Shown piece after piece: positions 1 to 51,565 of a stretch of 51,565 bases of DNA. This DNA comes from Muribaculaceae bacterium. GTDB taxonomy: Bacteria; Bacteroidota; Bacteroidia; Bacteroidales; Muribaculaceae. The notes beneath the pieces are model-generated. The model had not been told where the DNA came from. It saw only the letters and a program-made list of their open reading frames with translations, and did no database searches. The position numbers were made by a program, and so were the translations under genes. The stretch lies in the NCBI GenBank assembly GCA_017935045.1, contig JAGBIJ010000033.1, positions 1 to 51,565 on the forward strand, written 5' to 3'. How positions within the stretch are numbered: the stretch's first letter is position 1; each line of letters opens with the position of its first letter.

Positions 1-57
1 GAAGTTGTCTATCAGCACTTCGGGCAGGATTGCTCTGAGCAGTTGGTCTGGTTTCAT
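1..57 (-). CDS. Transposase N-terminal region, cut by window edge
   Basis: Only the first 19 codons are inside the window. They start at the ATG at 57 and read MKPDQLLRAILPEVLIDNF. The pattern LL-x3-LP-x3-DNF resembles the N-terminal region of ISAon1-type transposases of Bacteroidota; this is from memory of the family, and 19 residues cannot prove it. A good -7 box (TAACTTTG, 65-72 on the minus strand) lies just upstream, and a 22-bp sequence that recurs at 9479-9500 lies further upstream at 98-119, as expected for an IS end. Alternative: a short conserved hypothetical protein. Confidence 0.45.
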   Translation of the reverse strand, partial: MKPDQLLRAILPEVLIDNF

Positions 58-119
58 TCTGCAAAGTTAACACTATATTCCGACATCTGCTGCGCCCACC
101 GGAAAAATCCGCTGACCCG
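1..119 (-). mobile_element. Probable left end of an insertion sequence
   Basis: The stretch contains the start of a transposase-like ORF, its promoter-like box, and at 98-119 a 22-bp sequence found again with one mismatch at 9479-9500. The similarity between the two copies stops at about base 119, which would be the IS boundary. The element would sit just downstream of the tRNA-Lys terminator. Inference; the other end is outside the window. Confidence 0.35.
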
Positions 120-162
120 AAATTCGGCTTGACCCTGTATTCTGCCGGATAGGGTAAAATTA

Positions 163-196
163 AAAACGCTGGAAATCAAGTGATTTTCAGCGTTTT
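163..196 (-). terminator. Rho-independent terminator of tRNA-Lys
   Basis: On the minus strand the stem CGCTGAAAATCA pairs with TGATTTCCAGCG across a 2-nt loop and is followed by TTTTTAATTTTA. It lies about 20 nt past the tRNA 3' end. Confidence 0.85.
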
Positions 197-217
197 GCGG
201 TAGAAGTTCGGACTTCT

Positions 218-293
218 TGGTGATCCGCGTGGGGTTCGAACCCACGACCCCAACATTAAAAGTGTTGTGCTCTACCAGCTGAGCTAGCGAATC
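218..293 (-). tRNA. tRNA-Lys (anticodon TTT)
   Basis: On the minus strand the gene runs from G293 to A221, with the CCA end encoded at 220-218. The acceptor stem GATTCGC pairs with GCGGATC. The anticodon loop is CTTTTAA, giving anticodon TTT (Lys, AAA/AAG). The T arm has GTGGGTTCGAACCCCAC. A promoter at 343-374 and a terminator at 163-196 show a single-gene transcript. Confidence 0.97.
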
Positions 294-342
294 ATCGTTG
301 TTGCTGTCCGTAGGAGGTCGCTCTCTTTTCGGATTTGCGGTG

Positions 343-374
343 CAAAGTTAGCCATTTTTTTTGGTTTGGCCAAA
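343..374 (-). promoter_or_regulatory. Promoter of tRNA-Lys
   Basis: Minus strand: TTTG at 374-371, a 20-bp spacer, then TAACTTTG at 350-343. This is the Bacteroidota vegetative sigma consensus. Confidence 0.8.
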
Positions 375-555
375 TTATTTTAATGTTTTTTATTCGCATG
401 TTGGGTATATTGCTGATTGTCTTGCGTTTATCGGTTGTGCTGCTTTGGCTGGTTTTCCCTTTGTGCGGCTGGCTGTTGTGGAGATTTATATATTTGATTG
501 GTAATTATAGCAGTGTCGTATATGATGTTTGGTTGGAAAGATAGTCGGTTTTTTC

Positions 556-586
556 TTGCTGCTTCCGATTTTTATTATTACTTTTG
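556..586 (+). promoter_or_regulatory. Promoter of bioB
   Basis: TTG at 556-558, a 20-bp spacer, then TACTTTTG at 579-586. It gives a leader of roughly 90 nt before the bioB ATG. Confidence 0.7.
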
Positions 587-680
587 TATGCAGTAAGATG
601 CCGTAGAATGTAATAATGTGTATGCGGTATTTGCAATTTCTCCTTATTGAAGCTCTCAATCAGCGGAGAGCCAGACGTTT

Positions 681-1715
681 ATGAGAATTGATCACAATGA
701 AAATGTAGTTGACGCGGAGGTCGTTGCCGACCGTGTGATTGCCGCTGTGCGGGAATATCGGGCTTCCGCTTCGCCGCTTGAGCATGCTGCCTGTCTGGTA
801 GATGCTGAGGAGGCTCTCGCTTTGGCGGAGTATCCTGATGTGGATGCGCTGTGTGACGCCGCTGACAAGATAGTCAGAGCCTGTTGTGAGGCCGGGCATG
901 TGGATACGTGTTCCATTATCAATGCGCGTGCCGGTCTTTGCGGCGAGGATTGCGCCTGGTGTGCGCAGGCTACCCGCTACAAGACGGGATGCGTCACGTA
1001 CAATGCCATTGACCTGGACGAGGTGTTTGAAGCAGCTTCGGCTAATGAAAGAGCCGGTGTCCGCCGTTTCTCGATGGTAACGAGCGGCCGTAAGGTCTCT
1101 GATAAGGATTTGCCGCATTTTCTGGCCATCTATAGCGAACTGGGCAAGAGGACTGGCTTGAGTCTATGCGCGTCTATGGGATTGCTTGACCGTGGGCAGA
1201 TGCATAAATTGCGCGAGGTCGGAGTGCGTCGCTATCATTGCAATATGGAGACGTCGGAGCGTTTTTTCTCTAAATTGTGTAGCAGCCATACTCCTGCTGA
1301 CAAGAAAGCGACTATTGCCGCCGCGCGGGCCGAGGGCATGGAGATCTGCTCGGGCGGTATCATCGGCATGGGCGAGAGTATGCGTGACCGTGTGGAGTTT
1401 GCCATGGAGTTGCGTTCGCTTGGTGTGGATTCTGTGCCGATTAACATACTTAATCCTATGAAGGGCACTCCGTTGGAGAATATTCCGCTTATTGGCGAGG
1501 AAGAAGTAATCCGCACTGCGGCCATGTTCCGATTCGTGCTGCCTACGCAGAACATCAGGTTTGCCGGAGGCCGGGCGCGTATGAGCGAGGCGTCGACAAG
1601 GCGCATGCTGCGCGGCGGTGTCAACGGAATAATGATGGGCGACCTGCTGACTTCTGTGGGCAACAAGATGGAGCAGGACCGGCGCATGCTGGCCGAACTC
1701 GGACTGCATACGTAG
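681..1715 (+). CDS. bioB: Biotin synthase BioB
   Basis: Radical SAM enzyme that inserts sulfur into dethiobiotin, the last step of biotin synthesis, in the cytoplasm. The protein is 344 residues, normal for the family. The radical SAM cysteines are C87, C91 and C94 (CGEDCAWC), and the C-terminal RFAGGR stretch carries the arginine that touches the auxiliary 2Fe-2S cluster. Other BioB signatures are visible: the CSGGIIGMGE loop, and PINILNPMKGTPLE near the substrate site. The ATG at 681 follows a leader with a consensus promoter. prfB starts 69 nt downstream in the same direction. No other bio genes are in the window, so bioB stands apart from bioADFC here. No BirA-type operator was recognised. 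Confidence 0.97.
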   Translation: MRIDHNENVVDAEVVADRVIAAVREYRASASPLEHAACLVDAEEALALAEYPDVDALCDAADKIVRACCEAGHVDTCSIINARAGLCGEDCAWCAQATRYKTGCVTYNAIDLDEVFEAASANERAGVRRFSMVTSGRKVSDKDLPHFLAIYSELGKRTGLSLCASMGLLDRGQMHKLREVGVRRYHCNMETSERFFSKLCSSHTPADKKATIAAARAEGMEICSGGIIGMGESMRDRVEFAMELRSLGVDSVPINILNPMKGTPLENIPLIGEEEVIRTAAMFRFVLPTQNIRFAGGRARMSEASTRRMLRGGVNGIMMGDLLTSVGNKMEQDRRMLAELGLHT

Positions 1716-1784
1716 AGGCGCCCGAATCCCAATCATAATTACGAACTCTCATCACAATACATATAAGAAGCCACAAGACTACTT

Positions 1785-2900
1785 ATGATTACGCAAGAAC
1801 AGTTGAAAGAGGTAGCGGAGCGCCGGGACGCACTGCACCGTTATCTGGACATTGACACTAAGAAAATACAGGTGGAGGAAGAAGAACTCCGCACCCATGT
1901 ACCCGATTTTTGGAACGATCAGAAGGCCGCCGAGGCTCAGATGCGCAAAATCAAGGAGCTGCGTTACTGGATAGAGAATTACGAGGCTCTGTCGAAACAG
2001 GTGGAGGAGCTGCAGCTGGCTTTCGATTTCGTTAAGGACGACCTTATCACCGAGGAGGAGCTGGATGCGCTGTACGCCTCGGTAATGGCGGACACCGAGC
2101 GGCTTGAGTTGCGCAATATGCTGCGCCGTGAGGAGGACAAGCTGGGTGTCGTGCTTAAAATCAATTCCGGCGCCGGAGGTACCGAGAGCCAGGACTGGGC
2201 GCAGATGCTGATGCGCCTGTATCTGCGCTGGGCCGAGCGCCACAATTACAAGACATCCATAGCCCAGCTCCTGGAGGGCGATGACGCCGGTATCAAGTCG
2301 GCTACTATCAATATAGAGGGCGACTACGTCTACGGCTATCTCAAGAGTGAGAACGGTGTCCATCGTCTGGTGCGCGTCAGCCCTTACAACGCCCAGGGCA
2401 AGCGTATGACCTCGTTCGCATCCGTCTTCGTCACTCCGCTGGTAGACGACACCATCGACATACAGATATCTCCGGCGGCCATCAGTTGGGATACTTTCCG
2501 CTCCGGCGGCGCCGGCGGCCAGAACGTCAACAAGGTGGAGTCCGGAGTGCGTCTGCGTTACCAGTACAAAGATCCTTACACCGGTGAGGAGGAGGAAATA
2601 CTGATTGAAAACACCGAGACGCGTGACCAGCCGAAAAACAAGGAGAACGCTCTGCGTCATCTGCGCTCCATCCTTTATGAGAAGGAGATGCAGCACCGTA
2701 TGGCCGAACAGGCCAAGGTGGAGGCCGGCAAGAAGAAGATAGAGTGGGGCAGTCAGATCCGTTCATACGTCTTCGACGATCGTCGCGTCAAGGATCATCG
2801 TACCGGTTATCAGACTTCAGATGTAGGCGGCGTGATGGACGGTGACATCGACGATTTCATCAAGGCGTATCTTATGGAGTTCGCCGCTACACTTGACTGA
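1785..2900 (+). CDS. prfB: Peptide chain release factor 2
   Basis: Class I release factor for UAA and UGA codons. At 371 residues it is full length. The catalytic GGQ is at about 244-246 (GGAGGQNVNK), and the conserved GWGSQIRSY-like segment is near the C terminus. Two points stand out. The anticodon-like tripeptide, SPF in E. coli RF2, reads SPY (199-201); I recall this form as usual in Bacteroidota. The programmed +1 frameshift that controls RF2 in many bacteria is absent: the region after codon 20 reads TAT CTG GAC ATT in frame, with no CTTTGAC stop-shift site. It heads a run with the nucleotidyltransferase (2-nt gap) and obgE (13-nt gap), which suggests one transcript. Confidence 0.97.
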   Translation: MITQEQLKEVAERRDALHRYLDIDTKKIQVEEEELRTHVPDFWNDQKAAEAQMRKIKELRYWIENYEALSKQVEELQLAFDFVKDDLITEEELDALYASVMADTERLELRNMLRREEDKLGVVLKINSGAGGTESQDWAQMLMRLYLRWAERHNYKTSIAQLLEGDDAGIKSATINIEGDYVYGYLKSENGVHRLVRVSPYNAQGKRMTSFASVFVTPLVDDTIDIQISPAAISWDTFRSGGAGGQNVNKVESGVRLRYQYKDPYTGEEEEILIENTETRDQPKNKENALRHLRSILYEKEMQHRMAEQAKVEAGKKKIEWGSQIRSYVFDDRRVKDHRTGYQTSDVGGVMDGDIDDFIKAYLMEFAATLD

Positions 2901-2902
2901 TC

Positions 2903-3952
2903 ATGGGCGCTTCCGCTTTTCCGTGTGCTGAGTGTGTGGTCAGCTCCCAATCTGACATCGCCTCGGCGCTGGATCGCATCAACCGGCTCAGCGGGATTCC
3001 TCTGAACCTGTTTGTGGCCGATGCCGGCGGCCGACTGCTCGGTTCGCTTACCGACGGCGACATACGACGCGGTCTGCTGGCTGGCAAGTCACTGTTGTCG
3101 CCCGTTACCGAAGTGATGAATAGTCAGTGCCGCAGGCTGCATCTCGGCGCCGACAATCTTCATAGCTTCCAGCAAGCCCGTGCCCTCGGTCTCGGTCTGC
3201 TCCCGGTGGTAGACGCAGACGACCGTATCGTCGGCATAGCCAACCTGCGCGAGCTGCGCTCCATGCTGCCGCTCGACGCCATCCTTATGGCCGGAGGGCG
3301 CGGCGAGCGGCTGCGTCCGCTGACGCTGACCACTCCCAAACCGCTGCTGCCCGTAGGCGACCGTCCTATCATCGACCACAATGTCTGTGCGCTTGCCTCA
3401 TACGGTATAGCGGATATCTACGTGACGGTCAATTATCTGCGCGAGCAGATCGAGGCGCACTTCGCCGCCCCCGGACATCCGGCCCGCGTTACCTGTGTAC
3501 GCGAAGACAGCCCGCTCGGCACGTTCGGCTCGGTGGCTCTGGTGCCGGAGCTGCACCACGACAATGTGCTGGTCATGAACTCCGACCTGCTTACCACCCT
3601 CAACTTCGAGCGCATGTATGAGCATCATGTCGCTACCGGAGCAACGCTTACCATGGCTGCAGTGCCTTACTCGGTCAGCGTCCCGTATGCCATTCTCTCC
3701 ACTGACGAGGAGCGTGTACTCGGTTTTGAGGAAAAACCTACCTACAACTATTTTGCCAATGCCGGCGTTTATATAGTGCGGCGCGAGGCCCTCGGCAGTC
3801 TCGACGGCCGGACTCGCGTAGATGCCACGGATTTCATCGACTCCCTGCTTGCCTCTGGCCGGAAAGTGTCTTACTTCCCCATCGACGGCACCTGGATCGA
3901 CATAGGTTCTCCAGACGATTACCGCATGGCTTGTCGCAAAATGACTTGTTAA
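2903..3952 (+). CDS. Sugar-phosphate nucleotidyltransferase with N-terminal CBS pair
   Basis: The first ~118 residues look like a CBS-domain pair ([21 protein letters not shown], then [17 protein letters not shown]), which usually senses adenine nucleotides. From ~125 on it is a GT-A nucleotidyltransferase: signature [27 protein letters not shown], and NSDLLT as the metal-binding segment. The family makes NDP-sugars from sugar-1-phosphate and NTP for surface glycans; the layout matches LegF/PtmE-like enzymes and GDP-sugar pyrophosphorylases. The exact sugar cannot be read from sequence. The start is 2 nt after the prfB stop and obgE follows 13 nt later, so expression is tied to housekeeping genes rather than to a capsule locus. 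Confidence 0.9.
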
Positions 3953-3965
3953 CAACTTACGCATA

Positions 3966-5141
3966 ATGGCAGATTCCAATTTCATAGACTATGTCAAGAT
4001 ACTTTGCCGCAGCGGCAAAGGCGGCGCAGGCTCGCGCCACTTCCACAGAGCCAAATATGTACCCAAGGGAGGCCCGGACGGAGGCGACGGCGGCCGCGGC
4101 GGCCATATCATACTGCGGGGTAACCGCAATATCTGGACTTTGCTCCATCTGCGTTACCAGCGTCACATCTTCGCTACCGACGGCGAGAGTGGCGGCGCGG
4201 GCCGCTCTTTCGGCAAAGATGGCGAAGACCGGATAATAGAGGTGCCCGTAGGCACTGCCGTCTTCGATGCCGAGACAGGACAGTTCCTTGCAGAAATTAC
4301 TGCAGACGGCCAGGAAATCAAGCTGCTGCGAGGGGGTAAAGGCGGCTTGGGCAACTGGCACTTCGCCACTCCTATCAACCGCGCTCCCCGCTACGCCCAA
4401 CCCGGCCAGCCGGCTATTGAAAAAAGCATAATCCTTGAGCTGAAGCTGCTCGGAGACGTAGGTCTCGTAGGCTTTCCCAACGCCGGCAAATCCACCTTGC
4501 TGTCAGCTATCTCCGCCGCCAAGCCCAAGATAGCCGATTATCCGTTTACTACAATGGAGCCCAGTCTCGGTATAGTATCTTATCGTGACGGCAAGTCGTT
4601 TGTGATGGCCGATATTCCCGGCATTATAGAGGGCGCCAGCGAGGGCAAAGGTCTCGGGCTGCGCTTCCTGCGCCACATAGAGCGCAACGCAGTGCTTCTG
4701 TTTATGATTCCCGCCGACACTGCCGACATACGCAAGGATTACGCCGTGCTGCTCCACGAGCTTAACGAGTTCAATCCCGACCTGATGGACAAAGGGCGCG
4801 TACTCGCCATTACCAAATGCGACATGCTTGACGAAGAGCTTACCGATGCCCTTCGCGCCGAGCTGCCGGACGGGGTGCCGTCAGTCTTCATCTCAGCCGT
4901 GACAGGCCAGGGGCTGCAGGAGCTGAAAGACCTGCTCTGGCACGAAGTGAACAGTGATGCCGCCAAAGCCACATTGACCATTACCCATCGTCCGCTCGAT
5001 GTCAGCCACCGCGTTCCCGAAGAAGACGAATTCGTATTCGAGCAGGAAGACGCCGGCGACGACGGTCCGCAGCTGCTTACCGACGAAGACTGGAACGACG
5101 AGTTCTGGGAGGAAGAATCCTCCGTCAACTCCGGTAAATAA
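3966..5141 (+). CDS. obgE: GTPase Obg (ObgE/CgtA)
   Basis: Essential ribosome-associated GTPase of 50S assembly and stress control. The glycine-rich Obg fold (about 1-160) is followed by the G domain: G1 GFPNAGKST, switch [10 protein letters not shown]3 [10 protein letters not shown]4 TKCD, and G5 SA. G4 is TKCD rather than NKxD; the family tolerates T at this place. After ~335 there is a highly acidic tail rich in E and D, variable between species. At 391 residues the length is normal. It is the last gene of the prfB run, with a hairpin terminator at 5149-5190. Confidence 0.97.
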
Positions 5142-5148
5142 ATGAACA

Positions 5149-5190
5149 GGAGGGTGCAGTCAGATTGTCTATTGCACTCTCTCCCTTTCT
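5149..5190 (+). terminator. Terminator after obgE
   Basis: GGAGGGTGCA (5149-5158) pairs with TGCACTCTCTCC (5173-5184) with one bulge, followed by a T-rich tail. Confidence 0.6.
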
Positions 5191-5311
5191 ATGTTTTCTT
5201 TCGCACTTCAATAATATCTACAAGGCAGATATATAGGTGGATATAAATTGTTTATTGTATGCTTTGGTTCAGATAATTATGTTCAAACAGCATTAAGTAA
5301 AATAAATTCGT

Positions 5312-5319
5312 TATATTTG
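5312..5319 (+). promoter_or_regulatory. -7 box before the GT14 gene
   Basis: TATATTTG about 20 nt before the first ATG of the glycosyltransferase gene; no clear -33 element. Confidence 0.45.
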
Positions 5320-5339
5320 CAGACTTGAAATACAATGAA

Positions 5340-6244
5340 ATGCCAATGAACATAAAGAAAAAGCATGCCTATTTAATAATAGCCCATTCAGATGAGTACT
5401 GCCTAAATCATCTTTTGAAATGCCTTGATGATTCAAGAAATGACATTTATCTGCTTATTGATACAAAAAGCTCGCTGAATATAAGTTTTCAGCCTTGTAA
5501 CAGTTCTCTGCATTTTGTAGAAAGATACGATATAAGATGGGGAGACCTTTCTTTGGTAAAAGCGGAGTTGAGATTGATAGAGACGGCTACTGCAAATGGG
5601 CGTTATTCCTATTACCATCTGCTGTCTGGCCAAGATTTACCTATTAAGACGCAAGATTATATACATGATTACTTCGGCTCATTGCCGTCAGGTAGCAATT
5701 TGATAGGATTTTGCTCTGACAACGGGCTGGATAAGGTCTTTGACGAAAGAATATCGTATCGGCTTTTTTTACAAGAAATTTGCGTGACAATGGAATTAGG
5801 GGGAGAGTATTAAGTAAATTACGGGCCATGGCGCTCAACTTTCAAAAATCTTTAGGCCTTACGCGGAAGTTTAAGGATTATGAAATAAGAAAAGGAGCCC
5901 AATGGTGTTCGTTTACTGATGAATTCGCGCGTTACGCCATATCCAGAAGCAGATGGATTAAAAAGACATTCTCACATATCTTTGCTCCTGATGAGATTGC
6001 ATTGCAGACTTTGATTTGGAACTCTCCGTTTAAGCATACTATACATAATCTTAATGATGAATACGAGGGATGCATGAGAGCTATCGATTGGAATCGCGGT
6101 AGACCATATATCTGGAGAAAAGGAGATTTTGATGAGTTGATGGAATCAGGTAAGTTGTTTGCGAGGAAGTTTAATTCAATAGTCGACAAGGAGATTATTG
6201 ATATGGTATATAATCGAATAATGTCTGTAAATCAAGGTAAATAA
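5340..6244 (+). pseudogene. GT14-like glycosyltransferase, split by a -1 frameshift
   Basis: The two halves together look like one core-2/I-branching N-acetylglucosaminyltransferase of ~300 residues. The first frame (ATG 5340 or better 5346) has the start AYLIIAHSDEYCLNHLL and the segment YYHLLSGQDLPIKT typical of GT14; it stops at 5811-5813. The second frame continues with RKGAQWCSFT, PDEIALQTLIWNSPF and a tryptophan-rich end to 6244. The frames join without loss if the ribosome slips back one base at T-TTT-TTA (5765-5771). The gene is clearly more AT-rich than its neighbours and stands alone, which suggests transfer. It could be a decayed gene, a phase-variable tract, a programmed frameshift, or a sequencing error. 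The enzyme would decorate a surface glycan. Confidence 0.75.
5763..5771 (+). other. T7 run and slippery heptamer in the GT14 gene
   Basis: Codons CTT TTT TTA contain T-TTT-TTA in the 0 frame, the X-XXY-YYZ pattern for -1 slippage. After a slip the next codon is ACA at 5771, opening the frame that runs to 6244. No strong hairpin is evident downstream. Confidence 0.6.
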
Positions 6245-6272
6245 GGCATTGCTGTGTGTAAATTGCACATTG

Positions 6273-6304
6273 ACCCTAAAAGTATTGTGCATAACTTTTT
6301 GGGT
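6273..6304. terminator. Hairpin between convergent genes
   Basis: ACCCTAAAAGT (6273-6283) pairs with ACTTTTTGGGT (6294-6304) with one mismatch. It lies between the convergent GT14 gene and beta-barrel gene and could terminate either. Confidence 0.4.
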
Positions 6305-6351
6305 GCAGTTCACATCATTGCCGAGGTTTCTGTATGGTATGATAGTTGTTA

Positions 6352-8433
6352 TTAAAGTCGTTTCATTTCTTCTTCGGCTGCCGAAGAACCTTTATATTTG
6401 CTCTTGCTGGGCTGGAAGTTGTAGATAATATTGAGGGACACTCCCCGGTGGTCATAGCTTTGGCGTTTGTCAACGTATACACCGTATGTATTCATAGTCC
6501 AGTCGTTGTTTGCTGAGTTGAACATATCGGTTGCAGACAGTTTGACGGTCAAGGATTTGTTCAGGAATGTCTTTCCGATCGATGCGTCCATCGTGAACCA
6601 TGATGCACCAAAGCGGTTGGTGTGCATATCTCCATGTGAGCTGCCGCTGATATTTGCTGTAATCGTCCACCCCTTAGGGATGGAGAAAGTATTGTCGAAA
6701 TAATAAGAAAATATCGGCTTGTTGTATCGGTGATTATCAAGCTGTAACCGCTGTCTATACATACCAACCGTAACATTAGGAGTCCATCGGCGTATGGGCT
6801 GGCTCCAGACAAGATAGAGATTCAGAGTTGAAACGTCGATATTCACAGGGTGCATAAGTAGCTGGAGATTGTTGGCGGGATATACCTGCTTGACAAAAGC
6901 GTATGTATCGAGAGAACGTGTATAATCAGCCTGGAGCATGAAGCCTTTCCATAAGCCTAACAGCTGAATGTCATGCATCCTCTGGTCACGCAGCCCCGGA
7001 TTGCCGCCCTCGATTTGGTGCAAGCCCGTGTAACTAAGCGAACCTGTAAGCTGCGAATATGACGGCTTGACTGTCGCCATTTTATAGCAGAGGCTTATCT
7101 GCGATTCTTTGTTAAAAGAGTATCCGAGCGACACGTCTGGCGTCAACAGATGGTCGCGGCGACTTACATCTTTGTCGCGTATGGCGTTAACCTTAAAGTC
7201 ATAATCGACATATTCATATCTTGCCCCCGCAGAAAGGGAGAATTTGCCGAACATACGTGACCAGGAAGCGAACAAAGCGGCGGAAGTTTGCCGTGCATCA
7301 GTAAGTGATGAGGGGATATATTCACTGACAGCAGTGTTCAGCATACGGTAATCAAGCGAAGTATGGGTATAACTGTCTTGCGTTCCGACGGTAAAATCTC
7401 CTTTCCCGAGAGGAATATTAAGATATAGCTTTCCTGCCCAGAGAGTCGATGCCCTTTCATCTGTAGAGTTTACTGTCGGATTAGACGATGCGGGATAAGT
7501 AGTGGCTACGGAATTGCTCTCATTTGAGCGGCGGAAATCGCCGTCAAAGTGCAGTAGATATTTACCGGCGAACGTATTTTCATAATATAGGGAAACAAGA
7601 TGACTTTGCGCCCTGATACGCTTGTCTATATTATTGCTGATTGCCGGGTTATCATTAAGCCATTCGCAGCCTGTGTTTTTGAAGTTACCGCGTTCAGGAT
7701 TGTAACGGTAGTATGCTCCCAACGATTGCGGACCATCGGAATAGTTGAATCCGGTCTTGACAACGCCTGTTGTAGTCGGGTATGTAATGTGCTGAGAACT
7801 GCCTACTGCTGTTTTCATGCCATCGTAAACGAGAGTATTGGTCGTTACTCCTTTTGCGAATGAGTTATAGCGTTTTATCGTACCGTTGGCAAATAACTCC
7901 CAGTTACCGATTCGATAGCTTAGGGCGAGGTAATCCAAAACCGACCATTTGCGGCGACATTCAAGTAAAAACTGGTCGGTAAGCGATAGCCCCTTCACGA
8001 AATTACGCCGTGTCGTGATTTTAAGTACTGCTCCGGTTGTACTGGTGTAAGCTGCTCCGGGAGCCATAAGCAATTCCACCTTCTTCAAATTGGAAGAAAG
8101 CAGCTGTCGTAGCTCCTGTTCGTCGCGCATGGGGCGCCCGTCGATATAGATTTCAATATTGTTCTTACCTATGACACTGACGGCGTTGTCCTCAACCGTA
8201 ATCATCGGCAACTGCGCAAGAACATCGAGAGCGGTGCCGAGATCAGCAAGGTTGGTGCCGGGAATAGTTGAAACGAGGGTAGAGCCGACTAATTTAGTAG
8301 CCGGCTGTTTAGTGGTTACGACTGCCTCCTGAAGTTCGCAAGGAAGGCTGTCTGCCGCTTCCCGGTTCTGTGTATAACCGCTTTCAACAAAGAGAAAGAC
8401 GGTCAGAATTGGTATTAGAATTTTAGATTTCAT
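6352..8433 (-). CDS. TonB-dependent-receptor-like outer-membrane beta-barrel protein
   Basis: A 693-residue outer-membrane protein starting at the ATG at 8433 (MKSKILIPILTVF..., signal peptide to about residue 21). A TTG start 21 nt upstream is possible but unlikely, since it sits in an inverted repeat. The N-terminal part has a plug domain (VSVIGKNNIEIYIDGRPM, VELLMAPGAAYTSTTGAVLKI), followed by a large barrel of alternating aromatic strands, as in the outer-membrane beta-barrel family (OMP_b-brl_3). It lacks the carboxypeptidase-like domain of SusC and has no SusD partner. The ligand is unknown. It is preceded on the same strand by a membrane regulator (8530-9360) and by three direct repeats at 8492-8518, so it is probably that regulator's target. 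Confidence 0.88.
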   Translation of the reverse strand: MKSKILIPILTVFLFVESGYTQNREAADSLPCELQEAVVTTKQPATKLVGSTLVSTIPGTNLADLGTALDVLAQLPMITVEDNAVSVIGKNNIEIYIDGRPMRDEQELRQLLSSNLKKVELLMAPGAAYTSTTGAVLKITTRRNFVKGLSLTDQFLLECRRKWSVLDYLALSYRIGNWELFANGTIKRYNSFAKGVTTNTLVYDGMKTAVGSSQHITYPTTTGVVKTGFNYSDGPQSLGAYYRYNPERGNFKNTGCEWLNDNPAISNNIDKRIRAQSHLVSLYYENTFAGKYLLHFDGDFRRSNESNSVATTYPASSNPTVNSTDERASTLWAGKLYLNIPLGKGDFTVGTQDSYTHTSLDYRMLNTAVSEYIPSSLTDARQTSAALFASWSRMFGKFSLSAGARYEYVDYDFKVNAIRDKDVSRRDHLLTPDVSLGYSFNKESQISLCYKMATVKPSYSQLTGSLSYTGLHQIEGGNPGLRDQRMHDIQLLGLWKGFMLQADYTRSLDTYAFVKQVYPANNLQLLMHPVNIDVSTLNLYLVWSQPIRRWTPNVTVGMYRQRLQLDNHRYNKPIFSYYFDNTFSIPKGWTITANISGSSHGDMHTNRFGASWFTMDASIGKTFLNKSLTVKLSATDMFNSANNDWTMNTYGVYVDKRQSYDHRGVSLNIIYNFQPSKSKYKGSSAAEEEMKRL

Positions 8434-8457
8434 GCTTTGCAAATTTGTCTGCAAAGC
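8434..8457. promoter_or_regulatory. Inverted repeat just before the receptor start codon
   Basis: GCTTTGC (8434-8440) and GCAAAGC (8451-8457) flank a 10-nt centre. It ends right at the ATG on the minus strand and overlaps a weak -7-like TTGCTTTG (8459-8452), so it may act as an operator or a leader hairpin. Confidence 0.4.
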
Positions 8458-8491
8458 AAGTAAAAATGATACGTTCAGGCCTAAAAATTTG

Positions 8492-8518
8492 TCTGACTTT
8501 TATCTGACAAATTCTGAC
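8492..8518 (-). promoter_or_regulatory. Three TCTGAC direct repeats, candidate regulator site
   Basis: TCTGAC occurs at 8492-8497, 8503-8508 and 8513-8518, that is every 11 and 10 bp, one helical turn. OmpR/PhoB-type winged-helix proteins bind such tandem direct repeats. The array lies 35-85 bp upstream of the receptor start and directly after the winged-helix regulator gene. Confidence 0.55.
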
Positions 8519-8529
8519 AATACTATATG

Positions 8530-9360
8530 TCAGTCATTTACGCGCAGCTCGTATGAGTCACCTCTGTTACAGACAATCTCCATCCCCGCTTTGGCAAGGG
8601 CGGCTTTAGTGCGTCTCACAAGGGTATATAGAGATTCCTCCGCATTACTTTTATTGCCCCAGAAGGTTTCGCACAATATCCTTTTATCCACTTTCATATC
8701 CGGCGCCTCAAGAAGCATCTGAGCAAACTGTCGTTGCATAGGAGTAAGTTTTATGCCTTCAAGCGATGGAGATACAGTAAGGGCAATAAGTCCGGTATCT
8801 GACTTTTTTGATTCCTTTCTTTTACAGATAAACATACTCGCCATTGAAAGGAGAGAAAGCGCGAACAAAATTCCCGGCAAAGTCTGGTCTGAGGCAACGA
8901 ATATGGTAGCCATGGAACAGTCGGCAAACCCTTGGACCTGTATTGCAAGCCCATCGGAAGCACTGCTCGGAATAAGCATAATGGAATCCGAAGCTATTTT
9001 GTTTCCTCGGATTTTAGGCGAAGTATGATTTTTGTCAACCAATGCGAGTGTGAAGTAAGCCTCATCTTTCAGAGATGTGTTCTTGAAATTGACATCAGAC
9101 GCCTGATAAATTAGTGGCTTATGCGTGGTTTTGTACATTTGGCGTATGGCTGCAACGGTGTCGGGGCGTGTCCACAGTTCACTGTTTTCATTGGCTAACG
9201 CAAACATCGCATCGTTTAAATCATTGGCGATGTTTTGTTTGGCGTTAGAATATGAGAAGCAACAGGAAATTACCGACGCTATCATTAAAGTTAATGGAAT
9301 AAACATTCCATAACGAAGGTCGGACCCACTGTTATTTGCTGTCGAATTATCTTGCTTCAT
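8530..9360 (-). CDS. Membrane-anchored winged-helix transcription regulator
   Basis: A 276-residue protein. There are a short cytoplasmic start, TM1 at about 18-38, a ~120-residue extracytoplasmic domain, TM2 at about 161-180 followed by the positive stretch KRKESKK, and a C-terminal OmpR/PhoB-like winged helix (about 200-276: KLTPMQRQFAQMLL, ESLYTLVRRTKAAL, NRGDSYELRV). It would sense something in the periplasm and bind DNA from the membrane without phosphotransfer. The order is reversed from ToxR/CadC, where the DNA-binding domain is N-terminal. There is no receiver or kinase domain. The receptor gene follows 96 nt downstream, with tandem direct repeats between them that fit its binding mode. 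The signal sensed is unknown. Confidence 0.82.
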   Translation of the reverse strand: MKQDNSTANNSGSDLRYGMFIPLTLMIASVISCCFSYSNAKQNIANDLNDAMFALANENSELWTRPDTVAAIRQMYKTTHKPLIYQASDVNFKNTSLKDEAYFTLALVDKNHTSPKIRGNKIASDSIMLIPSSASDGLAIQVQGFADCSMATIFVASDQTLPGILFALSLLSMASMFICKRKESKKSDTGLIALTVSPSLEGIKLTPMQRQFAQMLLEAPDMKVDKRILCETFWGNKSNAEESLYTLVRRTKAALAKAGMEIVCNRGDSYELRVND

Positions 9361-9460
9361 AGGAATGGTGGATTATAATATTATCCTACAGTAATAATAG
9401 GCTGTCCGTTGGAGACACCGGCTGACTGGATGGCAAGGATTTTGACAAACGCACCGTAAT

Positions 9461-9476
9461 TTAGGCTTAAGCCTAA
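9461..9476. repeat. 16-bp perfect palindrome
   Basis: TTAGGCTTAAGCCTAA is fully self-complementary. It lies next to the second copy of the 22-bp repeat. Its role is unknown: protein site or IS remnant. Confidence 0.5.
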
Positions 9477-9478
9477 AA

Positions 9479-9500
9479 ACACCGGGAAAATCCGCTGACC
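9479..9500. repeat. Second copy of the 22-bp IS-end-like repeat
   Basis: It matches 98-119 except for one base (CACCGG, A or G, then AAAATCCGCTGACCCG). Both copies have the same orientation, and each lies just downstream of a tRNA gene transcribed leftward. No transposase ORF is next to this copy, so it looks like a solo end. Confidence 0.5.
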
Positions 9501-9554
9501 CGTTCTATGCGCCGTCAACACGATTGGGGTGTAAAATTAGGTGTAGATACAACA

Positions 9555-9575
9555 AAAGCCTGATAAACAGGCTTT
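9555..9575 (-). terminator. Terminator of tRNA-Ser
   Basis: Minus strand AAAGCCTG / CAGGCTTT with a 5-nt loop, followed by T-rich TTTTGTTG. Confidence 0.8.
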
Positions 9576-9580
9576 ATTGC

Positions 9581-9666
9581 GGAGAGGACGAGATTCGAAC
9601 TCGTGGTAGGATAACTCCTACGTCAGTTTAGCAAACTGGTGGTTTCAGCCACTCACCCACCTCTCC
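9581..9666 (-). tRNA. tRNA-Ser (anticodon GCT)
   Basis: An 86-nt class II tRNA with a long variable arm. Acceptor stem GGAGAGG / CCTCTCC; anticodon loop TTTGCTAAA gives GCT, reading AGC/AGU. A promoter at 9751-9781 and a terminator at 9555-9575 flank it. Confidence 0.97.
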
Positions 9667-9750
9667 TTGAAGATTGACCGTTAGGCGGTCGGTTATTATG
9701 TCGCTTGCTCGCCGATGCCGCGCGGTGCGGTTTATCGGGGTTTGCGGATG

Positions 9751-9781
9751 CAAAGTTAGGAAGTTTTTTCGGTATGTGCAA
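9751..9781 (-). promoter_or_regulatory. Promoter of tRNA-Ser
   Basis: Minus strand TTG (9781-9779), 20-bp spacer, TAACTTTG (9758-9751). Confidence 0.75.
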
Positions 9782-9868
9782 GTTTTTTTGCTTATTTTTC
9801 TTGTCTTTTTGCCAAGGCTTTGAGTACCAATCGGTTTGATTCTACTGTCGGATGTCGGAAATTTTGAT

Positions 9869-9876
9869 TATCTTTG
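9869..9876 (+). promoter_or_regulatory. -7 box before the coiled-coil protein
   Basis: TATCTTTG, about 55 nt before the ATG at 9933; no clear -33 element. Confidence 0.45.
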
Positions 9877-9932
9877 TGGCTGAATCCCGGGATTGCGTCC
9901 CGGAATCTTTGTAACGTTTTAAAGAATAGCTT

Positions 9933-10286
9933 ATGTTACGCTTTTTCTTCAGTCTGCTTTTGTGCGGCGTGGCTCTATGCGGATGGGGCAGAGCCGATGA
10001 ATATGATATGAACAGAGCCAAGAGTCTTATTGCCGATGCGGAGTATCAGCAGCGTCAGGCCGCCGGTTATCTGCGTGAAGCAGAGTATTATAAGCGTCAG
10101 GCTGCCGGCCATGAACGGGAGGCCGATTATTATCGTCGTCAGCGCAAGCCTGACCGAGAGGCTGACTACCGGCGCAAGGCAGAGCAGGCGCGCCGGCGTG
10201 CTGAGGAGGAGCTGCGCAAGATGGACCGGGCCAATTCCAATGCTGCCGACTATCTGCGCAGCGCGGCGCGGTATCTTGAAAGATAA
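9933..10286 (+). CDS. Small secreted coiled-coil repeat protein
   Basis: A 117-residue protein with a signal peptide (MLRFFFSLLLCGVALCGWG, cleaved around residue 20). The rest is helical and very rich in A, E, R, Y and Q. It contains about three copies of a 14-residue repeat (AEYQQRQAAGYLRE, AEYYKRQAAGHERE, ADYYRRQ...), mirrored by a 42-nt repeat in the DNA from about 10037. Such a repeat suggests a long amphipathic helix or coiled coil in the periplasm. I recognise no named family. It is a single gene with a -7 box upstream and a long hairpin directly after the stop. Confidence 0.7.
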   Translation: MLRFFFSLLLCGVALCGWGRADEYDMNRAKSLIADAEYQQRQAAGYLREAEYYKRQAAGHEREADYYRRQRKPDREADYRRKAEQARRRAEEELRKMDRANSNAADYLRSAARYLER

Positions 10287-10331
10287 CAGACGGAGCCGTC
10301 TGCCGCTCAGGGCAGAGGCTCCGTAGTCTGT
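10286..10331. terminator. Long hairpin between convergent genes
   Basis: Nested arms ACAGAC/GTCTGT, GGAGCC/GGCTCC and TCTGCC/GGGCAGA form a 46-nt hairpin directly after the stop at 10286. It lacks a T run, so it may be a bidirectional terminator or mRNA-stabilising element. Confidence 0.5.
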
Positions 10332-10377
10332 GTGTCGGGAAGTCGGATTTAGAGGCTGTTTAGTATGCTACAGACTC

Positions 10378-10896
10378 TTATTCGGCGGCCAGAGGGGAGG
10401 GGGTGTTGTATGTGCGGCCACCCAGCTCTTTGTCCAGCATGTACATGCCGTATTTGTTGCCTTCTACGGCTTCGGCCGAGGCTACCATCTCGCGTGCGCT
10501 TTCTTCTTCTTCTACCTGCTCATCGATAAACCATGTCATGCGGTTGGCTGTAGCGAAATCGTTTTCATCGTGAGCCAGCATGCCGATGGCGTTGATCATA
10601 GCAGTCACTTTCTGCTCGTGGGCGAGTGTCTCGCGGAACATCTGAAGTACGGATTCCCATGTAGTGGGCACGGCTTCGATGGCAGAAAGCTCCACCTTGG
10701 CATCGCGTGAGTTGAGGTAGTTCATGAAGATACGGGCGTGATCCAGCTCTTCGCGGTACTGGATATAGAACCAGTTGGCCACACCTTTATAACCCTTGTT
10801 CTCAGCGTCCATCGACATGGACAGATAGAGGTATGCCGACCACATTTCGGCATTGATTTGCGCGTTGATTGCGTCGTGGATTTCCTTGTTAAGCAT
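10378..10896 (-). CDS. ftnA: Ferritin, non-heme iron storage protein
   Basis: A 172-residue cytoplasmic ferritin that oxidises Fe(II) and stores it in a 24-mer shell. The ferroxidase ligands are visible: E17 (NAEMWSAYLYL), E50 and H53 (REELDHARIF), E in LAHEQKV, and the Q-x2-E segment EQVEEE. The tail KYGMYMLDKELGGR matches bacterial FtnA-type proteins. The YciI-like gene ends 17 nt upstream on the same strand and carries the promoter (11237-11267), so the two are probably co-transcribed. In this group ferritin helps with iron storage and oxidative stress. Confidence 0.95.
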   Translation of the reverse strand: MLNKEIHDAINAQINAEMWSAYLYLSMSMDAENKGYKGVANWFYIQYREELDHARIFMNYLNSRDAKVELSAIEAVPTTWESVLQMFRETLAHEQKVTAMINAIGMLAHDENDFATANRMTWFIDEQVEEEESAREMVASAEAVEGNKYGMYMLDKELGGRTYNTPSPLAAE

Positions 10897-10913
10897 TTTT
10901 TTGTATGATATTT

Positions 10914-11213
10914 TTAGTCGTTGTCGGATAGTGCGCCGCGAGTCATCTCATCGGCGAATTTGGTCAGGTGGCAGCGCGTGACGCTGTAATCGGCTATGCC
11001 GTTCTGCCGGAAGGGGTCTTCATCAAGTATTTCCTGTACCCGCGCCGGCGCCATGTCGCGGAGGATTATGACTCCGCCTTTGCGCGGATCCTGCGGTCCG
11101 GTGGCTATCAGCTCGCCGGCTGCGAAATGGCGGTCGAGAAAAGCTCTGTGCGCGTCCAGATATGTGTCTACGCGCTCCAGAGCGACCTTATACTTTACGT
11201 TCGCTATATACAT
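10914..11213 (-). CDS. YciI-like protein
   Basis: A 99-residue YCII-domain protein with a ferredoxin-like alpha/beta fold (MYIANVKYKVALERVDTYL, GELIATGPQDPRKGGVIIL, ILDEDPFRQNGIADY). The conserved His (AHRAFLDRHF) and Asp (EDPF) of the family are present. Family members are proposed small enzymes or chlorite-dismutase-like helpers, but no reaction is established. The ATG at 11213 fits: the -7 box TAATTTTG is 24 nt upstream, and a longer in-frame reading would cross the promoter. It is the first gene of a probable two-gene unit with ferritin. Confidence 0.85.
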   Translation of the reverse strand: MYIANVKYKVALERVDTYLDAHRAFLDRHFAAGELIATGPQDPRKGGVIILRDMAPARVQEILDEDPFRQNGIADYSVTRCHLTKFADEMTRGALSDND

Positions 11214-11236
11214 CTCGGAGCTTCTTTTTAGTACTG

Positions 11237-11267
11237 CAAAATTAGTCAACTTCGCCGACATGGCCAA
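11237..11267 (-). promoter_or_regulatory. Promoter of YciI-ferritin unit
   Basis: Minus strand TTG (11267-11265), 20-bp spacer, TAATTTTG (11244-11237). Confidence 0.7.
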
Positions 11268-11305
11268 CTGCGTGTGGCAATAATTTGGATGTCGCGTTTC
11301 AATTA

Positions 11306-11337
11306 TTTGGGCGTGTGCGGAAAATTGGTTATCTTTG
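11306..11337 (+). promoter_or_regulatory. Promoter of the radical SAM gene, only 5 nt before the ATG
   Basis: TTTG (11306-11309), 20-bp spacer, TATCTTTG (11330-11337). The ATG is at 11343, so the predicted transcript starts at or within a few bases of the start codon (leaderless or nearly so). Confidence 0.65.
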
Positions 11338-11342
11338 CCAGC

Positions 11343-12383
11343 ATGAATGGCAACAAGAAGAAACGCAGATATGTCTTGCAGCAGCTTTTCTGGGAGGCCA
11401 CGCTGCGGTGCAATATGGAGTGCCGCCATTGCGGCAGCGACTGTCTGAAGGTCAGTGAAACGGCAGACATGCCTCTGGCGGATTTTCTGCCTGTACTCGA
11501 CGAAATCAAGGCTGCCCAGCCCGGCAGACTGCCGTATGTATTCACTTTGGGAGGCGAGCCTCTGGTGCGGCCTGATATATTGCGTTGCGGCCGCGAGATA
11601 ACGGAGCGGGGTTTCGTCTGGGGTATGGTCTCCAACGCAATGCTGATTGACGGGGAGATGATGCGGGCTTTGTCGGCCAACGGCTTGCGGTCGCTGGCTA
11701 TAGATGTGGACGGCACGGCTGCCGAGCACAACTGGCTGCGGCGCAATGATTCGGCTTTCGACCGGGTGTTTGACGCGATCTCACATATCCGTAAGGCTCC
11801 GCATCTGATTTGGGATGTAATCACGTGTGTACATTCGCGTAACATAGCCGTACTCCCCGAACTGCGCCGCATGCTTGTGGAAGCCGGTGTGAAGCGGTGG
11901 CGCTGTTTTACCATCGTTCCCATGGGGCGTGCCAAGGATAATCCGGAATTGTTGCTTACTGATTCGCAATTCACAGAGCTGATGGAGTTCATAGTGCAGA
12001 CGCGCGCCGGGGGACAAATCGACCTGTCGTATTCGTGCGAGGGCTATCTGGGAGACTATGAAATGCGCGTCCGACCATATCCCTTTCACTGCCAGGCAGG
12101 GGAGACGGTGGCGTCAATACGTGGCAACGGCGATATATCAGGCTGCCTGAGTATCCGGTCGGCCTACACTCAGGGCAATATATATCGGGATTCATTCTGG
12201 GACGTATGGACCAGCCGGTTCAGTTTCTGCCGTGACCGCGAGTGGATGCGTACGGGTGTGTGCGCCGATTGCGATGTCTTTGACCGGTGTCAGGGCAACG
12301 GCATGCATTTGCGGCGTGACGACGGCTCCCTGATGCACTGCAATTACCGCAGGCTGCAGGGCTTGTCGGCTATGCAGGATTAG
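11343..12383 (+). CDS. Radical SAM/SPASM enzyme, TIGR04133-like (rSAM/lipoprotein system)
   Basis: A 346-residue radical SAM protein. The 4Fe-4S cysteines are C23, C27 and C30 (CNMECRHC, followed by GSDC). Characteristic segments FTLGGEPLVRPDIL, GFVWGMVSNAML, FTIVPMGRAKDNPELLL and SYSCEGYLGDYE match my memory of TIGR04133. The C-terminal SPASM region has many cysteines (CQAGE, CLSIR, CADCDVFDRCQGNGMHL, C) for auxiliary clusters. The family is paired in Bacteroidota with a small CxxxC lipoprotein that may be its substrate; no such gene is seen next to it. The ATG at 11343 is chosen because the promoter ends at 11337. Its stop overlaps the stop of the convergent kinase gene. Confidence 0.85.
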   Translation: MNGNKKKRRYVLQQLFWEATLRCNMECRHCGSDCLKVSETADMPLADFLPVLDEIKAAQPGRLPYVFTLGGEPLVRPDILRCGREITERGFVWGMVSNAMLIDGEMMRALSANGLRSLAIDVDGTAAEHNWLRRNDSAFDRVFDAISHIRKAPHLIWDVITCVHSRNIAVLPELRRMLVEAGVKRWRCFTIVPMGRAKDNPELLLTDSQFTELMEFIVQTRAGGQIDLSYSCEGYLGDYEMRVRPYPFHCQAGETVASIRGNGDISGCLSIRSAYTQGNIYRDSFWDVWTSRFSFCRDREWMRTGVCADCDVFDRCQGNGMHLRRDDGSLMHCNYRRLQGLSAMQD

Positions 12384-14125
12384 AGTCCTTTCAGGTTCTC
12401 GATGGCAGCTTCATCGCCGGCCGCGGCTGCTATCTTCCACAGGCGCTTTGCCTCGGCTATGTCTTGCTTGACCCCCAATCCGTTGTAGTACAGATATGCG
12501 AGATTGCTCGTAGCGTCCGGATCTCCCTGATCGGCGCTCAGTTTGTACCACTTAGCTGCGTCCTCATACGACTGCGGAACTCCTGTGCCATCCTGATAGC
12601 ATAGCCCTAACTGAAACTGTCCGAGAGGATTATCCTGCTCGGCGCTTTTGCGGAACCAGGTTACAGCCTCATCGTGTGACTGCGGTACGCCCTGACCGTT
12701 GAAATAGCACAGACCGAGATTGAACTGGGCGTCGCTATTGCCCTGCTCCGCGAGCTCGGCGAACATTGCGGCAGCCTGCTCATACTTGCCGTTTTCATAT
12801 AGACTGATAGCTTCGTCTATGTCAGCGGACGTAGCCTCGCTGCTGCTATTGCCGGAGCTTTCAGAAAGTGTGGTTTCCTCTGTGTCATCGGCGTTTGAGT
12901 CCGAAGCCGAGCTTATGGCGAAGATGATGCCTATGACGACGACGATGGCAACCAGGCCGATAATCAGCGCTTTGACTATGGGGAAATGCTTTGCCGGCTT
13001 CGCTGCCGCCGGAATGTCGAGCATAATGGTAGAGCCAGACTGCATCGGTTGTTCCGATGCGGCCTGAGTTGTGATGACTGGCTGAGGCGGTGTCTGAGGC
13101 GGTGCGCCGGTTCCAGGCGTAGCAGGCAAAATACGTGTGGCGCCCGAATCCTCGTCCGCTGCGGTCACGGGTGGAGGCGGCAGCGGCTTATCGGTCTGTA
13201 TTCCGGCTGCGCCCTCCACTTCGCGCAGCAGCTGCATGGCTGCCTGAGTGCGCCGGGTCGTGTCCGGCTCCATGCCGTGGCAGATGGCCTGGACCAGGTC
13301 TTCAGACGCGAAGCGGGACAGCGGGGCCGCTACGGCGTCAATGCTGTGTATCTCGGTGGCTTTCTTGGGAGGCTCGCCGGTCAGACAGTTGTAGAGTGTG
13401 GCGGCCAGCGCGTAGATATCGGCGGTAGGGGAGTAGGAAGTGATACCGCCATATTGCTCTATGGGCGAGAAGCCGTTGGAGTAGCCTAAGGTGTTGATCG
13501 ACGAAGTAGGTGAGCCGCCTTCATCGTAATGCTTGGCGAGTCCGAAATCTATAAGAATAGGCCGGATGCCGTCGTCAGTCTTCTCAAGCATGATGTTGTC
13601 CGGCTTGATGTCGAGATGGGTAAGCCGCTCCTTGTGCAGCGCGCCGACAGCTGTGATGACCGGCGTCATCAGTTTCAGTGTCTCGTGGATGTCAAGGCGT
13701 CCCCGGGACTTGATGTAGTCGGCCAGCGACTGCCCTTCTACATACTGCATCACGTAGTATGCCGTATTGTTGGCCATGAATACCTCGTTGACCTTGACTA
13801 TGTTCTCGTGTATTTTGCCGAACGAAGCCAGTCTGGTCGCCTCGCTTATGAAGTCGCGCAGGCTGTTCTCCACTTTTCCTTGGGCCGTGGAGAGAAACCT
13901 GACTGCCGCGGTGTCGGACTCACGTTCGCTGACTTCGGAGAGAAAATGCTCTTTGACGGCGAAGTATGCCTTTACGCTGATGTTGCGCACCATGACGCTG
14001 GCCGACACGAGATAAGTAATGCCGAATCCTCCGGCTCCCAGTACCCGTTCTACTGTGTAAGTATTGAGATTGCTGCGCAAGACCGTGCCCGGTCTGAGAG
14101 TATGTCGTCTTATCTGTTCGTCCAT
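12380..14125 (-). CDS. Transmembrane Ser/Thr protein kinase with Sel1 repeats
   Basis: A 581-residue Hanks-type kinase. P-loop GAGGFG (30-35), Lys58 (FAVKEH), catalytic loop HLDIKPDN (170-177) and DFG at 193-195 are all present, so it should be active. The catalytic loop is HLD rather than HRD, so activation-loop phosphorylation may not be needed. A proline-rich linker follows, then one TM helix (about 384-404), then an extracytoplasmic acidic stretch and three Sel1/TPR-like repeats (about 463-575). The linker contains GATRIL and GSTIMLD, possible phospho-Thr docking sites. It is a paralog of the kinase at 45473-47053. Its promoter is at 14153-14183. Its stop codon overlaps that of the convergent radical SAM gene. 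Confidence 0.93.
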   Translation of the reverse strand: MDEQIRRHTLRPGTVLRSNLNTYTVERVLGAGGFGITYLVSASVMVRNISVKAYFAVKEHFLSEVSERESDTAAVRFLSTAQGKVENSLRDFISEATRLASFGKIHENIVKVNEVFMANNTAYYVMQYVEGQSLADYIKSRGRLDIHETLKLMTPVITAVGALHKERLTHLDIKPDNIMLEKTDDGIRPILIDFGLAKHYDEGGSPTSSINTLGYSNGFSPIEQYGGITSYSPTADIYALAATLYNCLTGEPPKKATEIHSIDAVAAPLSRFASEDLVQAICHGMEPDTTRRTQAAMQLLREVEGAAGIQTDKPLPPPPVTAADEDSGATRILPATPGTGAPPQTPPQPVITTQAASEQPMQSGSTIMLDIPAAAKPAKHFPIVKALIIGLVAIVVVIGIIFAISSASDSNADDTEETTLSESSGNSSSEATSADIDEAISLYENGKYEQAAAMFAELAEQGNSDAQFNLGLCYFNGQGVPQSHDEAVTWFRKSAEQDNPLGQFQLGLCYQDGTGVPQSYEDAAKWYKLSADQGDPDATSNLAYLYYNGLGVKQDIAEAKRLWKIAAAAGDEAAIENLKGL

Positions 14126-14152
14126 CGTCAGTATTTTTTGCTGGTGTCACTG

Positions 14153-14183
14153 CAAAATTACTCAATAATCTTCAGACGGACAA
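14153..14183 (-). promoter_or_regulatory. Promoter of the Sel1-kinase gene
   Basis: Minus strand TTG (14183-14181), 20-bp spacer, TAATTTTG (14160-14153). Confidence 0.7.
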
Positions 14184-14222
14184 GAAAACAAAGTCAAAAT
14201 ACGCGATGGCCAGACGTTATTC

Positions 14223-14259
14223 AAAAAAAGCGCGATACCCGTCGGAAGGGGTACCGCGC
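14223..14259 (-). terminator. Terminator of the T9SS cargo operon
   Basis: Minus strand GCGCGGTACCC / GGGTATCGCGC with a short loop and seven Ts, 26 nt after the stop of the 1530-residue gene. Confidence 0.9.
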
Positions 14260-14285
14260 CTGTGTTCAGAAAAGTGGAATGTCGG

Positions 14286-17200
14286 TCAGAGTATTATCAG
14301 CCTTTCGACAGTTGTGCCGGATGCGGTGGCGATAACTGTAAGGTAGTGGCCGGCAGGCAGACCGAGGTCTATGTCGAGAGAGGCGGAGCCATTGCCGGCA
14401 AAAGCGGCGCGGAGCCGTCCGTCGGTATCGTAGATGCTGACGCTTGTTATAGCGCTGTCAGCAGTGACTTTTACTGCGGAATGAGCCGGGTTGGGCCACA
14501 GGCCGGCTTTTACTGTGACACTGTCAAGACCGGAATTCTTGTTTTCTACTTCTGCAGTCAGTTCGTCGTTGGAGGGATTGATGTCATTTTCAAGCATAGT
14601 CGACGCCCTCACCGTAGCCTTGCGGAATGATGTGAACTCATAGGGCACAGGGAACTTGAACTCGGCTTTCTCTCCTGACTTGAGTACTCCTGACATCACG
14701 GCCATCTGAGGCATGGAGCCTATCTGGTAGCTCATAGGTATATCCTTGACGTCAGCTTCGCCGAAATTGGTAACCTCGACGATTACGTCGCAGACACCGA
14801 GATCCACACCGGTAACGGGCGATATGATGGCGGTCACGCCTACGTCTTGGGTAAGACAGCGCACTGTGCGTGTCGCAGCGTCGTTAGACATGTCCGAATC
14901 GCCGGCTACTTCCGTGCGGGCCGTAATGGTATAGTTGCCGCACTTCTTCATGTCGATGGTGCCGGGAAGCGTGTATTCCGCTGTCTCGCCGGCCTTTACG
15001 GAGGCTACAGCGCCGGTAAGTACGGCCGGTGTATCGGCACCCTGATAAAGCACTTCGACTTTTACGGGAATGTCGAACAGGTCAGTCTCGCCGTAGTTAT
15101 TTACGATGACAGTTACACTTTCAGCGTCACTCAGGGCATCGTCTTCAGGCGCAATGATTGCCGATACGCCGGAATCGAAGTCCTTTTCAGTAGAATTGAC
15201 GGAGGCGGTCAGCGTATTGTCATCGGGATTGATGTCGCCTTCGGCCGTGACGGTCACGGTAAATGTGTAGACTCCTTCCTCAAACATGTCGAGTGCATTG
15301 TCGAACGTGTATTCCATGCTCTGACCGGCTGCGAGCGACGTATCCACGCGGCCTGTCAGTTCGGTTTTGGCGGTGCCTGAAACCACACATTTCACGTCGA
15401 AACCGGATATGGCGCCCTTGCCGTTATTGGCAATCGCCACGGTAACTTTCTCCTGTTTGCCGAGTTTACCCGATTTGGGTGATACGAGCTGGCCGACGGC
15501 GAGGTCGACTACAGGCAGACTGGTAATGGTAAAGGCAGCTTCATTGTCGGACGGATTGATGTCCATCGGCACGACCGCGCGGCATACTACGGCATAGTCA
15601 CCGGGTTCATTGAGATCCACGCCATTGAAGCTGATTGAATACTTGTCATTGTCATTGGTCGCTGTATATGCAGTATAAATGGAATGATAAGTCTTGTCTC
15701 CGACAGTAAGCTCAAACGGCACACCCTGCACGCCCTGTTCGGCTACGCTGGTAAAGTCTACCGTTACCTTTTCATTGTCAGTCAGTACAGCGGGAGCGGT
15801 ATGCGAGGCAAGACCGCCAATCACTATGTCGGGAAGACTCTGCGCCTTCTCAATCGATACGGAAGCGCTGACAAAGAGCGACTCGGTGTTGCCGAGCGGA
15901 CGGATGCAGATATTATAGGAGCCATCCTCCGGCACTTCGAAGAATCCGATATAGCGGCTCAGCGAGATAGCGTCGGCTTTGTGCAGACTCGCTACAGGCA
16001 CTCGGATGTCTGTCGCGGCATTGTAGGCGAATACCTCGAAGTCTGTAGCGTCGCCCTCCTGTACATAGTAGGCAAACGAGAGACGTTGAGCGTCGCCTTT
16101 CCTGAGACTTACAGCCGGAGTGGCCACATAGTCGTTGGCCTCTGCAGTCTCGGGTGCGGCATACATATAGCCTACACCGATGGTACGGTCGGACTGGAAG
16201 CGGAAGCTGTCTCTGTTCAGGTTGAACGCGCCCATGCGCTCCATGGCCTCGTCGGGAAGCAGCGAGAACGGCAGGCTGTAAGGCTCGCAGTAGGTCAGAG
16301 TCTCTGTACGGGTATCGTTGTCAGCAAAGGTGTCTCCGTCAGTTTTCACACTGATAGCGAGTGTCTCGGAACCCTCGCCGCTGAATACGAAATCTTCAGG
16401 GAAGTATATCAGGTAAGTTGCATCCGGCTCGATGTCAATATTTGAGAATTGAGTGGATTTGACACCGATGGAAGCGGATTCAGCCGTAAGTGTCAGCGAT
16501 GTAACAGCTTCAGAGCCGTTGTTGCGCAGACGCAGGCCTACCGGGAAGCTGTGGATGCCGCTGATGTAGCGTGTCGGCAGTACAATCTCCTCTACAGACA
16601 GATCTACGGCTGTCTTTTCGGTCAGGCGGAATCCGCCGAGATACATGCGGTAGTCGATGGCTTTGTTGTCGATTACGGCGAACTCGAGCTGATATATGCC
16701 GCTTTCGGCGACGTTGAAGTCAAATATACCCTCGGTATATGCCGGCGATGTTATCTCGGCGGAATGAATCTTTCCGACAAGAGTCCTTTCGTTGCCGTTC
16801 ATACGATAGAGGTTGATGTCCAGAGGGAGTGAGCCGCCATCCATGCCGATACGGGCGTTGTACACCATCTTATAGGTCTTGCCGCCTTCCATTGAGATGT
16901 GGCGGGAGAGCAGACGGTCGTCGGAATTTGGCAGAGTGACTGTCGTGAAGCCATACATGCCGCCGCCGTAGCTGAACGAGTATGCATCCAGCAGATTGTC
17001 TCCGCGGGCCATAAATGTATATCCGTCCTGATTGGCGTCTTCGGCGGTCCAGCGGGCTACGTCGCGGCCTTTCTTGTTCTGGGATCCGAAATCAGGGATA
17101 TATGGTATATGAGTCACATCGCTCTCTATTTCGAACGCTATGCGGTCGTTATCCATATCTTCATCTCCGTCAATGCTTACCTCAGCCACTGCATCATAGA

Positions 17201-18878
17201 CGTGTCCTAAGTCAGAGAGATCAAGAGTGCTTTTGAGCTGGTAGTCTACGGATGCGTTGGGCTCGATAGTTGCGTCGATGGATTCCTCAAGCGCGGTCAC
17301 GCCATCGAGAGTGATCTTGATTTTTGCCATACCCGGTGTCAGGGTGGTAGCGCCGTAGTTGGCGACGCGTATCTTCACAGGTTCAGCCGCCGTAAAGGTA
17401 TACGCAGCGGGAGCGGGCGAGAGTACGGCGGAGAGAGCCACGTCCTTGTCCACGTTTTTGTACAGACCTACGTCCATAAGGCGCATTACGTCGGCTCCCG
17501 CTTCGCTCAGAGAGTGGAAACCTATATAATAGATGCCATCTTCCTCTACCGTAAAGAGCGCTGACGCGTTCATGGCGTTAGTCTCCTTGATGGCGTCGTC
17601 GCGCCATATTTCCTTGAGATTGCCGGTCATTTCCGGATCGGTGCCTACCACAACGCGCATGATGTTGTTGGAATCCGACCATACGTCCTCGGTCACGGCA
17701 GAGAACTGCAGACGGTAAGACGTGCCGGCGTGCATGCGTATGGGGCGCGACACGAGGTATGCATCGTTAGGGTCATCGTTCATTTCGGGTTCGACATACC
17801 AGCAGGGGGTGCCCCATGTCAGGAAATCCCAGCCGTATTCCATGTTGTTTTCAAATGTAGTCCATCCGTCGCGGCTGGTCACGGTCACTCCGTCCTCCTG
17901 ATATACGAAGGCAGGCACGTACGGCACTTCAGCCACCAGATTCTCGGCGTAGGCTTTCACTTCATTGTTGCTCTGGTCCTGGTCGCCCTCAATGCGCACC
18001 CCGGCGGTAATGACCATTGTTTTTCCTGTGGCGCTGAGATCTATGCCTTTAGCGAATGAGTACTCGATGTCGGCTCCCTTTGCCAGCGGTGTAGGAAAAG
18101 TGTATGTCTCTACAGTCTCCTCGCCACCGTTGACGCTGTAATACAGTTCGGCCGAAGTCAGCTCATGCGTGCCGCCGTTGTGTATGGTGACTGTCAGCGG
18201 CTCGGCATTGCTGAAGATGCCGCTTGTCGGTCTGCGGTCATCGGTAGAATAATTTATAGAGGTCAGCGACGGGTCACATTCGGGCAGCAACGATACGAAG
18301 ACTCCGTCGATATAACCGTTCAGCCCCTGAGGATTGTTGCTCATAGTCGAGGAATCGATATAGAATTGCAGCACGATCTGCTTGCCGTTGAACTCCTTGG
18401 GCAGATCGTATTTATATAGGCTCCACTGTCCGACCGGAGTCCCGGCGTATGAGCTTCCGGAGGCGGAGGCGAACAGATCGGTCCATGTCGCTCCTCCGTC
18501 ATGGCTTGCACGGAATCTGAAATCCACGCCTCCTCGGAAAGCGTATGTTAGTTCGTACCCGTAAAATCCTACCTGAATATCGCGTTTTCCTGTAGCGTCG
18601 ATTGTCGGTGAAGTTAGCGTCAGCTTCGTGTCTTTGGCAGTCACGCTGATTTTGGCCGAATGTTTGTTGTCGGCCACTATGCCGGAGAATCCTGCGACAT
18701 CTTCGGACGAAAGGGTCCATTGGTCGGGGTTGCCGGCGGTAGCGTTGGCCTGTGTCCAAGCGGATGGAAACGTTTCGGAATCGAAGCCTTCGGTAAAGAG
18801 AGGCGTGCCGAAATACTGGGCCCTCGCTCCGGTGCAGGCTGCGGCCAGACATAAAAGGGTTAGAAATCTTTTCAGCAT
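14286..18878 (-). CDS. Giant secreted repeat protein with T9SS C-terminal signal
   Basis: A 1530-residue exported protein. A signal peptide (MLKRFLTLLCLAAACTGARA) is followed by a jelly-roll-like, choice-of-anchor-J-type domain (FTEGFDSETFPSAWTQ). After it come several CARDB/Ig-like beta modules, recognisable by recurring phrases such as VKIRVANYGATTL, VTVAIANNGKGAI, VTVIVNNYGETDL and VIVEVTNFGEADV, each with a G(E)DxDxxND-type turn. The last ~75 residues (LWPNPAHSAVKV ... VSIYDTDGRLR ... LPAGHYL) are a type A sorting domain for type IX secretion, so the protein should end on the cell surface or outside. The beta modules may bind partners or glycans. It is 6 nt downstream of the next cargo gene and shares its transcript. 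Confidence 0.85.
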   Translation of the reverse strand: MLKRFLTLLCLAAACTGARAQYFGTPLFTEGFDSETFPSAWTQANATAGNPDQWTLSSEDVAGFSGIVADNKHSAKISVTAKDTKLTLTSPTIDATGKRDIQVGFYGYELTYAFRGGVDFRFRASHDGGATWTDLFASASGSSYAGTPVGQWSLYKYDLPKEFNGKQIVLQFYIDSSTMSNNPQGLNGYIDGVFVSLLPECDPSLTSINYSTDDRRPTSGIFSNAEPLTVTIHNGGTHELTSAELYYSVNGGEETVETYTFPTPLAKGADIEYSFAKGIDLSATGKTMVITAGVRIEGDQDQSNNEVKAYAENLVAEVPYVPAFVYQEDGVTVTSRDGWTTFENNMEYGWDFLTWGTPCWYVEPEMNDDPNDAYLVSRPIRMHAGTSYRLQFSAVTEDVWSDSNNIMRVVVGTDPEMTGNLKEIWRDDAIKETNAMNASALFTVEEDGIYYIGFHSLSEAGADVMRLMDVGLYKNVDKDVALSAVLSPAPAAYTFTAAEPVKIRVANYGATTLTPGMAKIKITLDGVTALEESIDATIEPNASVDYQLKSTLDLSDLGHVYDAVAEVSIDGDEDMDNDRIAFEIESDVTHIPYIPDFGSQNKKGRDVARWTAEDANQDGYTFMARGDNLLDAYSFSYGGGMYGFTTVTLPNSDDRLLSRHISMEGGKTYKMVYNARIGMDGGSLPLDINLYRMNGNERTLVGKIHSAEITSPAYTEGIFDFNVAESGIYQLEFAVIDNKAIDYRMYLGGFRLTEKTAVDLSVEEIVLPTRYISGIHSFPVGLRLRNNGSEAVTSLTLTAESASIGVKSTQFSNIDIEPDATYLIYFPEDFVFSGEGSETLAISVKTDGDTFADNDTRTETLTYCEPYSLPFSLLPDEAMERMGAFNLNRDSFRFQSDRTIGVGYMYAAPETAEANDYVATPAVSLRKGDAQRLSFAYYVQEGDATDFEVFAYNAATDIRVPVASLHKADAISLSRYIGFFEVPEDGSYNICIRPLGNTESLFVSASVSIEKAQSLPDIVIGGLASHTAPAVLTDNEKVTVDFTSVAEQGVQGVPFELTVGDKTYHSIYTAYTATNDNDKYSISFNGVDLNEPGDYAVVCRAVVPMDINPSDNEAAFTITSLPVVDLAVGQLVSPKSGKLGKQEKVTVAIANNGKGAISGFDVKCVVSGTAKTELTGRVDTSLAAGQSMEYTFDNALDMFEEGVYTFTVTVTAEGDINPDDNTLTASVNSTEKDFDSGVSAIIAPEDDALSDAESVTVIVNNYGETDLFDIPVKVEVLYQGADTPAVLTGAVASVKAGETAEYTLPGTIDMKKCGNYTITARTEVAGDSDMSNDAATRTVRCLTQDVGVTAIISPVTGVDLGVCDVIVEVTNFGEADVKDIPMSYQIGSMPQMAVMSGVLKSGEKAEFKFPVPYEFTSFRKATVRASTMLENDINPSNDELTAEVENKNSGLDSVTVKAGLWPNPAHSAVKVTADSAITSVSIYDTDGRLRAAFAGNGSASLDIDLGLPAGHYLTVIATASGTTVERLIIL

Positions 18879-18884
18879 AAGCGG

Positions 18885-20480
18885 TTAATGGTTTATTATG
18901 ATTTTAGCGGATTTAGAACCGCATTTTACAATGTATACGCCGGCTGCCAGATAGCCTGTATGGCCCTCGGCATAGCCTTCTGCATTTAAGACAGCGCCGC
19001 ATGAGGCTATTCTGCGTCCGGACATGTCATATACGGTTATACGACTTTCCTGTTCTGCTGAAGCGCGGTATTTTATGACACCGTCAATGTATACAGGATG
19101 GAAATGACTGGCTTCATCAACGGAAATCCTATCCACTGATGCAACTTTGGGTAATATATTCTGAGCATATATACGTCCTCCGTTACGGTTTGAACCATTG
19201 TCAGACCACGCCAGTACCATTTGTCCCGTTCCGTCGCTGGCCAGACGTCCGAATCCCTTGTCGCCGTCCATAGCGCTTACCTTTCCTGCCATATCTACGG
19301 GATATCCTTCTGTGTCAAGGTGTATATAGTCTATGGTAGCCATGCGCAGGCCCAATATATTGCGGTAGACGGCAACAGCTTCTCCGTTTATGCAGCTGAC
19401 CCCGTAAATGGCTATTCTGTAAGACGGGGATTCCAGCAGCTCTCTGCTGGCCCATACGCAGTCGCCGTCGGTGTCGTATTTGCTCATAAATATGTTGTCC
19501 TGATTGTCTTTGCCAGTGGTGTAGGCTGCTACAATGTTGTTGTCATTGTCAGTACATATCTGCGGCACATTGGAAAAGGCGATTGACTCTGCCCACAGGA
19601 GCTTGCCGTCGCGGTCTACATTCTGCAGACGGCCGTCTACTTGAGTGGAGTACAACGAGTGACGCCAGCTGACGACGATGCCTCCTTTACCGTCTGAACA
19701 TGCCAAAGGTTCTGTGGAAACCACAGCCGAGCCTTCGTCTACAATGGTCGGGCCGTTCCAGGCTTCTTCGCCGTTGGCCGTATAGCGCATTACTGCCAGA
19801 TTACCGCGGTCGGCTTGAAACCAGGTGACAAGGAAACTGTCCTGATTAGAGGGCGCCATGGCAAACAGTCCGTTGGCGCCTGTAATCTCTATATGACCTC
19901 CCCATGCCTTGCTTCCATCGGGTGTCAGCTTGGTTACCTTTATGGAATTGCGGCTATTGGTAAGCGCCTGATAACCGATAATGATATTGCCGGCATCGCT
20001 GATAATCAGCTTAGGATTCAGACAGCTCTCCACATTGTTGGAGGCAAGAGCCACGCCGTCATTCCAAAGCATTTCGCCGCTGGGACTGACTTTGTATGCG
20101 TAGGCCTGCCATACGTCGTTCCGTCGGTCAGAATAGACTATGATGGCATTGCCATCCTTGTCGGACACTATGTCAAATCCGCTTGTCCATGTAGGGGTAG
20201 GATACCGGGATATGTATATGCCTCCGTCTCCGAACTTCATGTCGCCGTCTTTGTCTATCAGTTGCAGTTTCAGACATGCAGTTTCGTCTTCCCACGAAAT
20301 CCAGCCTACGTAAGTGGAACCGTCCGGACACGCGCACGTAAGGGGATAATCCTGATTGATGTCATCCGCGCCGCTGACGAGCAGATTCTCCATCGGATTC
20401 TGACTCCATTGCGATGCGCCGGCAGGCAAGCATAGCGTAAGGCTGAGCAGGGCAACGGTCAAATTAAGAAATTTCTTCAT
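18885..20480 (-). CDS. Secreted beta-propeller-like protein with T9SS-type C terminus
   Basis: A 531-residue exported protein with a signal peptide (MKKFLNLTVALLSLTLCLPAGA). The body repeats a pattern of about 45-60 residues in which a D-x-D-G turn precedes a tryptophan strand (KDGDMKFGDGGIYI, PSGEMLWNDGVAL, PDGSKAWGGHIEI, ANGEEAWNGPTIV, RDGKLLWAESIAF, TDGDCVWASREL), which suggests a beta-propeller. The end (ITVYDMSGRRI ... LAAGVYIVKC ... KIIINH) is a T9SS type A sorting signal. No catalytic motif is evident; it may bind a polymer. It is the first gene of the two-gene cargo unit, with promoter at 20586-20617, and the 1530-residue gene starts 6 nt after its stop. Confidence 0.8.
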   Translation of the reverse strand: MKKFLNLTVALLSLTLCLPAGASQWSQNPMENLLVSGADDINQDYPLTCACPDGSTYVGWISWEDETACLKLQLIDKDGDMKFGDGGIYISRYPTPTWTSGFDIVSDKDGNAIIVYSDRRNDVWQAYAYKVSPSGEMLWNDGVALASNNVESCLNPKLIISDAGNIIIGYQALTNSRNSIKVTKLTPDGSKAWGGHIEITGANGLFAMAPSNQDSFLVTWFQADRGNLAVMRYTANGEEAWNGPTIVDEGSAVVSTEPLACSDGKGGIVVSWRHSLYSTQVDGRLQNVDRDGKLLWAESIAFSNVPQICTDNDNNIVAAYTTGKDNQDNIFMSKYDTDGDCVWASRELLESPSYRIAIYGVSCINGEAVAVYRNILGLRMATIDYIHLDTEGYPVDMAGKVSAMDGDKGFGRLASDGTGQMVLAWSDNGSNRNGGRIYAQNILPKVASVDRISVDEASHFHPVYIDGVIKYRASAEQESRITVYDMSGRRIASCGAVLNAEGYAEGHTGYLAAGVYIVKCGSKSAKIIINH

Positions 20481-20585
20481 AGATAGGAAAATTAGGATAA
20501 ATGATTATGTGATATAAGTCAATTTGCAGAGTCTGGAAATTAAAATCTCCGTCAAATAGAACACAGATGAACTGGTTCTCACATG

Positions 20586-20617
20586 CAAATATAAAGAAAA
20601 AAATGAAGCGATGCAAA
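20586..20617 (-). promoter_or_regulatory. Promoter of the T9SS cargo operon
   Basis: Minus strand TTTG (20617-20614), 20-bp spacer, TATATTTG (20593-20586); leader about 100 nt. Confidence 0.7.
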
Positions 20618-20681
20618 TATTTGTGAAAAATTGTATGAAAATATTTTTCTTTGAGAGACGGCAGGCAGCCGGGTAGATAAA

Positions 20682-20712
20682 CAAAAACGGACTCCTGTGC
20701 GGGAGTCCGTTT
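20682..20712 (-). terminator. Terminator of the alpha-amylase gene
   Basis: Perfect stem AAACGGACTCC / GGAGTCCGTTT with a 6-nt loop; on the minus strand it continues into TTTTTGTTTAT. It ends 25 nt after the amylase stop. Confidence 0.85.
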
Positions 20713-20736
20713 CTATTAATTCTGATATGATGTCAA

Positions 20737-23367
20737 TCAGGGAATACGTATTTTTTCTACTTTACGGCCGGTTACCTTAATGTATATGCCGCTTGTAGGT
20801 TCGGCTACAGGTATGCCCTGCAGGTTGTAGTAGACGGCGTTGCCCTCCTCGCTGCCGATTACAGCATCTATAGAAGTGGAGTCGCTTACGGTAATAGTCA
20901 TTGTGGAGAAATCGGCTACAACGTTGTATTTGCCTGCAGGAATAGTCCAGCTGAGACAGCCTGATGCGTCTACATTGTTGGCATACAGACGCATGGGCGA
21001 GGGAGTGCCGTTGGTCAGAGCGGCGCCTTCCGTGGCTGCGCCGTAGCGGTTGGCGTTCATGTTCAGATCATCCCAGGTGGCGCCTACGTAGTCGGTAAGG
21101 TTAAGATAGCAGAGCGTCTCGCCTGCGGCGGCCTGGAATTCCACTTCACTGGCTGTAAATTTGTTGCCGGATTTGGTCATGGCCACTCCGGTGCCGGGGG
21201 TAGTAGACCAGCCTGCGCTTCCGGCCATATTGCCGAGAATCCAAAGCTGCGACGGCATGTCGGGATTAGGATTCGGGTCGGGATTAGGATCCGGATTGGG
21301 ATTGGTCACGTAAGTGCCGTCGGGTCTGTAAGTCGCGCCGTTGACAAACTTCAGATCGCCTCCGCCTGCTTTCGTGCCGCCGTTGTCGCTGAATATAATC
21401 ATGGTCGGCACTTTGCCTTCGGGTGCGCTCCAGTAGAGCTTGCCGTTCTTCTCGGTCATGCTGTCGCCGGGCCAGGTGCCGTTGACGCAGCAGTTTTCGC
21501 TGTCATTCCACGCCCATACCTTTACGTTCCAGTTCTGTGTATTCTCAAAATATACGTAGTAACCGGCATCGGGATCCGGGTCAGGATCGGGATCCGGATT
21601 CGGATCGGGGTTGACGCCGGCGTTGGTCACGGTAATCGTCATGGCCGACAGGTCAGCTGTGATGTCGTAGGCGCCGGGATTCAGAGTCCAGCTGAGGCAA
21701 CCCGAAGCATCTACATTGTTGGCATATTTCACTACAGGGGCGGCGGTGCCGAGAGTGATGGAGGCTCCTTCTGTGGCTGCGCCGTAGCGGTTGGCGTTCA
21801 TGTTCAGGTCATCCCATGTGGCGCCTACGTAGTCAGTCAGATTGAAGTAGCATTTTGTCTCGCCGGCGGCAGCCACGAATTTTACATTCTTGGCAGTGTA
21901 CTTAGATCCGGACTGAGTCATGGCCACTCCGGCGCCGGGTGTGGCGGACCATCCTGCCGCTCCCTCCAGATTGCCGAGTATCCAGAGCTTTGCAGTGGGA
22001 TCGGGATCGGGATCGGGGTCGGGATCGGGGTCCGGGTTAGGATCCGGGTTGGGATCGGGAGTGATGCCGTCTTTATATATGACTGCGATACCAGACTGGC
22101 CTACATTGCCGGAGATGGTGGAGGCTGTCACTGTAAATGTGCCGCCAGACACCTTGTCGGTGTAAGTGCCGGCGGGACAATAGCCGCCGCCATTGGTCAC
22201 GGATATGTTGCCGCTGCCTTTCATCACGATGACGGCTCCGCCGTTCTCGCGGGTAATGGAGCAGGCGTTGCCGTTGGACTCAAACCAATCTGCCTTACCC
22301 GTCATTATATTGCGGAATTTGTTGACTTCCGCTATGGATTTGCTTTTGAAAGCTGTAGAACCTTTGCCTACCTTTATATTGTTGAAGCCTTTGGTGTTGG
22401 GGCGGGCCAGATAGAGCGCTGTCGCGCCGTTGCGGCAGGCGTAAGCCGCGTAAGCGCGGTCTATCACGCTCTGGTCGCGGTCTTTGGACCACTCGTCGTT
22501 GGAGTACGTATCGTGGCTTTCAGCCCAATAGACCATCTTCGTATCAGGACAACCCTGATTTACGACCCAGTCGCCTCCGTATCCGCCGGGGATACCGCCG
22601 TTGTCGCGGGCGGCATAGTTGCAATATTTATTGTCAGTCACAGACATATATTTGGTGTACTCCTTGATGATACCGGCATTGGGACCGGGAGCGTCAAGTA
22701 TCTCGCCGTAGTGGTACATGCCGGATACGGATGTAACGGCAGTCCAGAAGCCGCAGCCTTCAGAGGGAAGCCCTATATGTTTGGCGGCATCCCAGCGGAT
22801 ACCCTTCACACCAAGGCTCTTGAGTTTCTCTACGTATGCCTTGCCGCGTGCTATGACTTCCGAGTCTTCGGAATTGACGTCACCGTAATCGCCGAGCTGG
22901 CCGTGGGTAATGGAATAACGGTCGCCATAGTTGATGCCGCCGTTCCAGCGTACGCGGCCGTTGGAGTCCCACCATGTGTCATGGTAGCCGGCAGTCTTGT
23001 CCACATGGTTGGCCACAACGTCAACGATAATCTTTATGCCGTAAGTCTCGGCTTTGGCACACAAATCCTTGAGGTCTTGTTCCGAGCAATAGGAAGATGA
23101 CTTGAACGCCAGATCGTAAGGGCGGTATAAATCGTGCCAGGGTGAGCCTATGCCTACGTCTCCTCTCTGACAGGGGGAGATCTGTACTGAACCGAAGCCC
23201 GCCGCTGCTATATCGGGCAGTTCTTCCATCACTTGCTTGGCTGTCCAGTTGAAGCAATGCAGGATGTTTCCCTGCTGTATGCCGCTGGGCAGACCGTAAT
23301 CGGCAGCCTGCAGCCCCGGCGTAGTAAGCGCCATGGCAAGCAATACCGTACTAAGAGTTTTTTTCAT
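20737..23367 (-). CDS. Secreted modular alpha-amylase (GH13)
   Basis: An 876-residue exported starch-degrading enzyme starting at the ATG at 23367 (MKKTLSTVLLAMALTT, signal peptide to ~21); in-frame codons upstream are not needed. The GH13 barrel has VDVVANHV, nucleophile D193 (GIRWDAAKH), acid/base E222 (YHYGEIL) and D286 (AESHDTYS), so it should be active. A small beta domain follows at ~375-440. Next are two nearly identical ~120-residue modules (LWILGN ... LTDYVGATWDDLNMNANRY) around a CBM26-like starch-binding module (YVYFENTQNWNVKVWAW), joined by PDPNPDP linkers. The modules resemble SusE/SusF-type starch-binding units. The end (VYYNLQGIPV ... GIYIKV) is a short T9SS-like signal. There are no other sus genes beside it. 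Confidence 0.92.
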   Translation of the reverse strand: MKKTLSTVLLAMALTTPGLQAADYGLPSGIQQGNILHCFNWTAKQVMEELPDIAAAGFGSVQISPCQRGDVGIGSPWHDLYRPYDLAFKSSSYCSEQDLKDLCAKAETYGIKIIVDVVANHVDKTAGYHDTWWDSNGRVRWNGGINYGDRYSITHGQLGDYGDVNSEDSEVIARGKAYVEKLKSLGVKGIRWDAAKHIGLPSEGCGFWTAVTSVSGMYHYGEILDAPGPNAGIIKEYTKYMSVTDNKYCNYAARDNGGIPGGYGGDWVVNQGCPDTKMVYWAESHDTYSNDEWSKDRDQSVIDRAYAAYACRNGATALYLARPNTKGFNNIKVGKGSTAFKSKSIAEVNKFRNIMTGKADWFESNGNACSITRENGGAVIVMKGSGNISVTNGGGYCPAGTYTDKVSGGTFTVTASTISGNVGQSGIAVIYKDGITPDPNPDPNPDPDPDPDPDPDPTAKLWILGNLEGAAGWSATPGAGVAMTQSGSKYTAKNVKFVAAAGETKCYFNLTDYVGATWDDLNMNANRYGAATEGASITLGTAAPVVKYANNVDASGCLSWTLNPGAYDITADLSAMTITVTNAGVNPDPNPDPDPDPDPDAGYYVYFENTQNWNVKVWAWNDSENCCVNGTWPGDSMTEKNGKLYWSAPEGKVPTMIIFSDNGGTKAGGGDLKFVNGATYRPDGTYVTNPNPDPNPDPNPNPDMPSQLWILGNMAGSAGWSTTPGTGVAMTKSGNKFTASEVEFQAAAGETLCYLNLTDYVGATWDDLNMNANRYGAATEGAALTNGTPSPMRLYANNVDASGCLSWTIPAGKYNVVADFSTMTITVSDSTSIDAVIGSEEGNAVYYNLQGIPVAEPTSGIYIKVTGRKVEKIRIP
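20885..21985 (-). repeat. Duplicated starch-binding modules and PD-linker DNA in the amylase gene
   Basis: The module encoded around 21985-21625 is repeated around 21255-20885; their middle parts are identical in protein for more than 20 residues. GGATCG/GGGTCG hexamer-like repeats coding for Pro-Asp/Pro-Asn linkers separate them (also near 22000-22060). Confidence 0.8.
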
Positions 23368-23561
23368 GTTGATGATAAGTTGCCGGCATATCAGCCGTTC
23401 CACAATGCGAGAATGGCTACATGCCCTGATTATAAGAATTTTTATTAAGCTGTAAGAACTCTATTAATAACTGCTTGTAGTGGGAGTGCCGCCGCGTATC
23501 TTCCAAGGCTAACACGTAAGCTGAAGCGGCATTGACAGCAAGGCCACCCTTTTTCCGCACG

Positions 23562-23592
23562 CAAATTTATAAATTTTTTGTTAAAGATACAA
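23562..23592 (-). promoter_or_regulatory. Promoter of the alpha-amylase gene
   Basis: Minus strand TTG (23592-23590), 20-bp spacer, TAAATTTG (23569-23562). It predicts a leader of about 190 nt before the ATG at 23367. Confidence 0.6.
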
Positions 23593-23647
23593 TACTTTAC
23601 ATCGTTTTTTACGTTTTAATCACAAACGCTTTAAAGTATTCTGAATT

Positions 23648-24607
23648 ATGATTCCTACAATATACTTTGCCGGAGGTTGCTTCTGGGGCACACAGCATTT
23701 TTTCAGTCAGGTCTATGGTGTGGTGTCGGCCACCGCCGGATATATCAACAGTACTGTGCCGGCTCCTTCCTATCGGCAGGTCTGTACGGGAGCCACGCAT
23801 GCCGCTGAAGGAGTAAGAGTATGTTATGACCCCTTCAAGGTTGATTTAAAATTCCTGATTCGCATGTATTTGCTTACTGTAGACCCGACGCTTGTCGACC
23901 GGCAGGGCAACGACATAGGCACGCAATACCGTACCGGTATCTATTATACGGACGAGTATCAGCACGCTGTAGCCAATCAGGCGTTGGCTGATCTGCAGTC
24001 TGCGCTCGGCGACCATAAGATAGTGGAGATAGAGTGCTTGCCGTTGAGCAACTTCTATGAGGCCGAACAATATCATCAGGACTATCTGGTCAAGAATCCC
24101 GGCGGATATTGCCATCTGCTGCCCGGCGTATTCAAGTCTGCCCGTGAGATGCGTCCCGCCGAGCGCTTCGCAGTCTGTGGCGACAGCGAACTGCGCCGCA
24201 GACTCACTCCCGAGCAGTATGCCGTGACCCGCCACAGCCTTACCGAACCTCCGTTCGACAACCGCTATGACCGCGAGTTTCATCCAGGCATATATGTAGA
24301 CATTACGACCGGCGAGCCTCTGTTTCTCTCCTCCGACAAATTTGAGAGCGGCTGCGGCTGGCCCGCTTTCTCCCGCCCTATTGCGGATGCCCTGCTTACC
24401 GAGCATCTTGACCTCAGCCGGGGCAGGCGACGCACCGAGGTGCGCTCGGCGCTCGGCGATGCCCATCTGGGCCACGTCTTTACCGATGGCCCGCAGGAAC
24501 TCGGCGGTCTGAGATACTGCATCAACAGCGCGGCGCTCAGGTTTGTGCCGGAAGAGGAGATGATAGCGGCCGGATACGGCGATTTTCTCCCTTTGCTGGA
24601 CAAGTAA
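23648..24607 (+). CDS. msrAB: Bifunctional methionine sulfoxide reductase MsrA-MsrB
   Basis: A 319-residue fusion that repairs both epimers of oxidised methionine. The MsrA half (about 1-165) has the catalytic GCFWG near the N terminus, then [15 protein letters not shown] and [10 protein letters not shown]. The MsrB half (about 185-310) has [21 protein letters not shown] and the catalytic Cys in [12 protein letters not shown]. The two CxxC pairs that bind zinc in many MsrB proteins are not seen, so this is the zinc-free type. No signal peptide, so cytoplasmic. It is transcribed away from the amylase gene and the response regulator follows 70 nt later. Confidence 0.95.
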
Positions 24608-24629
24608 TAAAATCGCAATCTTTTTTTTC

Positions 24630-24637
24630 TACATTTG
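24630..24637 (+). promoter_or_regulatory. -7 box before the response regulator
   Basis: TACATTTG 40 nt before the ATG at 24678; the -33 element is unclear. Confidence 0.45.
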
Positions 24638-24677
24638 CAGCGCCGGAGCAGACTGCGGCTCATATCGCAATAAGAAT

Positions 24678-25343
24678 ATGGAAAAAGACAGGAAAATACT
24701 GATAGTGGACGACGAGCCATCGTTGCGCGACGGCTTACAGACTTACCTTGAGCTGGAGGGTTACAGCGTCGATACGGCCGAAAGCGCCGAGCAGGCTCTT
24801 GACATGAAACCGGAGGCATACGACCTGATTTTGCTGGATATAATGCTTGGAGGCATCAGTGGCATAGAGATGGCCCGGCGGCTGAAAGCACGCCCTGACA
24901 CTGCCGCGGTGCCGGTAATATTCCTTACTGCCAGAGACTCTGACGACGATATGGTCGCGGGACTCGAGTTAGGCGCTGACGACTATATAGCCAAACCCTA
25001 TTCGGCGCGAAACGTAGTAGCGCGCATAGCTGCCGTGCTGCGTCGGTCGGGAGCCGGGAAGGCTCGCCCCGGCGTGAGCTGCGACCGCGCTTCGCTTACA
25101 TGCCGGGTAGACGGACGCGAGCTGCGTCTGCCGCGCCGCGAATTTGAATTGCTGGCCCTGTTGCTTGAGAATCCGGGCCGCATATTTACCCGCGACGAAC
25201 TGCTGGACCGCGTCTGGCCTGAGAACGTGATAATAGCAGACCGCTCCGTAGATGTCCACATCACGCGCCTCAGAGGAAAGATAGCGCCGTACAGCAAGCA
25301 TATAGTCACGCGTTCAGGCTACGGTTATGGCTGGCAGGATTAG
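24678..25343 (+). CDS. Response regulator, OmpR/PhoB family
   Basis: A 221-residue cytoplasmic transcription regulator. The receiver domain has the acidic pair DDE near residue 11, the phospho-acceptor Asp in LILLDIML (about 54), Thr in FLTAR and Lys in IAKPYS. A winged-helix DNA-binding domain follows (RREFELLALLLENPGRIFTRDELLDRVW, RSVDVHITRLRGKI, TRSGYGYGW). Its end overlaps the start of the sensor kinase by 17 nt, so the two are translated together. A phosphate transporter lies just downstream of the kinase, which suggests a PhoB-like or related role; the sequence alone does not fix the regulon. Confidence 0.93.
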   Translation: MEKDRKILIVDDEPSLRDGLQTYLELEGYSVDTAESAEQALDMKPEAYDLILLDIMLGGISGIEMARRLKARPDTAAVPVIFLTARDSDDDMVAGLELGADDYIAKPYSARNVVARIAAVLRRSGAGKARPGVSCDRASLTCRVDGRELRLPRREFELLALLLENPGRIFTRDELLDRVWPENVIIADRSVDVHITRLRGKIAPYSKHIVTRSGYGYGWQD

Positions 25344-26736
25344 GATTACATTTCATTATCGTGTGCTGCTCGCGCTGCTTGGCCTGTGCTGGCTGCTCGT
25401 AAGCGCCTTTATGGTCTTTCAGTATCAGAGGGAGAAGGAATTTCGCACCGAACTGCTGGACATGGAGCTTCAGATGCACAATGAGCGCATACTCGATGAT
25501 TTGCGGCAGGGCGAGAGCATAGCATCGATTGAGCATAGAATATCCGGACCTGTGGAGGGGCTGCGCCTTACCCTTGTCGGAGCTGACGGCTCAGTGCTGT
25601 ATGACAGCAACGGTATTGTCTCTCCCGGTGTCTCCAATCATAACAACCGTCCTGAGGTGCGCGAAGCACGCCGCAGCGGCTCGGGATACGCAGTAGACCG
25701 CAAATCAGAGAGTGACGACACCGATTATTTCTACTCCGCCACCATGGGGCCCGGCGGCATTGTGGTCAGGAGCGCCGCGCCCTACACCCATTCGCTGCAG
25801 ACCTTTCTCAAGGCCGACAGCTCGTTTCTGTGGATTATGCTCTCTGTGACGCTCGCCGTCTGCATGGCCGGATATTTTGTGGCGCGGCGCATATCTACAA
25901 GTATCTCGCGTCTCAGCAGTTTCGCCGACAAGGCAAGCCGAGGCGAGCAGATTTACGGCGACGTCGCCTTTCCCCATGATGAGCTGGGCAACATTGCAGC
26001 CAACATAGTGCGGCTATATGCGCAGCTTGACGAGAAACATCAGGAGGCCATAAGGCTCGAACGCGAAAAGACACGTCTGAAAAAGGAGCTTACAAACAAT
26101 ATCAATCATGAGCTGAAGACTCCGGTCGCCTCCATAGGCATCTACGCCGAACTGTTGCGTGACAATCCCGGACTGCCTGAAGACCGACGCCGCGAGGCTG
26201 TGGAGCGCATCTGCGAGAATACGGTGCGTCTGGGTTCTCTGCTTCAGGATGTGGCTGCACTGACACGTATGGACGACGGAGCTTCGGTCATAGTCCGCGA
26301 GCCGGTAAATCTTACCGCGCTGGTCAGCGAGGTCATGGCCGTGGAGCGGCTTCGCACGGCTATGACCATCGACATAGATATGCCTGAGCTTGAGATTAAT
26401 GGCAACAGGGCGCTCCTTGAGTCCGTATTCCGTAACCTTGCGGACAACGCCATAGCTTACAGCGGAGGGTCGCGCATCACTGTCCGCGCCGACCGTCAGG
26501 GCAACTTCGTCTTCAGAGACAATGGCGCCGGTATACCTCCGGAACATCTTGGCCGCATATTCGAACGTTTCTATCGCATAGACAAGGGGCGTTCCCGTCG
26601 CAACGGAGGCACCGGGCTGGGGCTTGCCATCGTCAAGAACGCCGTGGCTATACACGGCGGCACAATCCGTGCCTCGCTCGACGGCGGCCTGCGCTTCGAC
26701 TTCACGCTCCCGGTCACTCATGTAATAAATTCGTAA
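25327..26736 (+). CDS. Sensor histidine kinase
   Basis: A 469-residue inner-membrane kinase. TM1 (about 12-32) is followed by a ~130-residue periplasmic sensor region with a PAS/Cache-like LTLVGADGSVLYDSNG stretch, TM2 (about 168-188) and a HAMP-like linker. Then come the dimerisation domain with H in NHELKTP and an HATPase domain (N box NLADNAIAY, DNGAGIP, GTGLGLAIV). It phosphorylates the regulator encoded upstream, with which it overlaps by 17 nt. The layout resembles PhoR-type kinases of Bacteroidota, and the next gene is a PiT phosphate carrier, but direct phosphate sensing is an inference. Confidence 0.93.
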   Translation: MAGRIRITFHYRVLLALLGLCWLLVSAFMVFQYQREKEFRTELLDMELQMHNERILDDLRQGESIASIEHRISGPVEGLRLTLVGADGSVLYDSNGIVSPGVSNHNNRPEVREARRSGSGYAVDRKSESDDTDYFYSATMGPGGIVVRSAAPYTHSLQTFLKADSSFLWIMLSVTLAVCMAGYFVARRISTSISRLSSFADKASRGEQIYGDVAFPHDELGNIAANIVRLYAQLDEKHQEAIRLEREKTRLKKELTNNINHELKTPVASIGIYAELLRDNPGLPEDRRREAVERICENTVRLGSLLQDVAALTRMDDGASVIVREPVNLTALVSEVMAVERLRTAMTIDIDMPELEINGNRALLESVFRNLADNAIAYSGGSRITVRADRQGNFVFRDNGAGIPPEHLGRIFERFYRIDKGRSRRNGGTGLGLAIVKNAVAIHGGTIRASLDGGLRFDFTLPVTHVINS

Positions 26737-26797
26737 CAAAAAAGACATTTTTTTGTCACAGGGTTTCCCGAATTTTGCACTGCGACCGGGAACCCGA

Positions 26798-26823
26798 TGA
26801 CTGTCCGGTTTGTTTGACAGTCA
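26798..26823 (+). promoter_or_regulatory. Inverted repeat over the PiT promoter
   Basis: TGACTGTC (26798-26805) and GACAGTCA (26816-26823) flank a 10-nt centre that covers the -33 element. A further ACAGTCA occurs at 26849-26855, 32 bp from the first. TGACAG is the complement of the CTGTCA half of the E. coli Pho box. Confidence 0.45.
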
Positions 26824-26847
26824 AAGGACGGTTGAAACATAACTTTG
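26813..26847 (+). promoter_or_regulatory. Promoter of the PiT transporter gene
   Basis: TTTG (26813-26816), 23-bp spacer, TAACTTTG (26840-26847), with the ATG at 26861. The spacer is longer than the usual 20, as at regulated promoters. Confidence 0.6.
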
Positions 26848-26860
26848 AACAGTCATTTAT

Positions 26861-29146
26861 ATGGAACTACTTTTTCTTGGCGTAGTAATCTTTCTTTTCC
26901 TGCTGTCGGTCTTCGACTTGTCGGTGGGTGTCAGCAACGATGCTGTCAATTTCCTTTCATCGGCAGTAGGCTCTAAAGCCGCCTCCTTCAAGCGGATAAT
27001 GATTGTGGCCGCCATAGGCGTATTTATCGGAGCGGCCATGAGCAACGGCATGATGGACATAGCCCGTCACGGCATATTCAGGCCGGAAAATCTCTCGTTT
27101 TACGATGTGATAGCCATCTTCATGGCCGTAGTTGTCACAGATGTGATACTCCTCGACATATTCAATTCGCTCGGAATGCCTACGTCGACTACGGTTTCTA
27201 TGGTCTTCGAATTGCTGGGAGCCACTTTCGTGGTTGCTCTGTTCAAGCTCGCTTCGCCGGAAAATACGCTCGGCATAGGCGCATTGCTGAATACGGAGAA
27301 AGCGCTGTCTGTCATTCTGGGCATATTCCTCTCTGTCGCTATAGCTTTCGTATTCGGTACGGTGGTTCAGTTTATTGCCAGGCTGATATTCACGTTTGAA
27401 TACAAGAGCCGCATGCGCTGGAAGATCGGCCTGTTTGGCGGCGTGGCCTGTACGGCCATAATCTACTTCATGCTCATCAAAGGCATCAAGGATCTGACAA
27501 TCATGACTCCCTCGCTGAAAGCGTGGATTTCCGATAACACGGCGCTTATTCTCGTTGTCTGCTTCGTAGGCTTCACGCTGCTGATGCAGCTGCTGCACGC
27601 TCTCAAGGTAAATGTATTTAAAGTCATTGTCCTTCTCGGCACTTTCTCCCTGGCCATGGCCTTTGCCGGCAACGACCTTGTCAATTTCGTAGGCGTTCCG
27701 ATTACGGCGCTTTCATCGTATCAGGACTTTTCTGCCAACGGTGGCGGCGACATCCACGGCTTTATGATGTCCAGCCTCAATGGCAGCGCCGACACTCCTA
27801 TATATTTCCTGGTAGGCGCAGGCGTCATCATGGTCGTGTCACTGGCCACATCGAGCAAAGCGCGCCAGGTGACACGCACCACCGTAGGCCTGAGTTCGCA
27901 AAGCCAGGGGGACGAGCTTTTCGGATCTTCGCGCGTAGGCCGTTCGCTGGTACGTGCCTTCCTTAATACCTACGCCTGGGTAAGCGACCGCACGCCGCTA
28001 AGGGTAAAGGCCTGGATCAACCGGCGGCTTGACTCATCTGTGGTTCAGCCTGAGGAGGGCGCCGCTTTTGACCTGGTGCGCGGTTCGGTCAATCTGATGC
28101 TGGCCGGCATGCTGATAGCATGGGGTACTTCGATGAAATTGCCATTGTCTACCACCTTCGTCACATTCATGGTGGCTATGGGTACATCGCTTGCCGACCG
28201 CGCCTGGGGACGCGAGAGCGCCGTATTCCGTATTACCGGTGTCATTTCAGTGATTGGAGGATGGTTCATCACGGCCGGAGTGGCTTTCATAGGTGCCGGA
28301 ATCATAGTCTGCCTCATGCATCTCGGCGGCGTGCCGGTCATGATTGCCGGCGGCGTGATAGCTGTCATCGTATTGCTGAGAAGCAATCTGCGCTTCCGCA
28401 AGAAAAAGCAGGAGAGCCAGGGCGACGCTCTGTTTCAGACAATACTCTCCACCGACAATCCTCACGAAGTATGGCCGCTGCTGCGTGTCTATATCAATGA
28501 GAAGCAGAAGATGTTTATGGAGTTCGGCGCCACAGTGTACGGCGAGGTAATCGACGGATTCATAGATGACAAGGGAAAACTGCTCTCACGTGCTGAGAAA
28601 GCGCTCGTGGCCGAAAAAGATGTTCTCAAAGGGCAACGCCGAAAGCTTACATTGTGTCTGCGCCGATGCGATCCGCCTACGTTCATGGCCAAAAACACAT
28701 GGTTCCATCTGAGCAATAATATGGCTATGTCCATGACCTACAATCTGCGGCGTATCAATGAAGTCTGCAAAGAGCATGTCGACAATAACTTCAAGCCCCT
28801 TCCCACCCGCTTCCACAGTTTCCTTACAAGCGTCCGTGACAGCGTGACCGGCATCTTCCTGCAGTCTGTCATCGCCATCGAGGACAATGATCCTGATGCC
28901 ATAGACACCCTGCGCCGCCGTTGTGACAGCGTGAAGCGCGAGCTGTCGGCTCATTGCAAGGCTGTCTACGACATGCTGCAGAACGGCGATACGGCCAATA
29001 TGACCGTGGCATACGTCTATCTCAATCTGCTGCAAGAGAGCCAGGAACTCGTTACCTCTCTGCGCAAGATGCTGCGCGCCGCGGGTAAGCTTAATCTTGC
29101 GCTTACCGAGTATCGCAGCTTCTCGCAGACTTCCGAAATGCGATAG
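26861..29146 (+). CDS. PiT-family phosphate transporter with PhoU-like tail
   Basis: A 761-residue inner-membrane carrier. Residues 1 to about 510 hold many TM helices with the two PiT signature repeats (GVSNDAVNFLSSAVGSKAAS near the start and FAGNDLVNFVGVP in the middle), which carry phosphate with a cation. The last ~230 residues are soluble and helical with a PhoU-like look (FHSFLTSVRDSVTGIFLQSVIAIEDNDPDAID). In other bacteria PhoU is a separate protein that damps uptake and signalling, so here it would be built in. It lies 124 nt after the sensor kinase gene, with its own promoter and an inverted repeat. Confidence 0.93.
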   Translation: MELLFLGVVIFLFLLSVFDLSVGVSNDAVNFLSSAVGSKAASFKRIMIVAAIGVFIGAAMSNGMMDIARHGIFRPENLSFYDVIAIFMAVVVTDVILLDIFNSLGMPTSTTVSMVFELLGATFVVALFKLASPENTLGIGALLNTEKALSVILGIFLSVAIAFVFGTVVQFIARLIFTFEYKSRMRWKIGLFGGVACTAIIYFMLIKGIKDLTIMTPSLKAWISDNTALILVVCFVGFTLLMQLLHALKVNVFKVIVLLGTFSLAMAFAGNDLVNFVGVPITALSSYQDFSANGGGDIHGFMMSSLNGSADTPIYFLVGAGVIMVVSLATSSKARQVTRTTVGLSSQSQGDELFGSSRVGRSLVRAFLNTYAWVSDRTPLRVKAWINRRLDSSVVQPEEGAAFDLVRGSVNLMLAGMLIAWGTSMKLPLSTTFVTFMVAMGTSLADRAWGRESAVFRITGVISVIGGWFITAGVAFIGAGIIVCLMHLGGVPVMIAGGVIAVIVLLRSNLRFRKKKQESQGDALFQTILSTDNPHEVWPLLRVYINEKQKMFMEFGATVYGEVIDGFIDDKGKLLSRAEKALVAEKDVLKGQRRKLTLCLRRCDPPTFMAKNTWFHLSNNMAMSMTYNLRRINEVCKEHVDNNFKPLPTRFHSFLTSVRDSVTGIFLQSVIAIEDNDPDAIDTLRRRCDSVKRELSAHCKAVYDMLQNGDTANMTVAYVYLNLLQESQELVTSLRKMLRAAGKLNLALTEYRSFSQTSEMR

Positions 29147-29154
29147 CCGCTGTG

Positions 29155-29520
29155 TCACTCTACGGTCAGAAGCTCCGGAAACGCGGCCACCGTGCGTTTC
29201 GGGAGCTTCTTGACTACTTCGGCGTAGCTGTGCCGTATCAGCTCTCTTATGAAGCTGTCGGTCAGCGAACCGCGCGTACATAGCTGATTCCAGTACTTTT
29301 TGTTCCAATGCCACGCCGGCTGTATTTCCGGATACCTGTCACGCAGATCCAGGGCATAGTCGGCGTCACATTTTACTACAAAATAGTCCTTGCGTGTCAG
29401 ACCGACGCATCCGAAAATTCTGTTGCAGACGCGAAAGAGCAGATAGTCATCACCGAAAGCCATATCTTCAGTAGCCATTGGCAACGACAGGCAGTATTCC
29501 CTGATTTCCTCTATATTCAT
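29155..29520 (-). CDS. MmcQ/YjbR family protein
   Basis: A 121-residue protein of the YjbR/MmcQ fold (MNIEEIREYCLSLPMATEDMAFG, RIFGCVGLTRKDYFVVKCD, WNKKYWNQLCTRGSLTDSFIRELIRHSYAEVVKKLP). Members have a CyaY/double-wing-like fold; some bind DNA, but the function is unknown. It is convergent with the PiT gene, 8 nt apart, leaving no room for a terminator. A -7 box (TAACTTTG, 29553-29560) lies upstream. Confidence 0.88.
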   Translation of the reverse strand: MNIEEIREYCLSLPMATEDMAFGDDYLLFRVCNRIFGCVGLTRKDYFVVKCDADYALDLRDRYPEIQPAWHWNKKYWNQLCTRGSLTDSFIRELIRHSYAEVVKKLPKRTVAAFPELLTVE

Positions 29521-29552
29521 TAGTCTTGCTGCATTATAGTATTTGCCGGCAG

Positions 29553-29560
29553 CAAAGTTA
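29553..29560 (-). promoter_or_regulatory. -7 box of the YjbR gene
   Basis: Minus strand TAACTTTG, 33 nt before the ATG; no good -33 element. Confidence 0.5.
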
Positions 29561-29681
29561 GTGATTTTTTTGACACACCGCTTACCTCTTTTGTTTGATC
29601 CGTCAGTTATATTCTTTCTGGTTTTACAATCGCTTCATCAGTAGGCTGTTAAAAAATATTTCAAAAAAACTTCCCGAAAAA

Positions 29682-29713
29682 TTTGCATATTCCGGCAAAA
29701 CTCACTAACTTTG
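29682..29713 (+). promoter_or_regulatory. Promoter of tRNA-Arg
   Basis: TTTG (29682-29685), 20-bp spacer, TAACTTTG (29706-29713). Confidence 0.8.
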
Positions 29714-29750
29714 CACTCGCAAATCGGAAATGATTGCGACATAACAAAAT

Positions 29751-29824
29751 GGTTCGCTAGCTCAACTGAATAGAGCATCTGACTACGGATCAGAAGGTTA
29801 CAGGTTTGAATCCTGTGCGAATCA
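29751..29824 (+). tRNA. tRNA-Arg (anticodon ACG)
   Basis: A 74-nt tRNA. Acceptor stem GGTTCGC / GCGAATC (one G-T pair) with discriminator A; anticodon loop CTACGGA gives ACG, to be edited to ICG and read CGN. CCA is not encoded. A terminator follows at 29829-29860. Confidence 0.96.
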
Positions 29825-29828
29825 CTTC

Positions 29829-29860
29829 AAGACCGCTTCTTTATAGAGGCGGTCTTTTTT
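29829..29860 (+). terminator. Terminator of tRNA-Arg
   Basis: AAGACCGC / GCGGTCTT stem with a run of six Ts, five bases after the tRNA. Confidence 0.88.
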
Positions 29861-29884
29861 ATAATGGCAGTCTGACTGATGCAG

Positions 29885-29920
29885 CAAGCCCCGGCAGATG
29901 TGGTGCATTGCCGGGGCTTG
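29885..29920. terminator. Strong hairpin after the Sel1 gene
   Basis: CAAGCCCCGGCA pairs perfectly with TGCCGGGGCTTG over a 12-nt loop. It lies 20 nt after the stop of the Sel1 gene on the minus strand; no T run on either side. Confidence 0.55.
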
Positions 29921-29939
29921 GTGCGGAATATTACAGGAA

Positions 29940-31559
29940 TCAGAGTAGTTTCAGCAGGTCTGTTTCTGTGGTTTTGCGCTTGTCGGCAGCTATCTTTTTG
30001 GCCTTCTCTTTGTCGGCGGGGACTCCGCCCATGCCCTGGTCGAGTATGGAGGCGTAGTGGCGGCGCGTCTCTTTGTCGATGGGAGTCTGTGCGAACGCGG
30101 CGTCATAGAAGCTGAGTGCGGTAGCATAATCCTGAGGAAGCAGACGTCCTTCGAAGTACAACTCCGCCATAAGCAGCTGAGCCTGGCAGTTGCCGGCGGT
30201 AGCCGCTTTCCCTATCAGCTGCAGAGCCTCGGCAAGCAGTTTGTCGCGGTTTTTGGCGTAAGCGGAGTCATCTACACGCTTCAGGTAGAGATTGCCCAGA
30301 GCGTACTCGGCATTGGGATCCCCCTTCTTGGCAGCTTCCTTCAGCGCTTTTTCTCCTTTTTTCTCATCGGTCACACTCAGTCCGGGAGTGCAGTAGATGA
30401 TGCCTTCCAGGGTTTTGGCCTGTACCTTGTCGGTCTTGGCCAGCACCTTACACTGGTCGAGGGCTGCCACGCCGTCCTTGGCATTGAGGGCCTTCATGGC
30501 ACGCAGATAGGTCACGTAGCCGGATTCAGGTATGCTGTCGTTGATTATGTTTTTGAATGTTCGGCTCAATTTGTTGTCTACGGCACGCGCGAACCATACG
30601 GATGCGGCCGGGTAGTTGGGCGTCAGACCGTCGCCTTCTGCCAGCGCGCGGGCGTAGGCTACCTGGGCGCGGGGAGAGTTGGCTGCCGCTGCCAGACCGT
30701 AATATTTCACTGCCTGGGCGCGGTCGCGGACTACGCCGTCGCCGTTATTGTAGCAGTTGCCCAGCGCGTTGAGGGCAGCTGCATTGCCGTCGTCGGCGGC
30801 ACGCTGCAGATACGTGATGCCGCGGTCTTTGTCCTTAGCGGTGCCTTTGCCCTCAAGGCAAGCTATGCCCAGATAGTAGTTGGCGGCCGGGTTGCCCTGC
30901 TTCGCGCTAAGCTGGAACCACTTGACGGCTTCCTTGTTCATCTTAGGGTTCTTGAGCCCCAGCTGCAGACAGTCGGTGCCCAGCAGGCACTGCGTCTCGG
31001 CGTCTGCCTTGTCGGCTATGCGGCTCATAGCTTCCACGGCCTTGGCTGCATCCTTCTGTACGCCGATACCGTTCTTGTAGACCTGATAAATGAGGCGGCA
31101 GCTAAGCGGGTCGGCTTCTTCCGCCATTTTCTCGCGTTTGGCAAGCAGAGCCTTGTTGCCGAGCTTGATGGATTTGACCATATATTTGCGGGCGCGGTCT
31201 TCGTCTTTCTCCACCCCTTTGCCGTCGGCATACAGCACACCGATGTTGCCTATGGCCACCGGCTCGTCTTTCTCAGCGGCTTTGCGCCACCAGTACATGG
31301 CTTTCTTATAGTCCTGATCCACGTGTTGGCCGCGGTAATACCAGTTGCCCACTATGGTCTGAGTCTTGGCATCCCCCTCCTCGGCCTTCTTGAGCATAAG
31401 GTTCAGGCTGTCGACTACAGCGTCTTTGCCGCTCTTTTTTACCGTAGTGGTCTTTGTCGTTTTCGGTGTCTTGGCTGATTTCCCGCTTTTTTGTGCGGAC
31501 AACGCGCAGGGGGCGGCGAGTGCAAGCGCGAGGCAGCCTATTGCAAATATCTTTTTCAT
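29940..31559 (-). CDS. Secreted Sel1-repeat protein
   Basis: A 539-residue exported protein with a signal peptide (MKKIFAIGCLALALAAPCALSA) and then a Lys/Thr-rich linker. From about 50 to 520 it is a chain of Sel1/TPR-like helical pairs (GNWYYRGQHVDQDYKKAMYW, GVLYADGKGVEKDEDRA, GIACLEGKGTAKDKDRG, GNCYNNGDGVVRDRAQA and more), about ten in all. Sel1 arrays are protein-binding scaffolds in envelope signalling. The gene starts 52 nt after the acidic PEP-repeat gene on the same strand and probably shares its promoter. The Sel1 repeats recall those outside the membrane in the kinase at 12380-14125, so a link between them is possible. Confidence 0.85.
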   Translation of the reverse strand: MKKIFAIGCLALALAAPCALSAQKSGKSAKTPKTTKTTTVKKSGKDAVVDSLNLMLKKAEEGDAKTQTIVGNWYYRGQHVDQDYKKAMYWWRKAAEKDEPVAIGNIGVLYADGKGVEKDEDRARKYMVKSIKLGNKALLAKREKMAEEADPLSCRLIYQVYKNGIGVQKDAAKAVEAMSRIADKADAETQCLLGTDCLQLGLKNPKMNKEAVKWFQLSAKQGNPAANYYLGIACLEGKGTAKDKDRGITYLQRAADDGNAAALNALGNCYNNGDGVVRDRAQAVKYYGLAAAANSPRAQVAYARALAEGDGLTPNYPAASVWFARAVDNKLSRTFKNIINDSIPESGYVTYLRAMKALNAKDGVAALDQCKVLAKTDKVQAKTLEGIIYCTPGLSVTDEKKGEKALKEAAKKGDPNAEYALGNLYLKRVDDSAYAKNRDKLLAEALQLIGKAATAGNCQAQLLMAELYFEGRLLPQDYATALSFYDAAFAQTPIDKETRRHYASILDQGMGGVPADKEKAKKIAADKRKTTETDLLKLL

Positions 31560-31611
31560 CTTGTCAATGATATGATTAGTCTATAAATACTCTGGAGAAT
31601 CGATGAGGATA

Positions 31612-32124
31612 TCAGTCCATTATGTCGTCAAGTAAGTCTTCGGGTTGATCATCATTCCACGGTTCTTCCCATGGTTCCCCTATCGGTCCGCCGTACATAC
31701 ACGGTTCGGGCTCAGGCTCAGGCTCAGGTTCGGGTTCCGGCTCGGGCTCAGGTTCGGGTTCGGGCTCCGGTTCGGGTATGGGTTGCGGTTCGGGTTCGGG
31801 TTCCGGCTCCGGGATGGGTTCCGGCTCCGGCTCTACGATAGGTTCATCATCAGGGTCGGTGGGAATATATTTGTCGTCGATGGTGCCGTCGAGTCTTACA
31901 GTCGCAGGATCCACGGGTTCCTCGACTACCGTTATTTCCTCTTCTGTTTCCGCAGGTTCTATATGAGTCTCCTCTTCTGCCGGAGCCTTGTCGCTCTCCG
32001 GGTCCTGGACTTTATCCTCGCTCTCGGAAGAGTTCAGGCTGTTCATCGTAAACGAAGTGGCTGTCGCGCCTGTGGCGGCTGCTACGCCTATTCCGGCTAC
32101 TTTCTTGGCTGTGTCCTTTTTCAT
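31612..32124 (-). CDS. Acidic protein with PEP repeats and a DDIM end
   Basis: A 170-residue protein, no family recognised. A short Ala/Gly-rich hydrophobic stretch (about 8-27, [18 protein letters not shown]) may be a membrane anchor or uncleaved signal. Then a Glu/Asp-rich disordered region follows, and a long Pro-Glu repeat at about 98-141. The end is EDLLDDIMD. The acidic gene at 48569-49408 has the same plan: lysines, an Ala/Gly-rich stretch, a disordered acidic body and the end DFTDDIMA. The shared ends suggest one family. It has its own promoter (32211-32241) and is followed by the Sel1 gene. The Pro-Glu repeat is coded by GGCTCA/GGTTCG-like hexamers and may vary in copy number. Confidence 0.72.
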
Positions 32125-32210
32125 AATTGTATCGGGTATTGGTTTATTTCGTTTTGATTGCTGAGTCAGACTGAATATGTTTCGATACCAACTGTCTGAC
32201 GTTCACAATG

Positions 32211-32241
32211 CAAAGTTAAGTCATAATCCGGCGTGTTCCAA
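32211..32241 (-). promoter_or_regulatory. Promoter of the acidic-Sel1 unit
   Basis: Minus strand TTG (32241-32239), 20-bp spacer, TAACTTTG (32218-32211). Confidence 0.7.
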
Positions 32242-32335
32242 ATATTTTTCAGCTTTTTGGACGAAATGCCATGTTTGTTGTGTCAACCGCCCCGTTGACG
32301 TGACAGCCGGGTCTTGGCCCGGCCCGGCTATAGCA

Positions 32336-32366
32336 GAGGCGCGACTCCGGTGGGGAGCCGCGCCTC
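32336..32366 (-). terminator. Hairpin after rpsA
   Basis: GAGGCGCGACTCC / GGAGCCGCGCCTC with a 5-nt loop and one mismatch, 60 nt after the rpsA stop. There is no T run. The rest of 32125-32425 holds only the promoter of the acidic gene and a GC-rich stretch near 32300-32330. Confidence 0.55.
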
Positions 32367-32425
32367 GCGGTATGATTGGCATGGGGATGTCTGTCGGGAC
32401 ATCCGTTATGTCTGTCAGTACAGGA

Positions 32426-34222
32426 TTACTGGTTTTCCTGAGAGAGCTTCTCTTTCAGAGCCTGCAGAGCGCTGAGATCGCCCAGAGTGGTCTTCTCGAT
32501 AGTGGGGGCGATGAGCTTCTCCTCGTTCTTCTCGGCACGGGGTGCGCGGGGCTTGCGGTTCTCGTTGTTGGCGGCACGGCGCTCGGCCTTTTCGGCGTCC
32601 TCGCGGATGCGGCTGTGGCTCAGGATGATACGCTTGCTGTCCTTGTTGAACTCGATTACCTTGAACTCCAGCTTCTCATCGAGCTTGGCCTGGCTGCCGT
32701 CAGCTTTTACCAGGTGCTTGGGAGTAGCGAAGCCTTCTACGCCGTATTCCAGAGAGATCACAGCGCCCTTGTCCATAACTTCGGTAATCACGCCCTCATG
32801 TATGGAGCCGACGGTAAAGATAGTCTCAAATACCTCCCAGGGATTCTCCTCCAGCTGCTTGTGGCCGAGAGAGAGACGACGGTTCTCCTTGTCGATTTCC
32901 AGTACCTGGACATCGATGTCGTTGCCGACCTTGGTAAACTCGCTGGGGTGCTTGATTTTCTTCGTCCAGCTCAGATCCGAGATGTGGATAAGGCCGTCTA
33001 CGCCCTCTTCGATTTCAACAAATACGCCGAAGTTGGTAAAGTTGCGCACTTTGGCAGTATGCTTGCTGCCGATGGGGTAGCGGGTCTCGATGTCTTCCCA
33101 GGGGTCTTTCTTGAGCTGCTTGAGGCCCAGGCTCATCTTGCGCTCCTCGCGGTCGAGAGTTAGCACTACAGCCTCGATTTCGTCGCCTACTTTGAGGAAA
33201 TCCTGTGCGCTGCGCAGGTGCTGGCTCCAGCTCATCTCGCTGACGTGGATGAGGCCTTCGACGCCGGGAGCGATCTCTACGAAAGCACCGTAGTCAGCCA
33301 TAACCACTACTTTGCCCTTGACGTGGTCGCCTACCTTGAGGTCAGCGCTCAGCGCATCCCAGGGATGGGGCATGAGCTGCTTGAGGCCCAGGGCGATACG
33401 CTTCTTCTCGTTGTCGAAGTCAAGGATAACGACGTTCAGCTTCTGATCAAGCTGCACTACCTCCTTCGGATCGCTTACGCGGCCCCAGCTGAGGTCTGTG
33501 ATGTGGATAAGGCCGTCGACACCGCCCAGGTCGATGAAGACACCGTAGGGAGTGATGTTCTTGACAGTACCCTCGAGTACCTGGCCTTTTTCCAGCTTGG
33601 CGATAATCTCCTTTTTCTGCTGCTCGAGCTCGGCTTCGATGAGAGCCTTGTGGCTGACTACGACGTTGCGGTATTCCTGATTGATCTTTACGACCTTGAA
33701 TTCCATTGTCTTGTCGACATACATGTCATAGTCGCGTATGGGGCGGACGTCGATCTGGCTGCCGGGGAGGAAAGCCTCGATGCCGAATACGTCCACAATC
33801 ATACCGCCCTTGGTGCGGCACTTGACGTAGCCGGTAATGATTTCATCGTTCTCCAGAGCCTTGTTCACGCGCTCCCAGCTGCGTGAAGCGCAGGCTTTGC
33901 GGTGGGAGAGTACGAGCTGACCCTTCTTGTCCTCCTGGTTCTCGATGAATACCTCTACAGTGTCTCCTACCTTCAGGTCGGGATTGTAGCGGAATTCGCT
34001 GATGGAGATGACGCCGTCGGACTTATAGCCGATGTTAACCACAACCTCGCGCTTGTTCATAGCGATTACGGTACCTTCGGTTATGTCCTTGTCTTTTACG
34101 GTGTTGAGAGTCTCGTCGTAGCTCTTTGTGAGTTCCTCGCGGCTCTTGTCGCCGATTGTGTCGCCCTTTTCATAGGCATCCCAGTCGAAATCCTCGATGG
34201 GAGAGTTTTTAAGTTCGCTCAT
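32426..34222 (-). CDS. rpsA: 30S ribosomal protein S1
   Basis: A 598-residue protein that brings mRNA to the 30S subunit. Six S1 RNA-binding domains can be followed by their repeating cores: KDITEGTVIAMNKREVVVNIG, GYVKCRTKGGMIVDVFG, LEGTVKNITPYGVFIDLGG, GKVVVMADYGAFVEI, AKVRNFTNFGVFVEIEEG and HEGVITEVMDKGAVISLEYG. The C-terminal tail is charged and disordered. Length and domain count are normal. In a group without Shine-Dalgarno sequences S1 is expected to matter much for initiation. It is a single gene with a consensus promoter (34333-34363) and a ~105-nt leader containing a hairpin. Confidence 0.97.
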   Translation of the reverse strand: MSELKNSPIEDFDWDAYEKGDTIGDKSREELTKSYDETLNTVKDKDITEGTVIAMNKREVVVNIGYKSDGVISISEFRYNPDLKVGDTVEVFIENQEDKKGQLVLSHRKACASRSWERVNKALENDEIITGYVKCRTKGGMIVDVFGIEAFLPGSQIDVRPIRDYDMYVDKTMEFKVVKINQEYRNVVVSHKALIEAELEQQKKEIIAKLEKGQVLEGTVKNITPYGVFIDLGGVDGLIHITDLSWGRVSDPKEVVQLDQKLNVVILDFDNEKKRIALGLKQLMPHPWDALSADLKVGDHVKGKVVVMADYGAFVEIAPGVEGLIHVSEMSWSQHLRSAQDFLKVGDEIEAVVLTLDREERKMSLGLKQLKKDPWEDIETRYPIGSKHTAKVRNFTNFGVFVEIEEGVDGLIHISDLSWTKKIKHPSEFTKVGNDIDVQVLEIDKENRRLSLGHKQLEENPWEVFETIFTVGSIHEGVITEVMDKGAVISLEYGVEGFATPKHLVKADGSQAKLDEKLEFKVIEFNKDSKRIILSHSRIREDAEKAERRAANNENRKPRAPRAEKNEEKLIAPTIEKTTLGDLSALQALKEKLSQENQ

Positions 34223-34247
34223 TAAATAAACGAATTGTTCTGAATGT

Positions 34248-34273
34248 GGTTCCGGAACATGGCTCCGGAAGCC
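34248..34273 (-). promoter_or_regulatory. Hairpin in the rpsA leader
   Basis: On the minus strand GGCTTCCGGA pairs with TCCGGAACC with one bulge, about 25 nt before the rpsA start codon. A candidate site for S1 autoregulation. Confidence 0.4.
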
Positions 34274-34332
34274 GGGTTAATAATTGTTTTGATTTAACTC
34301 TGTGCGGAGCCCCCTATAGGTTTTCCGCGCCG

Positions 34333-34363
34333 CAAAGTTAATGAAAAAATCTGATATTCACAA
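34333..34363 (-). promoter_or_regulatory. Promoter of rpsA
   Basis: Minus strand TTG (34363-34361), 20-bp spacer, TAACTTTG (34340-34333). Confidence 0.75.
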
Positions 34364-34407
34364 GTTTTCGTAGAAAGAGTTGCTGAAATGCTGATAGCGT
34401 TAAGGGC

Positions 34408-34440
34408 AAAAAAGAGCGGATGGCTGTTGCAGCCATCCGC
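34408..34440 (-). terminator. Terminator of the susCD pair
   Basis: Perfect 10-bp stem GCGGATGGCT / AGCCATCCGC, then TCTTTTTTG on the minus strand, about 60 nt after the SusD stop. Confidence 0.88.
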
Positions 34441-34497
34441 CCGTCGCTATGTTGTGTTGCCGGTAAATCACGCCGGCATCAAGTAGAGAAACCGTGA

Positions 34498-36234
34498 TTA
34501 TTCAACGGGGTCAGGAATGTTGATGAGCTCGCCGGGTATAGGATCCACGATGTTGGTGTTGCGGTTGCGCTCTGATACGGGGATACCGAAACGCCAGCCG
34601 TTGTTGGCGGATGTAGGAACGTCGCAGGCTATGCCGGCAGGCATGTTGCCTGAGGTCATATCCAGCTCTACCCATGCGCGACGGGTCATGTTGACGTTCC
34701 AGCGCTTGAGGTCGAACCAGTTGAAGCCTTCGCCCCACAGCTCGATACGGCGGTAGAGGCGGACTTCTTCAATGAGGTCGTTGCCGGCTTTGGTACAGTT
34801 GTACGACGGGTTTCGCGGCTTGTTGACTTCGTTGAGCAGAGCCTGAGCCTCGCCTGTCATGCCGAGCTCGGCGCAGGCCTCGGCCTCGTAGAGATACATC
34901 TCTGTGGCACGCATATAGGGTACCTGGCAGGTGCCGTTCTGTCCTGTCTCGCCGTTGCACCAGAACTTGACCTGGGCGCCGTCGCACATGATCGCAGTGG
35001 CCTTGTCGCCGCTGCCTGTTCCGGCGTATGCGTTGAGACCGGCACTGCAGAGCGCGGGTTTGCGGCTGTCGAGCCATGTGCGTGAGGCTTCAATCAGGGC
35101 ATTGAGTACAAACTGCTGGTTGGCAGGGTTCACACCGATGCTGTGGTATACCATCATGGGAGCCGTGCCGGTCAGCTTGTCTTGCGTAAGGAACCAGTTG
35201 CGGCGTTCGTCGGTTGCGGGAATCTGGCGGTAGAGGTCGATGTTGATACGGTTGGTGTAGCACTGGTTGACGGCGGCATAGCCGTTGCAGGCGAAGAATG
35301 TACACCAGTTGCCGTAGATGAAGTTGTCGATTTCAGCAAACGAGGGAGCCCACATCCATTCCTTCTCGTTGAACTGAAGGTATCCGTTGAAGATGTCGGC
35401 GGAGGAGGCTATCTGGTAGCCCTGGCGTGCGTTGTGAGCCATGGTGCGGCACTTCTCCCAGTCATGCTTCAGGGCGGCTGTACGGGCGTATACGCCGTAA
35501 GCTACGTTGAGCGTAGGCTCGAAGTTGTACTGACGCTTGTATGTGCCTGCGTTCTCAAAGCACTCGATGGCGGTGTCGAGGTCGCTGTAGATAAGAGCGA
35601 GAATCTCGTTCATCGTGGATACGGGCAGACTGTCGGGCAGCTTGGCTGTGTCGCGCAGAACGACAGTAAGCTTCTCGCCATTGTTGGAGTCTTCCCAACG
35701 GGGAGCATATACCTGAAGCAGTCTGAAATACAAGTGCGCGCGCAGCGTCAGAGCCTGTCCCTTTGTGAAGTTGCGCTCCGCGTCGGTGCCGGCGGAAGCG
35801 TCGATGCCGTCGAGGATGTCGTTGAGCTGTGCGATCATCGCATAGCAATATACCCACATCGGGGTGGACCATACGTAGTCACCGGAAGACAGATAGCCTT
35901 CCTGCATGTTGTAGTAGATGGCCCAGGAGGGTGCCTCCTTATAGATAAAGTTGACGAAGTTGTCGGAGCCGGGTATCTCGCCGTAATAATAGCTTATGCC
36001 TGTCTCGCCCTGCATAAGAGCCTGCGCGGGGAAGATATTCGTGCCCCAGGGAGCTGCCATGCCTCGGCCGCACACTCCGAGCACACCCATGCGGGCGTAC
36101 TCAGTGGTGGAGGCGATTTCCTCAGCCGGGATAGTGCCGTGCGAGGGGGTGTCGAGGTAATCGCTGGCGCAGCCGGTCAGGATAAGACCGCAGGAAGCCA
36201 GCGCCACACCTTTGATAAATTTATTTATTTTCAT
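34498..36234 (-). CDS. SusD/RagB-like surface glycan-binding lipoprotein
   Basis: A 578-residue outer-membrane lipoprotein, with the lipobox ending LILTGC (C22). It has the SusD plan: an N-terminal region with YLDTPSHGTIP, helical TPR-like pairs (GQALTLRAHLYFRLLQVYAPRW), and the C-terminal RIELWGEGFNWFDLKRW motif found in nearly all SusD/RagB proteins. SusD forms a lid over its SusC channel and captures the ligand. The SusC gene lies 34 nt upstream on the same strand. No glycosidase, SusE-like gene or regulator flanks the pair, so the ligand is not known. Confidence 0.96.
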   Translation of the reverse strand: MKINKFIKGVALASCGLILTGCASDYLDTPSHGTIPAEEIASTTEYARMGVLGVCGRGMAAPWGTNIFPAQALMQGETGISYYYGEIPGSDNFVNFIYKEAPSWAIYYNMQEGYLSSGDYVWSTPMWVYCYAMIAQLNDILDGIDASAGTDAERNFTKGQALTLRAHLYFRLLQVYAPRWEDSNNGEKLTVVLRDTAKLPDSLPVSTMNEILALIYSDLDTAIECFENAGTYKRQYNFEPTLNVAYGVYARTAALKHDWEKCRTMAHNARQGYQIASSADIFNGYLQFNEKEWMWAPSFAEIDNFIYGNWCTFFACNGYAAVNQCYTNRINIDLYRQIPATDERRNWFLTQDKLTGTAPMMVYHSIGVNPANQQFVLNALIEASRTWLDSRKPALCSAGLNAYAGTGSGDKATAIMCDGAQVKFWCNGETGQNGTCQVPYMRATEMYLYEAEACAELGMTGEAQALLNEVNKPRNPSYNCTKAGNDLIEEVRLYRRIELWGEGFNWFDLKRWNVNMTRRAWVELDMTSGNMPAGIACDVPTSANNGWRFGIPVSERNRNTNIVDPIPGELINIPDPVE

Positions 36235-36268
36235 AAATTGATTCTGTTAGATAGTTAAAGTCCGATTA

Positions 36269-39200
36269 TTAGAACTTGGCTGTGAGCTGGAAAGAGAATA
36301 CGCGTGAGGTTACGTACGTAGCGTTTTCATTCTGCACACCGTTGAAAGACTGCTGCGGGTTCAGACCCTTGCGGGCAGTGACGGTAAAGAGGTTGTCAGC
36401 CGAGAAGCCGATGTTGATGTTCTGGAGCTGCAGACGGTGCGCCCATGCCAGAGGCAGATCGTAGCTGACGTTGATGTTTTTCAGCACAAGCCAGGACGAG
36501 TTGGTCAGGAAGCGGGTGGAGGTCATGTTGTTGTCCTGCACATATACCGCATTGTTCTGGGGTATGCCGTTGGGGTCGATGCGGTTGGGGCTGTCGGCGG
36601 TCATGCCTTCAGGCACGCCGTTCCATGCTTTGAGTACGTCCTGATGGTAGTTGCTCTTTGTCTCGTTGACATTCATCAGGCGTGAGTAGCTCTCGTCGTA
36701 GCATTTGCCGCCGAGGCTGTATGTGAACAGCAGACCGAAGTTGATGCCTTTCCAGCTGAGGTTAGTGCCGAAGGAGCCGTATACGGTCGGGATGGCGGAT
36801 CCGTGCCAGCCGCGGGTGGCGTAAGTGGATGTAGTGGCGTATTTCTTGCCGTTGATCTCAACCAGTGCGCCGGCGTTGGTGGCGTTGGTTACCTGGTTTT
36901 GCCACATCTTGTCCAGCTCTTCGTCAGAGTAGCTGTCCTTGTAGTAGTAGCGGTACTCTGCTTCATCGAAGGAATAGAGCGCGCGTCCTGTCATCTGGTC
37001 TACGCCGTAGAATTCAGGCAGATACCAGGAGTACATGGATTTGCCTACAGAGAGACGCTGCACGCCGTTGGCGTAGTCCTTGTTGCCGTCGGGCAGACGC
37101 AGGATACGGTTCTGCATGAATGTAGCGTCGATGCTGGCGGTCCACTGGAAGTCATATTCGGGCTTGGCCATAATCAGGCCGTTGAATGAAAGCTCCCATC
37201 CGCGGTTCGCTACCTCACCGATGTTCACAGGCATTGTCATGGATTTGCCTGAGCCGATGATCCAACCTGCGCTGGGCGGCGGAACGATGTTGAAAATCAG
37301 GTCGTCGGAACGCTTGTCGAAGTAGCCGATAGAGAAGTTCAGACGGTTGCCGAACAATGAGCCTTCAAGGCCGAAGTCAAGTGTGCGCTGCGATTCCCAG
37401 AGCAGGTCGGGGTTGCCGATGGTGGAACGCAGAGCCATGGCGGCGTTGCTGACACTGCTGCCTACGCCGTAGCGTGAACTCCATGAGAGACCGGGGATCG
37501 AGAGGTAGTTGCCTACCGAACCGTACGCGAAGCGCAGTTTCAGATAGTTGACCCAGTCGATGTGGTGCATGAATTTCTCCTTGGAGATAATCCAGCTTGC
37601 GCCGACGCTCCAAAATGTACCCCAGCGGTGATCCTTGCTCAGACGGTCGGTACCGTCACGGCGCAGTGAGAATTCGCCGAAGTATTTGTCGAAGTAGTTG
37701 TAGCGTACGCGGCCGAGGTAAGACTCGGAGCGGCCTTCGCCGTAGCTGCCTGCGGGATTGGATGTAATGTCCGTAAAGTTGCTGGGAGCATAGTAGCCGT
37801 CTTCGATCTGGCCTGTCATGTAGATGGCTTCGCTCACAGTGTAAGCGCCAGTGTTCTCATGGCCGAGCAGGACGTCGATGGTGTGCTCCTGTTCCTTGCC
37901 GTATTTGTGGTTCCAGGTCAGGTTCTGCATGAAAGTATGGTAGCGGTACTGACTGTCGGATATATTCAGGCGTCCGTCGGGGTAAGCGTCGCCGAGCAGA
38001 CGGTTCTGATAATATTCTCCGCGAGAGTAGCTGCGGCTCATGTTGCCGCGGAATGTAAGCTCGAAACCGTAGGGGATTACGGCAGTGGCGTATGCGTTGG
38101 CATCGATTACGCTACCGGTGTATTCCGTGAAGTTCTTGCGCAACTCGAAAGCGGCGTTGCGGTTGTCGTTGCGGCCGCGCATGTTCCACTCCGGATTGCC
38201 GTTGGCGTCATAGATTATGGAGCCGTCTTCATTGTGCGCGTAGTACGGGAATATGGGAGCGTAGAACTGTGTTTCGAACGGGTTGATAGTAGACGCTTCG
38301 CCCGCGTTGCTGTCTACGCTGTTGTTCTGGTAGGATGCAGCCAGATTGACGCCTGCCTTGAAGTAGGATACAGGCTGGAAGTTGACGTTGAAGCGTGCGT
38401 TGTAACGCTCGAAGTCAGTCTTGAGCAGGTAGCCTTTCTCATTCAGGTAAGCTACTGATGCAAACAAGTTGTACTTGTCGCCTGCGGCGGCGATGTTCAT
38501 GTTGTACTCTTGGCGCAGACCTGTACGGTGTACGGCGTCCCACCAGTCGAGGTCTGTATATCCGGGCAGCACGGTGCCGAGCAGCTTGCCGTCGGCGTCG
38601 AACAGCTCGTTGGACGGCAGATTATATATATTCTGACCCTGCAGATATCCTGAGATGAAGTTTTTCTGCAGATATGCGTTGGTAGTCGCGCGGTCGGGAT
38701 ATGCTTTGGGGTTCAGAGACATCAGCTGGTTGGCTGTGGCTGAGAACATTGTCTCCATCCAGTCGTCGGTGGAGAGGGTGTTGTATTCGGGCAGACCGCG
38801 TGTGTACATACCTTCGCGGATAGTCAGCGTTACTTCGGCATGACCTTTCTGTTTGGCGCGCTTGGTGTTGATAAGAATCACACCGTTGGAGCCGCGAACA
38901 CCGTAAAGGGCGCAGGAAGCGGCGTCCTTGAGTACGGTCATAGACTCGATGTCGGCAGGGTTGAGGTCGGCGATAGAGCCTTCAAACGGCACGCCGTCGA
39001 CAACATATACAGGGGCTGTGTTGCCGGTAAATGTGCCGAAACCGCGGATACGGATAGCGGGAGCCGAACCGGGGGAGCCGGTGGTGGAGTTAACCTGCAC
39101 ACCGGGGGCGTTACCCTCGAGAGCCTGTGTGACGGAGGTAACGGGGCGATCTTCGATTTCTTTGGCGCCGACGACGGTAAGAGAGCCAGTGACGGATTCT

Positions 39201-39538
39201 TTGGTGCCTTTACCATAAGCGATTACAACCTGCTCGTCAAGGTTGGAGGTGGCGGAAGTCATCGTGATACGCATGTTGTTGGAGAGATTCACGATTTGCT
39301 CCTTGTAACCTACGTAAGTGACTTTCGCTGTTTTGACATTGTCTAGAACATTGATGGTAAACTTGCCGTCAACGTCGGTAGCCGCGCCTTGCCCGCCTCC
39401 AATGGGCATCACGGTAACACCGATCAACGGTTCATTTGTTCCGTTTTCAAGGACGACACCGGAGATAGTACGCGCCTGCACCTGGGCCGCGCATACCACT
39501 GAGGCAATCGCCATTGAGGTTAAAAACAGTTTTCTCAT
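36269..39538 (-). CDS. SusC/RagA-like TonB-dependent transporter
   Basis: A 1089-residue outer-membrane channel. Signal peptide (MRKLFLTSMAIASVVCAAQVQA), carboxypeptidase-regulatory-like domain (ISGVVLENGTNEPLIGVTVMPIGG ... TDVDGKFTINV), plug domain with GTKESVTGSLTVVGAKEIEDRPV, VDGVPFEGSIADLNPADIESMTVLKDAASCALYGVRGSNGVILI, and a 22-strand barrel to the C terminus. These are the classic SusC segments; the plug is normally opened by TonB. It pairs with the SusD gene 34 nt downstream. The promoter at 39814-39843 predicts a leader of about 270 nt, room for leader-level control. Confidence 0.97.
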   Translation of the reverse strand: MRKLFLTSMAIASVVCAAQVQARTISGVVLENGTNEPLIGVTVMPIGGGQGAATDVDGKFTINVLDNVKTAKVTYVGYKEQIVNLSNNMRITMTSATSNLDEQVVIAYGKGTKESVTGSLTVVGAKEIEDRPVTSVTQALEGNAPGVQVNSTTGSPGSAPAIRIRGFGTFTGNTAPVYVVDGVPFEGSIADLNPADIESMTVLKDAASCALYGVRGSNGVILINTKRAKQKGHAEVTLTIREGMYTRGLPEYNTLSTDDWMETMFSATANQLMSLNPKAYPDRATTNAYLQKNFISGYLQGQNIYNLPSNELFDADGKLLGTVLPGYTDLDWWDAVHRTGLRQEYNMNIAAAGDKYNLFASVAYLNEKGYLLKTDFERYNARFNVNFQPVSYFKAGVNLAASYQNNSVDSNAGEASTINPFETQFYAPIFPYYAHNEDGSIIYDANGNPEWNMRGRNDNRNAAFELRKNFTEYTGSVIDANAYATAVIPYGFELTFRGNMSRSYSRGEYYQNRLLGDAYPDGRLNISDSQYRYHTFMQNLTWNHKYGKEQEHTIDVLLGHENTGAYTVSEAIYMTGQIEDGYYAPSNFTDITSNPAGSYGEGRSESYLGRVRYNYFDKYFGEFSLRRDGTDRLSKDHRWGTFWSVGASWIISKEKFMHHIDWVNYLKLRFAYGSVGNYLSIPGLSWSSRYGVGSSVSNAAMALRSTIGNPDLLWESQRTLDFGLEGSLFGNRLNFSIGYFDKRSDDLIFNIVPPPSAGWIIGSGKSMTMPVNIGEVANRGWELSFNGLIMAKPEYDFQWTASIDATFMQNRILRLPDGNKDYANGVQRLSVGKSMYSWYLPEFYGVDQMTGRALYSFDEAEYRYYYKDSYSDEELDKMWQNQVTNATNAGALVEINGKKYATTSTYATRGWHGSAIPTVYGSFGTNLSWKGINFGLLFTYSLGGKCYDESYSRLMNVNETKSNYHQDVLKAWNGVPEGMTADSPNRIDPNGIPQNNAVYVQDNNMTSTRFLTNSSWLVLKNINVSYDLPLAWAHRLQLQNINIGFSADNLFTVTARKGLNPQQSFNGVQNENATYVTSRVFSFQLTAKF

Positions 39539-40156
39539 ACTTGAAACAATTTAGTGATTATTTTCAATTTCTTTATTATCAGGTTTGTAGAAACAGTTTA
39601 TAGATTCCGGCGATGTCCGAGGGGCAGAGCCGGGAGACAAGGCACCCGTCAGAGAACAAAGGAATTGTATCTTACGTATCACACACTTGTTTCGATATGA
39701 TGTAGTAACAATCAGTCAATCAGCAGATAATGTTCCGGTTGCTCTTTTCCGGCGTGTGATTCGATGGCGATAGATTCGGTTGTTAAATTCTCTAAACGGG
39801 AATTAAAATATTGCAAAGTTAACATTTATTTCTGACCGCGCAACATAATTTTAGGATTTTAACATTTGGTTTTTGCTCTTTTTTGCTCGATAATATACAT
39901 AATACCCTTTATTTTCAACTTAATTTGCCGTCATTGTGTATAAATATTTATATTCATGCCTTTAATGAATATTTTGACCATTGCAAAAAAATGTTAATAG
40001 CGCGAAAACATGTTGTATAACATATTTTTTTATGTCATGCGTCTATATACTTTTCCCATTAAACCTTGTTTATATTATAGTGTCTAAATGGTAAAGTATT
40101 CCGATGCGGCAACGCTGAGGAGACCGAGCAATCATCTAAACGCTTTATATATTATT
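39539..40156. other. Gene-free AT-rich stretch between susC and the RPG-repeat gene
   Basis: It holds the susC leader (39539 to about 39808), the susC promoter, and from 39840 to 40080 a very AT-rich stretch. No further gene, tRNA or terminator was recognised. The plus-strand promoter of the RPG-repeat gene is not clear. Confidence 0.6.
39814..39843 (-). promoter_or_regulatory. Promoter of susCD
   Basis: Minus strand TTG (39843-39841), 19-bp spacer, TAACTTTG (39821-39814). Confidence 0.65.
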
Positions 40157-41407
40157 ATGGAGATACGTAAACTTTTGACCCTTACGCTGCTAAGCGGGGC
40201 AATAATAATAGCATCGCCAATGTTTGCCCAACGTCCCGGCGGCAGACCGGAGGGACAACACCGCAGTTCGGCGAGTTCGGTGCGTCCGGCGCAGCAGCAG
40301 CGGTCTGCCCGGTCTGTCAGGACAGAGAGAACGCAGACTTCGCGGCCGGGGGGGACGTCAGCGCATCGAGGCGATCGGACATCTTCGTCAGCCAGCGCCA
40401 AGCCGGCAGCTACCGTGCGCCGCGAGGGTAATTTCAATATTTCAAAAAACAAAGCGGAATCGGCGCATCGCGCTACCCCGGCGCAGGGCTATACTCCGCG
40501 GACACGTCCGGGCAACGGGAGCCGTCCTGACAATGGCCGCCCCGGCAGCAGTACCGGCAGCGCCCGTCCCGGCAATAACGGCGATCGCCCTAATCACGAT
40601 TACCGTCCCGGCAATAATAATAATCGTCCCGGACATGATTACCGTCCCGGTGGTAATCATAATCGTCCCGGACATGATTCTCGTCCCGGCAGTAACAATA
40701 ACCGTCCCGGACATGATTACCATCCCGGTGGTAATCATAATCGTCCCGGACATGGCCATGGATCTGGTTCGCGTCCCGGCTACGGGCGGCCGGGCAGCAG
40801 CATAGGGCGGCCGGGCGGATATACTCCCGCGCCTCGTCCGCACTATTCGTACCGCCGTCCCGGCTATCGTCCGCCCCGACCCGGCGGAGGCTATTGGGGC
40901 GCTCCGCTGCCCAGCACTTACAGGCTGCGCTATTGGGTGCCTCCGCGCCCGGTCTACCCCGTATACTGGCGTCCCGGCATACCGACGCTCGGCACCGTAC
41001 TCGGCCTGACATTCGGCTCGTTTATAGATGCAGGCATCAATGCGCTGTACAACAGCGGGTATCAGGTGGCCGGCTATATCGACAATGCCATCTATCTGAC
41101 CGATGTGCGCCAGCTGGGCTATCTTTGGCCTGAGGCTATAGTCAATTATGACGACGGTCTGATGACCGGCACGCAGTTCTATTCATGGTCGGCTGTGCCG
41201 GATCCGGCAAGATACAATATGGTATACCGTCAGCTGGTAGGTGTTTATGGCGCTCCTGTAAGCGACAGTATAGTCAACGGACTGCGCACCGCTACATGGT
41301 GGGCCGGCGAGGGTACAGGCTACGTGACGCTTCAATACGGCTATTCCCCCTCGATGACGGGCGTGTCGTCGTATTATACTTCTCTGATATACAACGCGGT
41401 ATATTAA
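40157..41407 (+). CDS. Secreted Arg-Pro-Gly repeat protein
   Basis: A 416-residue exported protein; the ATG at 40157 begins a good signal peptide (MEIRKLLTLTLLSGAIIIASPMFAQ), so the earlier in-frame ATG is not used. Residues 25 to ~260 are basic, disordered and dominated by R-P-G. A 13-residue unit (RPGHDYRPGGNHN and variants) is repeated about four times, coded at 40607-40755. The last ~130 residues are an ordered domain (LGTVLGLTFGSFIDAGINALYNSGY, DVRQLGYLWPEAIVNYDDGLM). It has a very high pI, so it may bind polyanions or nucleic acids outside the cell. I recognise no named family. It stands alone and is convergent with the signalling cluster. Confidence 0.8.
   Translation: MEIRKLLTLTLLSGAIIIASPMFAQRPGGRPEGQHRSSASSVRPAQQQRSARSVRTERTQTSRPGGTSAHRGDRTSSSASAKPAATVRREGNFNISKNKAESAHRATPAQGYTPRTRPGNGSRPDNGRPGSSTGSARPGNNGDRPNHDYRPGNNNNRPGHDYRPGGNHNRPGHDSRPGSNNNRPGHDYHPGGNHNRPGHGHGSGSRPGYGRPGSSIGRPGGYTPAPRPHYSYRRPGYRPPRPGGGYWGAPLPSTYRLRYWVPPRPVYPVYWRPGIPTLGTVLGLTFGSFIDAGINALYNSGYQVAGYIDNAIYLTDVRQLGYLWPEAIVNYDDGLMTGTQFYSWSAVPDPARYNMVYRQLVGVYGAPVSDSIVNGLRTATWWAGEGTGYVTLQYGYSPSMTGVSSYYTSLIYNAVY
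40607..40755 (+). repeat. 39-bp tandem repeat in the RPG protein gene
   Basis: About four units coding for RPG-(N/G/S)-N-x-N-RPGHD-x, separated by few silent changes. Copy number may vary. Confidence 0.75.
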
Positions 41408-41445
41408 GAGGCAGGTTTTAAGCAGCCTCTAAGCCGCTTATTCGC

Positions 41446-41931
41446 TTAAGGCCGGGCAACCTTCAAGTCGTATGTGTTGCCCGGCTTTACTGCATCTATG
41501 CCGTAGTCGCGGAAGCTGACCCAAAGCGGGTCGGCTCCGTCCGGAAAATTTATGTTCAGGAAGTCTGAGCCGCCCACAAGGTAGACGAAGTAGACTCCAT
41601 CGGTATGTTCTACGTCGCCTACCACCTCCCCGTCAAGCAGTACATCGTCCTGGTCAAGCCACAGACGCACCAGAGCGCAGGGCTGTCCGTTCAGGTCAAG
41701 GCGCGAGTATTCCTCCATCATGGCGGTCAGATCGCCGCGCGACAGACTCATCTCGACGGCCGGAGTCACTGTTGCCGCAGTGTCGGCAGGCAATGTTCCG
41801 GACACCTGGGAGAGGGTCGGCACGGTATCTGCAGGCGCAGCGCCCCCCGGAGCTTCCGGAACAGTGGCGTGCATAGCGGGGGCGCAGCTTAATCCTATTG
41901 CTGTCAGCAATATGTGCAGTTTATTGGCCAT
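41446..41931 (-). CDS. Exported protein of unknown function, last gene of the cluster
   Basis: A 161-residue protein with a signal peptide (MANKLHILLTAIGLSCAPAMHA) and no recognised family. A Pro/Ala/Thr linker (about 24-58) leads to a small beta domain of ~100 residues (LVRLWLDQDDVLLDGEVVG, YFVYLVGGSDFLNINFPDGADPLWVSFRDYG). Its start overlaps the end of the preceding NTF2-like gene by 11 nt, indicating coupled translation. The last codons form part of a strong hairpin (41451-41485). It is the last of nine genes in the presumed kinase/phosphatase unit, so it probably works in the envelope with the other exported proteins. Confidence 0.75.
   Translation of the reverse strand: MANKLHILLTAIGLSCAPAMHATVPEAPGGAAPADTVPTLSQVSGTLPADTAATVTPAVEMSLSRGDLTAMMEEYSRLDLNGQPCALVRLWLDQDDVLLDGEVVGDVEHTDGVYFVYLVGGSDFLNINFPDGADPLWVSFRDYGIDAVKPGNTYDLKVARP
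41451..41485. terminator. Hairpin inside the last codons of the cluster
   Basis: GCCGGGCAAC (41451-41460) pairs perfectly with GTTGCCCGGC (41476-41485). It is part of the C-terminal coding sequence of the last cluster gene and also faces the convergent RPG gene (stop at 41407), so it may end both transcripts. Confidence 0.5.
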
Positions 41932-42907
41932 TGCGCGAGAGGAAGAAGTGGGAGAGTGTGAATACGTCGCTCTTGCCGCCTACTATCTCGTCAGGCTGCC
42001 AGGTGCGTACGTGGATTTTCGGCTCCGTAGGATTGGCGAAGTCCCATACCAGAAACAGCCATCCGTCGTCTTCATATTTGTCTGTTTTCCAGGTCTGATG
42101 CAGAGTCACGCCGTAGATTTCCGGATGGGAACCGCTGCGCACTATCGTGATATTGTCGAAGCCCACCTCCATCTTGCGTGTGTTGCGGAAGATGGTTTTC
42201 AGCTTGGCCACGTACTGTTCGCGGTTTTGCTCGTTGTATTTCACATCCTTGCGCAGTCTCCAGCCTCCGTCCTTAGAGCGTTCTTTGCGCGTAATCACGC
42301 TCCCTGTGATGATGAGGGCGTCCTGAGAGAAAATATCGTATATGGCCTGCGTGTTCTTTTCCTCGTAGAAGCAGCGGAAGTCTTCGACGAATTTGAGTAT
42401 CTCGTATCGCTGCGCTGCGTCGGTGACACCCACTCCGCCCGACATAATGCTGCGTGCGCTATGCTGGGTCTCGAGGGCGGGGCGCACGCCGTTGATGCAG
42501 CCGCTTTTGTCGAAGGATATGTTAAGCTCCCGTTGCAGCGACTGTTTGTAGAGGTCGTCGATGGGCTTTACGGTAATAGGTATGTCGCGCACCTGATAGC
42601 CCTGCGTGTCGCTGATGAGGCGCTGAACTTCCGTGTCGTTCTCCGGGACAAAGTGCCAGCTGCTCCAAAGCTGCCGGAGGCGGTTGGCCGCCTCGGGCTG
42701 TATCTTGATGCCGGATAGATTGAGGTCGCGGCAGGCGTTGCCGGCGTTGTTTATCTCAGTGAGCAGGGCGCTGGCGTTGCTCTCCATAGTGGCCTTCAGC
42801 GAAGCGGAAATGCCGGAGGTCGTACCGGGTTTGAACTTGAACGATACTACTGCCTGCGTCGGCACGAAGCTGAAAATGAGCGCGATGAGAAGCAGATATT
42901 TTTTCAT
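41921..42907 (-). CDS. Exported protein with C-terminal NTF2-like domain
   Basis: A 328-residue protein with a signal peptide (MKKYLLLIALIFSFVPTQA). Residues 20 to ~150 form a unique domain (LLTEINNAGNACRDLNLSGIKI, DIPITVKPIDDLYKQ). From ~165 on there is an NTF2/SnoaL-like fold: helix KFVEDFRCFYEEKNTQAIYDIFSQDALIITG, then strands ITIVRSGSHPEIYGVTLHQTW and DGWLFLVWDFANPTEPKIHVRTWQPD. The same domain makes up the 192-residue neighbour, and the two signal peptides are almost the same, so they arose by duplication. The NTF2 fold here more likely binds a ligand or partner than catalyses. It overlaps the upstream gene by 4 nt and the downstream gene by 11 nt. Confidence 0.8.
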   Translation of the reverse strand: MKKYLLLIALIFSFVPTQAVVSFKFKPGTTSGISASLKATMESNASALLTEINNAGNACRDLNLSGIKIQPEAANRLRQLWSSWHFVPENDTEVQRLISDTQGYQVRDIPITVKPIDDLYKQSLQRELNISFDKSGCINGVRPALETQHSARSIMSGGVGVTDAAQRYEILKFVEDFRCFYEEKNTQAIYDIFSQDALIITGSVITRKERSKDGGWRLRKDVKYNEQNREQYVAKLKTIFRNTRKMEVGFDNITIVRSGSHPEIYGVTLHQTWKTDKYEDDGWLFLVWDFANPTEPKIHVRTWQPDEIVGGKSDVFTLSHFFLSRNGQ

Positions 42908-43482
42908 GGTAGAGGAATTTTGCTTGATCGGGTGGGGGTATAGAAGTCGGAGAGAGTTATTATCTGGCTGTCGCCAATTATGTCAGGCTGCCATGTGCGC
43001 GTCATAATCTGGGGGCGCTCAGGGTCGGTGAAGTCCCAGACAAAGAACATCCATCCTTCGTCTTTGTACGAACTGGCCTCAACTGTCAGATGGACTGTGG
43101 CTCCGTAAATCGCAGGATGTGAGCCGCTGCGTGTGATGGAATAAAGTTTACTCACCACAGATACCTGCCAGCTTTGTTTGAACCACCTGCTTAAATAGTC
43201 AAGGAGTATCGCGCGATCGCGGGGGTCAATCTTTTTGCCACTGCGCGGCAGCAATGCGCAGTCGCTCTGTTTGCGTATCAACTGACCGTCGGTCACAATC
43301 AGAATGTCATCGGAGAAAATGGCCGAAATGCTCTGCATGTCTTTTTTTTCAAAATAGCCCGGCATGCTGTCTACGAAAGACTTAATTGCAAGCCGATTCG
43401 CCATGTCTTTTGCGGAAGGGTCGGCTGCCTGAGAGGGCACGAAGCAGAAAAAGAGTGCGATGAGAAGTAGATATTTTTTCAT
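42904..43482 (-). CDS. Exported NTF2-like protein, paralog of its neighbour
   Basis: A 192-residue protein with a signal peptide (MKKYLLLIALFFCFVPSQA) and a single NTF2/SnoaL-like domain (KSFVDSMPGYFEKKDMQSISAIFSDDILIVTD, LYSITRSGSHPAIYGATVHLTVE, DEGWMFFVWDFTDPERPQIMTRTWQPD). The strand order and the RSGSHP-x-IYG and F-VWDF-x-P motifs are shared with the C-terminal half of the 328-residue neighbour. Overlap with that gene is 4 nt (ATGA). The upstream PKPTP gene ends 21 nt before it. The function is unknown; the place in the cluster points to an envelope sensor or effector role. Confidence 0.8.
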   Translation of the reverse strand: MKKYLLLIALFFCFVPSQAADPSAKDMANRLAIKSFVDSMPGYFEKKDMQSISAIFSDDILIVTDGQLIRKQSDCALLPRSGKKIDPRDRAILLDYLSRWFKQSWQVSVVSKLYSITRSGSHPAIYGATVHLTVEASSYKDEGWMFFVWDFTDPERPQIMTRTWQPDIIGDSQIITLSDFYTPTRSSKIPLP

Positions 43483-43502
43483 TGAACGGGATTTTAATCA
43501 GA

Positions 43503-44330
43503 TTATTTGCTGAGGCGGTACCATGTCAGGGCATGGGTGCCGATGTAGTTGGTCTCGGAGTCGGGCTGCCCTGTGGCCAGATTGATGCGCCGGGGGCAGT
43601 TGCGCGGCGTGATGACGCCCTTGAAGGCACCGTTGCGGTCCACAGGGCTGATATATGCGTCGTCGGGTATTCCTTCGCCGGTGGCTATGTCCGCCACGCC
43701 GTGGTCTGTCACGGTGCCATCCTTCAGGTAGGTGTCTATCAGATGGGTAAAGTCAGCGTAAGTCTGCACGGTGGCTATGTAGCTGGCTACGGAAGATATG
43801 CCGCTCACAGTGACCGAGGTAGCTGTCGGCGCGGGCTTAGGTGTCGGCTTGGGAGTGGGCGTAGGTTTAGGTGTGGGCGTAGGCTTCGGAGTCGGTTTAG
43901 GTGTGGGCTTCGGCGCAGATGAGCCTGAGTCGGGGGTATCGGTGCGTCGCACAGTCACGTGGCTGCCGGAGCCGCCGTCGGGCACGTAGCGGGTAGCTTC
44001 GCCTAAGGACAGAGCCTGGTCAGTCTGTATGTAGAGGAAGACGACCGGCGTCTCGCCGCGCATATAGTCAAGGCGGCTTGCGGCGGACGCCAGGCTCTCC
44101 AGACTGACAAAGCCTTTGCCGGAGCCGGCGCGCACCTCGTTGACGTATTCGGCCAGGGAGGCCAGAGCCTCCTGATAAGCCTCGTCGGCTGTAGCTCCTT
44201 TCTTCTCTTCCCAGAGTATGGAGTCGTCGGTGCGCAGTTCGCGTGCCTTTTCGCGGGCGGCCTCGTCGGCGCAGAGGGGGAAGGGCAGCAGGGCTGTCAG
44301 CAGAGTCACTATAATCAATGCGGCTCTCAT
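43503..44330 (-). CDS. Exported protein with a PKPTP linker
   Basis: A 275-residue protein with a signal peptide ([21 protein letters not shown]). An N-terminal helical region ([37 protein letters not shown]) is followed by a KPTP repeat linker (about 139-168) and a C-terminal domain with [23 protein letters not shown] and [16 protein letters not shown]. The middle segment has [24 protein letters not shown] recognise no family. The linker may cross the peptidoglycan. Its start overlaps the end of the 375-residue gene by 4 nt. Confidence 0.75.
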
Positions 44331-45454
44331 TTCTTCAGGTTAAGCTTGTAGGACGGCATTGTTTTGTTACGCTTGCCCTCGTCTTCCTCGAAGATGTTGC
44401 CGAGATTGTTGGAGGGAACAAAGAGGCTTGTGCGCGCTACGACCGGCTCGTTGCCTGCAAGCGCCTCCGGGGTGGCCGTCAGGCGCAGCACATGGTCGTA
44501 GCCCTGCCATGCGTTGTGCATGAAGACGGCAGCGCTAAGCCGGTCGCCGTCCAGCGATTCGGTGCCGAAGTAGGGCACGCAGCCCTGCGACAGACAGTAT
44601 TCCAGAAATTTGCCGATGGTGGTGCTGACGGTCTGCGTCTTACCGTAGTCGTGAACCATGATATTGAGCTGTAGCTCGGGATCTACATCCGTGACGCCGG
44701 CCACGAAGAGGTTGGCCATAGCTTCGGCGAGATACAGGGAGTCGTCCTTGCCGAGAAGCTCGGCTTTATTGTCAGACCCGGGCTTGAGGTAGAGGTTGCG
44801 GTTGATGTCGGGCAGCACATGGTTGTCGCCCGGCAGCACGAATACGCCCGGCACGAAGAGCTGGAGCTGGCTGATGTCGAGGTCGGCCATGTCGGCTTTG
44901 CGGGGAGCGGCGACCGCCTTCAGGCCGGCAATGAATTTCTGCTCAGTGGCGCCGCGATCTGCTCCGGCTATGCTCTGGTAGCTCGCCGGGAAGGAGATGG
45001 CTACCGGCCCGTATTTCTCAGGTGTCCAGCGGAATGTGATGGTGCGAGAGTTGTCGTTGCCCATACCGAGCGGAGTATCTGGCGTGATGGCGGCTATCTG
45101 GTCGGGGCCGGCGTTGGAATATGACACTGACGCGTAGCGCGGCTGACGCAGTGACATAGCCCTGTCAAGCAGCGCGCCCTCGGCAAAAAGCAGGCTCTGG
45201 GGGTCGCAGGCGTTGCCGGAGTAGAGGGCTGCGGGGAAGACGGCCAGACCTACGTTGCTTATGGCGCCGGCTGCACGCACAATGTGCAGGGATTTGCCGC
45301 CTATATTTATTATGGTGTCGCAGTCGGTCGGGAGTGTCTCGACGGCAATGCCGCATTTCTCGGCCAGGGCGTCGGGGGTAAGGTTGACCTGAGCCGAAGC
45401 CGCCGGGGCGCAGACAGCCGCAAGGAGCGCGGGCAGAAATATCTTGAGTTTCAT
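44327..45454 (-). CDS. Exported protein of unknown function next to the kinase
   Basis: A 375-residue protein with a signal peptide (MKLKIFLPALLAAVCAPAASA). The rest is a mixed alpha/beta protein without a recognised family (INIGGKSLHIVRAAGAISNVGLAVFP, RTITFRWTPEKYGPVAISFPASY, QLQLFVPGVFVLPGDNHVLPDINRNLYL, LQLNIMVHDYGKTQTVSTTIGKFLEYCLSQGCVPYF). It starts 18 nt after the kinase stop, and the next gene overlaps it by 4 nt. Since the kinase has an extracytoplasmic MORN part, this protein may bind there; that is inference from position only. Confidence 0.75.
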   Translation of the reverse strand: MKLKIFLPALLAAVCAPAASAQVNLTPDALAEKCGIAVETLPTDCDTIINIGGKSLHIVRAAGAISNVGLAVFPAALYSGNACDPQSLLFAEGALLDRAMSLRQPRYASVSYSNAGPDQIAAITPDTPLGMGNDNSRTITFRWTPEKYGPVAISFPASYQSIAGADRGATEQKFIAGLKAVAAPRKADMADLDISQLQLFVPGVFVLPGDNHVLPDINRNLYLKPGSDNKAELLGKDDSLYLAEAMANLFVAGVTDVDPELQLNIMVHDYGKTQTVSTTIGKFLEYCLSQGCVPYFGTESLDGDRLSAAVFMHNAWQGYDHVLRLTATPEALAGNEPVVARTSLFVPSNNLGNIFEEDEGKRNKTMPSYKLNLKK

Positions 45455-45472
45455 GTCAGTTTCGTTTTTGGG

Positions 45473-47053
45473 TTAGTGGCCTACGGCAGTGCCGGAGGCA
45501 TCGTAGATGGTGCCGTAAAGGAAATTGCCGTTGCTGAACTCGCCTACAGCCTTGTATCCCGGTTGAATCTGTACGCCGTGGAGCGTAGTGGATTTGTTGA
45601 AAACCATAGTGCCGGATCCATTCGGCAGGTTGTTGGAGATTTCGCCGGAGTACGAATTGCCGTTGTGGCTCATCGAGCCTTTGCGTGATGAAGGCGCCGG
45701 AGCCGGTTTATCCTCCTTTACTACAGGGTCCGGGGTGGGATTGGGCTTTACCTTGTCAGTATTGGTCTTTTCGATTTTTTCTTTTTCTGAGGTCGTTTGT
45801 TCCTCCGGTTTGTCCTTAGCCGATTCTTTGGGCGAGTCGGAAGGTGGCAGCTCGACAGCGGGCGTGTCAGCTACGATGGGGGCGACATTTGTGTCGGCGA
45901 CGGAGTCGGCGGCAGGCACGGGAGCGGGCTTGCCGGAGCAATTCTTCATGCCGAAAATCACTCCTGCGGCCATTATGCCGCCGGCTACAGCGGCTCCGGC
46001 TATCCAGAGCCAGCGGGAGGCCGGCTTTTTCGGGCCGTCGCCGCCAGTATCGGGATTTTTAGTTTTTTTCGTTATTACCACTGTGGTCACACTGCCCGAT
46101 GTCGGGGTAGTGGTCAGTTCATGTACGAAAGTATCTATGTCCGGAGTGCGGTCGTCGGCGCTGTGAGCCATAGCGTGGATGATGGCGTCGGTCATGCGTG
46201 CCGGAGTCTTGGCACTCTCCATGGCAGCGCGCAGTTTGGCGGCGCTTACGCCCGTCAGCGCCGGCGGGGGCACCGTGCCTGTCAGCATATTGTAGAGTGT
46301 GGCGGCCAGGGCGTAGATGTCGGCCTTGGGCGAGAATTTCTCAATGCCGGCGTACTGCTCGGTAGGGGAGTAGCCATCCGAGGCTCCGTAGATGCCTATC
46401 TCACGCGTCTTGTTGCCGTGACGGTCATAATGCACGCTGAGTCCGAAGTCAATAAGGATAGGGGTGTAGGTGTCGCGCTGTCCCTTGACCGGGCGCAGCA
46501 TTATGTTGTCCGGCTTGATGTCCAGATGATTGACATTCTTCTTGTGCAGCAACCCTATGGCGCTGAGTACCGGCAGCATGATCTGCAGCGCCTGCTCGGG
46601 GTCGAGTCCCTTGGGGGCATCAGACGTTTTCTGGTTGTCTATATACTCTTTTAACGTGAATCCGTCGATATGCTCCATCACATAGTAGCAGGTGCCGTTG
46701 TAGCTGAACACCTCATTGACGCTCACTATGTTCTCGCTGAGTTTGCCTAACTTGTTGAGCCTTTCGGCCTCTGCCTTGAAGTTGCTCAGCGAGCCGGCAA
46801 ACGCGTCTTCCTGACCCGCTTCGGGCTTCACGGCCTCGCCGTCGCGCGACGATATATTGCCGGGGTAATGCTCCTTTATGGCAAAAAGGGTTTCGGCATC
46901 GATGTTGCCTACCTTAATGCGGGCCGAGGCCAGATACGTAATGCCGAAGCCGCCGCTGCCGAGAGTCTTCTTGATAACGTATTCGTGTTTCGGACTTTTC
47001 AGTACAGCGCCGGAGGCGAGGGGAAGGGCTTTGGAGTTGTTGCCGGATTCCAT
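45473..47053 (-). CDS. Transmembrane Ser/Thr protein kinase with MORN-like repeats
   Basis: A 526-residue Hanks-type kinase. P-loop GSGGFG (32-37), Lys60 (FAIKEHY), catalytic loop HLDIKPDN (176-183) and DFG (202-204, IDFGLSVHYD) are present, so it should phosphorylate Ser/Thr. As in its paralog at 12380-14125, the loop is HLD, not HRD. Near the membrane there is SVTTVVITKK (about 331-340), a possible phospho-Thr site. One TM helix (about 348-368) is followed by an extracytoplasmic Pro/Glu/Lys-rich stalk and MORN-like repeats at the end (SYSGEISNNLPNGSGTMVF, GEFSNGNFLYGTIYD). The PP2C gene is 15 nt upstream in the same unit, a writer-eraser pair. Confidence 0.94.
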   Translation of the reverse strand: MESGNNSKALPLASGAVLKSPKHEYVIKKTLGSGGFGITYLASARIKVGNIDAETLFAIKEHYPGNISSRDGEAVKPEAGQEDAFAGSLSNFKAEAERLNKLGKLSENIVSVNEVFSYNGTCYYVMEHIDGFTLKEYIDNQKTSDAPKGLDPEQALQIMLPVLSAIGLLHKKNVNHLDIKPDNIMLRPVKGQRDTYTPILIDFGLSVHYDRHGNKTREIGIYGASDGYSPTEQYAGIEKFSPKADIYALAATLYNMLTGTVPPPALTGVSAAKLRAAMESAKTPARMTDAIIHAMAHSADDRTPDIDTFVHELTTTPTSGSVTTVVITKKTKNPDTGGDGPKKPASRWLWIAGAAVAGGIMAAGVIFGMKNCSGKPAPVPAADSVADTNVAPIVADTPAVELPPSDSPKESAKDKPEEQTTSEKEKIEKTNTDKVKPNPTPDPVVKEDKPAPAPSSRKGSMSHNGNSYSGEISNNLPNGSGTMVFNKSTTLHGVQIQPGYKAVGEFSNGNFLYGTIYDASGTAVGH

Positions 47054-47068
47054 ATATGATATAGACTG

Positions 47069-47971
47069 TTAGCTTTTGAAGATGTTGGATATTCGTGAAA
47101 AAAGGGATTGTCTCTGCCGCACCTGCGCAGGGCTTATTTCTTCGGCGCGAGGCATCGGTATGTCGAGCAGGCGGGTGGGGCCGGCGCAGGCGTCGTCGCT
47201 CTCGCGGTCTGCGACTCCCGATACCTGGCCTATCTTGACCAATATGGCGGTCGAATTGTCAGATGAACGGGTGCAGGCTTTGCCCAATCGTTCCATCATT
47301 ACCTCTATAGTACGCGGCGATTCAAACATTTCTGCCAGGCCGGTGTCGGAAATGCAATGCAGCACACCGTCGGAGCAAAGGAAGAACAGGTCGCCGTCGG
47401 CCACGTCGATAGCGGTCACGACTGTAGCGTCACATCGGTTGGCAGCGCCGGGACTCATGCAGCGTGTTATGACGTTGGAACGCGGGTGGTCCACTCCTTG
47501 TTCCGGCGAGATATTGCCGGTGTGTACCAATGAGTTGACCAGCGAATGATCATCGCTTCGATACATGAATCCGGCTCCGGGACGATAGTGGTACACCCGG
47601 CTGTCGCCTATGTGAGCCATCATTGCGCCGTCTGCTCCGAGGTGCAGGAAAGCGAGAGTCGTGCCCATGTTCGTCGAACCGATATCATCAGCAGTACGGT
47701 CAAGGGCGGCATAGCCCTTGCCGAGCTGGATTCCCAGTTCGGCTGTGCCGAAGCTGCTGTCGGAGCCGTACTGACGCATGGAGGAGCCGATGGTCTCGGC
47801 CACGGCTGAACTCGCCGCCTCGCCATGTTCGGCTCCGCCCACTCCGTCGCAGACTATGAAAGTGGACTCCGACGGGGCGATGCTGTCGGAGTCAGGCCAG
47901 CGGTTGTCCTCCTGATACGGGCGTTGGCCCTGCACGCGGAACGAAGCGGCGCCTTTTACGGTTATCCTCAT
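47069..47971 (-). CDS. PP2C-type Ser/Thr protein phosphatase
   Basis: A 300-residue metal-dependent phosphatase that should reverse the neighbouring kinase. All PP2C motifs are visible: QEDN (20-23), VCDGVGG (40-46), MGTT (102-105), HIGDSRVY (120-127), CSDGV (199-203) and SSDNSTAILV (236-245). A short tail (250-300) contains GPTRLLDIP (about T266), similar to motifs in the kinases, and a basic amphipathic end (SLFSRISNIFKS) that may touch the membrane. It overlaps the upstream FHA gene by 4 nt and the kinase starts 15 nt downstream. No signal peptide or TM, so cytoplasmic. Confidence 0.95.
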   Translation of the reverse strand: MRITVKGAASFRVQGQRPYQEDNRWPDSDSIAPSESTFIVCDGVGGAEHGEAASSAVAETIGSSMRQYGSDSSFGTAELGIQLGKGYAALDRTADDIGSTNMGTTLAFLHLGADGAMMAHIGDSRVYHYRPGAGFMYRSDDHSLVNSLVHTGNISPEQGVDHPRSNVITRCMSPGAANRCDATVVTAIDVADGDLFFLCSDGVLHCISDTGLAEMFESPRTIEVMMERLGKACTRSSDNSTAILVKIGQVSGVADRESDDACAGPTRLLDIPMPRAEEISPAQVRQRQSLFSRISNIFKS

Positions 47972-48564
47972 TTTGTTTCTCTTTTAAGGAATTGGAGGCG
48001 GGTTTTGCCAAGGATAATCTCATCGCCGAAATTCAGATAAATCTGTGAGCCGGCGGCATAGGAATTGTTGTTGACAAGTACAGGATTGGTGCATTTCAGC
48101 ACTTTAAGCAAGAACTTGAGGACGCCCGGCGCCGGCTCCAGGACCTGGATGTCTATGGATCGGCGCGACATGGAGGAATCTCCCTTGATAGCTATGTCGC
48201 AGGGAGCCGAGGGGTCGGCGCGGCCTATGATGTTGTCGCCTCGGCGAAGCTGGAAGTCCTGGCTGCGCCACATGGGGCGGACATGCTTCAGATATCCCAT
48301 GTGGGGTTGCAGCTCAGAGGAGTCATCGCGGTCAACGATTTTTGTCTTCTTGGAGGTCTGCTCCTGTTGTTGGGCGGTGTCCTGTGGGGTCGGGGAGCCG
48401 GCCTGCCGGCCGGAGGCGGGCAGATCGGGTACGCGAACCTTGAATTTATGGGCGCAGTGCGGACAGGTCACGGTGTACACCCCGGCTTTACCGGGGTGTC
48501 GCATGCGGAACGGCTTGCCGCACTCGGCGTTGGAACACTTATATGCCAGAGTTGCTTCCGCCAT
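47968..48564 (-). CDS. Zinc-ribbon plus FHA-domain protein
   Basis: A 198-residue cytoplasmic protein. The N-terminal zinc ribbon has C10, C15, C34 and C37 (MJ0042-like, YTVTCPHCAHKFKV). A polar linker with SKKTKIVDRDD (T74) follows. The C-terminal FHA domain (about 100-195) has IIGR (112-115), SMSRRS (131-136), NNN (165-167) and a final strand GKTRLQFLK. FHA domains bind phospho-Thr peptides. The usual SRRH reads SRRS here, so the phosphate pocket may be altered. The gene lies 4 nt after the acidic poly-Thr gene and overlaps the PP2C gene by 4 nt, placing a reader between a likely substrate and the eraser. Confidence 0.88.
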   Translation of the reverse strand: MAEATLAYKCSNAECGKPFRMRHPGKAGVYTVTCPHCAHKFKVRVPDLPASGRQAGSPTPQDTAQQQEQTSKKTKIVDRDDSSELQPHMGYLKHVRPMWRSQDFQLRRGDNIIGRADPSAPCDIAIKGDSSMSRRSIDIQVLEPAPGVLKFLLKVLKCTNPVLVNNNSYAAGSQIYLNFGDEIILGKTRLQFLKRETK

Positions 48565-48568
48565 GGTG

Positions 48569-49408
48569 TCAAGCCATTATGTCATCAGTGAAATCCTCTC
48601 CGGTCACGGTGTCGACATTATCGTCATTGTTGGCCAGATAATCGTGGTTGTCCTCGTTGACATTGTATTCTACGTCGCTCATAGCGATGTCGAAGCCGTC
48701 AGGCAGCTCCACGGTCTCCATATTGCCCTCGTCGTCTGTGATGAGCTGTCCGTCGATCATGCCGTCAGCGTCTACATCCACCAATGCGAAGGGAGTTCCG
48801 TCCGGCATGTGGCCCAGAGCCACGTCAGCTTCCGAGCCGTCTACATTGTAGACTGTCGTGACGCCGTCATACTCCATCATTGTAGGTTCCATGATGTCGT
48901 TGGGATCCAGCTCGTCTTCGGCCAGAATCGGGTCTTCGGCTTCATCGGGATCCACGTTCATATCGTCATACTTGGTCAGGTCTTCCACTTCGGTTTCCTC
49001 GTCCTTGTTGTCATCATCATCATCGGTCGGCTTATTGTCCGGAGTGTCGTCGCGCTTCACGTCTATGATGTCGTCCTCGTCCTCAGTGGGGGTGGTAGTC
49101 GTTGTAGTAGTGGTATGGTGGTCGGGAGTCTCTTTGGGCTCGTCGGCGGTCTTGGGAGAGATATGCTTCTCCTGCTCGGCGGGAGTATTCTCCTTGTCCT
49201 GGTCTTCAGCGACCTCGGGCTTTACCTCCTCGGCCTCTTTGGTTTCTTCGGCATGCGCGTTGAAAGCATATCCGCCGGCTACGCCTGCGGCAGCGGCGGC
49301 TACGCCTACACCTGCGGCGGCCAATCCGGCTTTGCTCGATTTCTTGTTGTCAGCGGGATTATTGTTGCTGTTCGGGGTAGGGATGTTGTTCAGATTCTTT
49401 GTTTCCAT
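48569..49408 (-). CDS. Acidic poly-threonine protein, likely kinase substrate
   Basis: A 279-residue protein, no family recognised. A Lys/Ser start and an Ala/Gly-rich hydrophobic stretch (27-49) could anchor it in the membrane. Then a very acidic disordered region contains a run of eight threonines (about 99-106) followed by TPTEDEDD. A DVDADGMID loop (211-219) resembles an EF-hand or dockerin calcium site. The end is EDFTDDIMA, matching the end EDLLDDIMD of the acidic protein at 31612-32124. Threonines beside acidic residues are typical phospho-sites for FHA binding, and the reader, eraser and kinase genes follow directly. It is the first gene of the nine-gene unit (promoter 49435-49465). 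Confidence 0.78.
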   Translation of the reverse strand: METKNLNNIPTPNSNNNPADNKKSSKAGLAAAGVGVAAAAAGVAGGYAFNAHAEETKEAEEVKPEVAEDQDKENTPAEQEKHISPKTADEPKETPDHHTTTTTTTTPTEDEDDIIDVKRDDTPDNKPTDDDDDNKDEETEVEDLTKYDDMNVDPDEAEDPILAEDELDPNDIMEPTMMEYDGVTTVYNVDGSEADVALGHMPDGTPFALVDVDADGMIDGQLITDDEGNMETVELPDGFDIAMSDVEYNVNEDNHDYLANNDDNVDTVTGEDFTDDIMA

Positions 49409-49434
49409 GAGATGAAGTTTTAATGATTATGATG

Positions 49435-49465
49435 CAAAATTACATCGTCCGGAGCCGTCGTGCAA
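49435..49465 (-). promoter_or_regulatory. Promoter of the kinase/phosphatase unit
   Basis: Minus strand TTG (49465-49463), 20-bp spacer, TAATTTTG (49442-49435), about 27 nt before the ATG at 49408. It splits the cluster into two transcription units. Confidence 0.7.
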
Positions 49466-49548
49466 ATTTTTCGGACGCTCTTGTACGGAGGGGAGGGATT
49501 TATGGACGAAACGCGCCGTTTGGCTGTCGGGTCCCTCCGCCGGCGGTA

Positions 49549-50274
49549 TCATTTATACTTCATCAGCACTCTGTTGTGCTGCGTCTTGGGTGCGATGAGC
49601 TGCGGATGCTGCGCCTCGTCGGGCTTCACGTTTTTACCCTTGCGGTTTACGACATCGTTGTAAGCGTATTTGAACAGCTCCAGGACAGTCACCTGCTTGT
49701 CGGCGTTGAAGTCAGCTTTGCCGCGCAGCCCCTTGAGTACGGCCAGCGTGAAGTAAGAGTTGTCGGCCACGGCGCCCTGCCACGAATACTCGTCGGCGCG
49801 GGAAGCCACCATCCATACCTGATTGTTTCGGTTGGAGATGCCGGCGTCTTTGGCCGATCCGGAGTGGCATGCCTCGATGACCACGAACTTCAGGTTTGCT
49901 TTCGATTTGTCGAGCTGATCGGCTATCTCCTTGTATTTGAGGAAGCCGTCGAAAGTCAGCAGACCGCCCGTGTCGCCGTGGCCGTTGAAGTACATGACGA
50001 TACGGTCCTCCTTCTGGGCGCGGTTGCAGATGGCCGAGAGCTTCTGCATGATGTTGGCTGTGGTTGCGTTGGCCGAGGTCAGTGTGGTCACGTCCTTGGT
50101 CTGCTGGAGCATTGCGTCGCGGAAGCGCAGGGCGCCTTTGGAACTCATGGGCAGATTGTTGACCGATGGGTTGGCGTAATTGCTTATGCCTATGCTGAGT
50201 ACGAATGTTCTGGCCTCTGCGATGCCGGCCAGGCAGCATACTGCGAGCAGCAGTGATAGTATTCTCTTCTTCAT
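49549..50274 (-). CDS. Exported caspase-fold (C14-like) protease
   Basis: A 241-residue protein with a signal peptide (MKKRILSLLLAVCCLAGIAEA) directly followed by the first caspase strand (RTFVLSIGISNYANP). The catalytic dyad is present: H99 in YFNGHGD and C136 in VIEACHSGS. Later strands (VWMVASRADEYSW, FTLAVLKGLRGKADFNADKQVTVLELFKYAYNDV) complete a p20-like fold without a separate p10 or effector domain. Caspase-like proteases of bacteria cut after Arg/Lys or Asp. Export would put it in the periplasm, unusual for cell-death type enzymes of antiphage systems, and more in line with envelope proteolysis or regulated self-injury. It is the third gene of the LytTR-FHA-caspase unit. Confidence 0.9.
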   Translation of the reverse strand: MKKRILSLLLAVCCLAGIAEARTFVLSIGISNYANPSVNNLPMSSKGALRFRDAMLQQTKDVTTLTSANATTANIMQKLSAICNRAQKEDRIVMYFNGHGDTGGLLTFDGFLKYKEIADQLDKSKANLKFVVIEACHSGSAKDAGISNRNNQVWMVASRADEYSWQGAVADNSYFTLAVLKGLRGKADFNADKQVTVLELFKYAYNDVVNRKGKNVKPDEAQHPQLIAPKTQHNRVLMKYK

Positions 50275-50310
50275 GTCGGTATATAATTTTTGTTTTTATT
50301 CAGATTTATG

Positions 50311-50964
50311 TTATTTTGCCTTGCAGGCCGAGCAGCGCAGGTTCTCCACATCGTGCTGGCTGATGGGGCGCCCGCAGTTGGGGCAGACCTGGAATTTGGT
50401 GATTTTCTGCTGCAGGTCGCGTGCTTCCTGCGTCTTCGGCCCCCACAGCGTATTGCTCAACACGCCTATAAGACCCGGGAAAATCATCGGCGACATGGCC
50501 ATAAGGCTGGCGCCGCTGATGGCTCCGACCACTACTATGCCTACGCTGATGGCATAGGAGACCAGTCTTATCTTGTTGGCCAGTTTACTGCGTTTCTGGT
50601 TATTTTCATTCAGATTCTCCATCTCCTGGCGCAGTCCGCGTATACGGCGGCGCAGGTGTCTGAACTCGTAGGAATAGTCTCCCTGCGGGGCTATGGCGCG
50701 GTGGGCCATAAAGGTGCATGACATGTATCCGGTCGGACCCAGGCGCAGCACGCTGTCTTCGGTTATGCGCTGGGCTTCGATGGGATGGAAATCGCCCTGT
50801 TCGTCACGTATGTACAGTCCGTTGCCGTTGACTGTCGTGAGATTCTCTATCCACCAGTTCTGATTGTCATCGATCGTGAGGAGAGCGTGCTTGCGGCTTA
50901 CTCCCTCCTGTGTGATGGGGAACGGCTGATTGCCTTCTCTGCCTATGATTACTTCCTGTTTCAT
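50311..50964 (-). CDS. FHA / two-TM / zinc-ribbon protein
   Basis: A 217-residue membrane protein. The N-terminal FHA domain (1-90) has IIGRE (6-10), GVSRKHALL (21-29) and NGNGL (46-50), all canonical for phospho-Thr binding. A basic helix (about 101-127) is followed by two TM helices (about 133-170, VSYAISVGIVVVGAI and SPMIFPGLIGVL). The C-terminal zinc ribbon has C194, C197, C211 and C214. Both ends would be in the cytoplasm. It would bring phosphorylated proteins to the membrane. It overlaps the LytTR gene by 4 nt (ATGA), and the caspase gene starts 36 nt downstream. Confidence 0.88.
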   Translation of the reverse strand: MKQEVIIGREGNQPFPITQEGVSRKHALLTIDDNQNWWIENLTTVNGNGLYIRDEQGDFHPIEAQRITEDSVLRLGPTGYMSCTFMAHRAIAPQGDYSYEFRHLRRRIRGLRQEMENLNENNQKRSKLANKIRLVSYAISVGIVVVGAISGASLMAMSPMIFPGLIGVLSNTLWGPKTQEARDLQQKITKFQVCPNCGRPISQHDVENLRCSACKAK

Positions 50965-51338
50965 GATTGCTCTTTCGGCGCGTTGATGTTGTATATGATT
51001 GCCTTATATTGCCTGAGCAGCTGCTTGGACACTGACAGCGGATGGTTGTGGCCCTCGCAGTCCGAGAGCAGCAGCCGCTGTCGCAGTACGCTGATTTCCG
51101 TGACGTAGCGCTGGTTTACAATCAGGCTTCGGCCCAGACGCACGAAAGGCGAGGGCTCGTTGAGCTTCCATGACAGGCGTATGTATTCCTCGATTTTACT
51201 AAGCCCGAGAGCCACCAGATGCTTCTCCCCGCAGATGTAGACAAACTGAGTGTAGTTGCCGTTGGCCTGGAAATAGGCCACTTTTGAGAGATGGATCATC
51301 AGCAGCTCGTCACGCGTATTCAGACATAAATTAGGCAT
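50961..51338 (-). CDS. Stand-alone LytTR DNA-binding protein
   Basis: A 125-residue regulator made of one LytTR domain and no receiver (MPNLCLNTRDELLMIHLSKVAYFQANGNYTQFVY, EPSPFVRLGRSLIVNQRYV, QRLLLSDCEGHNHPLSVSKQLL). The start at 51338 is chosen because a longer frame to 51368 would begin inside the -7 box (51366-51373). Without a receiver it may respond through a partner; the gene overlaps the FHA/TM gene by 4 nt. It is first in the cluster and probably controls one or both units. Confidence 0.88.
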   Translation of the reverse strand: MPNLCLNTRDELLMIHLSKVAYFQANGNYTQFVYICGEKHLVALGLSKIEEYIRLSWKLNEPSPFVRLGRSLIVNQRYVTEISVLRQRLLLSDCEGHNHPLSVSKQLLRQYKAIIYNINAPKEQS

Positions 51339-51365
51339 CGTTTCAGATTTTTGGTTTTTATTATG

Positions 51366-51396
51366 CAAATTTAATACTTAATCGCCGCTGTCACAA
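51366..51396 (-). promoter_or_regulatory. Promoter of the LytTR-FHA-caspase unit
   Basis: Minus strand TTG (51396-51394), 20-bp spacer, TAAATTTG (51373-51366), giving a short leader of about 25 nt. The last ~170 bases of the window are AT-rich and hold no recognisable gene. Confidence 0.7.
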
Positions 51397-51565
51397 ATTT
51401 TTTACGTTAAAAAAGCGATGTTGTCCACGGCTCTTTCATTTAAAAAAGTCTTGTGCTTCCGAAAAGCCTGTTATTTTATAGCGGGGGAAGTCTGAATGGG
51501 AAAAGGTAATTTTTCGCATTCATTTCTCTGATTTTCAATAAAATAAGTGGTATAAAAATTTGGTC

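Follow-up and report, generated by a model that had tools for sequence, protein, structure and literature searches.

A candidate modular phospho-threonine system with a LytTR regulator and a facultative caspase in Bacteroidales

Between positions 41446 and 51338 of the window, which is the whole 51,565-nt stretch analysed here and an entire contig of a Muribaculaceae bacterium, lie twelve ORFs, all on the minus strand (ORF listing, Pfam scan). The earlier note had described twelve same-strand genes with named domains, and these are present as stated. Pieces of the same kind lie beyond the cluster (ACID2, SEL1 and KIN2). Export of cluster proteins was called by eye from signal-peptide-like starts, and topology was read by eye from hydrophobic segments. 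The features, all on the minus strand and given in descending order of coordinate, are:

51366..51397, minus: P1, promoter-like TTTG-N20-TAAATTTG before LytTR (pattern match)
50961..51338, minus: LytTR DNA-binding protein, 125 aa, no receiver domain (Pfam LytTR 3.8e-9, 37.1 bits, over cut-off)
50311..50964, minus: FHA1, an FHA domain, two hydrophobic segments (by eye) and a C-terminal four-Cys ribbon (Pfam FHA 1.8e-8, over cut-off)
49549..50274, minus: CASP, C14 caspase whose start resembles a signal peptide, with His99/Cys136 and an EF-hand-like loop at 188–199 that includes D188 and E199 (Pfam Peptidase_C14 2.1e-13, 50.9 bits, over cut-off)
49435..49466, minus: P2, promoter-like TTTG-N20-TAATTTTG within the 140-nt gap ahead of ACID (pattern match)
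48569..49408, minus: ACID, short basic N-terminus, hydrophobic segment and acidic tail with a DxDxDxxxD loop (sequence features)
47968..48564, minus: FHA2, zinc-ribbon-like Cys pairs and an FHA domain (Pfam FHA 1.3e-5, over cut-off)
47069..47971, minus: PP2C phosphatase (Pfam PP2C_2 1.1e-10, 41.9 bits, over cut-off; NCBIfam Stp1 131.6 bits, below its 230)
45473..47053, minus: KIN, Hanks-type kinase, hydrophobic segment and MORN-like tail (Pfam Pkinase 4.2e-25, 89.1 bits, over cut-off)
44327..45454, minus: E8, signal-peptide-like start, assigned to the kinase cassette by placement (no Pfam family over cut-off)
43503..44330, minus: E9, signal-peptide-like start, Pro/Lys/Thr repeats, assigned to the kinase cassette by placement (no Pfam family over cut-off)
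42904..43482, minus: E10, NTF2-like, paralog of the C-terminal half of E11 (alignment A5)
41921..42907, minus: E11, C-terminal NTF2-like domain (weak Pfam match, below cut-off; alignment A5)
41446..41931, minus: E12, signal-peptide-like start, no family (no Pfam match)
32211..32242, minus: promoter-like TTTG-N20-TAACTTTG ahead of ACID2 (pattern match)
31612..32124, minus: ACID2, satellite, second acidic protein with the layout of ACID (missed by the ACID profile)
29940..31559, minus: SEL1, satellite, Sel1-repeat protein with a signal-peptide-like start (Pfam Sel1 5.4e-40)
12380..14125, minus: KIN2, second kinase of the same family as KIN (kinase domain 47% identity), with a Sel1 tail (Pfam)

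Four joints among the twelve ORFs have the 4-nt overlap reported earlier for several of them: gaps are −4 nt at LytTR/FHA1, FHA2/PP2C, E8/E9 and E10/E11, and −11 nt at E11/E12. CASP and ACID are separated by 140 nt, and the ATG of LytTR, at 51338, lies just 3′ of P1. The TTTG-N20 promoter-like pattern, which we take to be the consensus of Bacteroides promoters, has seven matches in the window as against 0.42 expected. P1 and P2 suggest that the cluster may form two transcription units, starting before LytTR and before ACID. In 31/69 upstream regions (the window included) a −7 element, TAnnTTTGY, lies no more than 120 nt from the start of LytTR, as compared with a mean of 3.0 and a maximum of 8 over 50 shuffles; the full promoter pattern is present in only 7/69. 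Direct repeats of the type found in LytTR Regulatory Systems (at least 8/9 matches, 20–22-bp spacing), which would speak for autoregulation by LytTR, occurred in 0/7 of the regions with the full pattern, the ones to which this test was applied. A search for LytTR boxes upstream of 69 LytTR genes returned nothing beyond the promoter-like −7 elements. Upstream of the window LytTR, the copies of a 9-bp repeat stand 33 bp from each other; this is one of two single matches over 25 spacings, which is near chance.

The LytTR protein comprises a LytTR domain alone (Pfam). FHA1 and FHA2 score 35.2 and 26.0 bits with Pfam FHA, both over the cut-off; their zinc ribbons are sub-threshold in Pfam, yet eight aligned relatives all keep the four FHA1 Cys (alignment A1). 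Since a loose FHA pattern is matched by 73/92 FHA1 and 56/89 FHA2 proteins, it may be that the pattern is too strict or that some of these readers are degenerate. Among 77 PP2C proteins, 76 have the DGxGG and GD[SC]R motifs and 58 a third PP2C pattern. Kinase motifs are likewise widespread (n = 168): HxDxKxxN is found in 159, DFG in 157, GxG in 156 and the β3 Lys pattern in 136. A hydrophobic segment stands C-terminal to the kinase domain in 127/154 kinases, and 108 tails fall into 39 groups; domains detected by Pfam in the tails scanned are Sel1, BspA-type LRR, TonB_C, FGE-sulfatase and WG, with MORN below cut-off (17.6 bits in KIN, cut-off 22.5). Up to nine kinase matches were found per genome, and two in the genome of the window.

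The order LytTR–FHA1–CASP–ACID–FHA2–PP2C–KIN recurs in many loci, across genera and several Bacteroidales families. With identical sequences removed, LytTR is followed directly by FHA1 in 68/74 cases, FHA2 lies immediately 5′ of PP2C in 74/78, and at least two of LytTR, FHA1, FHA2 and PP2C accompany CASP at 55/63 places with 4-kb flanks, while for six of these 63 well-flanked CASP genes no core gene lies closer than 4 kb. When identical sequences were kept (as for the gap and ACID K/R counts), 77/80 caspase-found loci, the top 80 among at least 353 confirmed places, had at least one of these four genes in the stretch; some locus labels share one contig (e.g. L108 and L037). At order level, the eight places fetched were the eight best caspase matches outside the family. 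None of 20 more distant control caspases, in stretches of 5–11 kb each, had LytTR, FHA1, FHA2, PP2C or KIN beside it; E8- and E11-profile matches adjoin the caspase in control L186, and a Sel1 protein that in control L190. The earlier note had proposed such a co-occurrence search; homologs of the core parts prove to be adjacent across related genomes, not scattered. By its gene neighbourhood, the cluster is no chance assembly.

CASP at E ≤ 1e-35 is found in each of the 19 family genomes that have FHA1 at E ≤ 1e-36; of nine with weak FHA1 only (E 1e-18 to 1e-8), four have CASP at 1e-35. KIN and CASP co-occur (n = 149: 32 both, 7 and 9 one only, 101 neither; Fisher p 8e-18, uncorrected for kinship). 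Presence is patchy: 17/41 genomes in the genus have it, counting that of the window. The cluster also occurs in a culturable commensal, Bacteroides caecigallinarum (L173 and L175). FHA1-bearing clusters without CASP exist (L213–L217), and module order or strand is changed in L085, L086, L159 and L162. Judged by gene content, the caspase is facultative in the cluster; the core modules are conserved together yet separable.

E8 lies downstream of a kinase in 14/16 cases (identical sequences removed). E8-linked kinases are grouped on the kinase tree, with 4 changes against 12.7 in shuffles (0/500 as low), L037 being labelled ‘none’ on the tree though E8 sits downstream there. E12-profile matches follow E11 in L105 and L119 and lie elsewhere in the cluster in L125. 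Placement and tree together indicate that E8–E12 belong with the kinase and are separable from the core. Because these genes travel with one kinase lineage, an indivisible twelve-gene system was rejected. The single twelve-gene unit envisaged in the earlier note is therefore not upheld: its two halves are co-conserved in part, E8 being near core genes in 11/16 cases and apart in 5/16, and CASP is absent from the otherwise similar L213–L216.

The AlphaFold model of CASP (pLDDT 93.8) has a caspase fold by Foldseek, with 3bij as best match (4.9e-12) and caspase-3/7 and metacaspases among the next. In cluster-set caspases (identical sequences removed), the HG motif is found by pattern in 109/109 and the Cys motif in 103/109. 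The EF-hand-like loop is present in 106/109, as compared with 1/20 distant long caspases. A phylum survey found the loop in 12/13 nearer caspases, of which only the short L218 and L219 sit in a cluster; since long caspases outside any cluster carry it, the loop is a feature of the clade, not a marker of the system, and we dropped it as a novelty of the latter. Positions 47 and 134 are presumably the S1 acidic pair that accommodates Arg/Lys at P1 in C14 metacaspases. Alignment A4 (66 of 112 candidate caspases) has Asp in 64/66 rows at 47 and 62/66 at 134; the window CASP, with Gly47 and Glu134, is the sole row altered at both. A4 leaves out L078, L095, L096, L112, L115 and L128 (Cys pattern failed) and the loop-less L098, L180 and L181, so that its 66/66 for Cys and loop ends arises by selection, and 103/109 and 106/109 are the figures to use. 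CASP, the sole protein tried, had no match in the phage records searched, and its eight plasmid matches are all below 30% identity; a mobile-element origin of the cluster was rejected on these grounds.

ACID had been described as an acidic poly-Thr protein. The acidic character holds, but runs of at least five Thr occur in 1/67 distinct ACID proteins, the window copy. Since the tract is private to this copy, and extracytoplasmic by layout, it was rejected as a conserved phospho-acceptor. The median K+R content of ACID proteins is 0.8%, as compared with 10.4–13.5% in seven other cluster families (identical sequences kept). Protection of a K/R-poor ACID from an Arg/Lys-specific caspase was considered and set aside, because acidic ORFs of 0, 3.1 and 6.1% K+R are also present in L214, L215 and L216, respectively, which lack a caspase; as far as composition goes, the ACID–caspase link is weak. 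ACID–SEL1 pairs lie next to the core in L039, L043 and L053, and a Sel1 protein is often found inside the cluster in relatives.

On balance we think it probable that Bacteroidales and some other Bacteroidia possess a modular phospho-threonine system with exchangeable kinases, an FHA1–LytTR transcription switch and a facultative exported caspase. The transmembrane Hanks-type kinases (KIN with E8–E12; the satellite KIN2) would be interchangeable envelope sensors, acting through extracytoplasmic tails and partner proteins and, when active, phosphorylating threonines on themselves or partners. FHA1, a membrane protein with a putatively cytoplasmic FHA domain, would read this phosphorylation and release or recruit LytTR, thereby changing transcription; FHA2 may be a second, soluble reader, and PP2C would reset the circuit. 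The caspase, probably binding Ca2+, would be an output arm that cuts envelope proteins in the periplasm, and the acidic membrane protein ACID would probably act with it there or buffer Ca2+. Gene content and order, the catalytic motifs, the co-conservation and the separability of modules were observed; we infer the topology, the direction of signalling, the FHA1–LytTR switch, the role of Ca2+ and the caspase target. The dedicated circuit of kinase, phosphatase, FHA, LytTR and caspase proposed in the earlier note thus stands as regards conserved co-location across families, though not as one twelve-gene unit, and its suggestion that the kinase and exported proteins sense the envelope fits the gene layout. 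More speculatively, and at most as a possibility, the cluster may be a LytTR Regulatory System switched by phospho-threonine, in which FHA1 would be the membrane switch that holds or frees LytTR according to kinase activity, many exchangeable sensor kinases would converge on a single set of readers, and a periplasmic caspase dependent on Ca2+ would give an irreversible output, the whole being a main envelope-signalling route of many gut Bacteroidales.

That the cluster is instead a conflict or programmed-death system, its kinase responding to phage or to damage of the envelope and its caspase killing the cell, seems unlikely. Kinase, FHA and caspase-type domains are known in bacterial conflict systems (PMC7159879), domains here are matched by a PADLOC caspase model and by the PADLOC kinase models PD-T4-6 and mad6, and the patchy presence in the genus would suit such a role. 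Nevertheless, the PADLOC matches are domain-level and scattered over many models, and were rejected as evidence of system identity; no NTPase, vWA, MoxR or GTPase core family was found by Pfam among the twelve proteins; the caspase has a signal-peptide-like start, and caspase-less clusters exist; and the nearest window genes around the cluster are SusC/D and rpsA. CASP, the one protein tried, also has no match in phage records, and the phage response named earlier as possible has no support beyond these domain-level matches.

We also regard as improbable, by analogy with the T6SS PpkA–PppA–Fha pathway, that phospho-threonine controls how an envelope structure is assembled or exported, with LytTR secondary. 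The trio of kinase, PP2C and FHA is the same, many neighbours look exported, and FHA1 and FHA2 also match Yop-YscD_cpl (an FHA-like T3SS family), below its cut-off; yet none of the 18 window proteins searched scored above the cut-off of a secretion-apparatus or T6SS structural family, and the pairing of FHA1 with LytTR argues for transcription as an output. Two or three adjacent operons sharing no pathway and kept by linkage only would account for the two promoter-like sites, the changes of order and strand, the separable E8 cassette and the clusters with FHA1 and no CASP. This we consider very unlikely, given that every family genome with strong FHA1 holds CASP and that the same parts are found together again in rearranged clusters of several families.

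If the modular phospho-threonine system is real, many gut Bacteroidales hold a full write–read–erase circuit for threonine phosphorylation, equipped with a transcription factor of its own and with an exported caspase, the sensor being mainly the exchanged part. A bacterial caspase would gain an upstream pathway, and Bacteroidota Hanks-type kinases a dedicated transcriptional output.

The earlier note knew of no described system with this gene set, and we found no description of it in the literature searched. The T6SS threonine phosphorylation pathway PpkA–PppA–Fha1 comprises a transmembrane kinase, a PP2C and an FHA reader, as does the cluster, which differs in having LytTR, the caspase and exchangeable kinase tails. 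In PknB/PrkC–Stp systems a Hanks-type kinase adjoins an Stp-like PP2C, as here; the cluster differs in its dedicated readers and regulator, in often having several kinases per genome and in lacking PASTA repeats, which were not found in KIN (NCBIfam 108.7 bits against a cut-off of 450, matching residues 90–329 only). CASP resembles bacterial C14 metacaspases and orthocaspases (GSU0716, 3bij) in fold, His/Cys dyad and, in most members, acidic residues at the two presumed S1 positions, but is short, a signal-like start and caspase domain alone, and lies inside a phospho-threonine cluster. LytTR Regulatory Systems (HdrRM/BrsRM) pair a receiver-less LytTR regulator with a co-encoded membrane protein (PMC6193735); the cluster likewise has a receiver-less LytTR followed by a membrane protein gene, here FHA1, whereas operon direct repeats were not found in the seven upstream regions tested, the partner is an FHA/zinc-ribbon protein, and kinases and a phosphatase are attached. 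Finally, some vWA-MoxR and GTPase-centred conflict systems use kinase, FHA, PP2C and caspase-type domains (PMC7159879), as does the cluster, which is set apart from them by its exported-looking caspase and its LytTR regulator.

The cluster occupies 41446–51338 on the minus strand of the window, which is one whole contig of a 2.2-Mb draft genome, and comprises twelve ORFs. Export of the cluster proteins was judged by eye from signal-peptide-like starts.

Genes of the cluster
LytTR (LYT): minus strand; receiver-less regulator; Pfam LytTR over cut-off
FHA1: minus strand; FHA, two hydrophobic segments and four-Cys ribbon; Pfam FHA over cut-off
Caspase (CASP): 49549–50274, minus strand; signal-peptide-like start; Pfam C14 over cut-off
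ACID: minus strand; acidic protein
FHA2: minus strand; ribbon and FHA; Pfam FHA over cut-off
PP2C: minus strand; Pfam over cut-off
KIN: minus strand; Hanks-type kinase with hydrophobic segment and MORN-like tail; Pkinase over the Pfam cut-off, MORN only below it
E8–E12: minus strand; five proteins with signal-peptide-like starts

Genes overlap by 4 nt at four joints and by 11 nt at one. The pattern TTTG-N18-22-TAnnTTTG, which we take to be the Bacteroides promoter form, has seven matches in the window where 0.42 are expected, and two of the seven lie in the two largest intergenic gaps preceding cluster genes, one ahead of LytTR and the other within the 140 nt that separate caspase and ACID. 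Because of these positions the cluster probably consists of two transcription units, LytTR-FHA1-CASP and ACID-FHA2-PP2C-KIN-E8–E12. Elsewhere in the window (29751–32242), a second acidic protein and a Sel1-repeat protein are paired apart from the cluster, between rpsA and tRNA-Arg, and have a promoter-like site of their own; such pairs also lie beside the core genes in loci L039, L043 and L053.

Searching 149 family genomes for the kinase, and the family with caspase and FHA1 profiles, led to 72 regions being fetched, and many of these carried the order LYT-FHA1-CASP-ACID-FHA2-PP2C-KIN, complete or partial, as judged with profiles from the window genes. Named genomes were scanned with the caspase as sole query, and the best 80 of 353 loci were taken; going by their record titles, these come from Muribaculaceae, Bacteroides (including B. 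caecigallinarum isolates), Prevotella, Butyricimonas, Paludibacteraceae, Dysgonomonadaceae (written Dysgonamonadaceae in the titles) and Lentimicrobiaceae. In 77 of these best 80 the fetched stretch held at least one of LYT, FHA1, FHA2 and PP2C, the exceptions being L131, L142 and L170. Among 109 distinct caspase places, 63 had a 4-kb flank on each side; within 4 kb and on the same strand, at least one of the four genes was present in 57/63, at least two in 55/63, all four in 26/63 and none in six. Beyond the family, a search of 295 genomes from the order gave five top-ranking caspase places (L205–L209; E ≤ 1e-55, short frames), which all adjoin FHA, PP2C or kinase genes, and in the class Bacteroidia outside the order FHA1, FHA2, PP2C, KIN and CASP occur together in L218 and L219.

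None of 20 more distant caspases in the family genomes (frames 378–1307 aa) had LYT, FHA1, FHA2, PP2C or KIN in the fetched stretch; one of them, L186, adjoins E8- and E11-profile matches and another, L190, a Sel1 protein. The next three places in the order (L210–L212, frames of ∼560 aa) are not beside FHA, PP2C or kinase genes, and the other eleven caspases of the class-level survey, all with frames above 400 aa, had no FHA, PP2C or KIN gene nearby, at ten of the places and likewise at the eleventh. We conclude that this signalling cluster is real, is conserved over a wide range of genomes and has apparently not been described.

Its presence within the genus is patchy, the caspase being found in 17 of 41 genomes with the window's genome counted. 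The congener G757 retains rpsA (93% identical), SusD, SusC and the gene at 40088, and no cluster gene was found in a fetched stretch of 19.5 kb, 1 kb of it past rpsA; its caspase is on a different contig. All 19 family genomes with a strong FHA1 match (E ≤ 1e-36) also have CASP at E ≤ 1e-35, as do four of nine further family genomes with weak FHA1 matches (1e-18 to 1e-8). KIN and CASP co-occur strongly (32 genomes with both, 7 with CASP only, 9 with KIN only, 101 with neither; Fisher p 8e-18, uncorrected for kinship).

The earlier note had described a twelve-gene unit. The cluster is real, but the window holds one instance of an arrangement in which a core is combined with interchangeable kinase modules and, optionally, a caspase. 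Some joints are nearly constant, with LYT followed by FHA1 in 68/74 cases and FHA2 immediately before PP2C in 74/78; CASP is followed by ACID in 31/96 and PP2C by a kinase in 32/67. Loci L213–L216 have LYT, FHA1, FHA2, PP2C and KIN, with the caspase absent from the stretch, and an acidic ORF lies between FHA1 and FHA2 both in the caspase-less L214–L216 and in the caspase-bearing L218. Gene order and strand also differ among loci (L085, L086, L159, L162). In L085, L086, L151 and L178, some of which are one contig counted twice, CASP-FHA2 is on the strand opposite to LYT-FHA1.

In 14 of its 16 occurrences E8 comes after a kinase, and in 11 of the 16 core genes are close by; the five copies away from them are in L033, L034, L035, L052 and L057, those of L034 and L052 sitting within 1.5 kb of the locus end. 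The genomes from which L033–L035 come (G022, G148 and G081) carry their core genes on separate contigs (L074, L053 and L043). In a FastTree phylogeny built from 168 kinase domains, E8 linkage (13 kinases) needs 4 changes versus 12.7 in shuffles, with 0/500 as low; 12 of the 13 fall within one clade of 20. The window kinase belongs to a clade of nine in which every member is E8-linked and core-adjacent and core-distant kinases are mixed. As E8 tracks kinases, partly away from the core, and E8-linked kinases cluster on the tree, the sequences assign E8–E12 to one lineage of kinases. Different kinases can occupy the kinase slot: the 108 kinase tails of at least 60 aa form 39 groups, 27 of them single, and Pfam detected Sel1, BspA-type LRR, WG, FGE-sulfatase or TonB_C in example tails, with MORN below cut-off. 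The window has a second kinase, KIN2; directly upstream of it, at 14286–20480, two large proteins of 1530 and 531 aa are encoded, both with a signal-like start and, as judged by eye, a sorting-like C-terminal end. The same genome has a different phospho-Thr cluster (L038, G000:C28, 3625–12294), in which genes for a zinc-ribbon protein, a kinase of 1036 aa, a protein of 1106 aa carrying AAA ATPase domains, FHA and PP2C follow one another. Inside the cluster of L206 (6989–10071) are neighbouring near-identical genes of 515 and 512 aa, AAA-ATPase/nuclease-like by eye.

Catalytic motifs are largely kept. Caspases have HG in 109/109 and the Cys motif in 103/109; kinases have HxDxKxxN in 159, DFG in 157, GxG in 156 and the beta-3 Lys pattern in 136 of 168; PP2C has DGxGG in 76 and the later Asp-Gly pattern in 58 of 77. 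A loose FHA pattern was failed by 19/92 FHA1 and 33/89 FHA2, which counts against the proposed phospho-Thr pathway. The caspase AlphaFold model is confident (pLDDT 93.8) and has GSU0716, caspase-3/7 and metacaspases as its nearest structures in Foldseek. The window caspase, with G47 and E134, is the sole row of 66 aligned without Asp at both positions, presumably the metacaspase S1 pair, and this too counts against; its specificity may be different, or the protein may be decaying. An EF-hand pattern loop, D-x-N-x-D-x-x-I-T-x-x-E, is present in 106/109 caspases and also in other Bacteroidota caspases. ACID has a mostly basic start, a hydrophobic stretch close by and then an acidic tail (medians 0.8% K+R and 24% D+E, versus 10.4–13.5% K+R in seven other cluster families); a DxDxDxxxD-like loop occurs in 59/80, and in L218 the acidic ORF consists of several of these loops in succession. 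From the caspase loop and the loop-bearing acidic protein we infer a putative periplasmic Ca2+ link. Larger acidic proteins of L173 (6125–9957), L208 (2178–3152) and L216 (8102–9226) have a short conserved segment in common (MSFSEAFAAAR..GPGG..W.GN.Y.TY...EW). Four proteins contain this segment, and a Pfam scan of two of them gave no family over cut-off.

In the literature searched, mostly without subscription papers and without preprints, we found among the papers listed no description of the caspase/FHA/LytTR/PP2C/kinase set in Bacteroidetes and no paper naming LytTR, FHA and PP2C together. The parts seen of a conflict-system survey (PMC7159879) and a metacaspase survey (PMC3501461) concern contexts other than this set. 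Every functional step of the proposed pathway is one that we infer. The cluster resembles LytTR Regulatory Systems, in which a receiver-less LytTR regulator is kept inactive by a membrane protein (PMC6193735). We do not class the cluster among these systems, because their direct repeats were found in none of the seven testable upstream regions. The likeness lies in the constant LytTR-FHA1 pair, a regulator with a membrane partner gene, and on this analogy FHA1 would partner LytTR at the membrane and be switched by phosphorylation.
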